64,000 bases of DNA. It comes from Pseudo-nitzschia pungens. Lineage: Eukaryota; Bacillariophyta; Bacillariophyceae; Bacillariales; Bacillariaceae. Position 1 is the first letter of the stretch; every line of letters starts with the position of its first letter. Positions 1 through 64,000 of this stretch are shown in pieces. The translations under genes were made by a program, and so were the position numbers. The notes below the pieces were generated by a model. It saw nothing but the letters and a program-made list of their open reading frames with translations. It was not told the DNA's origin and searched no databases. The stretch spans positions 620,001-684,000 of the forward strand of contig CM074762.1 in assembly GCA_037355855.1 (NCBI GenBank), in the 5' to 3' direction.

Positions 1-3000
1 GTGCGTCGCCAAGTGGAGGTCCATCTGGTAGCCCAAGTGGCTCTCCAAGTGTTGGTCCGTCTGCTAGTCCGAGTGCATCCCCAAGTGTATCACCTAGTGG
101 AACTCCAAGCAGCTCACCATCTGCATCACCAAGTGGAAGTTTCTATCCCAGCAGTGCACCTTCTGACAGCCCAACAAAGAGTTTGTCTCCAAGTGCTTCT
201 CCCAGTGGATCTCCTTCTGGTTCCCCAAGTGGAAGCCCTTCAGACGTGCCTTCTGTGAGTCCAAGCGGTGTTCCCTCTGGTAGTCCAAGCGCATCACCAA
301 GTGGTGTTCCATCTGCCAGTCCAAGCTCATCTCCCAGTGGTGGTCCATCTGCTAGTCCCAGTGCTTCTCCCTCTTACCAGCCGAGTTCATCCCCTAGTGC
401 ATCCCCCAGTGCTTCTCCATCCTCCAGTCCTTCTGCATCACCAAGTAGCATCCCAAGTGCTTCTCCTTCAGCATCCCCTTCTGTGTCCATGATGCCCACA
501 GACTTGCTACATGCCAGCTCCTGGAAAGGTTGTTGAGCAAATGTGTGTTGATAGTGAGAGTGTTGTTGATACTACTGTTGGAATGCCTGAAGGTGCTCTT
601 GTTATCAGCAAGCAGGATGGTTCCAAGGTGGAGTTCACTGTGAGCCTTGCTTGGGCTGGTGCATCGGGCATGGCAGTTTTGTCTCAAGACTCAGACCTGG
701 AATCAAGTTGTACAGTGATGGGCAATGTTGGTTATGGTTACTCTGAGAAGTTTGTAGGAGGATGCATTGAAGGCATCACTAGTGTCACAGTTGTGGCATA
801 CATGGATGAAGGATTTGACCCTGAAGAGTGTGAAGCCTGCAATGCTGGTGATCTTGAAGCGATGGGAGGAGAGTATTCATTCTGTGCCTACAGGATTGAG
901 ATTCCTTGTGAGTCAATCAGTGTTGAATGTGGGGAGCCAAGTACACCACCAAGTGGAAGTTTCTATCCCAGCAGTGCACCTTCGGACAGCCCGACAAAGA
1001 GTTCATCTCCAAGTGCTTCACCGAGTGGATCTCCATCTGTTTCACCTAGTGGAAGCCCCTCTGGCAGTCCCAGCCATTCTCCCTCAGGCAGTCCCTCTGT
1101 CAGTCCAAGTGGTGGACCGTCTGGTAGTCCAAGCGCATCACCAAGTGGTGTTCCATCTGCCAGTCCCAGTGCATGGCCAAGTGGTGTTCCATCTGCCAGT
1201 CCGAGTGCTTCTCCATCTGGTTTGCCTAGTGCATCCCCCAGTTCTTCGCCATCTTTGAGTCCTTCTGCATCTCCAAGCTGGAAGTCCAAGCAGCTCTACC
1301 ATCTGAATCACCAAGTGGAAGTTTCTATCCCAGCAGTGCACCTTCTGACAGCCCAACAAAGAGTTTGTCTCCAAGTGCTTCTCCCAGTGTATCTCCAAGC
1401 TCATCACCAAGTGTATCTCCATCTGGCTCACCAAGTGGCTCGCCGTCTGGCAGTCCGAGTGGTTCCCCCTCTGTTAGCCCGAGTGCGTCGCCAAGTGGAG
1501 GTCCATCTGGTAGCCCAAGTGGCTCTCCAAGTGTTGGTCCGTCTGCTAGTCCGAGTGCATCCCCAAGTGTATCACCTAGTGGAACTCCAAGCAGCTCACC
1601 ATCTGCATCACCAAGTGGAAGTTTCTATCCCAGCAGTGCACCTTCTGACAGCCCAACAAAGAGTTTGTCTCCAAGTGCTTCTCCCAGTGGATCTCCTTCT
1701 GGTTCCCCAAGTGGAAGCCCTTCAGACGTGCCTTCTGTGAGTCCAAGCGGTGTTCCCTCTGGTAGTCCAAGCGCATCACCAAGTGGTGTTCCATCTGCCA
1801 GTCCAAGCTCATCTCCCAGTGGTGGTCCATCTGCTAGTCCCAGTGCTTCTCCCTCTTACCAGCCGAGTTCATCCCCTAGTGCATCCCCCAGTGCTTCTCC
1901 ATCCTCCAGTCCTTCTGCATCACCAAGTAGCATCCCAAGTGCTTCTCCTTCAGCATCCCCTTCTGTGTCCATGATGCCCACAGACTTGCTACATGCCAGC
2001 TCCTGGAAAGGTTGTTGAGCAAATGTGTGTTGATAGTGAGAGTGTTGTTGATACTACTGTTGGAATGCCTGAAGGTGCTCTTGTTATCAGCAAGCAGGAT
2101 GGTTCCAAGGTGGAGTTCACTGTGAGCCTTGCTTGGGCTGGTGCATCGGGCATGGCAGTTTTGTCTCAAGACTCAGACCTGGAATCAAGTTGTACAGTGA
2201 TGGGCAATGTTGGTTATGGTTACTCTGAGAAGTTTGTAGGAGGATGCATTGAAGGCATCACTAGTGTCACAGTTGTGGCATACATGGATGAAGGATTTGA
2301 CCCTGAAGAGTGTGAAGCCTGCAATGCTGGTGATCTTGAAGCGATGGGAGGAGAGTATTCATTCTGTGCCTACAGGATTGAGATTCCTTGTGAGTCAATC
2401 AGTGTTGAATGTGGGGAGCCAAGTACACCACCAAGTGGAAGTTTCTATCCCAGCAGTGCACCTTCGGACAGCCCGACAAAGAGTTCATCTCCAAGTGCTT
2501 CACCGAGTGGATCTCCATCTGTTTCACCTAGTGGAAGCCCCTCTGGCAGTCCCAGCCATTCTCCCTCAGGCAGTCCCTCTGTCAGTCCAAGTGGTGGACC
2601 GTCTGGTAGTCCAAGCGCATCACCAAGTGGTGTTCCATCTGCCAGTCCCAGTGCATGCACCAAGTGGTGTTCCATCTGCCAGTCCGAGTGCTTCTCCATC
2701 TGGTTTGCCTAGTGCATCCCCCAGTTCTTCGCCATCTTTGAGTCCTTCTGCATCTCCAAGCGGAAGCTCCGAAGCAGCTCTCCATCTGAATCACCAAGTG
2801 GAAGTTTCTATCCCAGCAGTGCACCTTCTGACAGCCCAACAAAGAGTTTGTCTCCAAGTGCTTCTCCCAGTGTATCTCCAAGCTCATCACCAAGTGTATC
2901 TCCATCTGGCTCACCAAGTGGCTCGCCGTCTGGCAGTCCGAGTGGTTCCCCCTCTGTTAGCCCGAGTGCGTCGCCAAGTGGAGGTCCATCTGGTAGCCCA

Positions 3001-6000
3001 AGTGGCTCTCCAAGTGTTGGTCCGTCTGCTAGTCCGAGTGCATCCCCAAGTGTATCTCACCTAGTGGAACTCCAAGCAGCTCACCATCTGCATCACCAAG
3101 TGGAAGTTTCTATCCCAGCAGTGCACCTTCTGACAGCCCAACAAAGAGTTTGTCTCCAAGTGCTTCTCCCAGTGGATCTCCTTCTGGTTCCCCAAGTGGA
3201 AGCCCTTCAGACGTGCCTTCTGTGAGTCCAAGCGGTGGTCCCTCTGGTAGTCCAAGCGCATCACCAAGTGGTGTTCCATCTGCCAGTCCAAGCTCATCTC
3301 CCAGTGGTGGTCCATCTGCTAGTCCCAGTGCTTCTCCCTCTTACCAGCCGAGTTCATCCCCTAGTGCATCCCCCAGTGCTTCTCCATCCTCCAGTCCTTC
3401 TGCATCACCAAGTAGCATCCCAAGTGCTTCTCCTTCAGCATCCCCTTCTGTGTCCATGATGCCCACAGACTGCTACATGCCAGCTCCTGGAAAGGTTGTT
3501 GAGCAAATGTGTGTTGATAGTGAGAGTGTTGTTGATACTACTGTTGGAATGCCTGAAGGTGCTCTTGTTATCAGCAAGCAGGATGGTTCCAAGGTGGAGT
3601 TCACTGTGAGCCTTGCTTGGGCTGGTGCATCGGGCATGGCAGTTTTGTCTCAAGACTCAGACCTGGAATCAAGTTGTACAGTGATGGGCAATGTTGGTTA
3701 TGGTTACTCTGAGAAGTTTGTAGGAGGATGCATTGAAGGCATCACTAGTGTCACAGTTGTGGCATACATGGATGAAGGATTTGACCCTGAAGAGTGTGAA
3801 GCCTGCAATGCTGGTGATCTTGAAGCGATGGGAGGAGAGTATTCATTCTGTGCCTACAGGATTGAGATTCCTTGTGAGTCAATCAGTGTTGAATGTGGGG
3901 AGCCAAGTACACCACCAAGTGGAAGTTTCTATCCCAGCAGTGCACCTTCGGACAGCCCGACAAAGAGTTCATCTCCAAGTGCTTCACCGAGTGGATCTCC
4001 ATCTGTTTCACCTAGTGGAAGCCCCTCTGGCAGTCCCAGCCATTCTCCCTCAGGCAGTCCCTCTGTCAGTCCAAGTGGTGGACCGTCTGGTAGTCCAAGC
4101 GCATCACCAAGTGGTGTTCCATCTGCCAGTCCCAGTGCATGGCCAAGTGGTGTTCCATCTGCCAGTCCGAGTGCTTCTCCATCTGGTTTGCCTAGTGCAT
4201 CCCCCAGTTCTTCGCCATCTTTGAGTCCTTCTGCATCTCCAAGCGGAAGTCCAAGCAGCTCACCATCTGAATCACCAAGTGGAAGTTTCTATCCCAGCAG
4301 TGCACCTTCTGACAGCCCAACAAAGAGTTTGTCTCCAAGTGCTTCTCCCAGTGTATCTCCAAGCTCATCACCAAGTGTATCTCCATCTGGCTCACCAAGT
4401 GGCTCGCCGTCTGGCAGTCCGAGTGGTTCCCCCTCTGTTAGCCCGAGTGCGTCGCCAAGTGGAGGTCCATCTGGTAGCCCAAGTGGCTCTCCAAGTGTTG
4501 GTCCGTCTGCTAGTCCGAGTGCATCCCCAAGTGTATCACCTAGTGGAACTCCAAGCAGCTCACCATCTGCATCACCAAGTGGAAGTTTCTATCCCAGCAG
4601 TGCACCTTCTGACAGCCCAACAAAGAGTTTGTCTCCAAGTGCTTCTCCCAGTGGATCTCCTTCTGGTTCCCCAAGTGGAAGCCCTTCAGACGTGCCTTCT
4701 GTGAGTCCAAGCGGTGTTCCCTCTGGTAGTCCAAGCGCATCACCAAGTGGTGTTCCATCTGCCAGTCCAAGCTCATCTCCCAGTGGTGGTCCATCTGCTA
4801 GTCCCAGTGCTTCTCCCTCTTACCAGCCGAGTTCATCCCCTAGTGCATCCCCCAGTGCTTCTCCATCCTCCAGTCCTTCTGCATCACCAAGTAGCATCCC
4901 AAGTGCTTCTCCTTCAGCATCCCCTTCTGTGTCCATGATGCCCACAGACTTGCTACATGCCAGCTCCTGGAAAGGTTGTTGAGCAAATGTGTGTTGATAG
5001 TGAGAGTGTTGTTGATACTACTGTTGGAATGCCTGAAGGTGCTCTTGTTATCAGCAAGCAGGATGGTTCCAAGGTGGAGTTCACTGTGAGCCTTGCTTGG
5101 GCTGGTGCATCGGGCATGGCAGTTTTGTCTCAAGACTCAGACCTGGAATCAAGTTGTACAGTGATGGGCAATGTTGGTTATGGTTACTCTGAGAAGTTTG
5201 TAGGAGGATGCATTGAAGGCATCACTAGTGTCACAGTTGTGGCATACATGGATGAAGGATTTGACCCTGAAGAGTGTGAAGCCTGCAATGCTGGTGATCT
5301 TGAAGCGATGGGAGGAGAGTATTCATTCTGTGCCTACAGGATTGAGATTCCTTGTGAGTCAATCAGTGTTGAATGTGGGGAGCCAAGTACACCACCAAGT
5401 GGAAGTTTCTATCCCAGCAGTGCACCTTCGGACAGCCCGACAAAGAGTTCATCTCCAAGTGCTTCACCGAGTGGATCTCCATCTGTTTCACCTAGTGGAA
5501 GCCCCTCTGGCAGTCCCAGCCATTCTCCCTCAGGCAGTCCCTCTGTCAGTCCAAGTGGTGGACCGTCTGGTAGTCCAAGCGCATCACCAAGTGGTGTTCC
5601 ATCTGCCAGTCCGAGTGCTTCTCCATCTGGTGTGCCTAGTGCATCCCCCAGTTCTTCGCCATCTTTGAGTCCTTCTGCATCTCCAAGCGGAAGTCCAAGC
5701 AGCTCACCATCTGCATCACCAAGTGGAAGTTTCTATCCCAGCAGTGCACCTTCTGACAGCCCAACAAAGAGTTTGTCTCCAAGTGCTTCTCCCAGTGGAT
5801 CTCCTTCTGGTTCCCCAAGTGGAAGCCCTTCAGATGTGCCTTCTGTGAGTCCAAGCGGTGTTCCCTCTGGTAGTCCAAGCGCATCACCAAGTGGTGTTCC
5901 ATCTGCCAGTCCAAGCTCATCTCCCAGTGGTGGTCCATCTGCTAGTCCCAGTGCTTCTCCCTCTTACCAGCCTAGTTCATCCCCTAGTGCATCCCCCAGT

Positions 6001-9000
6001 GCTTCTCCATCCTCCAGTCCTTCTGCATCACCAAGTAGCATCCCAAGTGCTTCTCCTTCAGCATCCCCTTCTGTGTCCATGATGCCCACAGATTGCTACA
6101 TGCCAGCTCCTGGAAAGGTTGTTGAGCAAATGTGTGTTGATAGTGAGAGTGTTGTTGATACTACTGTTGGAATGCCTGAAGGTGCTCTTGTTATCAGCAA
6201 GCAGGATGGTTCCAAGGTGGAGTTCACTGTGAGCCTTGCTTGGGCTGGTGCATCGGGCATGGCAGTTTTGTCTCAAGACTCAGATCTGGAATCAAGTTGT
6301 ACAGTGATGGGCAATGTTGGTTATGGATACTCTGAGAAGTTTGTAGGAGGATGCATTGAAGGCATCACTAGTGTCACAGTTGTGGCATACATGGATGAAG
6401 GATTTGACCCTGAAGAGTGTGAAGCCTGCAATGCTGGTGATCTTGAAGCGATGGGAGGAGAGTATTCATTCTGTGCCTACAGGATTGAGATTCCTTGTGA
6501 GTCAATCAGTGTTGAATGTGGGGAGCCAAGTACACCACCAAGTGGAAGTTTCTATCCCAGCAGTGCACCTTCGGACAGCCCGACAAAGAGTTCATCTCCA
6601 AGTGCTTCACCGAGTGGATCTCCATCTGTTTCACCTAGTGGAAGCCCCTCTGGCAGTCCCAGCCATTCTCCCTCAGGCAGTCCCTCTGTCAGTCCAAGTG
6701 GTGGACCGTCTGGTAGTCCAAGCGCATCACCAAGTGGTGTTCCATCTGCCAGTCCCAGTGCATCACCAAGTGGTATTCCATCTGCCAGTCCGAGTGCTTC
6801 TCCATCTGGTTTGCCTAGTGCATCCCCCAGTTCTTCGCCATCTTTGAGTCCTTCTGCATCTCCAAGCGGAAGTCCAAGCAGCTCACCATCTGAATCACCA
6901 AGTGGAAGTTTCTATCCCAGCAGTGCACCTTCTGACAGCCCAACAAAGAGTTTGTCTCCAAGTGCTTCTCCCAGTGTATCTCCAAGCTCATCACCAAGTG
7001 TATCTCCATCTGGCTCACCAAGTGGCTCGCCGTCTGGCAGTCCGAGTGGTTCCCCCTCTGTTAGCCCGAGTGCGTCGCCAAGTGGAGGTCCATCTGGTAG
7101 CCCAAGTGGCTCTCCAAGTGTTGGTCCGTCTGCTAGTCCGAGTGCATCCCCAAGTGTATCACCTAGTGGAACTCCAAGCAGCTCACCATCTGCATCACCA
7201 AGTGGAAGTTTCTATCCCAGCAGTGCACCTTCTGACAGCCCAACAAAGAGTTTGTCTCCAAGTGCTTCTCCCAGTGGATCTCCTTCTGGTTCCCCAAGTG
7301 GAAGCCCTTCAGATGTGCCTTCTGTGAGTCCAAGCGGTGTTCCCTCTGGTAGTCCAAGCGCATCACCAAGTGGTGTTCCATCTGCCAGTCCAAGCTCATC
7401 TCCCAGTGGTGGTCCATCTGCTAGTCCCAGTGCTTCTCCCTCTTACCAGCCTAGTTCATCCCCTAGTGCATCCCCCAGTGCTTCTCCATCCTCCAGTCCT
7501 TCTGCATCACCAAGTAGCATCCCAAGTGCTTCTCCTTCAGCATCCCCTTCTGTGTCCATGATGCCCACAGATTGCTACATGCCAGCTCCTGGAAAGGTTG
7601 TTGAGCAAATGTGTGTTGATAGTGAGAGTGTTGTTGATACTACTGTTGGAATGCCTGAAGGTGCTCTTGTTATCAGCAAGCAGGATGGTTCCAAGGTGGA
7701 GTTCACTGTGAGCCTTGCTTGGGCTGGTGCATCGGGCATGGCAATTTTGTCTGAAAACAATGAGTGGGAATCAAGTTGTACAGTGATGGGCAATGTTGGT
7801 TATGGATACTCTGAGAAGTTTGTAGGAGGATGCATTGAAGGCATCACTAGTGTCACAGTTGTGGCATACATGGATGAAGGATTTGACCCTGAAGAGTGTG
7901 AAGCCTGCAATGCTGATGATCTTGAAGCGATGGGAGGAGAGTATTCATTCTGTGCCTACAGGATTGAGATTCCTTGTGAGTCAATCAGTGTTGAATGTGG
8001 GGAGCCAAGTACACCACCAAGTGGAAGTTTCTATCCCAGCAGTGCACCTTCGGACAGCCCGACAAAGAGTTCATCTCCAAGTGCTTCACCGAGTGGATCT
8101 CCATCTGTTTCACCTAGTGGAAGCCCCTCTGGCAGTCCCAGCCATTCTCCCTCAGGCAGTCCCTCTGTCAGTCCAAGTGGTGGACCGTCTGGTAGTCCAA
8201 GCGCATCACCAAGTGGTGTTCCATCTGCCAGTCCCAGTGCATGGCCAAGTGGTGTTCCATCTGCCAGTCCGAGTGCTTCTCCATCTGGTTTGCCTAGTGC
8301 ATCCCCCAGTTCTTCGCCATCTTTGAGTCCTTCTGCATCTCCAAGCGGAAGTCCAAGCAGCTCACCATCTGAATCACCAAGTGGAAGTTTCTATCCCAGC
8401 AGTGCACCTTCTGACAGCCCAACAAAGAGTTTGTCTCCAAGTGCTTCTCCCAGTGTATCTCCAAGCTCATCACCAAGTGTATCTCCATCTGGCTCACCAA
8501 GTGGCTCGCCGTCTGGCAGTCCGAGTGGTTCCCCCTCTGTTAGCCCGAGTGCGTCGCCAAGTGGAGGTCCATCTGGTAGCCCAAGTGGCTCTCCAAGTGT
8601 TGGTCCGTCTGCTAGTCCGAGTGCATCCCCAAGTGTATCACCTAGTGGAACTCCAAGCAGCTCACCATCTGCATCACCAAGTGGAAGTTTCTATCCCAGC
8701 AGTGCACCTTCTGACAGCCCAACAAAGAGTTTGTCTCCAAGTGGTTCTCCCAGTGGATCTCCTTCTGGTTCCCCAAGTGGAAGCCCTTCAGACGTGCCTT
8801 CTGTGAGTCCAAGCGGTGTTCCCTCTGGTAGTCCAAGCGCATCACCAAGTGGTGTTCCATCTGCCAGTCCAAGCTCATCTCCCAGTGGTGGTCCATCTGC
8901 TAGTCCCAGTGCTTCTCCCTCTTACCAGCCGAGTTCATCCCCTAGTGCATCCCCCAGTGCTTCTCCATCCTCCAGTCCTTCTGCATCACCAAGTAGCATC

Positions 9001-12000
9001 CCAAGTGCTTCTCCTTCAGCATCCCCTTCTGTGTCCATGATGCCCACAGATTGCTACATGCCAGCTCCTGGAAAGGTTGTTGAGCAAATGTGTGTTGATA
9101 GTGAGAGTGTTGTTGATACTACTGTTGGAATGCCTGAAGGTGCTCTTGTTATCAGCAAGCAGGATGGTTCCAAGGTGGAGTTCACTGTGAGCCTTGCTTG
9201 GGCTGGTGCATCGGGCATGGCAGTTTTGTCTCAAGACTCAGACCTGGAATCAAGTTGTACAGTGATGGGCAATGTTGGTTATGGTTACTCTGAGAAGTTT
9301 GTAGGAGGATGCATTGAAGGCATCACTAGTGTCACAGTTGTGGCATACATGGATGAAGGATTTGACCCTGAAGAGTGTGAAGCCTGCAATGCTGGTGATC
9401 TTGAAGCGATGGGAGGAGAGTATTCATTCTGTGCCTACAGGATTGAGATTCTTTGTGAGTCAATCAGTGTTGAATGTGGGGAGCCAAGTACACCACCAAG
9501 TGGAAGTTTCTATCCCAGCAGTGCACCTTCGGACAGCCCGACAAAGAGTTCATCTCCAAGTGCTTCACCGAGTGGATCTCCATCTGTTTCACCTAGTGGA
9601 AGCCCCTCTGGCAGTCCCAGCCGTTCTCCCTCAGGCAGTCCCTCTGTCAGTCCAAGTGGTGGACCGTCTGGTAGTCCAAGCGCATCACCAAGTGGTGTTC
9701 CATCTGCCAGTCCGAGTGCTTCTCCATCCGGTGTGCCTAGTGCATCCCCCAGTTCTTCGCCATCTTTGAGTCCTTCTGCATCTCCAAGTGGAACTCCGAG
9801 CAGCTCTCCATCTGAATCACCAAGTGGAAGTTTCTATCCCAGCAGTGCACCTTCTGACAGCCCAACAAAGAGTTTGTCTCCAAGTGCTTCTCCCAGTGTA
9901 TCTCCAAGCTCATCACCAAGTGTATCTCCATCTGGCTCACCAAGTGGCTCGCCGTCTGGCAGTCCGAGTGGTTCCCCCTCTGTTAGCCCGAGTGCGTCGC
10001 CAAGTGGAGGTCCATCTGGTAGCCCAAGTGGCTCTCCAAGTGTTGGTCCGTCTGCTAGTCCGAGTGCATCCCCAAGTGTATCTCCAACCGGAACTCCAAG
10101 CAGCTCACCATCTGCATCACCAAGTGGAAGTTTCTATCCCAGCAGTGCACCTTCTGACAGCCCAACAAAGAGTTTGTCTCCAAGTGCTTCTCCCAGTGGA
10201 TCTCCTTCTGGTTCCCCAAGTGGAAGCCCTTCAGATGTGCCTTCTGTGAGTCCAAGCGGTGTTCCCTCTGGTAGTCCAAGCGCATCACCAAGTGGTGTTC
10301 CATCTGCCAGTCCAAGCTCATCTCCCAGTGGTGGTCCATCTGCTAGTCCCAGTGCTTCTCCCTCTTACCAGCCGAGTTCATCCCCTAGTGCATCCCCCAG
10401 TGCTTCTCCATCCTCCAGTCCTTCTGCATCACCAAGTAGCATCCCAAGTGCTTCTCCTTCAGCATCCCCTTCTGTGTCCATGATGCCCACAGACTGCTAC
10501 ATGCCAGCTCCTGGAAAGGTTGTTGAGCAAATGTGTGTTGATAGTGAGAGTGTTGTTGATACTACTGTTGGAATGCCTGAAGGTGCTCTTGTTATCAGCA
10601 AGCAGGATGGTTCCAAGGTGGAGTTCACTGTGAGCCTTGCTTGGGCTGGTGCATCGGGCATGGCAGTTTTGTCTCAAGACTCAGACCTGGAATCAAGTTG
10701 TACAGTGATGGGCAATGTTGGTTATGGTTACTCTGAGAAATTTGTAGGAGGATGCATTGAAGGCATCACTAGTGTCACAGTTGTGGCATACATGGATGAA
10801 GGATTTGACCCTGAAGAGTGTGAAGCCTGTGATGCTGATGATCTTGAAGCGATGGGAGGAGGTAATGCATTCTGTGCCTACAGGATTGAGATTCCTTGTG
10901 AGTCAATCAGTGTTGAATGTGGGGAGCCAAGTACACCACCAAGTGGAAGTTTCTATCCCAGCAGTGCACCTTCGGACAGCCCGACAAAGAGTTCATCTCC
11001 AAGTGCTTCACCGAGTGGATCTCCATCTGTTTCACCTAGTGGAAGCCCCTCTGGCAGTCCCAGCCATTCTCCCTCAGGCAGTCCCTCTGTCAGTCCAAGT
11101 GGTGGACCGTCTGGTAGTCCAAGCGCATCACCAAGTGGTGTTCCATCTGCCAGTCCCAGTGCATGGCCAAGTGGTGTTCCATCTGCCAGTCCGAGTGCTT
11201 CTCCATCTGGTTTTCCTAGTGCATCCCCCAGTTCTTCGCCATCTTTGAGTCCTTCTGCATCTCCAAGTGGAACTCCGAGCAGCTCTCCATCTGAATCACC
11301 AAGTGGAAGTTTCTATCCCAGCAGTGCACCTTCTGACAGCCCAACAAAGAGTTTGTCTCCAAGTGGATCTCCATCTAGCTCACCAAGCTTCTCCCCGAGT
11401 GCATCTCCATCTAGCTCACCAAGCTCCTCCCCGAGTGCATCTCCATCTGGCTCACCAAGTGGTTCCCCCTCTGGCAGTCCAAGTGGTTCGCCAAGTGTTG
11501 GTCCGTCTGCTAGTCCGAGTGCATCCCCTAGTGTATCACCTAGTGGAACTCCAAGCAGCTCACCATCTGCATCACCAAGTGGAAGTTTCTATCCCAGCAG
11601 TGCACCTTCTGACAGCCCAACAAAGAGTTTGTCTCCAAGTGCTTCTCCCAGTGGATCTCCTTCTGGTTCCCCAAGTGGAAGCCCTTCAGACGTGCCTTCT
11701 GTGAGTCCAAGCGGTGTTCCCTCTGGTAGTCCAAGCGCATCACCAAGTGGTATTCCATCTGCCAGTCCGAGTGCTTCTCCATCTGGTTTGCCTAGTGCAT
11801 CCCCCAGTTCTTCGCCATCTTTGAGTCCTTCTGCATCTCCAAGTGGAACTCCGAGCAGCTCTCCATCTGAATCACCAAGTGGAAGTTTCTATCCCAGCAG
11901 TGCACCTTCTGACAGCCCAACAAAGAGTTTGTCTCCAAGTGCTTCTCCCAGTGTATCTCCAAGCTCATCACCAAGTGTATCTCCATCTAGCTCACCAAGC

Positions 12001-15000
12001 TCCTCCCCGAGTGCATCTCCATCTGGCTCACCAAGTGGTTCCCCCTCTGGTAGTCCAAGTGGTTCGCCAAGTGGAGGTCCGTCTGCTAGTCCGAGTGCAT
12101 CCCCAAGTGTATCACCTAGTGGAACTCCAAGCAGCTCACCATCTGCATCACCAAGTGGAAGTTTCTATCCCAGCAGTGCACCTTCTGACAGCCCAACAAA
12201 GAGTTTGTCTCCAAGTGAATCTCCATCTAGCTCACCAAGCTCCTCCCCGAGTGCATCTCCATCTAGCTCACCAAGCTCCTCCCCGAGTGCATCTCCATCT
12301 GGCTCACCAAGTGGTTCCCCCTCTGGTATTCCAAGTGGTTCGCCAAGTGTTGGTCCGTCTGCTACTCTGAGTGCATCCCCAAGTGTATCACCTAGTGGAA
12401 CTCCAAGCAGCTCTCCATCTGCATCACCAAGTGGAAGTTTCTATCCCAGCAGTGCACCTTCTGACAGCCCAACAAAGAGTTTGTCTCCAAGTGCTTCTCC
12501 CAGTGGATCTCCTTCTGGTTCCCCAAGTGGAAGCCCTTCAGACGTGCCTTCTGTGAGTCCAAGCGGTGTTCCCTCTGGTAGTCCAAGCGCATCACCAAGT
12601 GGTATTCCATCTGCCAGTCCGAGTGCTTCTCCATCTGGTTTGCCTAGTGCATCCCCCAGTTCTTCGCCATCTTTGAGTCCTTCTGCATCTCCAAGTGGAA
12701 CTCCGAGCAGCTCTCCATCTGAATCACCAAGTGGAAGTTTCTATCCCAGCAGTGCACCTTCTGACAGCCCAACAAAGAGTTTGTCTCCAAGTGCTTCTCC
12801 CAGTGTATCTCCAAGCTCATCACCAAGTGTATCTCCATCTAGCTCACCAAGCTCCTCCCCGAGTGCATCTCCATCTGGCTCACCAAGTGGTTCCCCCTCT
12901 GGTATTCCAAGTGGTTCGCCAAGTGTTGGTCCGTCTGCTAGTCCGAGTGCATCCCCAAGTGTATCACCTAGTGGAACTCCAAGCAGCTTTCCATCTGCAT
13001 CACCAAGTGGAAGTTTCTATCCCAGCAGTGCACCTTCTGACAGCCCAACAAAGAGTTTGTCTCCAAGTGCTTCTCCCAGTGGATCTCCTTCTGGTTCCCC
13101 AAGTGGAAGCCCTTCAGATGTGCCTTCTGTGAGTCCAAGCGGTGTTCCCTCTGGTAGTCCAAGCGCATCACCAAGTGGTGTTCCATCTGCCAGTCCAAGC
13201 TCATCTCCCAGTGGTGGTCCATCTGCTAGTCCCAGTGCTTCTCCCTCTTACCAGCCGAGTTCATCCCCTAGTGCATCCCCCAGTGCTTCTCCATCCTCCA
13301 GTCCTTCTGCATCACCAAGTAGCATCCCAAGTGCTTCTCCTTCAGCATCCCCTTCTGTGTCCATGATGCCCACAGACTGCTACATGCCAGCTCCTGGAAA
13401 GGTTGTTGAGCAAATGTGTGTTGATAGTGAGAGTGTTGTTGATACTACTGTTGGAATGCCTGAAGGTGCTCTTGTTATCAGCAAGCAGGATGGTTCCAAG
13501 GTGGAGTTCACTGTGAGCCTTGCTTGGGCTGGTGCATCGGGCATGGCAGTTTTGTCTCAAGACTCAGACCTGGAATCAAGTTGTACAGTGATGGGCAATG
13601 TTGGTTATGGTTACTCTGAGAAATTTGTAGGAGGATGCATTGAAGGCATCACTAGTGTCACAGTTGTGGCATACATGGATGAAGGATTTGACCCTGAAGA
13701 GTGTGAAGCCTGTGATGCTGATGATCTTGAAGCGATGGGAGGAGGTAATGCATTCTGTGCCTACAGGATTGAGATTCCTTGTGAGTCAATCAGTGTTGAA
13801 TGTGGGGAGCCAAGTACACCACCAAGTGGAAGTTTCTATCCCAGCAGTGCACCTTCGGACAGCCCGACAAAGAGTTCATCTCCAAGTGCTTCACCGAGTG
13901 GATCTCCATCTGTTTCACCTAGTGGAAGCCCCTCTGGCAGTCCCAGCCATTCTCCCTCAGGCAGTCCCTCTGTCAGTCCAAGTGGTGGACCGTCTGGTAG
14001 TCCAAGCGCATCACCAAGTGGTGTTCCATCTGCCAGTCCCAGTGCATGGCCAAGTGGTGTTCCATCTGCCAGTCCGAGTGCTTCTCCATCTGGTTTTCCT
14101 AGTGCATCCCCCAGTTCTTCGCCATCTTTGAGTCCTTCTGCATCTCCAAGTGGAACTCCGAGCAGCTCTCCATCTGAATCACCAAGTGGAAGTTTCTATC
14201 CCAGCAGTGCACCTTCTGACAGCCCAACAAAGAGTTTGTCTCCAAGTGGATCTCCATCTAGCTCACCAAGCTTCTCCCCGAGTGCATCTCCATCTAGCTC
14301 ACCAAGCTCCTCCCCGAGTGCATCTCCATCTGGCTCACCAAGTGGTTCCCCCTCTGGCAGTCCAAGTGGTTCGCCAAGTGTTGGTCCGTCTGCTAGTCCG
14401 AGTGCATCCCCTAGTGTATCACCTAGTGGAACTCCAAGCAGCTCACCATCTGCATCACCAAGTGGAAGTTTCTATCCCAGCAGTGCACCTTCTGACAGCC
14501 CAACAAAGAGTTTGTCTCCAAGTGCTTCTCCCAGTGGATCTCCTTCTGGTTCCCCAAGTGGAAGCCCTTCAGACGTGCCTTCTGTGAGTCCAAGCGGTGT
14601 TCCCTCTGGTAGTCCAAGCGCATCACCAAGTGGTATTCCATCTGCCAGTCCGAGTGCTTCTCCATCTGGTTTGCCTAGTGCATCCCCCAGTTCTTCGCCA
14701 TCTTTGAGTCCTTCTGCATCTCCAAGTGGAACTCCGAGCAGCTCTCCATCTGAATCACCAAGTGGAAGTTTCTATCCCAGCAGTGCACCTTCTGACAGCC
14801 CAACAAAGAGTTTGTCTCCAAGTGCTTCTCCCAGTGTATCTCCAAGCTCATCACCAAGTGTATCTCCATCTAGCTCACCAAGCTCCTCCCGGAGTGCATC
14901 TCCATCTGGCTCACCAAGTGGTTCCCCCTCTGGTAGTCCAAGTGGTTCGCCAAGTGGAGGTCCGTCTGCTAGTCCGAGTGCATCCCCAAGTGTATCACCT

Positions 15001-18000
15001 AGTGGAACTCCAAGCAGCTCACCATCTGCATCACCAAGTGGAAGTTTCTATCCCAGCAGTGCACCTTCTGACAGCCCAACAAAGAGTTTGTCTCCAAGTG
15101 AATCTCCATCTAGCTCACCAAGCTCCTCCCCGAGTGCATCTCCATCTAGCTCACCAAGCTCCTCCCCGAGTGCATCTCCATCTGGCTCACCAAGTGGTTC
15201 CCCCTCTGGTATTCCAAGTGGTTCGCCAAGTGTTGGTCCGTCTGCTAGTCCGAGTGCATCCCCAAGTGTATCACCTAGTGGAACTCCAAGCAGCTCTCCA
15301 TCTGCATCACCAAGTGGAAGTTTCTATCCCAGCAGTGCACCTTCTGACAGCCCAACAAAGAGTTTGTCTCCAAGTGCTTCTCCCAGTGGATCTCCTTCTG
15401 GTTCCCCAAGTGGAAGCCCTTCAGACGTGCCTTCTGTGAGTCCAAGCGGTGTTCCCTCTGGTAGTCCAAGCGCATCACCAAGTGGTATTCCATCTGCCAG
15501 TCCGAGTGCTTCTCCATCTGGTTTGCCTAGTGCATCCCCCAGTTCTTCGCCATCTTTGAGTCCTTCTGCATCTCCAAGTGGAACTCCGAGCAGCTCTCCA
15601 TCTGAATCACCAAGTGGAAGTTTCTATCCCAGCAGTGCACCTTCTGACAGCCCAACAAAGAGTTTGTCTCCAAGTGCTTCTCCCAGTGTATCTCCAAGCT
15701 CATCACCAAGTGTATCTCCATCTAGCTCACCAAGCTCCTCCCCGAGTGCATCTCCATCTGGCTCACCAAGTGGTTCCCCCTCTGGTATTCCAAGTGGTTC
15801 GCCAAGTGTTGGTCCGTCTGCTAGTCCGAGTGCATCCCCAAGTGTATCACCTAGTGGAACTCCAAGCAGCTTTCCATCTGCATCACCAAGTGGAAGTTTC
15901 TATCCCAGCAGTGCACCTTCTGACAGCCCAACAAAGAGTTTGTCTCCAAGTGCTTCTCCCAGTGGATCTCCTTCTGGTTCCCCAAGTGGAAGCCCTTCAG
16001 ATGTGCCTTCTTTAAGTCCAAGCGGTGTTCCCTCTGGTAGTCCAAGCGCATCACCAAGTGGTGTTCCATCTGCCAGTCCAAGCTCATCTCCCAGTGGTGG
16101 TCCATCTGCTAGTCCCAGTGCTTCTCCCTCTTACCAGCCGAGTTCATCCCCTAGTGCATCCCCCAGTGCTTCTCCATCCTCCAGTCCTTCTGCATCACCA
16201 AGTAGCATCCCAAGTGCTTCTCCTTCAGCATCCCCTTCTGTGTCCATGATGCCCACAGATTGCTACATGCCAGCTCCTGGAAAGGTTGTTGAGCAAATGT
16301 GTGTTGATAGTGAGAGTGTTGTTGATACTACTGTTGGAATGCCTGAAGGTGCTCTTGTTATCAGCAAGCAGGATGGTTCCAAGGTGGAGTTCACTGTGAG
16401 CCTTGCTTGGGCTGGTGCATCGGGCATGGCAGTTTTGTCTCAAGACTCAGACCTGGAATCAAGTTGTACAGTGATGGGCAATGTTGGTTATGGTTACTCT
16501 GAGAAGTTTGTAGGAGGATGCATTGAAGGCATCACTAGTGTCACAGTTGTGGCATACATGGATGAAGGATTTGACCCTGAAGAGTGTGAAGCCTGTGATG
16601 CTGATGATCTTGAAGCGATGGGAGGAGAGTAATGCATTCTGTGCCTACAGGATTGAGATTCCTTGTGAGTCAATCAGTGTTGAATGTGGGGAGCCAAGTA
16701 CACCACCAAGTGGAAGTTTCTATCCCAGCAGTGCACCTTCGGACAGCCCGACAAAGAGTTCATCTCCAAGTGCTTCACCGAGTGGATCTCCATCTGTTTC
16801 ACCTAGTGGAAGCCCCTCTGGCAGTCCCAGCCATTCTCCCTCAGGCAGTCCCTCTGTCAGTCCAAGTGGTGGACCGTCTGGTAGTCCAAGCGCATCACCA
16901 AGTGGTGTTCCATCTGCCAGTCCAAGCGCATCACCAAGTGGTGTTCCATCTGCCAGTCCGAGTGCTTCTCCATCCGGTGTGCCTAGTGTATCCCTCAGTT
17001 CTTCGCCATCTTTGAGTCCTTCTGCATCTCCAAGCGGAACTCCAAGCAGCTCACCATCTGAATCACCAAGTGGAAGCTTCTATCCCAGCAGTGCACCTTC
17101 TGACAGCCCAACAAAGAGTTTGTCTCCAAGTGGATCTCCATCTAGCTCACCAAGCTTCTCCCCGAGTGCATCTCCATCTGGCTCACCAAGTGGCTCCCCC
17201 TCTGGTAGTCCAAGTGGTTCGCCAAGTGTTGGTCCATCTGCTAGTCCGAGTGCATCCCCAAGTGTATCACCTAGTGGAACTCCAAGCAGCTCACCATCTG
17301 CATCACCAAGTGGAAGTTTCTATCCCAGCAGTGCACCTTCTGACAGCCCGACCAGTAGCTCCTATCCTAGTTTTCCCCCCAGCTCGTCTCCATCGAGCTC
17401 ACCAAGTTCAGTTCCTTCGGTCATTCCTAGTGTTTCCCCTTCTTCTATCCCAAGTGAACTGCCAAGCAGCTCTCCATCTGCATCACCAAGTGGAAGTTTC
17501 TATCCAAGCAGTGCACCTTCTGACAGCCCGACCAGTAGCTCCTATCCTAGTTCTTCCCCCAGCTCGTCTCCATCGATTTCACCAAGTTCAGTTCCTTCGG
17601 TCAGTCCTAGTGTTTCCCCTTCTTCTAGCCCAAGTGAACTGCCAAGCAGCTCTCCATCTGCATCACCCAGTGGAAGCTTCTATCCCAGCAGTGCACCTTC
17701 TGACAGCCCGACCAGTAGCTCCTATCCTAGTTCTTCTCCCAGCTCGTCTCCATCGAGCTCACCAAGCTCAGTTCCTTCGGTCAGTCCTAGTGTTTCCCCT
17801 TCTTCTAGCCCAAGTGAACTGCCAAGCAGCTCTCCATCTGCATCACCAAGTGGAAGTTTCTATCCCAGCAGTCCACCCTCAGTCACGCCAACAAAGAGTT
17901 TGTCTCCAAGTGCTTCTCCCAGCGCATCTCCATCTGGCTCACCGAGTTTTGTTCCCTCCGAAAGTGTTTCCCCTTCTTTCTCACCTACTGGACCTGAAAG

Positions 18001-18830
18001 ATGTCCACCTGACGATCCTATTTTGATTGATTTTGTTGGTGGAACCATGTATCCAGAAGGTTATCCCCCTATTAAGATAACTTCTCAGAACACGACGCAT
18101 GTTCGTTTCAAAGTTGTCAATTCTTGGAACAGGACCTTCAAGTATTTCTTCACAGAAGTACCACGCAGGCAGTTTTGGTGAGACTGAATGCCTTCCAGAA
18201 GAAAATATATCACCACAATTGGAAGTAGACGAATATTTAGCAACATGCATGCACAATGTTCCCATTTCCATCGTGAATATTTGGGTTGTCGATAATAACC
18301 GGGTATGGTTTGATGAGATGGATGACGCTGAAGTACCTGAATGTTGTCATCCACCTGAGCTCTCAAGTGTTCCGGTTGTACAATATACTTTCAAGGTACC
18401 TTGTAGTTGCCCTTCTCGATCCCGTCATCTTGCGGCAACGACAAATTCTGAAGAGAAGAAGGTTAACCTCCATTCTAAGTCTTCTTCATTGGACGAACAG
18501 TTACATGTTGAGAAAAATAAGTTTGTATCGCCGGATGAATCTTTGGACCACAATTCTTGGAGAAAGGATCGTCCATCTCAAGTTGTTTCTTCTTCAGAAC
18601 CCAGTATCGATGCGAGTGATGGTCACTTTTGTGTATCAGAAGATTATCCGTGTGGAGAGAATAATGATCGCGTTCATGTTTGTCACTACTCTGCACGCGA
18701 TGGCTACAAAACTTTCTGTGTTCCGGAAGCAGATTCTGATGTGTTAGCTTTTTACAAAAAAGACTATTGCGGACCTTGCGTAGGTGGCTACGGAGGTACC
18801 ACGAAAAAGAAGAAAAGAACCTGGCTGTAG
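1..18830 (+). CDS. Giant modular Ser/Pro-repeat extracellular-type protein (5' partial, frame broken)
   Basis: The sense frame at the left edge starts at base 3, and the protein continues to the stop at 18828-18830, about 6,270 codons once the frame breaks are allowed for. It alternates a folded nine-Cys module with Ser-Pro tetrapeptide linkers (SPSx) punctuated about 40 times by the tag GSFYPSSAPSDSPTK. Around 18000-18415 a divergent module follows the last linker, then a Cys-rich segment (CHYS, DYCGPC) and a basic end (TKKKKRTWL). The N-terminus, and so any signal peptide, lies outside the window. Composition resembles mucin-like or hydroxyproline-rich wall and adhesive proteins of diatoms, so a secreted, heavily O-glycosylated structural or adhesive role is likely but inferred. 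The frame is broken near 504, 1278, 1297, 1986, 2658, 2767, 2772, 3057, 4951, 16630 and 18130. All breaks gain bases, and a long intact ORF spans 4957-16632, so I treat this as one gene and not a string of pseudogenes. The other open frames here are periodicity shadows. Confidence 0.85.
501..510 (+). other. Frame break (+1), merged-variant signature
   Basis: The window reads CAGACTTGCTAC. Intact copies read CAGACTGCTAC (3466, 10490, 13373) or CAGATTGCTAC (6089, 7569, 9048, 16256). Keeping both the C and the T of the variable site gives the observed string and shifts the frame by +1. The same string recurs at 1981-1992 and 4944-4955. Confidence 0.8.
1275..1300 (+). other. Double frame break (+2), merged-variant signature
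   Basis: AAGCTGGAAGTCC stands where intact copies have AAGCGGAAGTCC or AAGTGGAACTCC. Twenty bases on, CAGCTCTACCATC stands where copies have CAGCTCACCATC or CAGCTCTCCATC. Each site keeps both alternative bases. Confidence 0.8.
2651..2664 (+). other. Frame break (+1), merged-variant signature
   Basis: GTGCATGCACCAAG stands where intact copies have GTGCATGGCCAAG (Ala-Trp-Pro form) or GTGCATCACCAAG (Ala-Ser-Pro form). Confidence 0.78.
2761..2778 (+). other. Double frame break (+2), merged-variant signature
   Basis: CGGAAGCTCCGAAGCAGC (18 bases) stands where the two 16-base forms are CGGAAGTCCAAGCAGC and TGGAACTCCGAGCAGC. Both polymorphic positions are doubled (GC and GA). Confidence 0.8.
3052..3068 (+). 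other. Frame break (+2), merged-variant signature
   Basis: GTATCTCACCTAGTGG stands where intact copies have GTATCACCTAGTGG or GTATCTCCAACCGG (the latter at 10079). The TC of the second form precedes the complete first form. Confidence 0.7.
10495..16260 (+). repeat. 2,883-bp higher-order tandem duplication (two units)
   Basis: Units 10495-13377 and 13378-16260 have exactly the same length (961 codons), each with one Cys module followed by the same ordered series of linker blocks. I saw only a few substitutions, for example GCTACTCTG at 12361 against GCTAGTCCG in the second unit, and a GTGAGT to TTAAGT change near 16013. The frame is open across both. The near identity indicates recent unequal exchange, or an assembly duplication. 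Confidence 0.85.
16622..16637 (+). other. Frame break (+1) creating the stop that ends the long ORF
   Basis: GGAGAGTAATGCATT combines the two module variants GGAGAGTATTCATT (EYSFC form) and GGAGGTAATGCATT (GNAFC form). The inserted base makes the TAA at 16630-16632. Downstream the same module continues in the next frame (NAFCAYRIEIPC). Confidence 0.82.
17309..17860 (+). repeat. 180-bp tandem linker repeat (three units)
   Basis: The GSFYPSS tag recurs at about 17309, 17489, 17669 and 17849, an exact 180-bp (60-residue) period. The units have their own vocabulary (SPTSSSYPSSSPSSSPS, PSELPSSSPS) that is absent upstream, so this C-terminal linker was amplified separately from the main array. Confidence 0.85.
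18000..18415 (+). repeat. Divergent eleventh Cys module with a frame break near 18130
   Basis: The sequence after the last linker keeps the module landmarks: CPPDD then PEG, then HVRFKVVNSW (compare KVEFTVSLAW), then in the next frame GETEC, a Cys 18 residues later, a hydrophobic strand, ECC, YTFKVPC and C. Module-like coding runs in frame 2 to about 18127 and in frame 3 from about 18130 (GPSSISSQKYHAGS), again a +1 shift. No plausible GT-AG intron fits between the two. Confidence 0.7.
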
Positions 18831-19829
18831 GCCTCTGTTTCTCTCTCACTAGCTTTTCAAAAGTTTCCGTGGACATAAATCAAAGTCCGATATTCATTAT
18901 TTCATGATTATTGGAAATAGTAAAATTAATAATATTATACATAGTATCAGTTTAAATTTTTTTTGTCTCGTTCGATCAACGTCCACGCTCAGGTAGTGAT
19001 TGAAGTGAATTGAGCTTTTGGTTCAGTATTGTAGAAGCTCCCTTAGTCTTTGACGGTCGATGAAGATCCACGAATGATGCTGATCGACGGAAGAAGGGGA
19101 ACGCCCAACTTCACCAACAGCTCACCTTTTGTGCGACGTTGCAAAACGAAATTTTTCTGTCCTGTTTTTTGAGTACCGTACGCATGTTGTCACCATCTTG
19201 AATAGTGCATTTCTCCAATGAAATCATAAACCTTACCCAAACAAGTTACCCATTTTCAGCTGTTTTGAAGTGACGACCTATTTTGGTTCCCTACTACATG
19301 GTACTACCTCTTCCACCATCTTTCTCATTGCTGTAGACATGACTCAACCAGCTGTGTACCAAAGTCGTCGAATGGCTTACGATTAGACTTCAATCATGTG
19401 GTAACTTGCCTTAGTTGTTCTTGACAGCTGAAGAACATTTGATGTCGTACAATATCTTACCCGAATTCGTATTCGTATGTCTTTTTAGTCGTAACACGGT
19501 ACGTGTACCGGTAATTTACGTAATGGTAATGAGACCAATTTTTTGTGATTTGGTGCAGGCTGTCCGTGATCCGTATATTAATCACATCAAGAATTCAGAA
19601 GTTCTTTCTCCGCCAACCAAAAAAAAGTTTCCCGGACGGATTTTTTTTTTCGTGATAACCTCACGCATCTTCCTTATGATCGCATTACGCTCATCGGACA
19701 CAACCAACACGTTCCAAGCATTTTTAGAAATTGAAGACTACTTGAACGCACAAATACTCCGACTACAATCACCAAACCTTTGACCCAGTGCATCGACACG
19801 TACCTCATAATCCAACAACCTATTGCAAA
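18831..19829. other. Intergenic, about 1.0 kb
   Basis: No supported gene is seen. It is AT-rich after the giant gene's stop (TAATATTATA near 18930, probably 3' UTR). A 122-codon ORF at 19415-19783 has no recognisable features. One TACCGGTA palindrome lies at 19506-19513, upstream of NOC2. Confidence 0.6.
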
Positions 19830-22467
19830 ATGGGGAAGCAGAGCAAAAGAACCCGCAAATTTATCTCGAGTGGTGGAGTCAAAGGCCGTCTACAAAAGGG
19901 CACAATAACGAACAAGGGGTCTCTGAAACGAAAAAGTAAGAAGAATTCAGTGACTAGAGAGGATGGCAAAGCAGCCAGTGAAGAGGGCACGTATCGACAA
20001 TGCCTCTGCCCAATACGTAGCAGAAAAAGAGCAGAAAAGGGAGGAAGCCGACCTTGTGTCGAAGAAGAATTTGGGCGAGTTGGACATGGAAAGCTTTTTC
20101 AAGACATTTGAAGATGATGACGGCGATGATATTGAGGATGATGTGCGTTATGTTGAAGAGCAAATGATGAAAGAAAATGATGACGAGGATGACGGAGATA
20201 TCGCAGATGATGAGACGGAAATGACCAAGGGGGAAGGAAGTGACAGCGACAGCGAAGATCTAGAAAAGGCTGAGCGCCGAATGCGAGAAGAAATGGCAAA
20301 ACTTCGGAAGAAAGATCCAGAATTTCATCAATTCCTACGAGAAAACGAAGATTCACTTTTAGATTATGGACGCGACGACCTTTTGGACAATGGCAGCGTC
20401 AGCGAGCCAGAGGATGAAAGTCAAACCGAGGAGGAAGATACCAAAGCAGATCACACTTTAAACGATTTATCTATTCGATTGACTTCTTCGCTTCTTGTGA
20501 AATATGAAAAAGGAGCTTTTAAATCACATGGTATCAAGGCACTAAAGAAGCTCGTAAATGCTTATAAATCTGCATGCCATATGACAGATGAAGAAAGAAT
20601 TCAAGATGGACGAGGACAAAATTACAAAATCGAATCCTCGGATGTTTTTGATCGTTTAATGGTTCTATCGCTTGACCAAGTTTAAGGACGAATTCTATTT
20701 CCATTTGCTTGGACAGGGGTCGAAATTCAACGTAAAAGAGAGCAAGAACGAAACCAGTAAGGCGAAAAATTTAGCCGACAAGCAGTGACGAGGAGGGCGA
20801 TGAGGATGATATTTTTGATCCCGAGAAACCGATAAACCCGAAGGTTTTGGAACGTTCTGAACGCTGGAACGATTTAAACCCTATCTTGTTTACATTCTTC
20901 AAAGCGACGATTAATATTCTTTCAGAAGCCAAGGAATCAAAGCTTGTTTCCTTTCTTTTGAACGCTTTATTTCAGTACATTCCGTACATGACACCATTTC
21001 CGCGACTTGCCGAATCTATGTTGAAAGTCCTGACATCACTGTGGAGCGCTCCCAAAGATTCATCAGAAGATTACCAAGTCGTTCGACTTCATGCCTTCCT
21101 ACGGATAAGGCAGTTAGCACTGACGCAACCTTTTCCATTTATTGAAGAATGCCTGAAGAAATTGTATTTGGCATACGCACAGCGGGCCAAATTTGCCACT
21201 GCATCATCTGTTACTTCTGCGCTTCCTACCCTCACGTTTATGGGAAACTGTGTTGTCGAAATATACAGTTTGGATTATTATTCATCTTATCAGCACGCAT
21301 TCATTTATATCCGTCAGTTGGCATTGCATTTACGAACGGCAACGCAGAAGAAGACACCCGAAGCAACTGGTACTGTCTACTCTTGGCAGTTTTTGCATTG
21401 CTTGAAGCTATGGGTGGCCGTCCTCACAGAAGCATGTCAGTCAGATTATGATTTTGAAGGCTCGAGCAACAACGAAGACCAACTTCTTCGTTCTTTGATT
21501 TTCCCCCTTACCCAAATTATCCTGGGTACTGCAAGACTTATTCCAGCGACACGCTTTTTGCCTCTCCGCCTTCATTGTGTTCGTTTGTTGCAACAACTGG
21601 CGGCAGCAGCTGAAATTTTTCTTCCCACGACTTCCATTTTGTTAGATGTCTTCGATTTGCACGAATTGTCCCAACCACCGAAAAAAGTCCACAGAAGTAA
21701 CATTCAACCAATGGCTTTAACATTAAGGCTTCGGGCTGATAACCCTCTGCGAAGTATGGAAGAGATGGAAATGTGTCTTTCGGAGGTTTTTGTTCTCTTA
21801 AATCGTGAAGTCGACCTCTATCGGTATTCTGCCGGCTTCCCAGAATTTTCTATCAGGATCTGTCAAAGGCTTAGAAAGGTGGGTCCTTCTTAATTTATCA
21901 TAGCCTGAACGCAATGGCATTGAAATGATTCCGATGAGATATTTTTTCCTTTCGTCACTCTGATACTATTTCCCCATCGTTTCCTACTGAATTTGGTTTT
22001 TTTCCCTTTATCAACAACAACAGTATTCAAAGGAAACGCGAAACGGACGCTGGCGCGCCTATGCTAAGGGCTGCATCGAACTATGTGAGCGTTACTCAAC
22101 TCACGTTATGAACGAACGAATCAATGGTACGGTGTTGACCGATGTAGCTCCTAAAGATGTGAACCAACTCGAAGTTTTGAGGCCACATTCTGTACCCAGT
22201 ATGGGGCAGCGTTACAAACAGTCAATTGAGAAGGAAAAGCGACTGGAATCGGCAACCAAGCCAGCACAAAGCAAAAGGAGCGAGAAGAAGGAAGTCATAA
22301 ACAAGAACAATAAGAAAAAGAGCGACAAACGTGTGGAGTTGAAGAGCAGCAATAGGATGAACAAGGGAAGAGAATCAGAAGTTGAAAAGGCACTACAAGA
22401 GGGAAACACCTCTCTCAACCAAGAAGATGAAGTGGAGGAGGGCATTAATTGGTCAGATGACGAATAG
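19830..22467 (+). CDS. NOC2: Nucleolar complex protein 2 (NOC2), frame broken in this assembly
   Basis: NOC2 is a ribosome biogenesis factor that escorts pre-60S particles with NOC1/NOC3 in the nucleolus and nucleoplasm. The start MGKQSKRTRKF is typical of the family. A basic and acidic N-terminal part follows (FFKTFEDDDGDD, DPEFHQFLRENE), then the helical core with NPILFTFFKATINIL, YSWQFLHCLKLW and, at about 21500-21600, LIFPLTQIILGTARLIPATR then FLPLRLHCVRLL, the family hallmark. The C-terminal exon (22024-22467) begins YSKETRNGRWRAYAKGC and ends EEGINWSDDE. The reading frame shifts +1 between about 19935 and 19963, again near 20671 (TCGCTTGACC) and near 20783 (AAGCAGTGACG). Conserved coding continues on both sides of each, so indel errors are more likely than a pseudogene, though decay cannot be excluded. 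One intron, 21879-22023. Confidence 0.85.
21879..22023 (+). other. NOC2 intron, 145 nt
   Basis: Donor AAAG|GTGGGT after LRK; acceptor CAACAG|TATTCA. Phase 0, and the downstream frame matches the C-terminal exon. Confidence 0.75.
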
Positions 22468-23082
22468 TGATAGATTGGTCGTAATTCTAAAAATTATAAC
22501 CCTAGCCATCCTCTTTCGGGCTTCAGTACCAGCACTTTTCTGGTCGTCCTCGCGTTTTCTTCCATGTTGTGTTCACTATTGATTGCTATGTTATGAATAG
22601 AAACCTGTTTCTTTAATTGAAAAAGGCTGGAATTCATCACGAAACTGAATGAGACTTATTTACTGCTGTGAAAAGAAGTCAACGTAAAAAATTAAAAGTG
22701 ATATGGCACTTTAGTGATGCGCAATTGCAAGTATCGCCAACTCTCGACATCTATCTATTAGTTTCAATGTCTTCGTACACGAATTTGTGCAAAGACCCCT
22801 TTTATTCCATTTCCGTGGATTGCGTAAAGTTAAGGTATATGGAGAGAACGGAAAGACAATAGTGACTTTTGATGCAACATATATACATCTATATTTTTCT
22901 CAAAAGTTTTCTGAGTGTCATCAGTTGAGTGCGATAACCCCTTCAAAAACAGATAGTTAGTTCGTGTTGAAATCGACATTTTCTTTGAAGAAGAACGGGG
23001 CTCTAAAGTTTCTAGTGTCGACGATCTTCTTTATACCATTCTTCAAAATCTCGTTTTCATGCAGAGGCCATGATGTTGATTA
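22468..23082. other. Intergenic between convergent NOC2 and prefoldin 6
   Basis: No gene is seen; this should be the two 3' UTRs. Short ORFs at 22382 and 22668 look random. Confidence 0.6.
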
Positions 23083-23478
23083 TTAGTTTGAAGCTGCGGC
23101 TTGTTTTTGAATTTCTTCGACCGCGGCTGCGGTCATTTGTTGCAGATCTGCTTGCATTTTCTGAACCTTTGCTGCAATTTCGCTCCCCCGAGTTTCGAGT
23201 TTTTTGTTCTTCTCTTCCAGTCTGTTCTTCTCGCTGCTAATGAATTCTAGTCGCTTTGCCACCGTCTCATTGGCATCTTCAAGCGTGTTTTTAATCAGGA
23301 CAGGTCCAACCATTTTGTAAACATTAGTGGAAGCGTCCAGCAAAGCCAATTCTTGTTTCACCATTTCGTTTTCGGTCAGCTGTTGCATTACTAGTTGCAG
23401 ATCATTTCGTGTGCGCTGAAGTTGCTCTTGGACCTCTCGAAAGTTTGCGATTTCCTCGTCGATTTCTGCTGCAGTCAT
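23083..23478 (-). CDS. PFDN6: Prefoldin subunit 6 (beta-type)
   Basis: The 131-residue protein is one long coiled coil interrupted by the beta-hairpin of beta-class prefoldins. The hallmark QQLTENEMVKQELALLD, then VYKMVGPVLIK and ETVAKRLEFI, matches prefoldin 6 (known forms: LTENNIVKEELALLD, FKLLGPVLVK, VGKRLDYI). Length fits the family. Prefoldin is a cytosolic hexamer that hands unfolded actin and tubulin to the CCT chaperonin. The single-exon frame is complete, with ATG at 23478. It is divergent from the TRF-like gene with 611 bp between them. Confidence 0.93.
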   Translation of the reverse strand: MTAAEIDEEIANFREVQEQLQRTRNDLQLVMQQLTENEMVKQELALLDASTNVYKMVGPVLIKNTLEDANETVAKRLEFISSEKNRLEEKNKKLETRGSEIAAKVQKMQADLQQMTAAAVEEIQKQAAASN

Positions 23479-24089
23479 TTTTCAAGTCTCCTGTGCTATT
23501 GCCTTTACTATTTTGAATTGCTATGAAGTTGCTACAATTTGATTGATTGCGTAATCTTACGATTATGCTGTTGTGTCAAAATTTTTGAATTACCGGTAAC
23601 GTTACTACGAGTAAGGTTATTAGTACCGGTACGGTAAATCTTCCTTCGTATTATTAAAAATTTTTTTGAGATGAGATGCTCCAACGGGTAACTTACGAAT
23701 ATTCGTAGCGTAAGGTTTACTCGTAGCGTACTCGTAGCGTACTCGTAGCGTACTCAGTACGTAGCATACTCAATACCGTTGGAGCCTTTTCCGGAGACTT
23801 CGTTGTCGGTTGTTGATGCACATGTACGAGCACGGGTACAAGTAAGGTTTTGTACGAGTAAAGTCTAAAGTAACTACCGGTACGTAGTAACTCAGTTCCT
23901 TTCGTGTGTTGTCCGAACCAAGAGGGAACTTGCAATTAGAAATTTGTAATGGGACCGGCACATCGTGATAGCATCACGGCATTTTGCAATCAGCCTGTTA
24001 ACTCGACTGTGTAACACACGAGCGAAGGGATCGATTCTTCCCAACAGGAGCGACTTCTGCAAACGAGGACGCCCGCAAACGAGACTGCA
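23479..24089. promoter_or_regulatory. Divergent promoter region, PFDN6 / TRF-like gene
   Basis: The 611-bp gap between two divergent starts holds three TACCGGTA palindromes (23591, 23624, 23875), several GTAAGGTT words, and at 23718-23750 an 11-bp tandem repeat (ACTCGTAGCGT type, three copies). No gene is seen. The promoter role is inferred from position. Confidence 0.5.
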
Positions 24090-25721
24090 ATGGCATTGCC
24101 GAACGCTGCTGATGCTGATGCTAATGCTAATGCTGATGCTAATGCTGATGCTTTTGCCATGCCGTCTGTCGCACGGACGAGAGAAAAATACGATTCTCCC
24201 TTGACACACAAGGCGGTGATGATCGATCTTGCTTCATGGTGGTGTTACGCCGTTCTGTCAGGGAGGAATCGTCGCTTGCCCGACGAGTTCGGAAGTATCC
24301 TCCAGTTTTTGGCACCCATTCCCTCCCAGTCAACTCTTTCCATACGGCTCCGCTGCCTCGTCCTGTGGCAGGATCTCTTGGCACAGATTGACACACGGGA
24401 CGATGATACCGGGCGAAAGCAATTCGAAATCATTCTGGACAGGTTGATACTGCTTCGTAAGGACTTTTTCTCCGAGTCTCCCAACGAGGACGAGTACGAT
24501 GAGGTTTTGAGAATGGTTCAAACCCACAAGATTCTATCCGAGATGTTCAAACGTTTTGAAAAAATTGCCAAGACTGGAACGAGCAAACGCGGTGATACAA
24601 ACAGCCATTTCACGAACGCAATGCTGGATCAATACGACGACGCTATCAAGAACATTTATATCGGATCGGACGACAAGATTCCTGCGTCATTGGTAGATCT
24701 GGTGAACAAATACAATAACTGGGATGCAGAAGATCGGATCGATCACATCACCCAGATTGTGACCTCCCAGATGTCAACACTTAGATACGGAAGTCTGAAG
24801 AATAAACTTCAATCTTTGTTACTTCGCTGGTTCGAATACGAAATTGAGGATACCAGTTGTGAAACAGGTGTAGCAAAGATTCCAGAGTTGTTGGCAATAA
24901 GGTACCGCGGTGTTGGTTTTGGCAGCAGAAGCAAAGAAGACAAGGGAAATTCCCCGAACCACACGGACTCGGTTCTCCACACTAGCATTGACACTGGCAC
25001 TGGTACTGGAACTACAGCTGTTGACTCGAACGAGAGCCAAAACCGCTCACAGCGCCAGCAGCAGCACGTTCCAACCGAAACACTTACCCCTGAGTCACGG
25101 GAACGACTGCGGCGAACAACGACAAAGGCTCGAGAGGAAGAAGCTTCGCCGCTCCACCAGCAAGAGCACATGCCACAAGGAAATCCGAAACCAAAGCCAA
25201 CCCGAAATGCACGGGAGCGGGAAACCCTTGTCCCACCCGACAGAGAGCGAAGGAGCGACTCGTCCGACAACAGCGACGAAAACAAAGAATCAAGGAATCG
25301 GTTGCACGTTCGAAAGAGGAGACTGCCCGTGAGTTCCCAACCGCAACCACGCACGCAGGGCGAGTCCGAGGACGACGAGACATCGCCCTCCGCCAAATCT
25401 CCGTTGCCGCTGCCCATGGACCACGCAAGAAAGCGGTGTCGGCGCGATCGAGGTACCAATCGGTCCCGATCAATTACGACTCCGCCGGGGAGGAAGCGAC
25501 ACGTGTCGTCGCTATCAGCGAGGGCAAGGAATATCAGGGAAACGGGGGGGACCTGGTCACAGGAAGAAGACCAGGCACTCGGTAGCGGTGTGGGGAGGAA
25601 TGGTTACGGAAATTGGAATGCCATACTCCGGGCAGAAAAGAAGGTACTCGGCGCGAAATGCCAGGACGATCTCAAGAATCGAGCGGACCTGTTGATTGCA
25701 CGTGGCATGCTGAATCTTTGA
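24090..25721 (+). CDS. TRF-like protein: helical N-terminal domain, disordered basic linker, C-terminal Myb/telobox-like domain
   Basis: 543 residues. A short Ala-Asp-Asn repeat (residues 4-22, from a GCTGAT/GCTAAT hexamer) precedes a helical domain at about 35-275 (SWWCYAVLSGR, LRCLVLWQDLLAQID, KQFEIILDRLILLRKDFF, LLLRWFEYEIED). A long Arg/Ser/Glu-rich disordered region with basic clusters (KRCRRDRG, GRKRH) fills 290-480. A single Myb/SANT repeat closes the protein (about 487-540: GTWSQEEDQAL, GYGNWNAIL, CQDDLKNRADLL). This order and size are those of shelterin TRF1/TRF2/Taz1 telomere-binding proteins, and DDLKNRADLL aligns with the telobox VDLKDKWRNL, though the Trp is replaced by Ala. Telomere binding is inference. 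It could instead be another single-Myb chromatin protein. Confidence 0.6.
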   Translation: MALPNAADADANANADANADAFAMPSVARTREKYDSPLTHKAVMIDLASWWCYAVLSGRNRRLPDEFGSILQFLAPIPSQSTLSIRLRCLVLWQDLLAQIDTRDDDTGRKQFEIILDRLILLRKDFFSESPNEDEYDEVLRMVQTHKILSEMFKRFEKIAKTGTSKRGDTNSHFTNAMLDQYDDAIKNIYIGSDDKIPASLVDLVNKYNNWDAEDRIDHITQIVTSQMSTLRYGSLKNKLQSLLLRWFEYEIEDTSCETGVAKIPELLAIRYRGVGFGSRSKEDKGNSPNHTDSVLHTSIDTGTGTGTTAVDSNESQNRSQRQQQHVPTETLTPESRERLRRTTTKAREEEASPLHQQEHMPQGNPKPKPTRNARERETLVPPDRERRSDSSDNSDENKESRNRLHVRKRRLPVSSQPQPRTQGESEDDETSPSAKSPLPLPMDHARKRCRRDRGTNRSRSITTPPGRKRHVSSLSARARNIRETGGTWSQEEDQALGSGVGRNGYGNWNAILRAEKKVLGAKCQDDLKNRADLLIARGMLNL

Positions 25722-26163
25722 ACGCGCGTCGCAACCCAACGCCGGTTTGGAGCGACTTAGTTGCCTTGCTGTGGAGCGTTATTTCTGCGGGAACGGCTGC
25801 ACAGGGCGAAACGACTCATTTACACGAAAAAAAGTGACTCGCTACGGCCGTTGTTGGTTATCTATGGTCCAGGAGAATAGCAATAGCACTCATTGTAACT
25901 GTAATTATAGCACACACAGCCGCACGTAGAATTTTTTTCAATCGTTGACAAGATTTGTTGTCGCGCTGAGCGTTTGTCCTGTCCTGTCCTGTCCTGTACT
26001 TTTCTCTCTGTGTAAAGTGAACAAATCAACGAGCGGACGCGATTCGAGATTGGTTACAAGCCGATTTGTTGCTCGGGATTCCACGAGGCCGATGGATCCA
26101 CCCAACTGCAGCTGCGGTGAGAGTTGGTTCGTTTGCTTTCTTTTCGTCTGGTTTGAAACCCCA
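25722..26163. other. Intergenic between convergent TRF-like gene and PIG-T
   Basis: No gene is seen. It contains (GTCCT)4 at 25976-25995, one of the pentanucleotide microsatellites of this window. Confidence 0.6.
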
Positions 26164-28185
26164 TCACTCGCCCGCCTCGTCCGAATCATCGTCGCTCGCG
26201 TCACCGGCTGCGCTTGCGTCTTCTTCTTCCTCCTCCTCGTCTTCCATCCCCTCTCTCGCGACGGATAGCTTGGACCGCACCCTCCCCAGGGCTTCTCGGA
26301 GCCGCCTCCGGATCCGCTCTGGCTTAGACTCGGGTTTCGTCTCGGGGTACAGGGTGTGCCTCATTTTTTCGGACGCCTTGCGCACCAGAATGGTCACGAT
26401 GGCCCCGATCAGGTAGGCATAGAGGGAAGACGTAAAGGATACGACGTTGAAGGGCATGGACAGGTCCGGAACGGGCGGGAGCAGGAGCAACGGGTTGGAG
26501 TAGGCTATCGTTGTTCTAGAGGGAGAGCCGTCGCAGACGACGGTGGCGCGCGACGGTGGGATGACCCAGCCCTTGTTGGGATCTCCCGGGAAATCGTCGA
26601 TCGTCAAAAAGGCCGGATCGAACTCCAGGGAGACGTGGATGGCGGAGGGCAAGGGCGACGAGAACGACGGCATCGTTCCTTGCGACGAAAAAGCCTCGAC
26701 CGACAGGACACTGTTCCGGTGCTCTGGATCCCATTCAACCGATGCGATCAGCCGTGGATGAGGATTCGCAGAGTCGTCGTTGTGGTAGTACCCATTGGTT
26801 TCGTCTTCGTCGTCACTGTCTGCGTCGACCACGGAGAGGGTCCGCCAGAGAGGAGTCATAACTTCGGGAAGAACCTGGCGGTACACCATGCGGCACGAGG
26901 GAAACAACGACGACGACGACGACGGCGACGAAACGTCGCTGAGCGGATTCAGCTCGATGGTGCTCTCGAACCGTCCCCGATTGGTGTGGTGCTTTCGGAG
27001 GACCTGGTCTATGCTGACGGCGTGCGAATATCCGGGACTGGTCGGTTCGGAAGCTTCGGTTTCGTCTTCATTATCTTGGTTGCCGTTGCCGAGCGGCACC
27101 AATCGGTATATTCCAGCGGGGTTTTCCGAGCCCGCGTCCAATTCCGATCCGGCTAGTACCTCAAAGGAGGATCGGCTTCCGATGGGGCAGGCGTCCGAAT
27201 TTTCCCGAACGGCACCGGCAAGCCAGTCGTTTTTGGACGCGTCTTTCGGAACGATGGTCCGGTATTGAATGCCCACCGACAGGTTCTGCTTGCCGCTGCT
27301 GCTGCTGTTGTTGTTGCTACTGCTGTTGCTTTCGGATCCATCCGACGACGTCCATGTCCACCACAGAACCTTGTGAAACGTCGGGTGCTGCCTCGAAGGG
27401 ATCTTTCCGGTTTCTCTCCCGTCCCCTCGGTAGTATCCCACCAGAAAATCGGACCACTCCTTTCCGGACCACCCGAAGAAACCCCGCGCATGGCCCCCGC
27501 ATATCCCCGGAAGCGTCCCCCGGAAAGCTTGCATCAGTCCGTCTGTGCTCCAGGCCGCACCATCCAGGGGCACGGCGAGCTCGTAGGTTCGCGGGGAGAT
27601 GTTCGGCCCCGACTCGCGTTCGTGTTTGTGTTCGACCGCTTCCGCGACGATGTCCCATTTCCAGCCCGTGACGGGAGTCACCAGCCGCCGCGTCCGGATC
27701 AATTCCTCGAGGACGGCCTGGACCGCTGTCGCCTCCTCGGAGGGAGTCAGCCCTCCGGCGGGACGAATCGATAGCACGAATCCCTGGGGGAGGCTAGGAA
27801 ATGGGTCGGTGCTGCTGCTGCTGCTGCTGTGTCCTGCCTCGTCGCTCCATCGGCTCAGCAAGGGAACGCCGTCGAGGCCATCGGAAAGGTTCGGGAATCC
27901 GCCGCGGGTGCCGTGGCTGGAAACACTCATCCGCACCCTGGAAATCTTGCCGGCGTAAAAGCGGCGGAGGCTTTGCGCATCATCCGCGGAAGAAGACGAC
28001 GACAATTGCGACAAGCCGAGGTCAATGTCCTCAAAGGGATGGATCCAGGCATCGTCCCTCCACTGTGCCAGCGATTCGAGTCGGACCGTTTTGGTACTGG
28101 TCGCGGGCGATGAAGAAGACGACCGGACCAGGAGCCGCTCTTCGAACGAGTAGGGCAGTGGTGGAGCTGACGGTTTGGATTCCAT
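26164..28185 (-). CDS. PIGT: GPI transamidase subunit PIG-T (Gpi16 family)
   Basis: 673 residues. PIG-T is the ER-luminal subunit that stabilises the GPI transamidase complex attaching GPI anchors to proteins. Landmarks in order: SFEERLLVR (start of the luminal domain), LSDGLDGVPLLSRW region, PLDGAAWSTDGLMQAFRGTL, CRMVYRQVLPEVMTPLWRTL (about residue 440), DPNKGWVIPPSRATV, SNPLLLLPPVPDLSMPFNVV, a single membrane segment at about 575-600, then a basic and finally acidic cytosolic tail (EEEEEEDASAAGD). The PDFSMPYNV motif before the membrane helix is diagnostic of the family. The ATG used gives no signal peptide although the luminal domain starts almost at once, so a short upstream signal exon may be missed. 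Ser/Gly-rich insertions lengthen it relative to the human protein. Confidence 0.9.
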   Translation of the reverse strand: MESKPSAPPLPYSFEERLLVRSSSSSPATSTKTVRLESLAQWRDDAWIHPFEDIDLGLSQLSSSSSADDAQSLRRFYAGKISRVRMSVSSHGTRGGFPNLSDGLDGVPLLSRWSDEAGHSSSSSSTDPFPSLPQGFVLSIRPAGGLTPSEEATAVQAVLEELIRTRRLVTPVTGWKWDIVAEAVEHKHERESGPNISPRTYELAVPLDGAAWSTDGLMQAFRGTLPGICGGHARGFFGWSGKEWSDFLVGYYRGDGRETGKIPSRQHPTFHKVLWWTWTSSDGSESNSSSNNNSSSSGKQNLSVGIQYRTIVPKDASKNDWLAGAVRENSDACPIGSRSSFEVLAGSELDAGSENPAGIYRLVPLGNGNQDNEDETEASEPTSPGYSHAVSIDQVLRKHHTNRGRFESTIELNPLSDVSSPSSSSSLFPSCRMVYRQVLPEVMTPLWRTLSVVDADSDDEDETNGYYHNDDSANPHPRLIASVEWDPEHRNSVLSVEAFSSQGTMPSFSSPLPSAIHVSLEFDPAFLTIDDFPGDPNKGWVIPPSRATVVCDGSPSRTTIAYSNPLLLLPPVPDLSMPFNVVSFTSSLYAYLIGAIVTILVRKASEKMRHTLYPETKPESKPERIRRRLREALGRVRSKLSVAREGMEDEEEEEEDASAAGDASDDDSDEAGE

Positions 28186-29031
28186 GGGTGCTGGTTCTGT
28201 GTCTGTTTGCGTCTGTTTTCTGGTTGCCTACCGGTAGAGTAATTTATCCGTTCCTCGACAACGAGGACAATCCAAATACAGCAGAAATCCGGGGTTAGCC
28301 TCACGATGTGTTGTGTAGTAACCTTACGAAGTAGTGAGCTCGAGTAAGGCTTAACCTTACCGTACTTGTACGAATATGTAAGATTATGGTAATACACGGT
28401 AAGGTTAAGATCTTATCTGTGCCCGTAAGGTTCTTAGTGCCTCCTTTCATCAAAAGCGGGAGAAAACTAAGTCACTTTCGACACCCTTAGTCGTCAAACC
28501 TTACCCTTCCAAGGTATGATCACAAATTATTATGAGTAAATCTTAATCTTACCTGGTATGTGGATCCGAATCATCCGATTATTTGCGTAAGGTTTACCGT
28601 AAGGTTACCGGTACACCCACCACACCTCAGATTGCGTAAGTTACCGGGCACCAATAATGATACGAAGGAAGGTTAGTTCGTAATGACTACGAAGTACAGT
28701 ACTACGTACAGTACTTAGTAAGGTTTCCTTCGTACTACGTAATGACCAATGACCAAGTACGTATTCATACCTGATGGCAGAAACGGTATGTATGATATGA
28801 GGCAACGGATGAGGAGAGAAGGAAAACGAGTTTTCGCGACTCCTCCCTCTGTCGTCCAAGCTTTCGGTTGATTTGCCGAAAACGGCGAAGGTCGAACTAA
28901 AAAAGGTGATAGCAATCGGGCGGGAGCGGTGTGCACGTACCGGTAATGTACCAGGCAATCTAACTCCCCGCCCGCTTTCGGAAAAGGAACTTTTCGCGAT
29001 TCATTCGTTCCATCCGTTCCGATTCGATCCA
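28186..29031. promoter_or_regulatory. Divergent promoter region, PIG-T / ABHD11-like
   Basis: The 846-bp gap between divergent starts has a dense cluster of AACCTTAC/GTAAGGTT words (28310-28740) and TACCGGTA at 28229, 28606 and 28938, the outer two 44 and 87 bp from the two ATGs. ACGTAC/GTAC-rich stretches lie at 28690-28760. No gene is seen. Confidence 0.5.
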
Positions 29032-30246
29032 ATGTCGTCACGCACGTTGCCAATCGTCTCCTCGTTGCTGGCGCGGAAATCCATCGCGAGGACGACATCG
29101 ACGGCTAGAGCGACAGCGACGGCCCATGGGTGGTTCGGAACCTCCTCCGTCGTCTCTTCGAGCAACCGATCCGTGCCGATTCCGCTGCACACCGAGTGGA
29201 TCCCCCCCGAGGCTTGCGAAAGCGGAACCGAAAAGGCCAACACCGATGAGCACTACACGGTCCTCTTCCTGCACGGCCTGCTGGGCTCCGGACGCAACCT
29301 GAAAACCTTTGCCCGAAAGGTCGTCCAGCAACAGTCGTCCAGCCAGGGATCCTGCCGCGGCGGAATCCTGGTGGACCTGAGGGGCCACGGAACGTCCTTT
29401 CGGACACAAAAACGCGAGGAGCACTCCCTCGGAAAAGACCAAGCGAACGAAAAGTACGGCGCGGCTTGCACCTTTTCGGATTGCGCCCGGGACATTGAGC
29501 ACACGTTGCAACAAACGCTTCGAGGCGATGAAAGTGCCTATGCGAATGCGAATGCGAATGCGAATGCGAATGCGAATGGTTCCCCGCAGCTGTCACCGCA
29601 ACCGCCACCACCCGCCCGTGTGTTGGTGGGTCATTCCTTTGGTGGTCGGCTGGCACTGGAATACGCCGCGGGCGTCGCCGAGACGCAACCGCTCGAGGCG
29701 CTCTGGTTGCTCGACACGGTTCCGGGAGAAGCCAACGAAACCGTCGACCGGGTCCTGGCCACCATTGCCAACGTCCTGGAGGACAACAAGAATAACCGAA
29801 CCAACGAAAACGACAACGACAACGACAGCACAACGCCCCCACCCACCAAGAAGGAAATCGTGTCCGTCCTGACCGAACCTCCCCACGGGATGGATCTGCC
29901 GACCGCCCAGTGGCTGGCCATGTCGTACGACGAGAAATCGGGGGACAATTTCGGTTTCGACAACGATCTGGTCACCCGACTGAAACCCGAGTTCCGGGAC
30001 CAGGATTTCCACGGACTCTTGCGCAGGGTTCTGGCCGCCACCAAGACCAAGAACAAGAACAAGACCCAGGTGCACGTGGTCCGGGGCGGCAAGAACACCG
30101 GATGGTCGATCCCGATCCTGTCCGAGCTGGAAGCGGTGCGAAGGGAGTTTCCGACCAATTTTCACCTGCACGTGCTGCCGTCCGCGGGACACAACGTCCA
30201 CATCGACGACCTGCAGGGATTGGTGAAGCTCTTTGACGGGAGGTGA
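29032..30246 (+). CDS. ABHD11-like alpha/beta hydrolase, probably mitochondrial
   Basis: 404 residues from the ATG at 29032. I chose this over an in-frame upstream ATG at 28873 because it opens a presequence-like leader (MSSRTLPIVSSLLARKSIAR, Ser/Arg/Thr-rich, no acids) followed by the fold. Oxyanion motif LFLHGLLGS, then VDLRGHG, nucleophile elbow VLVGHSFGG (Ser about 202), LDTVPGE in the acid loop region, and catalytic His in SAGHNVHIDD (about 387). This matches the ABHD11 subfamily (HGLFGS, GHSMGG, NAGHWIHAD), which in animals is a mitochondrial serine hydrolase linked to 2-oxoglutarate dehydrogenase. Two low-complexity insertions break the fold: an Asn-Ala run from a GCGAAT hexamer (29541-29577) and an Asn/Asp/Thr stretch. 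The substrate here is unknown. Confidence 0.82.
   Translation: MSSRTLPIVSSLLARKSIARTTSTARATATAHGWFGTSSVVSSSNRSVPIPLHTEWIPPEACESGTEKANTDEHYTVLFLHGLLGSGRNLKTFARKVVQQQSSSQGSCRGGILVDLRGHGTSFRTQKREEHSLGKDQANEKYGAACTFSDCARDIEHTLQQTLRGDESAYANANANANANANGSPQLSPQPPPPARVLVGHSFGGRLALEYAAGVAETQPLEALWLLDTVPGEANETVDRVLATIANVLEDNKNNRTNENDNDNDSTTPPPTKKEIVSVLTEPPHGMDLPTAQWLAMSYDEKSGDNFGFDNDLVTRLKPEFRDQDFHGLLRRVLAATKTKNKNKTQVHVVRGGKNTGWSIPILSELEAVRREFPTNFHLHVLPSAGHNVHIDDLQGLVKLFDGR
29541..29577 (+). repeat. (TGCGAA)6 coding hexanucleotide repeat
   Basis: Six copies of TGCGAA encode an (Ala-Asn)n run inside the ABHD11-like protein. The unit is a multiple of three and so preserves frame. Confidence 0.85.
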
Positions 30247-30814
30247 TGCGATATTCGATATTCGATGCGATGCGATTCGAGAACACTTTTCGAAACGTAA
30301 TGGAATGCTCCACTGACTTGTGCGCAAGCCGACACCCAAGCGTGCACGAACTAACAAAAAACGGGAAGTGAGTGATGACTACAACACGGAACGACCCATA
30401 GAGAGATCATTATACGGTTCCTTCATTCCACCGTTGCATCGAGTTTTGGAATCATAGCATTGTTTGCGAGACTGTGGTTGGTACCGCTGCGGAATGATAT
30501 CAAAAGGACATTCTCTACCGGTACGGTATGATTTGTCCGAAGCCAGTCTTACTGGAACATGTCCGTCGTGATTTAAGACGATCCCCGCTTAAAATAGTTG
30601 TCAACGTAGCTGATGTCGTAATCCAGTTGTAAACTCTGTCATTGGTACCTGTGCTTCGTTGATAACGGTCAAAAGTCAGCGAAACAAGTGTGTTGGTGGG
30701 AATTGCGGACCTACGTCAATGTACTAAAACATTCAAAATTGAAAGAGGAGTGGTAATAAGTTGCTAAGTACATAGTGATATTGTATCAATCGAATAGTGC
30801 CAAATACATTGTGC
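30247..30814. other. Intergenic between convergent ABHD11-like and ADP/ATP carrier genes
   Basis: No gene is seen. Just after the ABHD11-like stop there is a GCGATATTCGATATTCGATG-type pentamer-derived repeat (30247-30280). A TACCGGTA palindrome lies at 30516. Confidence 0.6.
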
Positions 30815-31720
30815 TTATTTGCTGACGGCGTTGATGATTTCGTCGTAGATGACCAACACGAGGGCGGCACCGGTTCCACGAAGAACGTTAGCAAGAGCTC
30901 CCTTGAAGAATCCACCGGGTCCCTCGGTCTTGAGGATCTTTCCGAAGCAATCGGCCATGCCGTTGTACATTTGTTGGTCCTTAGGCTTGGAGGCCTCGAT
31001 CTGGAGACGACGTTGCATGGTGTCAAAGGGGTAGGCGACAATTCCGGAGGTGGCGACGGCGATTTGGGCGACAACGAACTTGGAGGCAAGACCGACGGCG
31101 GTGAAATCCTTTTGGTAGGGGTTGAAGGCCTTGAGGATATCCTGAAGACCGAACTGGGCTCCACGGTAGACAACAATTCCGACGGTGGAAGGTCCAATTC
31201 CGTTGTAGAGAGACATAACACCGTTGGCCTTGACAGTCTTCTTCAAGCAATCCCACATACCATTGTACTTCTTCTCCTTTCCAAGATCAGCTCCGAGAAC
31301 GGTTCGGACGTAGATAAGAGGGTAGACAATGGTGTTGGTAGCTCCTCCGGCGGCGGAACCAGAGGCAATTTGGGCGGCGGCGAACTTGGTGAAGTCTGTG
31401 TTCTTGTCGTATTTGGGGAACATTCGCTTGATGGTGTCCTTGAAGGCCAAGTTGAAGGCGGCGGTGGGAACGTATCGGATGCAGTTAGCAAAGTTTCCAC
31501 GCCACAAGGAGGAAGGTCCGAGCTCTGTGATGTGGCGTCTGAAAGCATCTCCCATACCGGTGTATCGCTTCATTTCACCGGAAATGACACGGGGATCGGA
31601 GTCCTGGTTCTGGATGGCGAGCTTAACCTTCTCCAGGGGGGCGGTGATGGTCTTGGAGACGGCACCGGAGATACCTCCGGCAGCCAAGTTGATAAGGGGG
31701 TTCACTTGCTTCTCAGGCAT
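30815..31720 (-). CDS. Mitochondrial ADP/ATP carrier-like protein with altered signature
   Basis: 301 residues with three mitochondrial-carrier repeats, the usual length. It matches ADP/ATP carriers along its whole length: LINLAAGGISGAVSKTITAPLEKVKL, LWRGNFANCIRYVPTAAFNLAFKD, and YRGAQFGLQD. Such carriers exchange cytosolic ADP for matrix ATP across the inner membrane. Two of the three matrix-gate motifs deviate. Repeat 1 has PLEKVK (normal), repeat 2 has PLIYVR where ADP/ATP carriers have an acid (PLDFAR), and repeat 3 has PFDTMQRRLQ where they have PFDTVRRRMMM. The RRRMMM signature is therefore QRRLQI. Single exon. Synonymous choice is strongly biased (C/G-ending), as in highly expressed genes. 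A paralogous nucleotide carrier with different substrate is possible. Confidence 0.85.
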   Translation of the reverse strand: MPEKQVNPLINLAAGGISGAVSKTITAPLEKVKLAIQNQDSDPRVISGEMKRYTGMGDAFRRHITELGPSSLWRGNFANCIRYVPTAAFNLAFKDTIKRMFPKYDKNTDFTKFAAAQIASGSAAGGATNTIVYPLIYVRTVLGADLGKEKKYNGMWDCLKKTVKANGVMSLYNGIGPSTVGIVVYRGAQFGLQDILKAFNPYQKDFTAVGLASKFVVAQIAVATSGIVAYPFDTMQRRLQIEASKPKDQQMYNGMADCFGKILKTEGPGGFFKGALANVLRGTGAALVLVIYDEIINAVSK

Positions 31721-32785
31721 GATGAATGTATTTGATTCTGGAGGACGAATGCAATGTGGTGGGTGAGTTATTTCGTACGTACGTGTTCGGAGTCATTTTC
31801 GGTTTTCGACACAGATTTGGTGCTTGTGGGACCCTTGGTTCCAATCGAACCGTCTGTTGTGCATCAAATAATATTGCTCCAACGGCCGAGGTCTGTAGAC
31901 GGATGTGTGGTTCATTCACTGGTTGGGTGCGAACCAATCTTTTTCCAAGAATTGGCGCATTCGACCAACAGTTTTCGAATTCCGTCATCTGAGTTCGGCG
32001 CCATGGTTGCTCCTTCCACAGACCAATGCCGATTGGGTTGCATTCCTATCATAATCTCTCCTTGTATAGGGATACAGAGAGCTTGTTCGTTGCTGATCAC
32101 TAGGGCGACTCACCTTTCGTGCAAAAGTTAACAAATTCTTTTCAACAGTTTGTGACTGGCGAAGGTCAAAATTATGAGGACGAAGTGCGATCGATACTCT
32201 GCATTTGCACCGCGAATTAGCAATGCTTGGTTGTGGATGAGCCTACATAGCCGTTGCGTACCGTGCGAAATTATCTTCCTAGGAAGAAAAATTCTACGAG
32301 TAATTACTTCTATTCACAAAACTCGATGGTCATTTTTGGAATCCATTTTTTTCGTGGTCGTACCGATACAATCAGCGACGAGGCAGCCGGCTTACGACTA
32401 TTCTTACGTAGGACGTGTCTACTGTCGTCGGGTGAGGCCGTGCGTGGCGAAAACCATCCATTCGATTTCCAGTCCTGGAAGAAAATGGAATCACGAGTCA
32501 CATCACCCGAACTTTAGGACTGGATCACAACCGGGATTGTCTGCGGACGAACCAAAAAAATCATACAGTACTTCGTAGGAAATTAGTGTAATAACCTTAA
32601 GGTTTACTCGTAATGATTTCGACTTCCAACAACCATTACTGTATTTGCCGTTTGCATGCACACCATACCGTACCTGGTACCGTTCGCAACAATCGAGCAG
32701 TTGCGATGCTTCATCCAAGACCTGCCGCGTGCCCAGCATCAAACACCAACGACAACACCGACAACACCGACAGCACCGAGCAACG
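31721..32785. promoter_or_regulatory. Divergent intergenic, ADP/ATP carrier-like / methyltransferase genes
   Basis: About 1.06 kb between divergent starts. No coding region is supported; ORFs at 31726, 31754 and 32174 lack any recognisable domain. Both 5' UTRs and promoters should be here. The frame of the methyltransferase is open upstream to an alternative ATG at 32645. Confidence 0.45.
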
Positions 32786-34417
32786 ATGAATCCAAGCAAG
32801 GGACGAAAACGGCCCAAACCGAACGGCGAAGCAGAACAACAGGACGATTCGGCCAACGCAAACGCCAACGCCGTGCCGTTGACACCGGCGGCCGCGGCCG
32901 CCGCATCTGTCTCGGAACGCTGCTGGAAGTGCAAGGGAACGGGGCTCAAGTTTCAGAAATCGACGCGGCGCAACGACGGTCCGCCCTGCAGGGTTTGCAA
33001 CGGGGAGGGTATCCGCAAGCGATCCCGGCGCGCCAAGATTCTGGCGTCGGAACCGGGAAAGATACTCAACCTGAGGGGGTACCCCTCCGATCACATCCTG
33101 CGGGGCGTCTTTCCGGAGGGATTTGCCGGTCCCCGGGCGGTTCGGGGAAGGGACGGCGACGGCTTGCCGGATCATTTGAGACCCAAACCCGGGGAGGTGG
33201 TCGGATCCCTCGGGTGCGGCGATTGGAGGATCTACCAGATCGCCGATGGCAACAAGCTGACCGTAGACGACTTTGTTTGTGCGTGGGTGGCGGCTGAAGA
33301 AATGAGAAAACGGGGGTATGGATTGCAACTTCACAGGGACAATCCATTGATCAGTGGGGTTGGTGGTGACGGCGACAATAACAACGATGATGACAATGGC
33401 GACCAACGACGAAGAATGTTTGGTGGCCGCAGAGACAAAATATCTACCACCCCACCGAACGATAACGATAGCAACACCAGTAGGAATCACCATCGTGGAT
33501 TCACCCACGCCGATATTGGGACCGGTTGCGGAAGCGTTCTGATGATGACCGCCTGGGCGTTTCTGGGAGAAATCCGATCGGTGGGGGTCGAGGCCCAGGA
33601 GGTCTCCTTCGGGTGTCTCAAGCGGGGCCTGGAGTGGAACCTCGGAAGCGACGGCACGCATCCCGGCGATGTCGTTCAGATCCAGCACAACGATCTGCGC
33701 ACGTGGGATGGGCGCGGGGTTGACCATGGCTCCGGAGCGACCGCGCCTTGCTCGGACCCAGCGAGAACGTCGTCGTCGTCGTTGTCGTCGCCCCCCCTCT
33801 GCCCACCCTACCGCTTGATCACGGGGACGCCGCCGTATTTTCCCACGGACAGTTTTGTGGCGAGCCAGAACCACGAACAAAAGGTCCGCTGTCGCGTTCC
33901 GACACGGGGGGGCGCACCGGACTACATCGAAACGGCCTCGCGGTTTCTGCTGGAGGAACAAAGCGACGGAACCGGAGAGGGCGTCTTTTGCATGGTCGAG
34001 GCCGCCTTTGACAAGGCCGAGGCCGGGGTGATGGATGCCGTGAGAAAATACGACATGAGGGTGCGGCGACGGGTCGACGTGATCACGCGGACCGGGCTTC
34101 CGCCGAGATTCAGTTGCTGGGTCATGACCAAGAAGAAGAAACCGTCGCAACCCGTGCCATCGACCGAGACCTTTTCGTCTTGGGAGACGGATGGGGAAAC
34201 CCGCGCAGAGAATCGCGACGACAAAGAAAACGACGACGCCGATAGCAAAGTGAAGTTTCCCATCGAAACACTCACACTCCGCAATGCCGATCTCACCAGG
34301 ACACAAGAATATACCAATGCCATGGAAATCATGGGCTGGGTGGATTTCGAAAAATCCGAACGCAAAACAGCAAAAACTGTCACTAAAATGAATTGCGCCG
34401 ACAGCGAGAGCGGGTGA
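32786..34417 (+). CDS. Zinc-finger / TrmN6-like SAM-dependent methyltransferase
   Basis: 543 residues from the ATG at 32786. An in-frame ATG at 32645 would add 47 residues of His/Gln/Arg low complexity, so I prefer the later one. A DnaJ-type half zinc centre, CWKCKG at residue 46 and CRVCNG at residue 68, comes first. Then a segment NLRGYPSDHILRGVFPEGF and GDWRIYQIADGNKLTVDD, and a Rossmann methyltransferase: SAM motif I ADIGTGCGS (about 243), GVEAQEVSFGCLKRGLEWN, and catalytic-type motif GTPPYFP (about 347), followed by RGGAPDYIETASRFL and a final strand region RFSCWVMTK. The fold and TPPY motif point to the TrmN6/YfiC group (N6-adenine methylation of tRNA), although the first motif residue is Thr instead of Asn. 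The target is unknown. Asp/Asn-rich insertions occur before motif I. The GC-rich codon usage opens a long antisense shadow frame. Confidence 0.75.
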   Translation: MNPSKGRKRPKPNGEAEQQDDSANANANAVPLTPAAAAAASVSERCWKCKGTGLKFQKSTRRNDGPPCRVCNGEGIRKRSRRAKILASEPGKILNLRGYPSDHILRGVFPEGFAGPRAVRGRDGDGLPDHLRPKPGEVVGSLGCGDWRIYQIADGNKLTVDDFVCAWVAAEEMRKRGYGLQLHRDNPLISGVGGDGDNNNDDDNGDQRRRMFGGRRDKISTTPPNDNDSNTSRNHHRGFTHADIGTGCGSVLMMTAWAFLGEIRSVGVEAQEVSFGCLKRGLEWNLGSDGTHPGDVVQIQHNDLRTWDGRGVDHGSGATAPCSDPARTSSSSLSSPPLCPPYRLITGTPPYFPTDSFVASQNHEQKVRCRVPTRGGAPDYIETASRFLLEEQSDGTGEGVFCMVEAAFDKAEAGVMDAVRKYDMRVRRRVDVITRTGLPPRFSCWVMTKKKKPSQPVPSTETFSSWETDGETRAENRDDKENDDADSKVKFPIETLTLRNADLTRTQEYTNAMEIMGWVDFEKSERKTAKTVTKMNCADSESG

Positions 34418-36015
34418 GAGGATCTATTATCTAAGTAAGCTCAAGGACGAAAAATCACAGTTCGAGTAATTCTTCCCCGAAAACCAAGTTTCTACGACGC
34501 TCTATTACCGTCACCACAATTATATGGTGAATCGCTAGAGTGACTGTTTATCTCATGCATACTAGGCATCGGTCTCCGAACTCTGACTGTGATTGGACTG
34601 TTGATAGAGATCGAACCATCGAAAGAATGCGTTGACGTTGTTGTGAGAGTAAAACCCCGAGCTCACAAGATTGCGCATTGCTGTGTACAAAGGGAAGTCT
34701 AGCCGTTTGTCGCGACCTGGCCCAGTCTCTTCCCCAACATGCAGGACTACGAAGAAGAGCAGAATTTTCTGCAAAACTGTCTCCCATAATGAAATATGGA
34801 AGTCGTACTAGTACTAGTAGTACTACTGTTAGTGGTATGTTGTAAACTACAGCCGCACTCCTCTACTAACAACAAGAAGGTTCCTAATTTGCGCAATGTG
34901 ACGCTGTATGTCTTCGATACTAGTCTCAGCAACATGTGCAAGTAGAAAGAAAGAAGAAACAGGAGTTTGCAAGCAAGACAGATACATTCGCTTCAATTGG
35001 TCTCTGCTAGAAAATAGACCCGTGGTGTTGTAGCGAGGAGTTGCTGGAGAGGAACTGGCATTAGTACTACTAGCACTACTAGTAGTAATGGTACCACAAG
35101 GAAATCTCGCAAACCAAAGTTGAACTATGGTGTGATAAAGAAAATTGGTCTTGTACCGGTTTGTCATCCATGGACCGATACATTTCCTCGAAATGAAGGT
35201 GCTAATACCTTACTACTTCTTCGCTAATAGAAGTACGAGTAGTTCGAATGAAAAGTTCTTGCAGGTTAGGTGACGAAGCGGTACCAGTACTACAAGTACG
35301 CACTCGTGGTAGAAAATATGTTGAGAGGTGATGAACCAATGAATTGGAACAGGTTCAAGGTACGAGTAAGCTCACCAAGAAATAAGGTTAACCTTACTCG
35401 TACCTACCTCTTCCTTTACAAGTAAATCTTACGTTTTCATTCATCCATATTTTTCCATCTTTACACGTAGTGACGTTGTGTGCGTTCTGAAAAGAAAAGA
35501 AAAAAACTTATTGATATTTTTGTAGTGGAAGCATTCAGTGCGTCACCACATCAGAATTCTGGCTGCTGTCGTTACACACCTCAAGTTTCGGATCTACAAA
35601 ACTGTATTACCGGTAAGCTTACTCGTACTTCCGATTTGAATCGCTCCTTTTTCTGTGATTATTAGCGAAGGATTCTTCGTCCCTTTCTGATGGCATGCCT
35701 AAGATTACCGTAAGGTTTACGGTACGAACATTCGATCGAATCTTGTTCTAAGGCTTACCCAAACGTATTTGTTTCAGGTTTCAGTAGCAGGCATGGCTTT
35801 TTATCGAGCCTGAAGGGATACGGTAAAGTGACACTCACACTCGGGACGTATCAAGAATCAATAGGGGTGTCAGGAATAACTCATCCTGACATCATTCCGA
35901 CTAACATTGATCGTATTGAATACAGGAGAGTTCGTTTTGCCACATTGGCAAACACGATTACAAATCATTCCCAATCTATCGGAGGCAAACATAGAGCCAT
36001 AGTCGACTCCTCATC
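34418..36015. other. Intergenic, about 1.6 kb
   Basis: No gene is seen. It contains CTAGTACTACTAG-type microsatellites (34806-34830, 35060-35092), GTACGAGTAAGGTT words (35360-35400), and TACCGGTA at 35608 upstream of the ankyrin-RCC1 gene. Confidence 0.6.
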
Positions 36016-39000
36016 ATGCGTCGAAATTTTAAGCGACGGTCCTCATCAATGGGATCAGCCTGTGATGGCTCCTTCGATTTCACAACCAAGCAACAACCGG
36101 AAGCGCTTAGTGCAACCAGGGAGGAAGATTTGGAGACCGCTCGACAAGTACTTTCGAGTGTCTTGTACATGAAAGATGCCTCTGGGCGTCCTTTTTTGCA
36201 CTCCGATATTCGATTGAGCTGGGCAAAGGCGCTCCTGGATAGGGCGCGACACTTGGACGAACGCGTGGAATGCTTTTGGGAATCCGGTGTGAATGGCATG
36301 GATCTACACAAGAATGGTCTGAATCGCAAGGGCAGTGGAAGGCGTACTCTGATGCAACGACGGTTTCTGCTTCAACGCGATCTAGAATCAGGCTATACAC
36401 CATTTCAAAGTGCTATTCTGGAAGGGAACTTGGCTTCCATGTTGCTGTTTTTGCGGCATGCGATGGCGGACGACTCGTCCACCGAGCGGCTGACACAACG
36501 ACCCATGACACTGTTGCATGCGGCAGAAGCCAGTCAAGGCCAAAAGCACGCCAACCGGAACAAAAATAATCGATACAACAATACACTTTTGCTAGAAATG
36601 ACGAGCGCTACTGACCACGAAGGAATGACACCACTTCGCTTGCTGGGAAGATTGCAACAATCAGAACTATCTCATTGCCGGAAGTACTTGCATGCTTTTC
36701 GCCCCTCGGTGGATAGGAATGCCACCATGAGGCTGCGTACTCGTCACCGGCGTTCGAGCTTTGATGACAATGACGATGATGATGAAAATATAGATTTTTT
36801 CAGTGAAAATGCTGACTTGCTGGCAGGTGGCTTGGAAGAAGGAAGAAGCGGTGTTGGCGTTGATAAGTCATCCTATGCCTGTGAAGTTGTCACATTCGGA
36901 AGACCTCATCACTGCGCTTTGGGAGTCGTGCAAGGTGCTGGATCGTTATCGTCCGCGTATGCACCTTCTTCGACTTCAGACAAAAGTGGTCAAAAATACA
37001 GCCATGGAAGTTCCTTTTGCCCCCAACGTGTGCAAGAATTCGCTCAAGAAGTCGTTGGAAGACCTGGAGCCGCGATGACCGCTGCCGCTGCGACACATCA
37101 TACTCTAGTAGTGACAAAGAATGGCCATCTTTATGCATTTGGTTTGGAAAAAGGTGGCCGGCTAGGGTTGGGAGAACATCAGCCCCAGCAATGTCCTTTG
37201 CCGAAACGGGTCCTTGGAGCGCTTCAAAGGCGCCAAGTGGTGGGTGTAGCAGCGGCCGAAAACCATTCGCTGTGCGTAACTTCTCGTGGTGATGTATACG
37301 CATGGGGATCAAATCGTTTCGGCCAATTGGGAGATTATGGAACAAGTAGTTCCGCCACCACACCCTGCGGAAGTCGAAGTCTTCCTAAGAGAGTCGAAGA
37401 GTTGAAGCAATACCCCTGTGTTGCTGTGGCTGCGGGTGAAAAGCATTCCGTCGCCTTAACTCGGAAAGGAGAAGTGTATGTATGGGGTGACAACACGTCG
37501 GGCCAGTTGGGTGTAGCGAGACGATCTGGTGTGCAAAAGGTGCAACGTGTCGAAGCACTCTGGGGTACCTCTGGGTCACAAGGAAGTGGCAATAGCAGAC
37601 CGCCAAAAATTGCGATAGCGATCGCTGCTGCTGAGCAATCAACTTTGGTTCTAACGACGGGATCACCCGCCGCGACATTGACAAATGTCAACGCTATTTA
37701 CGAATGGGGTCATGGTAGCCACGTTCCAATCAGAGTGCAATTTGAAAATTATACTACTGGAGGAATGAAAACTGACAGCGCTAATCGATCAAGTTTGTTC
37801 GCGTCTAGTTTTAGCCGTCCCCCAAATCCAACTGCAATTGCGTGTGGACGGTTTCATAACGCCGCTATAACCTCCGATGGATTGGTCTACACATGGGGGC
37901 TTCATGCTGAGTCTTTGGGAAGAGGCGATAACAATTCAAAATCATCGAAACAACAACATCAACGTAGAAACTCCTCACCCCAGCTAGTAACGGGCATGCT
38001 TTCAGAGAACGGAGGTGGGATTGCCGTCGCAATCGATGCTTCAGGGGGTCACACGGCTGTCGTTTGTGATGACGGAGCTTTGTTCACCTGGGGGACGACG
38101 GATGGAAATAACGTCTACAACTTAGGACACGAGGGAGTTCGATGGCAACCAAACCCCAAACGTGTTCCTGGAGTCCATCGTGCGGTAGATGTAGCCGTCG
38201 CAAAAGAACACACTATCCTTCTGATTGGTACGAGCTTTCCTTCCATTCCAGATGACAGCTGTTTTCCAAGTCTCGAACTTCTCGCTGCCAAAAAAGCCAC
38301 CGAATACGTCGACCTATTTAATGTAATACCGATATTGATCATGGCAGAACGAACACAGGTAAGACTTCCAGGATATTTTGAGGATCTTTCCACTTACAAC
38401 CTATGCACTCACACCTTGCTCACGACATCCCACATTCATACAATGCAGTCTCCATTTCTCGCAAACTATTGCAGGAGCTTTGTCCGGAGAAATCTCGATG
38501 GTGTACTTAACGTAGGGAAAAAGAGCGAATTGAACCAATATCTCAACGATATGTTGGCGGAAACTACTTATCGTGGCGAGAAAAAGTACCGAGATGACAA
38601 ACACCACCCCTTCGTCTTTGATGTGATATCCGCCGGAAATATCGGGCGTCCCACGTTTGATCGAAAGTGGTTCTCGGATGTTGAAGATTGGATTTTAGGT
38701 TGCAAAAAGCTTGCCGAATCGCCAGTTGTTCAGGGAATTCTTGAAACTGCTGCGGTTCGAGAGTATGAGGAAGATTCCATTGGAATGAGTTCAAAGCTTC
38801 GACGGAGTTCTTCATGTCAACAAGACTACAGTGAATTTAGGGGAAGGTCGAATTCTATAGCAGAATCTGCTAATACACCAATAGCGAAAGAAGGTAACCT
38901 AGGTAGATGTATGAAAAAGGCAGCCTCAATGAACCTTTCGACACTCGAGCACGCGCACGAAAATTCGCAATGGCTTTCGAAGGAAATCCGTGGGGTACGG

Positions 39001-40584
39001 AAGAAGCTCAAACAGATTGCCAATTTGTTAGATGCAGAGACGCAGCAAGTAATCCTCTCCCCGGAACAGAAAGCGAAAGTTGCTCGTCGTTTCACCCTCG
39101 AAGCGGAGCTAAATATTTATGAAACAGCTGTAGGAGAGGTTGAAAAGCGGATAAAAGAACTCAGCGACGAAAAGAAAAGGAAGGAAAAACCGCCGCCGCC
39201 AACCGACACCCAAGATGATAGTATGACTGAAATGGGAATGAAGGCCGTTAATGAACCCATCGATCAAAACTCTACATGCTCGGTCGTAGAGGAGAAAAAT
39301 AAAAATTTCTTTTGCGATGTTTGTGGGGTGAAGTGCACCGACGAGGCAAACTTTATTCTTCATCAGAATGGTAGAAAACACCGTAATAGGGTAGCTCAGG
39401 TGGCCGAAGAAGAGAAGCAGAGAACTGCAGCTTCTATACGCCAGCAACAGCAAATTGAGTTGATGAAGTCTACTACGGCCCCAGTCTTCACTCCACCGTC
39501 AAAAAAGATTGTAAAAAATGCATGGGGGACACCGTCACCCCAACCAAACTATAAACTTCCACCCCCACCACATCCAGTTCTGCCTCCAGTTGCATCAACA
39601 TCCCAAAAGCATCAAGTGAAAAGTTCTCCTCTTGAGTCGTCGAAGATGGAATCATTATCACCGGCTTCAAGCATCAAGAAGCTGCTGAAGGAGAAAGGAA
39701 GTACGAAGAAGAAAATATCAAAAGCGACCATGAATGACGTGCGTTCATCACCAAGCGCACTTCCGTTATCTTCAGTTTCTAGCTTCACGCAAATTCTTGA
39801 AAAGCACGAATTAGAAAAGAATGTCACATCTGGAGGGGCGAAACAGCCTCCAAAACCTGCGGTTTGGAATTCAAATCCAAGCTCTACGCGTTGTGTACCA
39901 CTTTCAATGTATGCTGCCACTGATGTTGGATTTACTCCTAAAAAAATAAAGAGTAAAGACCGATCAAAGATATCTCTTGCTGAGTTTCTGAATCCATCTC
40001 AAGAGCAAAAAGCGCCATCTTCGCCCGCCTTAGCACCTTGGACGAATGGTCCTACCAAAAAAACTCTTAAAAGTCCTCCAAATACCAAGACAATCGCACA
40101 GATCCAAGCGGAAGAAGAGACCTTGAAATCAAAGCAAGATAAAACTTATGGAACAGGTGGAGGAAGCTGGTACGTTGAAAGAAGGGAAAGGGCCGAATCT
40201 GTGTTGGAGATCCAGAAAACTGCGCAGGAGGATTTGGAACACCGTTTACTTGTAGAGGAACAGCTGAGAATCGAAGCTCAAATCAAAGAAGAGATTGAAC
40301 GTAAGAAGAGGTTGGAAGATGAGAAGAAAAAAGGTGGCGGGAAACGAAGGCACAAAAATATTCCCGGTAACAAGGGAAGCAAAGGGAAACCGAATAATGC
40401 TCCCAACGCTGACGCCAAAGCCACCGTAGCTTCGAGGTCTAATCGAAACAAGGGAAGAAGCAAAGTTTCGAACAAGCCTATAAACAAACCTCCAACAAAA
40501 GGTACCAACACGGGTTCAAAAAAAGCCCCAAAAGCTCGTCAAGAATTCGAAATCCCAGCCAGTAAATGTTTGAACACGAGTTAA
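36016..40584 (+). CDS. Ankyrin-RCC1 repeat protein with coiled coil and U1-type zinc finger
   Basis: 1,522 residues in one exon. In order: N-terminal region with ankyrin-like segments (about 115-250, GYTPFQSAILEGNLASMLLFL and GMTPLRLLGRL); RCC1 beta-propeller repeats at about 285-740 (HHTLVVTKNGHLYAFG, AAAENHSLCVTSRGDVYAWGSN then RFGQLG, EKHSVALTRKGEVYVWGDN, VAKEHTILLIG); a helical region at about 760-900 (VDLFNVIPILIMAERTQV, FLANYCRSFVRRNLDGVL) like the segment after RCC1 in plant ankyrin-RCC1 and animal IBTK proteins; a coiled coil (EIRGVRKKLKQIANLLD); a C2H2 finger of the U1/matrin type (CDVCGVKC then HQNGRKH, about 1100-1125); SLAEFLNPSQ; and a basic Lys/Arg-rich end. I recognise the architecture as plant-type ankyrin-RCC1. 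The zinc finger suggests RNA or double-stranded RNA contact. The precise role is unknown. The upstream ATG context gives no better start. Confidence 0.78.
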   Translation: MRRNFKRRSSSMGSACDGSFDFTTKQQPEALSATREEDLETARQVLSSVLYMKDASGRPFLHSDIRLSWAKALLDRARHLDERVECFWESGVNGMDLHKNGLNRKGSGRRTLMQRRFLLQRDLESGYTPFQSAILEGNLASMLLFLRHAMADDSSTERLTQRPMTLLHAAEASQGQKHANRNKNNRYNNTLLLEMTSATDHEGMTPLRLLGRLQQSELSHCRKYLHAFRPSVDRNATMRLRTRHRRSSFDDNDDDDENIDFFSENADLLAGGLEEGRSGVGVDKSSYACEVVTFGRPHHCALGVVQGAGSLSSAYAPSSTSDKSGQKYSHGSSFCPQRVQEFAQEVVGRPGAAMTAAAATHHTLVVTKNGHLYAFGLEKGGRLGLGEHQPQQCPLPKRVLGALQRRQVVGVAAAENHSLCVTSRGDVYAWGSNRFGQLGDYGTSSSATTPCGSRSLPKRVEELKQYPCVAVAAGEKHSVALTRKGEVYVWGDNTSGQLGVARRSGVQKVQRVEALWGTSGSQGSGNSRPPKIAIAIAAAEQSTLVLTTGSPAATLTNVNAIYEWGHGSHVPIRVQFENYTTGGMKTDSANRSSLFASSFSRPPNPTAIACGRFHNAAITSDGLVYTWGLHAESLGRGDNNSKSSKQQHQRRNSSPQLVTGMLSENGGGIAVAIDASGGHTAVVCDDGALFTWGTTDGNNVYNLGHEGVRWQPNPKRVPGVHRAVDVAVAKEHTILLIGTSFPSIPDDSCFPSLELLAAKKATEYVDLFNVIPILIMAERTQVRLPGYFEDLSTYNLCTHTLLTTSHIHTMQSPFLANYCRSFVRRNLDGVLNVGKKSELNQYLNDMLAETTYRGEKKYRDDKHHPFVFDVISAGNIGRPTFDRKWFSDVEDWILGCKKLAESPVVQGILETAAVREYEEDSIGMSSKLRRSSSCQQDYSEFRGRSNSIAESANTPIAKEGNLGRCMKKAASMNLSTLEHAHENSQWLSKEIRGVRKKLKQIANLLDAETQQVILSPEQKAKVARRFTLEAELNIYETAVGEVEKRIKELSDEKKRKEKPPPPTDTQDDSMTEMGMKAVNEPIDQNSTCSVVEEKNKNFFCDVCGVKCTDEANFILHQNGRKHRNRVAQVAEEEKQRTAASIRQQQQIELMKSTTAPVFTPPSKKIVKNAWGTPSPQPNYKLPPPPHPVLPPVASTSQKHQVKSSPLESSKMESLSPASSIKKLLKEKGSTKKKISKATMNDVRSSPSALPLSSVSSFTQILEKHELEKNVTSGGAKQPPKPAVWNSNPSSTRCVPLSMYAATDVGFTPKKIKSKDRSKISLAEFLNPSQEQKAPSSPALAPWTNGPTKKTLKSPPNTKTIAQIQAEEETLKSKQDKTYGTGGGSWYVERRERAESVLEIQKTAQEDLEHRLLVEEQLRIEAQIKEEIERKKRLEDEKKKGGGKRRHKNIPGNKGSKGKPNNAPNADAKATVASRSNRNKGRSKVSNKPINKPPTKGTNTGSKKAPKARQEFEIPASKCLNTS

Positions 40585-40839
40585 ACATTTTGGTGAACGT
40601 CAACCATGCTGTGTTGCTAGTGCATTCTCCAAGGGCACTTCTAGAGAGGAACTTCTCTGAACAAAAGCTGAATTGTTTCTTTCGACACTACAGAGTTTCT
40701 AAATTTAGCTGTTTGGTAAATATTTCAAAAAGCTTTTTATTGAACTTATTGTTATTATTATGATGTTATAGTGTATTTGGTTTCAAGTGAAACGATCTAT
40801 TTTCTTTGTTTGCCCCTAATGCGACTGCCATCCCATGCA

Positions 40840-41661
40840 TCACATGACACCCGCACTTATTTCCCAGATTTTTGTGCACTTTTTTAGTTCATCATCGCTA
40901 ACAGTCGTCGGCGAGACCGAGTTCTTTGGGGTGACACGATGCATGCTAATTGAGGCCTCTGAATAATTGGTGCCTACCAAAGATGCCGACATTCTTCTGG
41001 TAGGTTTACCAGTTGCGGCAACAACGGGTTCCGCAGTGGCAGCGACTGTTTGACTGGTGACAAAGAGATGTGCGATTTTTTCTCGCTCTTCTTGAACGAC
41101 TTCAGCATCGTTTGCTGCGATTTCGATCGCTTCAAGCCGACAATGAGCATTGCTCTTTCTATACAGATGAGCAATTTTGTCGCAGTCGACCGGTTGTTCG
41201 AGCCGGCGTTGTCTACTTTGTTCCAGGAGAACAGTCCATAAAGAGTTGTACCGATTCTCTTTTCGGATAGTGGATCCCATCGGAGTCTTGTTTTCCAGTC
41301 CTCGAGTGGTATCTTCAGCCTCGAAGTCATCCTTGAGAGTGTTAGTGATCATACGTTTGAGAATAATTAGAGCTGATTTTCTCATTTTTCGAAAGTCTCC
41401 TTCGTTGTACCAACTCGCCCGAATCTCCTCTTCTGTCATTTCCGATAAGGTCGGAATAAGACAAAAATCAACTAAATCTTCCTTTTCCTCGGTTTGAGAA
41501 AAAGTCACGGTCCGGCAACCAGCCCGGCATGATGGGGAAGGTGAAACACTTCTTGCTTTTTCTTCTCGGACCGGCGTGACAGCAGCGCCCTTGATTTGTT
41601 CGTCACTGTTCTGGTCCAATGAAGAGGATAGGGATGTAGTTTGCTCGATAGACTTGCACAT
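40840..41661 (-). CDS. Diatom-type WY/RGLE family protein, function unknown
   Basis: 273 residues. The disordered N-terminus includes CRAGCRTVTFSQTEEKEDL, followed by a conserved core: EEIRASWYNEGDFRKMR, TTRGLENKTPMGS, LWTVLLEQSRQRR, then IAHLYRKSNAHCRLEAIEIAANDAE with a helical end. The pattern WY-x(n)-RGLE-x(n)-VL-x-Q-x(2)-R then S-x(n)-A-x(3)-A-x(2)-D is one I recognise as recurrent among diatom predicted proteins without known function. The next gene at 42883 carries the same core. It converges with the ankyrin-RCC1 gene, 255 bp between the two ends. No membrane segment or signal peptide. Confidence 0.7.
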   Translation of the reverse strand: MCKSIEQTTSLSSSLDQNSDEQIKGAAVTPVREEKARSVSPSPSCRAGCRTVTFSQTEEKEDLVDFCLIPTLSEMTEEEIRASWYNEGDFRKMRKSALIILKRMITNTLKDDFEAEDTTRGLENKTPMGSTIRKENRYNSLWTVLLEQSRQRRLEQPVDCDKIAHLYRKSNAHCRLEAIEIAANDAEVVQEEREKIAHLFVTSQTVAATAEPVVAATGKPTRRMSASLVGTNYSEASISMHRVTPKNSVSPTTVSDDELKKCTKIWEISAGVM

Positions 41662-42882
41662 TATCTTCTGTATTGTTTGTTGTAAAAGATATGAACTAGG
41701 TGTAGGTGAATAAATAATGGGTATCTTATGATATGGCGTTGCGAAATGAAGTGAACTTCTTTATTGTTTTGCTGTTTTAAAAGTTGTGATGAGAAAGGTC
41801 AGCCGCCTTTTTCTCTCACAACATGTAAGGTTTACTGCTTGCTACGGTACAGTAATAACTTTTTTTTGCATTATCTCGCCGAGGTCGAAAAAGTGGGTCG
41901 TCTTTTTGCACCTCAACTTGAAGGTCACAGCAATACGAGTATGAATAGGCCCATGGGGATCCAACATTGAAGAGGCCATGGAAGAATATCAATTTGAGCT
42001 CAGCGATTCGCATTCTGATGAGTTGTATTGTGCCAAAATGCATTCTGAAGATGAAGTACTCGTACGTGTATCCTTACGACCACCACAATACCAATACCGA
42101 ATGACCATCACATTTAATTGAGATACTAATTCTCTTTGTTCTACAAAGATCCTGACAATACATCGGTCATTTGTTGATTCTTGGGCTTTTTAAATGCAAA
42201 TCATTGTGACTGAGTAAATTCTGACTTTTTTTCTAATGTCTCAAAGCTGTTTCACTTTCCTTCTATTGAAGTCAACGCGATGGGATCCATTGAATCCGAA
42301 AAGATCAATGATACCATTAATGTGATAGCGTGAATTTATGATTTATGCTCATTTTAGAGGATTACGATTACAATCGCGACTACTGTAACTTCATGATTAT
42401 ATGTCATTCCATCCGGGACCGTGTTCAAAGTGTTTTCTCTACTGTGCTTGTGATGATAACACAGTAGAAAAAGTACGAAATCTTTGATCTCTCCTGCCTG
42501 GTGGAACAATTGGGCGTTTCAATGTTTTTGGAAAATAGAATAATTATGAATGACACTTTCTTTTGACACGTAAGGGAATGAAAGATATATTCCTTCAAAA
42601 CAAAACATACGTCTCACAAAGGGTAACAATAAACAAATAATAATACGAAGTACTGCAATAATGTATGCTTTGTTTGAAAATGTCTTTTCAAACCCACTGT
42701 TCAATTGAAGGGATATCAAAGTGCTTTCCACGACTATTCAGGAACAAGTTACAGAGTAAATCCAGATTTTCTCGTTACACGTTCCAGTTACAAAACTAAG
42801 ACTAAGGCTTTATTCCATGTATTGGTAGGCTGTTCACAATTTTATATGGCTGATCCTCGTTTGACTTGGAAGACAAAAAACT
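41662..42882. other. Intergenic between two divergent WY/RGLE genes, about 1.2 kb
   Basis: AT-rich and without supported coding sequence. It presumably holds both promoters. Confidence 0.55.
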
Positions 42883-44549
42883 ATGAAGACAGTGATATTT
42901 GAAAATTCCAGAATCGGTCATCACTTTCGCGTGGTTGCTCATGGATGCTACAACAGTGCCCCGTTGCAAATCTCTCCCATGGTAATTGAAAAGGTAACAA
43001 CTGACCCGCGGTGTGCATCCCCAAGATCTTCCATAATCGATAACCAGGGAGCAACTACAATGGCACCTTCGTCATTGCCTCACCAGCAACAGGCAGAAAC
43101 AGAACCAGAATCTTCCGTTCAGAATCTCTTGGTTCAGAGACAACAGCAATTGCTCATCGACGAAGACACAATGAAATTGATAGGCGATCGGCATCGACTA
43201 TTTTTGTCACAGGAGGCAGGGGATATCCATCAGAACATGGATCATGACGATGACGACATCGTATTCCATACCTTTTCGGAACACAGCATGGACTACAATT
43301 ATGCCTATCCTCCTCCTCCTTTGGATGATTTTGAATCTAACTCTCCGACAACAGTAATAACGAGAAAGGTGTTGTCAAAACCAGCTGTGAGATCTAAGCC
43401 GAAAGAATCTCTCGGTAGTCAATACGAACAGTCGTGTAGAGGTTCATCATTGGCACACTTCGCCAACAGACAAGAGCATGGGCATCAAATGCAGCATTTG
43501 CAATATCATCATCAACAGCATCACCACCAACAACTTCAACAGGAACAACAGCAAAAGAGCGACTTGTCCTGCTTGTACCCTCGAGATGACAAACAATCTC
43601 GTGTCCGCTTTTCTCAGACTCTTTCCGTGTACGATCATTTTGAAGAGGACGACGACAACTGTGCGAGTAATTTTTGCGACCTACATACAAACGACGATTA
43701 TCTGGAATTCGATGACCGCAGCCTGTTCCGGCTTCGTCGAGCTTGCAGGTGCTGGTATTCGATGGAGGAACTAAAGATGCTCAAAAACGAACGGAGAACA
43801 GCGGTGAGAATGATCAAGAGGATCCATGCGGATCCCGATGCCGATACCAGATCCATGCTGGATTTGCCAATGTACGAGCCTCGAGGGTTGGAATCCCATC
43901 TCTCGGTAAGTCTTGTTCTGTCACATCGTAGTACTCCATCACCGGAAGACTCTCCGGACGGATCGGTCTGCTTTGTATCGGTCTGCTTTGTGTGGATAGC
44001 CAGAAGCACAAGCATAGTAACACGCAAACACTAGCACTTACAGTCTCTCCTTCGCATTCATTACCCATTTGTTCGCAGCTCGCCATCCGGCAGACCATCA
44101 TCCGAAACCGCAGAAACGTCCTCGAGGCAGTTCTCAACTTACAGCACCGGCAACGAACACGAGCGCAGGCACAAACAGTCTCCACCGACAAGCAGCGAGA
44201 GGAACAAAACGACGACGACGAGTGCCTGCGGCTCTCCTGCCGAGAAAGCACCGAGTGGTTCCGGCACCGAGCACTCGGGTTCGCCGAGCAGGATGCCAGA
44301 GACGCGCGCGAGTACCAGAGTGAACCCCACGAGGTGGTCGTCCCATGCGACGAGGGCGTTGCCCTGCTGCACGAATCCCTCCACGAGTCCTTTTGCGTCA
44401 TGGACATTGACGACTGGAGGAACGAGGAGAACTCGAGCGACAACAACAACAACAACAACAACAACAACATCAACGCAATGATGAACGACAACTCGACGCT
44501 TCAATACTGGGCCAATTCCTCCTGGACCAGAGTCTTGATGGAAGAATGA
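42883..44549 (+). CDS. Diatom-type WY/RGLE family protein, two exons, function unknown
   Basis: Exons 42883-43905 and 44079-44549 join in phase 0 to give 497 residues. A Gln/His-rich disordered region (QHLQYHHQQHHHQQLQQEQQQ, about residues 200-225) precedes the family core: SRVRFSQTLSVYDHFEEDD, ACRCWYSMEELKMLK, YEPRGLESHLS, then in exon 2 RNRRNVLEAVLNLQHRQR, SCRESTEWFRHRALGFAEQDARDA. The same core as the 40840-41661 protein makes the two genes divergent paralogs. The tail has an Asn run (AAC)n at 44442-44468 and ends in WTRVLMEE. The start is uncertain; ATGs at 42979 and 43060 are alternatives. Confidence 0.7.
43906..44078 (+). other. Intron of the WY/RGLE gene, 173 nt
   Basis: Donor CTCTCG|GTAAGT, acceptor TTCGCAG|CTCGCC, phase 0. 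Joining connects RGLESHLS to LAIRQTIIRNRR. Confidence 0.85.
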
Positions 44550-44999
44550 AAGACCGAACCATCCGGTGAAGCAGCGATAGTTCTAAATTTTGTTTGCATT
44601 TTTGAAACGATTCTTTCTCGACCAGATGTTATGTGGAATCTATATAGTTCGTTAGAGTTGTTCGCATCCTGAAATCTTCTACCTAGCTTAAGATTCGCGG
44701 TCGTTTACGGAGACGATCCCCGCAATTAGCGAGAAACGTTTCCTAGAAGAGCTTCCACGGTGAGGTTCCCTCGGTATCCCAGAGCACGCTTTGCGAAGGA
44801 ACGTTCCGACGGTGCGGGGCTGGGAATGTGTGGTGTATAATCTTTAGCGCTGGACATTTGCATTGACCCATTCGATCGCTCCGTTTGGCTCTTTCTTTGA
44901 TTGACGCCACCCTCTGCGGCAGCTATGCGCTTTTATGTGTATGTATTTATGTATGTATATTGCATCGAATCGCAGTCGAAGCCACCGCATCGCCTCCCG
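44550..44999. other. Intergenic, 450 bp, convergent
   Basis: 3' ends of the WY/RGLE gene and the PAPS transporter. Nothing else is seen. Confidence 0.55.
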
Positions 45000-46972
45000 T
45001 TACATGTCCAGGTGCTCGTGCCACTCGTGGACCAGTTCTTTCCCCTTGTCGTCGTCCATGCCCTGCCATCGAATGAGTTGTTGTCCCTCGGCCTTTTTCT
45101 TGATGCGGTACAGAACCCCGAACATGACCAGCGCCAGGCCCAGGTACCCCACGTTTGTGATCGGGTGGCCGTACAGGACGCACGAGAGGGCAATGCTGAG
45201 CAGGATCCGGGTGGTCATGATGAGGGTAAAGACGACCGCCCCAAAGTTCTTGATGGTGTAAAAGATAAAGAGCTGGCCAATGGTGCTGCAGATCGAAAAG
45301 ACGAAAAAGTGCAGGTGGATCTCCGAGTGCTCCATGACAAAGGCAAAAAAGGGCGAGAGCTCGTTGGTGTGGACCAGCGTGATGAAGCTGAGGACGGTCG
45401 AGAAGGCGCTGGTGGCAAACATGAGCTCGACGATGCTGAGGTCGAGGTGGCGCTGGAACAAGCGGGACTGGAACTGGCTCGTAAAGGAATCAAAGAACAA
45501 AAAGAAGCAAAGGAGCATGACCCCCGTCCACTTGGCGGAAGCGACCTCGGCGTTGCCGAGGTAGTCCATGCTGAAGCTGAATCGGAGATCGTCGGTGGAG
45601 GACATGAAGAGCGCAATGCCACATCCAATGACGAGGGCCACGAAATAGTCGTAAGCGGGGTCTGCGATTCGAGACAAATACGGCAAACGCAAAAAAGCAT
45701 CGGTTAGAAAGCGAGAGAGAGGTGAAAGAATGTCGAGTTTTGTTTTGTTTGGTTTCGTTTCATTTCATTTCATTCGGTTTCCCTTCCTTCGACAAGGCCC
45801 GTTCCGTTCCCTCCTGCTACTCACAATTCTTGTTCCCGATGAGTTTTCCCATGAGCATGACCGGACCAAGCTTGAAACTCTTGAAAAGGGTTGTCGCCGG
45901 GAACGAGACGTACTTGAGGGCCTCGTATTGGCACCAGCTGCTGAGCATGTTGGAGATGGACGGAAAGCTGTATTCATAAATGACCGTGCTCCGACTGAGG
46001 CGCGGCTTGAGGTACCACATGAGCGTGCTCGACATAATAAGGGTCCAGAATCGGTTGGAAAAGACCAGGGCATACGAGTAGGTAAAGTAATCGCCCGTGT
46101 GCCGGGGGTACCGGCGGGTCAGCATGCGCTCCTGGAGCGCGCCCCAAGTCACAAAGGTCAGGTTGAGCATGAGCGAGCACAGCAGCAGCCGCTTGATGAC
46201 CTGTGCGCGACTGGTCTGTTCCTGGTCGAATTCCAGGATGCGGGAGGGGTGGTGGGCGTGTCCGGGGTTCCCCGAGGCGTCTTCCAGAAGGGGATCCTCC
46301 TGGTGTTCGAAGTCGTCGTCGTATTCGTCGTCTTCCAAGGACCGGTTGCCGCTGCGGTTCTCGTTCTCGTTCTCGTCGTCCGAGTAGAGGGATTCCAGCG
46401 CGTCCTCGTCGGCGTCGGCGTAGGAACGACCGCTGTGTTCCGTTCTCCGGTAGGAATATTTCCGGCGAATATTGGGGATCGTTCCTCGCTTGAGGGAGTC
46501 CGGGAAATAGACCTTGGCCACGATCGTGGTTATGATCACCATGGCGACGTAGAGCTGGGGTGGTTTGGGTGGGAGTCACGCATTTACGAAGTTAGTTGCC
46601 CGGACGGAGTATTATAACGGTTCAATCCAATCCAATCCAATCCAATCCAATCCATTCCCATCCAATCCATTCCAACAGATCCCAACCGAACGCAAAACAC
46701 ACGACAAACAAAACACGTACCAAGAAATTCGTCGCCAGGAGATAGAGTTCTGCCTCGGCCGACTTGCTGAGAAAGGGACTCGTGGATTGGCTCGTGTAAT
46801 TGGATTCGTCGTCGACCAGGGCGTTCAGAATGTTGTCGTTGGCAGAGGCCGCAACCGGAGCCACCTGCTGGGCGGCCTCCGTCTCCAGGTTGACAAAGTC
46901 GTCGCTGCTTCCCTCCAGAGCGCGATCGATCAGCCAGCGGCTGGTCTCGGCCAGATCGATAAAGTCCGCCAT
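45000..46972 (-). CDS. PAPS transporter (SLC35B2/B3 type), three exons
   Basis: Exons 46972-46721, 46554-45825 and 45661-45000 join (phases 0 and 1) into 547 residues. Members exchange 3'-phosphoadenosine 5'-phosphosulfate from cytosol into Golgi for sulfation. Signature stretches match SLC35B2: SSWCQYEALKYVSFPATTL then PVMLMGKLIGNKNYP (across the exon 2/3 junction), FFDSFTSQFQSRLF, and SICSTIGQLFIFYTIKNFGA then VFTLIMTTRILLSIALSCVLYGH. About ten hydrophobic helices are visible. A long acidic cytosol-like loop (SDDENENENRSGNRSLEDD, about residues 120-190) separates the first helix from the rest, longer than in the animal protein. The Lys-rich tail after the last helix fits a cytosolic C-terminus. 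Head to head with the double-SET gene and 4.8 kb from a sulfotransferase-like gene. Confidence 0.88.
45662..45824 (-). other. PAPS transporter intron 2, 163 nt
   Basis: On the minus strand, donor AATT|GTGAGT and acceptor TCGCAG|ACCCCG, phase 1. It contains a CATTT/CGTTT pentamer run (plus-strand 45747-45775). Confidence 0.85.
46555..46720 (-). other. PAPS transporter intron 1, 166 nt
   Basis: On the minus strand, donor TTCTTG|GTACGT and acceptor CCCCAG|CTCTAC, phase 0. It joins LATNFL to LYVAMVIITT, completing the first membrane helix. Confidence 0.85.
46623..46673 (-). repeat. (GGATT)n microsatellite in PAPS transporter intron 1
   Basis: On the plus strand this is (CAATC)n, imperfect toward 46673. 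In gene sense it reads GGATT, the same unit and sense as in SET-gene intron 2. Confidence 0.9.
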
Positions 46973-47666
46973 TGGTGTGTTTCGTATCGTATTATTCTAC
47001 CGAGTCGTAACGAAAAGCTGCGCTGCGAAAGTGGGAGTCTTCCGGGCACGAACAGAGGAGGGTGTCGGAGGGAGGCACACCGAATGTTGGATTATCGAAA
47101 ATGCCCGTTGTGGAGGGTGCAGGGCAAGCAGATCACCACTGTAAAGTTCAGGTTGTCTTTCGTTGCGTTTAACGCCCATCGAACGGTAAGTTAATGCAGT
47201 ACTGTAATCTTACCGGTACGGTAACTTTGTTTCGTGTTTGTATGACTTTGGAAGCTCATTCAGTCCTTTCAAAATACTACCGGTAATCTTACCGTAATTA
47301 CGTGTACTCTCCATCGAATGAATGTATCTCTATTCCTAATGTACTTTCATCTCCATCTCATCTTCTGCTTTTGAGATTGGTTGATGTTTCGTTTAGTTTC
47401 CTGATAAAAATTTTTGAATTTTTTTGAAATCCGGTTCTCCCTCCTCTTTCCCGGCTACTCCACTCTAGGTAAGCTCTGAGCTCTGCGATATGCGCTCTGC
47501 AGGCCGAAGGCGTAACAGATTTTCTATGCATTCGGGAAATCGAGCATCGAATGACACAATCGGGAAGTGACCAGAAATCTCAATCAAAAGAAACAAGCCA
47601 ACGACACTGCGAAGGCTCACAAACCCGAACTCCGTGCGGAAGAACAAAGCAAAGGGAAATACGACC
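46973..47666. promoter_or_regulatory. Divergent promoter region, PAPS transporter / double-SET gene
   Basis: 694 bp between divergent ATGs. Two TACCGGTA palindromes (47211, 47278) sit within CTTACCGTAA-type words. No gene is seen. Confidence 0.5.
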
Positions 47667-50284
47667 ATGGTGTCATCGTTTCGGGTGACCGCAAGCCTTT
47701 TGGTGGCCCTGGTGCCGACGCTTGCGCAAGAGTGCCCAGGGGGACCGTCGGCGGCCGACGGAACCTGTCTCAACACGAACTACAGCAGCGACAGCGACAG
47801 CGACAGCAGCGATGTCGACGCGAATGCCGTCGATTGCGGCGTCTACATGGCGCCTTCTACCATCGGGAATCATTCGAATCTCGGAATTTTCACCGCCAAG
47901 GCCATGAAAGACGGCGATATTGTTCCGTATCCGGAGATCATCATCCCGCTATTGTGGCGAACCTTTCACGTAAGTAACAATGCCAAATTCCCATGTGCGC
48001 GGATCCCGGGTCTGAGATGCACACGGGGGAGTGTCTTCCCGGACTGCAGCCACCGAGCATCTTGCACTCACCACGCCGCATTGTTCGTCTCGACCACAGC
48101 ATCACCCGGACAAGGCCATGACGGACGGCGAGCTCTGGGATCGCTACATCTGGGAGCAGCACGTCGGCGGGGTGGAGGTCTTTGAGGACCTGGACCGATC
48201 GAAGGAGCGGGTCGCCTGCTTCATTCCGGGCGTCGGCTGCACCGTCAACAGCATGGTTGAACTCGGCAACATCCACAGTGCCGAGGGAAGCAAGTTCGAC
48301 GAGGTGGTGGACCGGAGCAGCCCCGGTGCGGGAGCCTTTACGCCGTACCACTCGTCGCCCACCATTGTTGAGGCCCCGGAAGGATTCCAAGGTGGAGTGG
48401 AGGCGGGCCAGGAGCTCTTTGCGACCTATGGCGAGGAGTGGATTCCGTGGAGTGAGTAGTGAATGGAATGGATTGGATTGGATTGGATTGGAATGGATTG
48501 GAGTGCAGTGCAGTGCAGTGCAGTGAAAGCGATTTGGAGTTGTTTGTTTGTGTGCGAGTGACGGAATGGAGCGAAAGTTTATTGTTTGATCCACGATCTC
48601 ACCGGACTGCCAACTTGTGCTTCTTTTTCGCCTTGCCTTGCCTTGCCTTGCCTTGCCTTGTTTTTCATGGTGAATTCGACACGTGCAATCGAACACTTCC
48701 AGTTCCCGGTGCTGCGGTGACTTTTCACAAGAATTTCAAAAAGGCCGACAAACTCATGGAAGAGTTCGAAGATTGGATCGTCGAACACGAGGATAATCCA
48801 GTCACAAAGAAGGACGTCACCGAGGAATTGCTGGAGGACATGTGGAAGGTCATGCTCGATTTCCCCCACGTTGGCCCGACCCAATGGCAGGAACTGACGG
48901 TCCTTCCCAGGGAATGGAACCGGGATCGATTGAAAGAATTGAAGCACGTCAAACAGCAAACAAAACGAAACAAGGAGGAATCATCGTCCCCGCTGCCCCT
49001 TCCCAATCCACCGTCCACCTCGACCCGATACTGGGCAGACAAGGGAAAGGTTTCGCTGGAATTCCTCAAGGAGGAAGGAAAGTGCCAGGACCATCTCCGC
49101 CCCGACATTTCCAAGATCCCGCATGCCGGACGAGGGGCCTTTGCCTCGAGGGACCTGCCAAAGGGAACCGTCGTGGGATATGCTCCCCTGGTGCACGTGG
49201 GAGTGCGTGGGGAAGAAATCTTCGAGATCGTGTACAACGGCGAGAGCCAACACGGGATGCAGCGATTCGAATTCCGCGACTCCAACGATGAAGACGACGA
49301 TGACGACGACGAAGTAATCGAAAACCTGGACGAACTCATCGAAGCAGCATCGAAGCGCAAGAACCGGTACACCAAACAGGACCTGATCGTCAACTACAGT
49401 TTCGGCCACCGGAATTCCCCTCTCCACCTGACCCCGTACGGGGCGATGGTCAATTACATCAACCACAAGAGCGCCAGTGATGGCGACGGACCCAACGTTC
49501 GTGTTCAATGGCCCACCCGGGAGATGGTCGCGCACAAACCGGACTGGCTCTCGAAGGACCTGAACTTTTTGAGGGATTCCACCGACAAGATCGGGCTGTC
49601 CTTTGATTACGTCGCCCTGCGTGACATCAAGGAAGGAGAAGAAGTGACCATGGACTATGGCGACGAATGGGTGAGTGTTTTTGTTTGAACTCGCATTTGT
49701 GTTTCGATCCATGTGTTTTGTTGCGCTTCGTTGCATTGCCGTGGGTTGCAATGATTTCTCGGTTTACTCTAGCTTATTGTATCATTTGGTCCTCGTTGTT
49801 TGCCATGCTAAAGGACAAGGCATGGAAAGAACACGTCGCCAATTGGGTTCCTCCAGTAAGAGCCGAGGGGTACGTCCATTCCTCCAAATTTAAAACCGAC
49901 TATCTCCGCACCCCGAAGGAACTGACGAAAGATCCCTATCCATGGAATCTCCTTACGCTCTGCACCGATGTTTACGAGACTGATACAAAGGGAACCAGTC
50001 ATACGTACGTGAAATCGCAGGACTTTGAACCGTTACAATTGCTTCCCTGCCGCGTATTGAAACGAACATCCAAGCCGGGAGGAGAGTACGTCTACACGGT
50101 CGAGCTGCAAGAGGGGGAGGACGAAAATGTCGTCGTTCGGGGATATCCCCGCGGTGAGGATGGCGTCAATCTCTACGACAAGGCCTATTCTACCATGTGG
50201 CACATGAAGGAAGCCTTTCGCCACAAAATCGCAATCCCGGACGACATTTTCCCAACGAATTGGATGGGCAGCAGGCCGGAATGA
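47667..50284 (+). CDS. Secretory-type protein with two SET domains, four exons
   Basis: Exons 47667-47969, 48100-48451, 48703-49670 and 49814-50284 join with matching phases into 697 residues. The N-terminus MVSSFRVTASLLVALVPTLA then QECPGG is a clear signal peptide. First SET-like domain at about 55-220: GVYMAPSTIGNHSNLGIFTA with MKDGDIV, a substrate-lid region with CFIPGVGCTVNSMVELGN, and GQELFATYGEEW. Linker with helical segments. Second SET domain at about 350-550: KIPHAGRGAFASRDLPKG, TPYGAMVNYINHKS, and DIKEGEEVTMDYGDEW followed by the helix DKAWKEHVANW. SET domains methylate lysine, usually in nucleus, cytosol or plastid, so a signal peptide is unexpected. The C-terminal part (WNLLTLCTDVYETDT, PCRVLKRTSKPGGEYVYTVEL) is a conserved-looking beta-rich extension. 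The start of exon 4 could alternatively be 49820. Confidence 0.82.
47970..48099 (+). other. SET gene intron 1, 130 nt
   Basis: Donor TTTCAC|GTAAGT, acceptor CCACAG|CATCAC, phase 0. Confidence 0.85.
48452..48702 (+). other. SET gene intron 2, 251 nt, rich in pentanucleotide repeats
   Basis: Donor GTGGA|GTGAGT, acceptor TTCCAG|TTCCCG, phase 1, forming Ile and joining EEWIPW to PGAAVTFHKN. It contains (GGATT)n at 48470-48500, (GTGCA)n at about 48502-48524 and (CCTTG)6 at 48631-48660. Confidence 0.85.
49671..49813 (+). other. SET gene intron 3, 143 nt
   Basis: Donor GAATGG|GTGAGT, acceptor CTAAAG|GACAAG, phase 0. The alternative acceptor GACAAG|GCATGG six bases on would drop two residues. DEWDKAWKEHV fits the usual post-SET helix better. 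Confidence 0.7.
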
Positions 50285-51772
50285 GACGGGGGTTGGAGAG
50301 ACAAGCTCTGTTATTTACGGTACCATCCAGAAACACCATTATCCCATAGGTAAATAATGATAATTGAAAAGTGCTGCTTAATATCTTTTAAGATTTAATC
50401 TGCCTTTTGGAGTATGGATAGCACTCACTCAGCGTGTGCAGCCTTCAATATAAGGACACATCTAATGTTACAACATCCGCCGCTCTCGCGGAAAACCATG
50501 CTCGATCAGCAAAGTTTGTTGCCCAAGATTCAATGCAGAACCAGAGAAGAGGTATCCATACGAAACGCAGTTCAAATAGGTACCATAGTTAAAAAACGAC
50601 CTACATTGGGTCTGGTACACATACGCATCATGATGCCGCAGGTCCAGCTTGATCATTCTTATTTTCTTGTCCACTTCTTGAACAGTAGCTTGTGAAAATG
50701 ACGACCGATTCCGCTGCGAATCCGGTTTCGTCGTTGCTACCCATCAATGTCAACCCGCCCACAACGGCCGCCAGCTTTGTGCGTGGAAGGTTCCTGTCCG
50801 GTTTAAAGGAGCTCGTGCAACCCGTTTTGACCTCCTCCAGTTCGCGTCCCAACCTGCCTCCCGTTTGGCTTCCATCGGGGCAGGTAGCTAGTAGTAGTAG
50901 TACATCGCAGCCAGCAAGAACACTTTTGCCACGGGCAATCACCCAGACCTCCAGGTTTCAATCCTGGTGTGGAATGGTATGAAATGAGCCCAAAATTCCT
51001 CCCACCCATTATTAGCGTGGTGTTCTATCAGGAGATTGAAAAGCAGCAGACTTATTCTTGTTCTTCTCGCAATCCTAAATTTACCTCGGTTCAAAAATAC
51101 TGGCTGTTACTACTGCTACTACTAGTACTAGTAGTACTAATCATTTCGAATCCATTGCCATTATGGACCTCGGCAGATATGATTTCCTTTGACTTAATAG
51201 TCTCCGATTTGTGCAGTGGAAGCTTTTAATCAATCAACGTTGTGCCAGTGTTGGAAAGGTCTTGTTGGGTTTGTGTTGATTGATTCTGAGTTTGCAGGCA
51301 TCTAAGTTATTACCAAAGATCACAAAAATGTGCTAAGACTTATTGATTCAGCAGAGGTTTTGTCAACGCTCCGAACTCCCGCTTCCCCCATTCTTACATG
51401 TACGGCACATATCACAAAACCTTATGAGGTATATCACTTGATCGTATGGCCGTGTCTCACTGCTCAGAACAACATCATGATCATTGTCGATGGGTCATTC
51501 ATTGTCTTGCTTGTTCATCACTGTGAAACTGTGCGGTTGGAGGCACTTACGACGGTAATTTTGGCACTTCCCGCAACTGGTTGACAAAACTATTCAAAGT
51601 AAACGAGGGATGACGATGTACCGCGCCGATCTAGGGCGATAAAGAGGATCGAAGACCGAAACCTACCCGAAAGCTCGTCCGCAATAAATCCAAAACTGGT
51701 GACAGGTGATTGTCTCTCCGAGGAGGTGTTCGGCATCGACGAAAACGACTGCGGGGTCGAACTCTTTGAACG
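50285..51772. other. Intergenic, about 1.5 kb
   Basis: No supported gene. A 96-codon ORF (50692-50982) has no domain. A CTACTACTAGTACTAG microsatellite lies near 51110-51140. Confidence 0.55.
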
Positions 51773-53755
51773 ATGATGGAGTTGACGGATCGTCGGAGAA
51801 GGATTTCCAATTCCAATTCGTTTGGCCAGTCAACACAGAAGGAGAACCGGTGGTGCAGGAATTATTCCCCCGGCTCTGGACCTTCCTCTGTCGGTGATGG
51901 AACTGCGAGAGTCAACGATGATAGAGACCGTCACGGGTTCGGTTGCAGGAGAATTAGACGAACACAAGTCGTGGTATGGATTATTATTGCAATTTCATTG
52001 CTCCATCTTCGAAGCTTAGTGCCATCAATAAAGGAATCAGATGTCGAGGACTCGGTCGTACAAAAGATAGAAGTTAACACGACACCAGAGGTTGTTGCAC
52101 CTCCTACGGAAACGATAACAGTGGAAGAAAAGGAGAAGCCACCAACCATTAGTGACTCCAACGATAAGAAAAGTGAACAAAAAAGTAAAAAACATCGGGA
52201 TAAGAAAAGTGAACAAAAAAGTAAAAAACATCGGGACAAAAAATCGAAGAAGTCGAAGGATAAGGCAACGGCGACAAAGCCCTCGCCTCTCCCTTCGCCT
52301 TCACCCACGCAAACACAAAGCGATGGCGGTGCTAAGACTAAAATGCCAAAAGCAACCGTCTCCGACAGTAACGCGGAGAACAAAAAGGGCAGCGAGGACA
52401 CTGAATCTTCCGTAGAGAGTCCAAAGAATAACGACAACAATCCTGTTCCGAAAACTACAGAATCGACAAAGGACTCAACATCGAATAATTCAGAGACAAA
52501 CAACAACGTTAAGGATGATAGTGGCGTCGATTCAGGATCAGAGTCGACAACGTCAGACACGATTAATCAGGGTGTCGCACACTCATGGAGCAGCAACCTC
52601 CAAGACCCTCGTTCGGACTCAGATCTTTCGGAGACCGCCTCGAAATTTCTCGAAAACCACTGCGATTTGACGAACGTGAAAGACGGACAATGGTACCCAT
52701 CCGGAGAAGAAAACGACTGGAAGCAGCGGGCTCCGTACCTAATAGTAGCGGGGGTATGGAATGCGGGTGTGAATCCCCTGGCAAACGCCTTGCTCAAACA
52801 TCCCCAGATCGAGTCTGCGAAACAAAACGGCTTTTTTTTGCCAAAGCAATTCAAACGATACCTCGATGTCCAACCCTCCGGCGGCAGCACAAGCAACGAT
52901 GCCACGGCGGTCGCAACCAAGTACAACGTCAAGGTCTTCGCCGCACGAGAACGCATGTACGCACAGGTGTACAGCAAATCGAGTTTTCGAGATAAAGTTG
53001 GCACCGGTGACCAAGACTCGCGGACGATTTCCGACAACAAACACGTGGCTATGGATGTGAGCCCGGGTCTGGTCTTTTACGCGCACCAGACGGCCCATTC
53101 GATTTTGTGCACCACGCCATGGGTCAAGGTAGTAATGGTGCTCCGGAATCCCATCGATCGTTTGTATCAGCAATGGGTGTACAGCACCGTGCATCTCGGA
53201 CTGAAACTCTCGTTGGAAGACTGGATGGCGCAGGAAATGAAGTTGTTGCAGACCGTAGGCCTGATCAGTGACGCTGGCGGAAGCGAGGGTGCGGACCAGT
53301 CCAAGAAAGAGGTCGAAACGAAGGCTGCCATCTCCGAAAAGGAAGCATGGGATCAATACCAGTCGGTTCACAAGATGGCAGGAGCCATTGGAAGAAGTTT
53401 GTATGTGTTCCAACTCGAGCAGTGGATCGATGCTTACGTTGCGGCCGGAAAGAATCCATCGGAGGAAATAATCGTGTTGACGACCGAAGACATTGAAAAT
53501 GATCCCGCACAGAAGTACGATGACCTGATACGATTCTTGGGATTGCCACCCGTCGACGGTGCGGGTGCGAACGATGGCGTTGCCACAACTCTGCAGAACG
53601 CCTTGTTGCAGAGGAAGAACACTCCTCTTCCTCCCATGGAGGAAGAAACCAGGAAAATGCTGAAGCGATTTTTCAAGCCGTACAACAAGCGATTGGCGGA
53701 TCTCCTGCGATCCAATGGATTCGAGGGTGAATGGGTTAAACTATGGAACAAATAA
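51773..53755 (+). CDS. Golgi-type II membrane sulfotransferase-like protein
   Basis: 660 residues. The basic cytosolic tail and signal anchor (RRTQVVVWIIIAISLLHLRS, about 62-85) are followed by a long Lys/Ser/Glu stem with a duplicated SEQKSKKHRDKK unit (52162-52245), then a luminal domain from about 310. PYLIVAGVWNAGVNPLANAL occupies the place of the 5'-phosphosulfate loop, and KVVMVLRNPIDRLYQQW (about 452) is the 3'-phosphate binding motif of heparan-sulfate type sulfotransferases. YVFQLEQWIDAY then EEIIVLTTEDIENDPAQKYD and LIRFLGLP complete the usual C-terminal part. In active enzymes the 5' loop reads like GVQKGGTT with an essential Lys. Here that Lys is Asn (WNAGVN), and the Ser of the 3' motif (RAYS) is Gln. 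It may be a divergent or inactive relative. Neighbour of a PAPS transporter gene. Confidence 0.78.
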   Translation: MMELTDRRRRISNSNSFGQSTQKENRWCRNYSPGSGPSSVGDGTARVNDDRDRHGFGCRRIRRTQVVVWIIIAISLLHLRSLVPSIKESDVEDSVVQKIEVNTTPEVVAPPTETITVEEKEKPPTISDSNDKKSEQKSKKHRDKKSEQKSKKHRDKKSKKSKDKATATKPSPLPSPSPTQTQSDGGAKTKMPKATVSDSNAENKKGSEDTESSVESPKNNDNNPVPKTTESTKDSTSNNSETNNNVKDDSGVDSGSESTTSDTINQGVAHSWSSNLQDPRSDSDLSETASKFLENHCDLTNVKDGQWYPSGEENDWKQRAPYLIVAGVWNAGVNPLANALLKHPQIESAKQNGFFLPKQFKRYLDVQPSGGSTSNDATAVATKYNVKVFAARERMYAQVYSKSSFRDKVGTGDQDSRTISDNKHVAMDVSPGLVFYAHQTAHSILCTTPWVKVVMVLRNPIDRLYQQWVYSTVHLGLKLSLEDWMAQEMKLLQTVGLISDAGGSEGADQSKKEVETKAAISEKEAWDQYQSVHKMAGAIGRSLYVFQLEQWIDAYVAAGKNPSEEIIVLTTEDIENDPAQKYDDLIRFLGLPPVDGAGANDGVATTLQNALLQRKNTPLPPMEEETRKMLKRFFKPYNKRLADLLRSNGFEGEWVKLWNK

Positions 53756-54307
53756 TAATATTGTAATGCTAGCGAACTACAGATGCTACGTATGCCAGGT
53801 CGACCCGCATATTGTTTGAATGCAACCGTAAAGTGCTTGTCGACAGTGCCTCTCGTTTTGAACAATTCGACTCGTCGGATTCCTATGTACTTCGGGTGCT
53901 GTCACCAGTGCTGTACACAATTCTTGTTCTAGGTGATTTGTTTTGCCGTCGAAACCGAGGAGAGGCATGCCCCATCGCATTCGTTGAGCACCCCGACGAA
54001 AGTTGTATCCGGTGGTTCGAATTGTATCACATTCCAACCAAACCGCTCGCTACGTGCGATCTAATGAGGTTCCTTGTGTTCAAATTCTAGTACAAAATCT
54101 CTCATCGCCGTCAAGACCGCCGTGGCTTTTGCGTTTTTGCTCGATTCCAATCGTTTGTTCACTGACCACGGCAAACGACAGGTACATCCAAATCCGTCCA
54201 CATCCATCGCCAAGTCGGGGGAACGCAACGAGACGGAACAAAAGACAACAAAACCGAAACAAACAGATAATTCGATCCCAGTGAGAAACCAGGTGGAAAG
54301 TCATTCG
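53756..54307. other. Intergenic or untranslated, about 550 bp
   Basis: ORFs at 53812 and 54003 show no domain. Nothing is supported. Confidence 0.5.
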
Positions 54308-54557
54308 ATGGCGAACGACGACAAAAGAAAAACAGACCGAGTTCAGTTAGGAACCGAGTGTGACACCGAAATGCACCCGGGTACAACGCAACTTGTTTCG
54401 TGGGCCTACCGTTGCGTCGGATGCCGACAGCGGGGATTGCACTTACCCGATTTTCGGTAAGTTTGGTACCGTTCGGACCTCGTCATGCCCGGGGTGTAAA
54501 TGGATCCAGATCCCTGCGATGGTGAAATGCAGACAGAGAGAACGACAAAGTCAATAG
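54308..54557 (+). CDS. Possible small Cys-motif protein, one frame break
   Basis: From the ATG at 54308, MANDDKRKTDRVQLGTECD leads to SWAYRCVGCRQR. One base later in frame, GDCTYPIFGKFGTVRTSSC continues with CPGCKWIQIPAMVKC, ending at TAG 54557. CxxC pairs in both halves resemble a small zinc ribbon, joined only if one extra base near 54430 is disregarded. The frame is open further upstream to 54074. Weak call: both halves are short and could be chance. Confidence 0.35.
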
Positions 54558-54569
54558 ATGCGCAACATG

Positions 54570-54612
54570 ATGCGATGCGATGCGATGCGATTCGATTCGA
54601 TTCGATTCGATT
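54570..54612. repeat. (TGCGA)4(TTCGA)4 pentanucleotide repeat
   Basis: Two related pentamer runs abut between the small ORF and the plastid-type gene. This is the last of the pentanucleotide microsatellites. Confidence 0.9.
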
Positions 54613-54653
54613 CCCTTCAATGAAATCATAATTCTCGACATTATCGACGGGGG

Positions 54654-55229
54654 TTACTCAATGCGCCCTAAATAGTACTCTGGGGCCAATATCTCTCGCC
54701 GGCACAAGCAACTTCGCCCGTATCGATCCATCGATATGGTGTGGTGCGTCTTTCTTACCGCCAACGAATCCTCCGACTCGAGTGGTTCCAGCAAAAAGTC
54801 TCTGTTTTCTTCGAGAATGGCCCGGACAGCGGCTTGATCGCCGAGGTTGTTTAAGATGTCGTCCGTCAGCGAAGTCATTCGAAGGGATCGGAGCGAGACC
54901 TGTGCTTGGGCGTTCCCGGACGGTCGGTTCGTCTTGTTTTTTCGCTGGTAGTCGAGGGGGTTGAATGTTCCTCTATCCAGCTGCTGCGACAACGAGGACG
55001 AGGACGAGGACGATAGCGGCAGCGACGTTGTCCACGAATCGTCGTCATCGTCGTCGTTTTCGTTATTTTCTTTCGTATTCAGTGCCCTTGTGGGTAATCT
55101 TGCTGCCGTTGTAAGAGACACCAGCGATCGAGACGCGCGATGCACATTCTGGAATCCCTCGACCGTTGTTGACAGCAAAAGCAGCTGGAACGCTAAAAAG
55201 GGGACGACCCGAATATTCATTGCCAACAT
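54654..55229 (-). CDS. Plastid-targeted-type protein of unknown function
   Basis: 191 residues. A signal peptide (MNIRVVPFLAFQLLLLSTTVEG) is followed directly by F-Q-N and an Arg/Ser/Thr-rich stretch (HRASRSLVSLTTAARLPTR). Cleavage before Phe plus a basic transit peptide is the bipartite plastid leader of diatoms. After an acidic-Ser low-complexity section comes VSLRSLRMTSLTDDILNNLG with AAVRAILEENRDFLLEPLESED, probably the conserved core. The last 40 residues may be intronic: a GTAAGA donor lies after DSLA (about 54757), and CCCCAGAG at about 54679 could be the acceptor, leaving the ending YYLGRIE. No enzyme family is recognised. Confidence 0.6.
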   Translation of the reverse strand: MLAMNIRVVPFLAFQLLLLSTTVEGFQNVHRASRSLVSLTTAARLPTRALNTKENNENDDDDDDSWTTSLPLSSSSSSSLSQQLDRGTFNPLDYQRKNKTNRPSGNAQAQVSLRSLRMTSLTDDILNNLGDQAAVRAILEENRDFLLEPLESEDSLAVRKTHHTISMDRYGRSCLCRREILAPEYYLGRIE

Positions 55230-55847
55230 GACAAGCGTAAAATGATGGCTAAAAGTGCAGCGGTGGTCTTTTGCTTGGGGTCGTGTACCTGTTACGTTGT
55301 TTCATTCAGGGTCAAGTCGACGGTAAACAACACGAAGTAAGCCTTACTTTGTACAGTATGCAACTCGAAAGGAAACAGATGCTAAGCGGAACGACACGAC
55401 AAATTTTGTTGAAGAGTTTCTTCTTCGGATCGATGATGATCATGATGGCTGATGATTGACATGAGTCGAAAGTGAAAAGTTGACCTCTTGGACTGAATAT
55501 TCATTTCGTGAAATCCATGAGAATCAATCGACTCGTTCGACCAAAAGCTTTGTACTAGGTACTACGAAGTACTAGTATTATTAGTAGTATTTGTTTTGTG
55601 ATCAAGGTTGACTCCCGGTAAACTGTCTGGTACACGTTCCCGTACAAAGTACGTGTAACACGTTTCCACCGGTCAATTTTCGAAACTTTCTTTCCCGACT
55701 GCTTGTCAACTTGTAAAATCCAACCGGTAACGATGTCATTTGTCATGGAAGTGAGAAGACGAGAGACCGCGATTTGTGGTAAATCTTAGTCTTCGCTATC
55801 AACTACTTTTATCATACCGTGCGGATTGCTCAGTTCACGGAGAAAAG
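55230..55847. promoter_or_regulatory. Divergent intergenic, plastid-type protein / HSP70-like gene
   Basis: 618 bp without supported genes. Contains GTACTAGTATTATTAGTAGT-like and GTAC-rich words near 55556-55660. Confidence 0.45.
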
Positions 55848-58169
55848 ATGGACGAATCCACGGAAGACCGCAAGGAACAAGACCACGAAGACGAAAAGCA
55901 ACGCGATGGAATCTGGATCGGGATCGACCTCGGAACGAGCAATTCGACCTGTGCTGTTTGGGATTCGTCCCGCGGAGGTGCCAAATGGTGCGTTCATACA
56001 TATCGGTACCCATTCAATTGCAAACAGTTTCAGAGTCCCCGTCGCACTCTCATTCTGAAAGAGACCGACCGCTTGTATTTTTGTTAATGGCAAAGTACTG
56101 TTGTGTTTGTTCCTCATCCCCCGGTACTTCTGCACGTTTTTGACGACGCATCTCGCTACACTCTTTTCCATCGCAGGGTGCGCTTGCCGAGAATCACGGA
56201 ACCGACCGGTTCGAAAGCCGGACGCATCATGCCGTCCGTGGTTCGGTTCCCGAATCATCGGGACGATCCCCTGATTGGATTCCCTGCCTTGCGAGGGACA
56301 ACGCCAAAAGACAGCGACGACGACGACGACGACGACGACAACAACAACGAAACCAACAGCAGTGGTAGCAGTAGCAGCAGCAGTGTCCTTCGCAGTGTGA
56401 AACGACTGTTGGGAAAACGATACGGGGATCTCGACCCGGCCTGGATCGACACGCTCGATTTCGAGGTTCGCAATCCATCCGAACTCGACAACAATGACAA
56501 CGGCGACGATGCGAGCCTGCAGCTGGTACCGAGGACCGGGGGATCGCCCCGAGACGAGACGATCTCGGTGACACCCCAGGAAGTTCTGGCCCTCGAACTA
56601 AAGGCCATTCGAACGGCGTGCCAGGCCTACCTGGACAAGCACCGCCGTTCGAAAAACCTCCGGGTCCCGGGCGGAGAATCCGCGGACGGCACGAACCACG
56701 AGCGTCCTCTGGTGGAGAACGTGGTGGTTGGGGTGCCGGCCCATTTTTCGCACCGTCACATTGGCTTGGTAAAAGACGCGTGCCGGGAGGCCGGTTTTCG
56801 AGGCCACGTCGGCACATGCTTGGAGTCGACGGCGGCGGCGATTGCCTATGGACTGACGCTACAGGAACGAAGCAAAACGTGGTCGTCGGCGTCGGACTCG
56901 TCCCCAACCACAACAACCGGAGGCCCTACCATCATGGTGGTAGACATGGGAGGAGGGACCACGGATATCACGATCGCAACCTGTCGAAAGAATCTCGATG
57001 CTGATGCTGATGCTGATGCGGAAGAGATGAATGAGATGGATAGTGACAGCAACCTTGCGTCCTCGTATCGAGTCCTGGTGACCCAGGGCGACGATCGACT
57101 GGGAGGAGACGATATTGATGAATCCATGATGGAATATTGTCTGGACCAGGCTGTGTCCGGAGAACGTCTAGAAAGTAATGAGAAACGGAAGATGGGAAAG
57201 AGCAAAGGCGATGTGTTAAAACTGGCTTGTAGAGCAGCCAAGGAGTCCTTGTGTAGCTTGGAGGATCCGAGCCCCTGCGAAACAGTAATCGCCAAAGGAA
57301 AAGAGGTGCAGATAACTCAAGAAATATTCGAGACGATCATTTTGGAGCCATGGTTGGATAGGGCCCGTGATTTGATAGCGAAAGCACGTGACGCTCTCCA
57401 CAAAACCAACACGACAAAAGAGATCACTATCGACGAAGTGATTTTGGTGGGAGGCACCACTCGGATACCGGCGATACGACGGATGATCCAGACCTTGTTC
57501 CCAGAAATAGAGTTGTCGTCTTCGTTAAATCCCATGTCTAGCGTTGCACAAGGATTGGCTGTCCAAGCCGCCATACTGTCGAAACGAATACCCCTGCACG
57601 AGCTCAAGTCGGCTATGATGCTGGATTGTGTTCCCCATGCCATCGGCGTTCAGATGCAACATAACGGAGGATTTGTGGAGATCATTCCCCGGAACACACT
57701 CCTGCCAGCTGTCGGTTCCGCAACGTTTGTTCTTGCGGACAAATTCCAACCGGGCGTGACGATCCGGGCCGTGGAGGAAGTGGGTCCCAGCACCTACGAA
57801 CCCATGAGGAAGGAAGACTTTTCGTTTGTCCTTCGAAAATTGTCCGGGGCACAATTCGAAACCATGACGGATCGAACGATACAGGTTGGAATGAAACTAG
57901 ACACCGATGGCCGGTTCATCGTTTCTGTTTTTGATGAAAACGACCCGGAACAAGTCCGAAGGAGGGACCGCTTCGAACGAATCCAGAACGGCCAAGCTGT
58001 TGTCGGAGAACTCGATTACATCAAGGACATGATATTGGCGGAGTCGGATGGAATTACAAATGAGCAGATCGTACTGTTTGTGGCTTTGATAAGTTTGTTC
58101 GTGCTTTACGTCGCCGTCAAAATGGCGTTTGTCGACCCTTTGGAGCAGGGCAGTACTATTCTGGGATAA
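55848..58169 (+). CDS. HSP70-like protein with C-terminal membrane anchor, two exons
   Basis: Exons 55848-55987 and 56177-58169 give 710 residues. The ATPase domain is complete in motifs: IGIDLGTSNSTCAVW (about 24), phosphate loop 2 IMVVDMGGGTTDITIATC (about 298), adenosine loop VILVGGTTRIPAIRRM (about 471) and NPMSSVAQGLAVQAAILS. It is interrupted by an acidic/Ser insertion (about residues 87-112, Asp/Asn/Ser runs) and by a (DA)n stretch at 56998-57022. The interdomain linker is not the canonical DLLLLD; LKSAMMLDCVPHAIGV follows. A short beta-type substrate domain runs to about 640, with no recognisable helical lid or EEVD tail. It ends with a hydrophobic helix (IVLFVALISLFVLYVAVKMAF, about 676-696) and 13 residues. 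No signal peptide, so it is tail-anchored with the ATPase in the cytosol. This topology is unusual for HSP70. Confidence 0.82.
55988..56176 (+). other. Intron of the HSP70-like gene, 189 nt
   Basis: Donor CCAAATG|GTGCGT, acceptor ATCGCAG|GGTGCG, phase 2, forming Trp and joining GGAKW to VRLPRIT. Confidence 0.85.
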
Positions 58170-59717
58170 GAACGAAAACGCAGCAAACGGTCATTGATAT
58201 TGATAGAATATTATATAATACAATAGAGTTTCAAAAAAAGGTCGTAGAGGACGAATAACAGGCAGCAATGTGGGACAAAGTGTGTGTCTCAAATGAAGGA
58301 AAGTTTCTTTGCACCTTCCTTCACACCAGCTACGTCGAGAAACTGGAGATACTGGTATCCTTGTTACTCCTTGAAGTGCATGAAAATATCAGAACATATG
58401 GGATTGATCATTAGATTGTAGGCAATGTCTTAGCTCATGATGTTTCAGCATGTCCACAGTCATTTCAGATGAGTAGTGAAGAAGGTACCTCAACAAGAGT
58501 CACACGAACCAATGCAAGAACTTGAGCACCATTAACCCCATTACAGATTTTGATTCGAAACAACAAGTTTTGCAAGTAGATGCTGCGATAATGGAAATGG
58601 ATTAATCTAGATGTCAGCGAGGATAAAGTATGACGAGGACTACAGCTTATTGTTTTGTACTGCCGAGAAGTGGTGGGATCAATAATGGGGCTGATGCAGT
58701 GATGTTCTTGCTCAATGAACAATTCTTGTATCTATTGAAAGAGGTATATTTCAGCAATATAGATGTCCTCACAGGAGTGTGGATGGAACGGCTCGATGTT
58801 TTGAATACTATTTAACAAGGAGGTACAATTTATGCCAATATTAAATATGACGTTGTGGTTTCCTTGAGACGAAGCAGAGATGAATGTTCATCAAGGGCTT
58901 TGATTAGTATCCCTTGTTGTTCTATTTCACCAAATCTTGACAACGATCATCTACTACTAGCAGCATTTGGGCTTTTTCTTGGACTTCTTTTGGTTCTGTT
59001 TTGTCACCAGCCGTGAATCTGCCACATTGTATGGTGTTCTCGTTGTTGCTGGTCCTCAGAAAAGAAGTGCTTTGATCTTCTAGTAGTAGCAGTAGTTACT
59101 CTAATTACTGTAATGATGACTCGCTGAACGCTAAAATCGTCATATTATCATACCTACCGTACGAGGAATACAGCTCGAGTATTCCAAATATTCGTAATCG
59201 CCTTCATGTCATCGCACCATCTGTAATAGCTTCGTCAAAAAGACAGATACAAAATACTTCGTACTGGACGAACTGTGGCATCGCGATTGACATTCTGTGA
59301 ACGGGATCGAAGCTACATACAATTGGGCTTCACCAACCTTTTAAAACAGATCCAAAGAAAGTTCTTGGCGAGATACGCGACCATTACTTATAGAAAATAA
59401 GAAGCATCAGCGATCTAAAATTTTTAGTACATAAGGATAATTGAACGCATGCCGGAAAAAGAATCTCATTTTTTCACGTAACAATATCGATGTAGAAGAT
59501 AGCAACGGAAACTTTTTTTACTGTAACTCATAACATCACGAGAACTAGAGAGATAAGATTACATTCAAAAATCGTCTTGTCCACTTTTTTCGTTCTCAAC
59601 AGTTTTTTTAATTGTTGTAGACACAATCCGGCGCTTGAAGACGTGCAAGAACGGTATGTTTGAATAAAATGTACTTCGAGAAACTCATGAAAACACTTCG
59701 CAATTGATTTAACATAC
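58170..59717. other. Intergenic, about 1.55 kb
   Basis: AT-rich, with no supported coding region or RNA gene. CTACTACTAGCAG near 58951 and CTAGTAGTAGCAG near 59080 are short triplet repeats. Confidence 0.55.
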
Positions 59718-62681
59718 ATGAGATCCCCTTCTACCTCCGCCAACCAACACGGTGGCAGTGGTCAAAAGCATGGATTGCAGAGGCAACCCGAGATCCAGGA
59801 TGAATTACAAAAGCTCGAAGCTGCCATCGGAAATTTAGTATCGCTTCAACAGCCTGTGAAGAACGACTCGAAACGACCATATGGTTTCAAGAAGTTCTTG
59901 GGCCGTCGGAAAAACAAGAAAGATGCTTCCCCTGAAGAATGTCTTCTGGAAAGAATCAAGAAACTCGAGCAAGTTTGCAAGGATTTAAAAAGTGACGAAG
60001 AGAAGAAACAACTCAAGGGCAGAAACTCAGAAGTAGAGGAGTCGATGCCGGAAGCAAGAGACGTGGAGGATTCGTTGCCAACGAATGGTAGAGGTGTGAC
60101 TTCAAAAGATGATGATGCAGCTCGTCGGGAAGCAATTGTGGCTTGCAGAGAAATCCTATCAATAATGTCATCAAAAGCTTCGATTGAATATTTCAGATCT
60201 ATTGATGAAGGCGAGATCGAAGAATCGGAGGACGATGCTGACTTCGAAGAATGTGCGACTGAAGCGACACAAGACTACTTTTGCGGCCTGTCGCGCATTT
60301 GGTGCTTTGCATATGATGAAGACGAGGTTGGAACCGAAGACGAGATTGGAACAGCGGAGGAAGTACGAACAGATTCGGTCACGGATCAAGCAACTTCGAC
60401 GGGAGATAACCCACTGACTCCAACAGAAGCAGTCACTGACCATTCTGTAGCCGAAGTGACTGAAGGTGATCAAGACCGATATCAAGATCAAGATCAAGAT
60501 GAATATCAAGATGAATATCTGTTGAGCGACACAGAAACGGAGGATGATGAAATCGTGGCATCGGCATGTCGCTGCAACTTCCTTGTTCCCTTACATTTAT
60601 TGACAGAGAAGGAAACAAGTGAAGTGAACGAAAATGAGGATACTAACCACGATAAAACGAACGAAAACCCGGACGGCGACGACTCAGTCGCAGCGACTCC
60701 GGCGATTGAAGATAAAACTGAGGAACAAGAGAATGGTCACAAAGAGACAGAAAATTGTTTGCAACAAAGGGATGCGATTGTGGCAATCACTTCATGTTGT
60801 GAAGTAGGAGCGGAGAGCAAAGAGGATGATCAAGGTAGGCAAGCTGTCAAGTCCAAAGACGAGCAAGAAGAGATGGTCGCAGCAGTTCCAGTGAACGAGG
60901 ATGGTTCTGAGGATGAAGACCATGGTGAGGCGAACGAAAATTCAGTGGACGATGGGACCGAAAATGTACCATTGGGTTGCAATGCCTTTAATTGCCGACA
61001 CGAAGATGAGGCGGAAGAAGAATACGACGACGAGGATGATGACTTTGTGAATGAAGTTCTGAGCGCAGAATCGACAGGAGAAAACGATTCTACAGGATTT
61101 CTGACCGAAGAGGAAGAATTAGAAACTCACGAAATGGAGGCAGATGCGCAAAATGAAAGAGGAATGAAAGTGGAGGTACCAGAACTGCAATCGGCTCTGA
61201 CATTGGAAAATCTTCCTATGATTGAGGTTGTCGGATACAAGACTTCAAGCAACCGGAAAAAAGGCTTGAGAAAGAAGACACGCAAGACAAAGAACGTCGT
61301 TAAAGATAAACGTATCGAAACGAACCAGATGAAGAAAATAGCCAAACGGACACAGGAATTGAATCCTTCCAATGGCTCAAAATCGGAAGAATTCAAAGTT
61401 TCGAAAAAAACAGTTTCAATCCATACACAATTTGATCGCAAGCAACGCGAAAAGAAAAGTCAAGACAAGAATGGTTCGAAGATAATTACGAAGCCCAAGG
61501 AAACATCCGAAAAGGGAACTGTGATTGAGTCCACGTCGCCAAAAAATTCTGACAAACTAGATGACAAGAAAGAAAAGGCCTCATCAGCAGAAACATCGGA
61601 ACCTGAAATCCATCAGCAAAAAAATGTGCCGAAAAAGAAAAAGACACATCAAAAATTGATGCGGCTGTTGATGCGAAAGCTGAGTAGTAAGGATTCTGAG
61701 TTGTTTGATGTCGTGAAGTCAGACGACAAATGTCTAGGTGGGCCTTGTTCAACCTCGCTGGTAAGGCAGGCGACAGAGGATGTGACACCAAGCAATTCTG
61801 AACCCGAAAGTGTCTCTCCGGTGTCCGAAGCACCAAACAGCAGGTATAGTACTCTTGGAAGCACATACACACCAAAAACTGAACAGCTCGTGTGCAATAC
61901 ATACGACATGCCGGAATGTCCCATTACTCCCATCAATTTGCATAATTCATCGTTGAGTAGTTGGACAGCCAGCTCACCAAATGCCGAGGCAGAGGATTCC
62001 AAGGAGGAGGATAAAAATAATGATGAGACAACCACCGAAGAAGATGTTTCTGAGGAGACAGAGGAGGATCTCTCCGAAGAGGAAAAACGACGTAAGTTGA
62101 ACCTATTCATGAATTTCCTCCGAGCGCTCAAGAGCAAACAAAAGAACGGCGATGAAGACATCGTTGAATGTTTGTCTCCGGTGCTGAGTATGGGGGGCGC
62201 ATCATGCGACACAGGTACTTGTAATGCCTACGACGATGACGCCTACATCAACCATTACTATGACTTTGGCGAAGATGACTGCGATAGCGAAGATTATTTT
62301 GATGATGATGATGATTTCTACGACGATGATTATTATGAACAGCACGATGACGATAGCTTCATCATGTCGATTAAGGCCCTGAGTAAGGACGAAGCTACGA
62401 TGTCTTACTTGAAGATGGCTCTCGATATAGCAGAAGAAAACAATCTCGACTTGAATTACAGTCAGATAACAGATCCAATGATCGAGGCGAGGGATGATTT
62501 CGCCAGATCAAAAAGAGTCGCGAACGATCGAAGAGTCACATCACCAAAGTCGAAAAAGAAAAGCAAACCTCGACATAAGTCTCAGAAGGGAAGGCAACGT
62601 GAAAAAGATGGTGTTGCTAGGCCGACTAATCCTGCCCGTAGGGATACCGACCGACAGGATGCCTCCCTTGTGAGCTTTTGA
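59718..62681 (+). CDS. Large acidic low-complexity protein, function unknown
   Basis: 987 residues in one exon. The N-terminal part is basic and coiled-coil-like (PEIQDELQKLEAAIGNLV, RPYGFKKFLGRRKNKK, LERIKKLEQVCKDLK). A long Glu/Asp-rich stretch has recurring short Cys patches (ACRCNF, SCCEVG, GCNAFNC, TCNAYD). A Lys-rich region (about 500-660, KKGLRKKTRKTKNVVKDK) follows, then LNLFMNFLRALKSKQKNGDE, an Asp/Tyr run (about 855-880), the helical block SIKALSKDEATMSYLKMALD, and a basic end (KSKKKSKPRHKSQKGRQR). No known domain is recognised. Alternating acidic and basic blocks would suit a scaffold or nuclear protein, but that is a guess. The start ATG follows an AT-rich leader. Confidence 0.7.
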   Translation: MRSPSTSANQHGGSGQKHGLQRQPEIQDELQKLEAAIGNLVSLQQPVKNDSKRPYGFKKFLGRRKNKKDASPEECLLERIKKLEQVCKDLKSDEEKKQLKGRNSEVEESMPEARDVEDSLPTNGRGVTSKDDDAARREAIVACREILSIMSSKASIEYFRSIDEGEIEESEDDADFEECATEATQDYFCGLSRIWCFAYDEDEVGTEDEIGTAEEVRTDSVTDQATSTGDNPLTPTEAVTDHSVAEVTEGDQDRYQDQDQDEYQDEYLLSDTETEDDEIVASACRCNFLVPLHLLTEKETSEVNENEDTNHDKTNENPDGDDSVAATPAIEDKTEEQENGHKETENCLQQRDAIVAITSCCEVGAESKEDDQGRQAVKSKDEQEEMVAAVPVNEDGSEDEDHGEANENSVDDGTENVPLGCNAFNCRHEDEAEEEYDDEDDDFVNEVLSAESTGENDSTGFLTEEEELETHEMEADAQNERGMKVEVPELQSALTLENLPMIEVVGYKTSSNRKKGLRKKTRKTKNVVKDKRIETNQMKKIAKRTQELNPSNGSKSEEFKVSKKTVSIHTQFDRKQREKKSQDKNGSKIITKPKETSEKGTVIESTSPKNSDKLDDKKEKASSAETSEPEIHQQKNVPKKKKTHQKLMRLLMRKLSSKDSELFDVVKSDDKCLGGPCSTSLVRQATEDVTPSNSEPESVSPVSEAPNSRYSTLGSTYTPKTEQLVCNTYDMPECPITPINLHNSSLSSWTASSPNAEAEDSKEEDKNNDETTTEEDVSEETEEDLSEEEKRRKLNLFMNFLRALKSKQKNGDEDIVECLSPVLSMGGASCDTGTCNAYDDDAYINHYYDFGEDDCDSEDYFDDDDDFYDDDYYEQHDDDSFIMSIKALSKDEATMSYLKMALDIAEENNLDLNYSQITDPMIEARDDFARSKRVANDRRVTSPKSKKKSKPRHKSQKGRQREKDGVARPTNPARRDTDRQDASLVSF

Positions 62682-64000
62682 AAAGGAGAGAACGAAGGAG
62701 AAGCCTGAAACAATAAAGAAAAAGACTGTATGACCCATGTTTTGGCCAACGCCGTGTTGCCTTTTTGAATTGAGCAAGACCTGCTGCTCAGTCGCGAAAG
62801 CCACGGTATATGTATGTGAAAAGACGAGATTTAAACCGTTTCAGTATAAGATTGCACTGTAATAGCCCAACTTTTTTTTTAATTTCTTCGGTTGGTCAAT
62901 TCGTATTTTCAGGACTTTTTTATATATCGTCTGACAGAGCGTTTTCAGCTTGTCGAAAATGAATGTAAGCTGGTTACAATAACCAAGAATGACTGTTGGA
63001 AAACTAACATCAATAGCTGCAACTCCCTGACCGAAGAGATTTTAAAATGCGATAAAGAATTCCGTATCGTACTGGCACTGCAGGGTCAGGGAAGGACTGA
63101 CTCAAAGTTTTGGAAAACCCAACGTCTCCGACTGAGGCTAGAAGATGGTGAAGGCTAAACCTTACTCGAACTAAGACTACTTCCTAAGACTACTTCCTTG
63201 CACCGGGTTAGGATAATGGCACTAGTGCAGATGATCCTCCCGCCGAGTGGAATTAGAGAGCGAGATGGTCATCCTGTCAAACCTACTACTACTAGACTTG
63301 AAAGTAAAAGTTTACCAGAACAAGAACATTACCAATGATGTTTTCTTCTCAAAATCAGGAAAACGTATGTTAGCGTCTCATTTTTCCGCACGACTCCGCA
63401 GTTACTATTGTCATCCGCTTTGAATCGAATACAAGGAAATATGATACAGCAAGTTTCAATCGTGGATGAACGAGAAAGCAAAAGATTTTCTATTTTTTTT
63501 ATTAATTAGGGAAGACATGACACGCAATGAAATAAATCCTGCATTCCAAAGTTGCACGTTGGTTTTCAGTACTATTGATAACAATTCGGAAGGAGATTTG
63601 TATTCCTTTCTCTCAATAACTGGCCAACGGGTACCAAAATCTCGCCTAAAAGTGATGAGTTGACAGTTGAAGAACACTAAAATGCACGAGGAGGTGATCA
63701 GTGATCAATTGATTGATGAAAAAAATCATACCACCTTCGAGTAACTTACGGTACGAGTAAGATTTACGAGGGACAAAGTAACACTTTACCCACCCGTTGC
63801 ATTCATCGCCAAGCAGCCCAAAATAATCATCATTTTGTAAGTCGAAAGCGAAGGTTTGCACCGGCTCCAGATCTTTTTGATGAACTAGACTGAGCTCACA
63901 AAAACAATTTCTTCTAATCACAATTGTGAAACACTATATACATTAAAACTTATTTTCAAAATCAAAGACTTGGATTATCAAAATGGAAACCATCGAAATT
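62682..64000. other. Intergenic to the window edge, about 1.3 kb
   Basis: No supported gene. GTACGAGTAAGATTTACG at about 63750 belongs to the same word family as other intergenic regions. The ORFs at 62892, 63466 and on the minus strand at 63646 show no domain. Confidence 0.5.

Follow-up and report, generated by a model that had tools for sequence, protein, structure and literature searches.

The pleuralins of the pennate diatom wall are PSCD-repeat proteins, with repeated domains containing Pro, Ser, and Cys, and CaTrailin4, an adhesive trail protein of Craspedostauros australis, is reportedly a giant as well. Adhesive trail proteins of Amphora coffeaeformis are described as carrying vWD and GDPH domains (PMC7335047), and a title cited in PMC11420354 reports that such proteins were acquired from bacteria. 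Diatom adhesive nanofibers are reported to give the force signature of modular proteins (PMC3821603, PMC3614968). Silica-associated diatom proteins are reported to be processed at the tripeptide Arg-X-Leu (PMC5525289, PMC9650480), which is called typical of many biosilica-associated proteins (PMC5525289).

Here, we describe a gene of Pseudo-nitzschia pungens whose 3' half lies in the window, i.e., the whole 64,000-nucleotide stretch of DNA that was analyzed. The make-up of its predicted product may resemble the repeated Pro/Ser/Cys domains of the pleuralins. It also resembles the adhesive trail proteins in being modular and, by prediction, secreted. Of the two domains carried by the Amphora proteins, GDPH was looked for as a literal string, which does not occur in the product or in those of two paralogous loci (C9 and C1); vWD gave no match in the stretches covered, which were the nine-Cys module, residues 1 to 523, and window positions 18096 to 18802 (235 residues). 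Silaffins, silicanin-1, and cingulins have a signal peptide and Arg-X-Leu, and the protein described here has a signal-peptide-like start and a conserved Arg-X-Leu. This site lies near the C terminus, as is reported for the frustule protein Tp12162, whereas the RXL domain of silicanin-1 is N-terminal and follows the signal peptide (PMC5525289, PMC9650480). Instead of the NQ-rich region described for silicanin-1 (PMC5525289), there are Ser/Pro linkers and very many Cys residues. A search of titles and abstracts, with subscription journals mostly outside its coverage, found none on this gene family and none in which "diatom" and "DUF7633" occur together; DUF7633 alone could still occur.

Layout of the gene and its product

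The gene spans positions 603820 to 638830 of the contig (C5; about 35,000 bases), starting 16,181 bp 5' of the first base of the window, and can be read as a single gene without any intron. After the frame breaks described below were bridged, the predicted product came to about 11,700 residues (11,663) and 1.10 MDa, with 54% Ser plus Pro and 201 Cys residues; because the assembly is broken within the array, this length and the copy number of the modules are approximate. The chain opens with three Cys domains, continues with an array of 18 near-identical nine-Cys modules, and closes with a DUF7633 domain and a conserved Cys tail (Table 1). The 22 related Cys domains are spaced by long Ser/Pro linkers, in which a Phe-Tyr motif (GSFYPSS) recurs.

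The original prediction, made from the sequence of the window, was of one giant gene ending at position 18830 and encoding at least 6,000 residues, with ten near-identical modules, a divergent eleventh domain, and about 40 copies of GSFYPSSAPSDSPTK. The window portion comes to 6,271 residues, position 18830 is exactly the end of the stop codon, ten modules were found with exactly nine Cys residues each, and there are 39 exact copies of GSFYPSSAPSDSPTK in the window and 71 across the whole gene. The eleventh domain is present at the C-terminal end but is a DUF7633 domain with seven Cys residues, not nine. As to the single gene, its start was found upstream, along with 8 additional nine-Cys modules and the three N-terminal Cys domains, which are divergent, but the frame is not continuous and switches 10 times within the window.

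The 18 modules comprise only 8 distinct protein sequences. Neighboring units in C5:615.6-625.0 kb are mostly >99% identical, and the longest exact repeat is 2,374 bp. This near-identity points to recent growth or homogenization of the array, via unequal exchange or conversion.

Table 1. Features of the giant gene within the window (window coordinates)
Feature	Position	Strand	Remark
3' half of giant gene	1..18830	+	Whole gene, C5:603820-638830
Eight of ten window frame breaks (502, 1277, 1299, 1984, 2657, 2773, 3057, 4948)	502..4948	+	Extra bases where copies differ
Nine-Cys module 9 of 18	505..945	+	First in window
Nine-Cys module 10	1987..2427	+	
Nine-Cys module 11	3471..3911	+	
Nine-Cys module 12	4951..5391	+	
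Longest unbroken frame within window	4957..16632	+	3,891 codons
Nine-Cys module 13	6094..6534	+	Structure predicted for 6079-6534, five residues longer
Nine-Cys module 14	7573..8013	+	
Nine-Cys module 15	9052..9492	+	
Nine-Cys module 16	10495..10935	+	
Nine-Cys module 17	13378..13818	+	
Nine-Cys module 18	16261..16702	+	One frame break near 16628
C-terminal DUF7633 domain (type D)	18002..18404	+	Frame break near 18157
Conserved Arg-X-Leu site (RHL)	18423..18431	+	Between DUF7633 and C-tail
Conserved Cys-rich C-tail	18624..18788	+	HFC..PCG..CHYSARDGYKTFCVPE..CGPCVGG

Frame breaks in the repeat array

A frame scan gave 14 frame switches ahead of the last nine codons of the gene, 12 of which fall in C5:615.6-625.0 kb. 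At all 13 breaks that were tested, skipping one or two bases produced a 28-mer present elsewhere in the gene, and addition of a single base restored a known 28-mer at only 1. At 6 of the 13, deletion of either one of two neighboring bases led to a variant that occurs elsewhere in the gene. The 14th break lies in unique sequence near the C terminus and is accounted for by the intact reading of the paralog at C9. Since one or two extra bases are found where repeat copies differ, we read the breaks as assembly errors. Introns were ruled out as their cause, given that all 13 fit one or two extra bases with no segment removed and that only 1 fits a single missing base.

A concentration of frame switches in units that are mostly >99% identical, around an exact repeat of 2,374 bp, is also what might be seen if the giant length were an artifact of an over-expanded assembly or if the locus were decayed, a pseudogene with real frameshifts. 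The uniform fit to extra bases argues against this, as do the six breaks with two alternative base removals, which is the pattern of a consensus error. Moreover, about 3,940 codons are open ahead of the first break, the longest frame after it runs for 3,891 codons, and the giant gene at C1 is unbroken (an 11,865-codon frame). Artifact or decay is quite improbable in our judgment. On the opposite strand at C1, open frames within the repeat array reach up to 4,424 codons, so that in such repeats frame length alone proves nothing.

Nine-Cys modules and related domain types

Four profiles (types A, B, the nine-Cys module, and D) were used to scan the relatives other than P0080 to P0087. For Cys counts, each domain hit was taken with 6 residues of N-terminal and 14 of C-terminal flank, identical copies entered once, and hits that did not cover the profile were dropped (21 of 80 module hits, 6 of 35 for type A, 1 of 24 for B, and 4 of 52 for D). 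The odd Cys count first noted held throughout the modules: among distinct aligned copies whose N terminus is intact, all 41 have nine invariant Cys residues and no others. It did not extend to type A domains, which mostly have eight (20 of 29); two Cys residues of the module are absent from type A. Type D has an optional Cys pair, which was present in 30 domains and absent from 18, while no domain had a single member; Cys residues gained or lost as a pair are as expected for disulfides.

Comparison of profiles gave probabilities of 99.3% between the module and type A, 98.1% between types A and D, and 90.3% between the module and type D, by which the four types form one superfamily that includes DUF7633 (PF24636). 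The C-terminal domain of the C5 product scored 38.5 bits over its in-frame second half (profile positions 50 to 121), above the curated cutoff of 27, and a profile search of the genome also recovered it at 40.1 bits. The nine-Cys module itself had no direct DUF7633 match when searched against Pfam; like types A and B, it is related to this family, which has no assigned function, by profile comparison.

The structure predicted for module 13 was nearly all beta (mean pLDDT, 84.4) and weakly resembled fibronectin III. Searching solved structures by sequence yielded seven matches, all weak, and the best of them ran across the Ser/Pro part. In a 449-residue model, the C-tail stayed below a pLDDT of 50, with no fold. 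As a working analogy, fibronectin type III proteins, titin, and gel-forming mucins likewise present serial beta modules and Ser/Pro-rich spacers, the fibronectin fold match being weak.

Paralogs, relatives, and selection

The paralog at C9 encodes 2,740 amino acids in an unbroken frame, with its parts in the same general order as at C5, and the giant at C1 encodes 11,816 amino acids, also unbroken. Against the eighteen modules at C5, these paralogs have three and five, respectively; metagenome relatives have at least one or two each, which are lower bounds because these proteins are short or cut. The modules at the two other loci are 50 to 72% identical to the typed module. Between loci, dN/dS was 0.19 to 0.36 where dS was finite, on the basis of 7 modules chosen from 26 as representatives; no ratio was obtained for pairs whose dS was saturated. 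This range indicates purifying selection on the modules between loci and, together with the identities above, sets chance aside as a concern. Within C5, comparison of an old copy with a recent one gave a dN/dS of 0.59, i.e., no clear constraint among recent copies. Such a fast-changing array might serve cell-cell recognition or mating by showing its modules to partner cells, and it would fit this role that copies are homogenized within the array and that loci differ. Purifying selection between loci and the retention of all nine Cys residues speak against it, however, and make it very unlikely.

Searches for relatives scored the best 7,993, 7,994, and 7,986 candidates by shared words, and among these the named relatives were from P. 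pungens and Pseudo-nitzschia multistriata, in agreement with the diatom origin first proposed. One relative carries the JGI label "Psemu1," which we take to be P. multiseries, and "merc" presumably denotes a metatranscriptome catalog. The P. pungens transcript P0044 was 74 to 88% identical to its best-matching locus, and the P. multistriata protein P0080 was 43 to 62% identical to the C5 N terminus. Two DUF7633-bearing relatives, P0044 and P0084, have MMETSP transcript names and are therefore transcribed. The extracellular modular type that had been anticipated is supported by 2 of 10 scanned relatives (P0077 and P0078), which have the chitin-binding domain CBM_14; P0078 also has VWA above the cutoff.

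A bacterial or viral origin was considered and rejected: scans with two short patterns gave 30 matches in bacterial and archaeal genomes and 50 in viral contigs, with no relative confirmed in either set, although distant relatives could be missed by two such patterns. This result sets the family apart from the adhesive trail proteins, for which a bacterial origin is reported.

Putative secretion signal and Arg-X-Leu site

The search for a signal peptide upstream, which the original prediction had called for, led to a signal-peptide-like N terminus 16.2 kb 5' of the window. After Met-Arg, the C5 N terminus is hydrophobic, with a hydropathy peak of 2.75 over 11 residues. Similar starts were found at C9 and C1 and in P0080, P0045, and P0084, and beyond residue 40 no 19-residue window passed the hydropathy threshold in the C5, C9, or C1 products. 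These features, judged by hydropathy and not by a dedicated predictor, make secretion of the C5 protein likely.

In 39 of 82 scanned proteins, pattern matching found the Cys tail C-terminal to DUF7633. The linker between the two contains Arg-X-Leu in 38 of these 39, compared to an average of 4.5 in shuffles; with the motif reversed, the count was 6 of 39. A fortieth protein, P0005, which the tail pattern missed, also has Arg-X-Leu.

The protein may instead belong to the frustule, where it would be part of the silica matrix or the organic casing rather than an adhesive; it would coat the wall or be embedded in it and would be matured by cleavage at Arg-X-Leu as silica-associated proteins are. 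The chitin-binding domain of two relatives is consistent with such a role, as is the fact that the named relatives belong to Pseudo-nitzschia, which is planktonic rather than attached. The near-constant Arg-X-Leu in the linkers points the same way, this motif being described as typical of biosilica-associated proteins (PMC5525289). However, silaffins, cingulins, and silacidins are described in the same source as having one or no Cys, versus 201 here, and a frustule protein seems to us a tentative and rather unlikely alternative.

Proposed role

We see an even chance that the C5 product is secreted and forms a mucin-like structural polymer in the extracellular matrix of the diatom. The protein would enter the secretory pathway, its Ser/Pro linkers would be heavily modified and extended, and a cut at Arg-X-Leu would free the Cys tail upon secretion or arrival at the wall. 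The beta modules would act as folded beads, the linkers as spacers, and the Phe-Tyr motifs as possible stickers. The odd number of Cys residues per module may leave one free to cross-link chains, as was first proposed, and disulfides between chains would then yield an extensible network; the partner of the odd Cys could instead lie in the same chain or in another protein. Most likely, the polymer would be found in the casing of the cell wall or in adhesive mucilage.

A bolder proposal, which we think improbable, is that the saw-tooth force curves of diatom adhesive fibers arise from modular proteins of which the C5 product is one. The beta modules would be the sacrificial units, hidden length would be stored in the Ser/Pro linkers (contour, approximately 4.2 micrometers), the odd Cys would tie parallel chains, and cleavage of the tail at Arg-X-Leu would switch a soluble precursor to a network.

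With these results, an unnamed family, comprising DUF7633 and three related domain types, gains an anatomy and a probable secretory role. Two chemical predictions follow, namely, unpaired or interchain Cys residues and C-terminal processing at Arg-X-Leu. With a gene for repeated beta modules in hand, the question of which proteins cause nanofiber mechanics would become directly testable.

Extent and integrity of the giant gene

The window covers positions 620001 to 684000 of contig C5 in a 66.9-Mb genome of 28 contigs. The repeats originally noted within window bases 1 to 18830 were recovered, but the gene does not start at window base 1: GSFYPSS repeats reach back to C5:605818. A 4,028-codon open frame starts at C5:603727; its first Met lies at C5:603820, upstream of the window, and a hydrophobic stretch comes after it. 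The stop codon ends at window position 18830. Read across frame breaks, the product comprises 11,663 residues (1.10 MDa; pI 4.05) with 36% Ser, 18% Pro, and 201 Cys. Domains of four types (A, B, D, and the nine-Cys module M) make up 3,061 of these residues, in the order A, A, B, 18 copies of M, and D, followed by a Cys-rich C-terminal end (Cys tail). Module starts are exactly 493 residues apart in 8 of 17 intervals, and the fully stretched chain would measure approximately 4.2 micrometres (calculated at 0.36 nm per residue).

A frame scan returned 17 switches, of which 14 were retained; 3 were discarded because they lay in the last nine codons or past the stop. At all 13 breaks tested, dropping one or two bases gave a 28-mer known from another place in the gene, and at 6 of them dropping either of two adjacent bases gave a known variant. 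As a control, one base was inserted instead; a single one of the 13 sites then yielded a known 29-mer. This is the pattern expected if the consensus retained both versions of a variable base. Twelve of the 14 fall in C5:615.6-625.0 kb, where adjacent units are mostly >99% identical, and the longest exact repeat is 2,374 bp. The break near window position 18157 sits in unique sequence, where the C9 paralogue is unbroken (FTEYHAGSFGE). On the basis of the base-skipping results, the insertion control, and this C9 reading, the gene was taken as intact, with an approximate array copy number.

Open frames neighboring the giant gene in the window, and its two paralogues
Feature	Location	Strand	Product and frame	DNA stretch labels
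Noc2 open frame	window 20847-21890			
Myb-like open frame	window 24090-25718			
Gpi16 of GPI transamidase, open frame	window 26164-28182	-		
RCC1 repeats and zinc finger, open frame	window 36016-40581			
Sulfotransferase-like open frame	window 51773-53752			
C9 paralogue	C9:488001-496223		2,740 residues, single unbroken frame	L055
C1 second giant gene	C1:1461323-1496773		11,816 residues, single unbroken frame	L047-L052, L057

Domain types and cysteine patterns

Profile comparison linked type A with M, B, and D at probabilities of 99.3%, 98.2%, and 98.1%, respectively, and gave 97.0% for B-D, 94.8% for M-B, and 90.3% for M-D. Judged from these profiles, the four types form one domain superfamily that includes DUF7633, the Pfam family corresponding to type D. 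A search of the genome lists 13 matches to DUF7633. Three protein searches yielded 87 distinct proteins; the 79 from the first two were combined with C5, C9, and C1 for a scan with the four profiles, which detected at least one domain in 63 of these 82.

Matches covering the M profile numbered 59 of 80 (48 of them distinct), and in the distinct copies all nine Cys columns held Cys wherever a letter was present. The nine Cys per module originally noted held in 41 of 41 copies with the N-terminus present; 7 copies truncated before the first Cys had eight. Type B had seven Cys in 20 of 23 copies. In type D (n = 48), 33 copies had nine Cys, 14 had seven, and 1 had eight; an optional pair was present in 30, absent in 18, and never single. 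A seven-Cys core with optional pairs fits the patterns of M, B, and D. Type A had eight Cys in 20 of 29 copies (five to seven in the remainder), usually one beyond this core and hence an even number. In the profile comparison, six M Cys align with A; both types have one more Cys after the final Pro-Cys of the alignment, and the second and seventh Cys of M have no matching column in A. These patterns support disulfides in general and leave an odd Cys in M, B, and D.

Paralogues and selection

The C9 paralogue has its parts in the same general order as C5: ABABAB, Ser/Pro sequence containing GSFYPSS, MMM, D, a stretch of Gly, Ser, Pro, and Thr, and a Cys tail like that of C5. By eye, the last two of its three A-B pairs are nearly identical. 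The C1 giant carries five modules, other Ser/Pro repeats (PSM-type), and short Cys motifs, which we take to resemble ShK-type domains. Open frames of up to 4,424 codons on the minus strand of its array (C1:1464400-1493730) are a side effect of repeat codons.

Between loci, module DNA (7 representatives of 26 modules) gave dN/dS values of 0.19 to 0.36 for pairs with finite dS, some near saturation, which argues that the modules are under purifying selection between loci. Within C5, one old module copy compared with one recent copy gave 0.59, and the 41 variable sites of the 18 copies were even over codon positions (13, 13, and 15); this pair and these sites gave no sign of constraint among recent copies.

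Linkers, putative cleavage motif, and relatives

A GSFYPS-like motif lay within 24 residues after M in 55 of 78 copies and never after A (0/32), B (0/24), or D (0/46); the amplified 15-mer thus looks like a module cap that may have spread through the linkers. At L012:6011-7129, three GSFYPSSAPSDSPTK copies are joined to WDVS-type repeats, presumably BspA/DUF285-like, so that the linker motif appears to occur in another protein type as well.

Of the 39 linkers that join D to the Cys tail (C5, C9, and 37 found proteins), 38 contained Arg-X-Leu, compared with an average of 4.5 in shuffled linkers and 6 of 39 for Leu-X-Arg. P0006 alone lacked it; P0005 had it, though the tail pattern missed this protein. 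A search of this genome for the Cys tail gave the C5 and C9 loci only (E up to 0.01). In silaffins, the RXL domain is described as being cut off by proteolysis, and it is called typical for many biosilica-associated proteins (PMC5525289); the RXL motif is called a potential cleavage site (PMC9650480).

The named relatives are diatoms, including Pseudo-nitzschia pungens (P0044) and P. multistriata (P0080); P0045, with a JGI label, is presumably P. multiseries. Amphora coffeaeformis P0061 matched in the Ser/Pro-rich part only. The nearest counterpart of P0080 in this genome is the C5 N-terminus (43 to 62% identity). Bacterial/archaeal and viral collections, each scanned with two short patterns, yielded no confirmed relative. 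Among ten relatives scanned with Pfam, P0077 contained CBM_14 and P0078 contained CBM_14 and VWA. Such chitin-binding relatives, together with the Arg-X-Leu site, favor a reading in which the C5 protein may belong to the wall casing.

The P. pungens transcript P0044 has a relative (74 to 88% identity) on the minus strand at C1:338493-342938 (L058-L060). This relative carries DUF7633, a linker with GSFYPSS, and a region that resembles VWA only as judged by eye; Pfam found no VWA in P0044. At approximately C11:1639815-1641524 (minus strand), a 6,989-codon open frame matches the Ser/Pro part of P0044 and is possibly another giant or a mere open repeat frame.

Proposed role

The sequence anatomy, conservation, and relatives of the C5 protein are direct observations. 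The protein would be secreted, with extended linkers, its chain cut at Arg-X-Leu and its chains cross-linked, and would have a material role. A mucin-titin hybrid may serve as a working analogy, with folded beads, modified spacers, and disulfide joins. CaTrailin4 is a further large modular diatom extracellular protein. Proteins of this large, modular kind are already known from diatoms (PMC7335047, PMC3821603). As an alternative to the wall casing, the C5 protein may belong to adhesive mucilage, as favored by the modular array and by the diatom adhesive-fibre mechanics described in the literature (PMC3821603, PMC3614968).

A literature search of incomplete coverage found no paper on the domain family. 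Several elements seem to be new: this family and its union with DUF7633, the invariant pattern of nine Cys, the Arg-X-Leu site and its Cys tail, and growth to about 18 modules.
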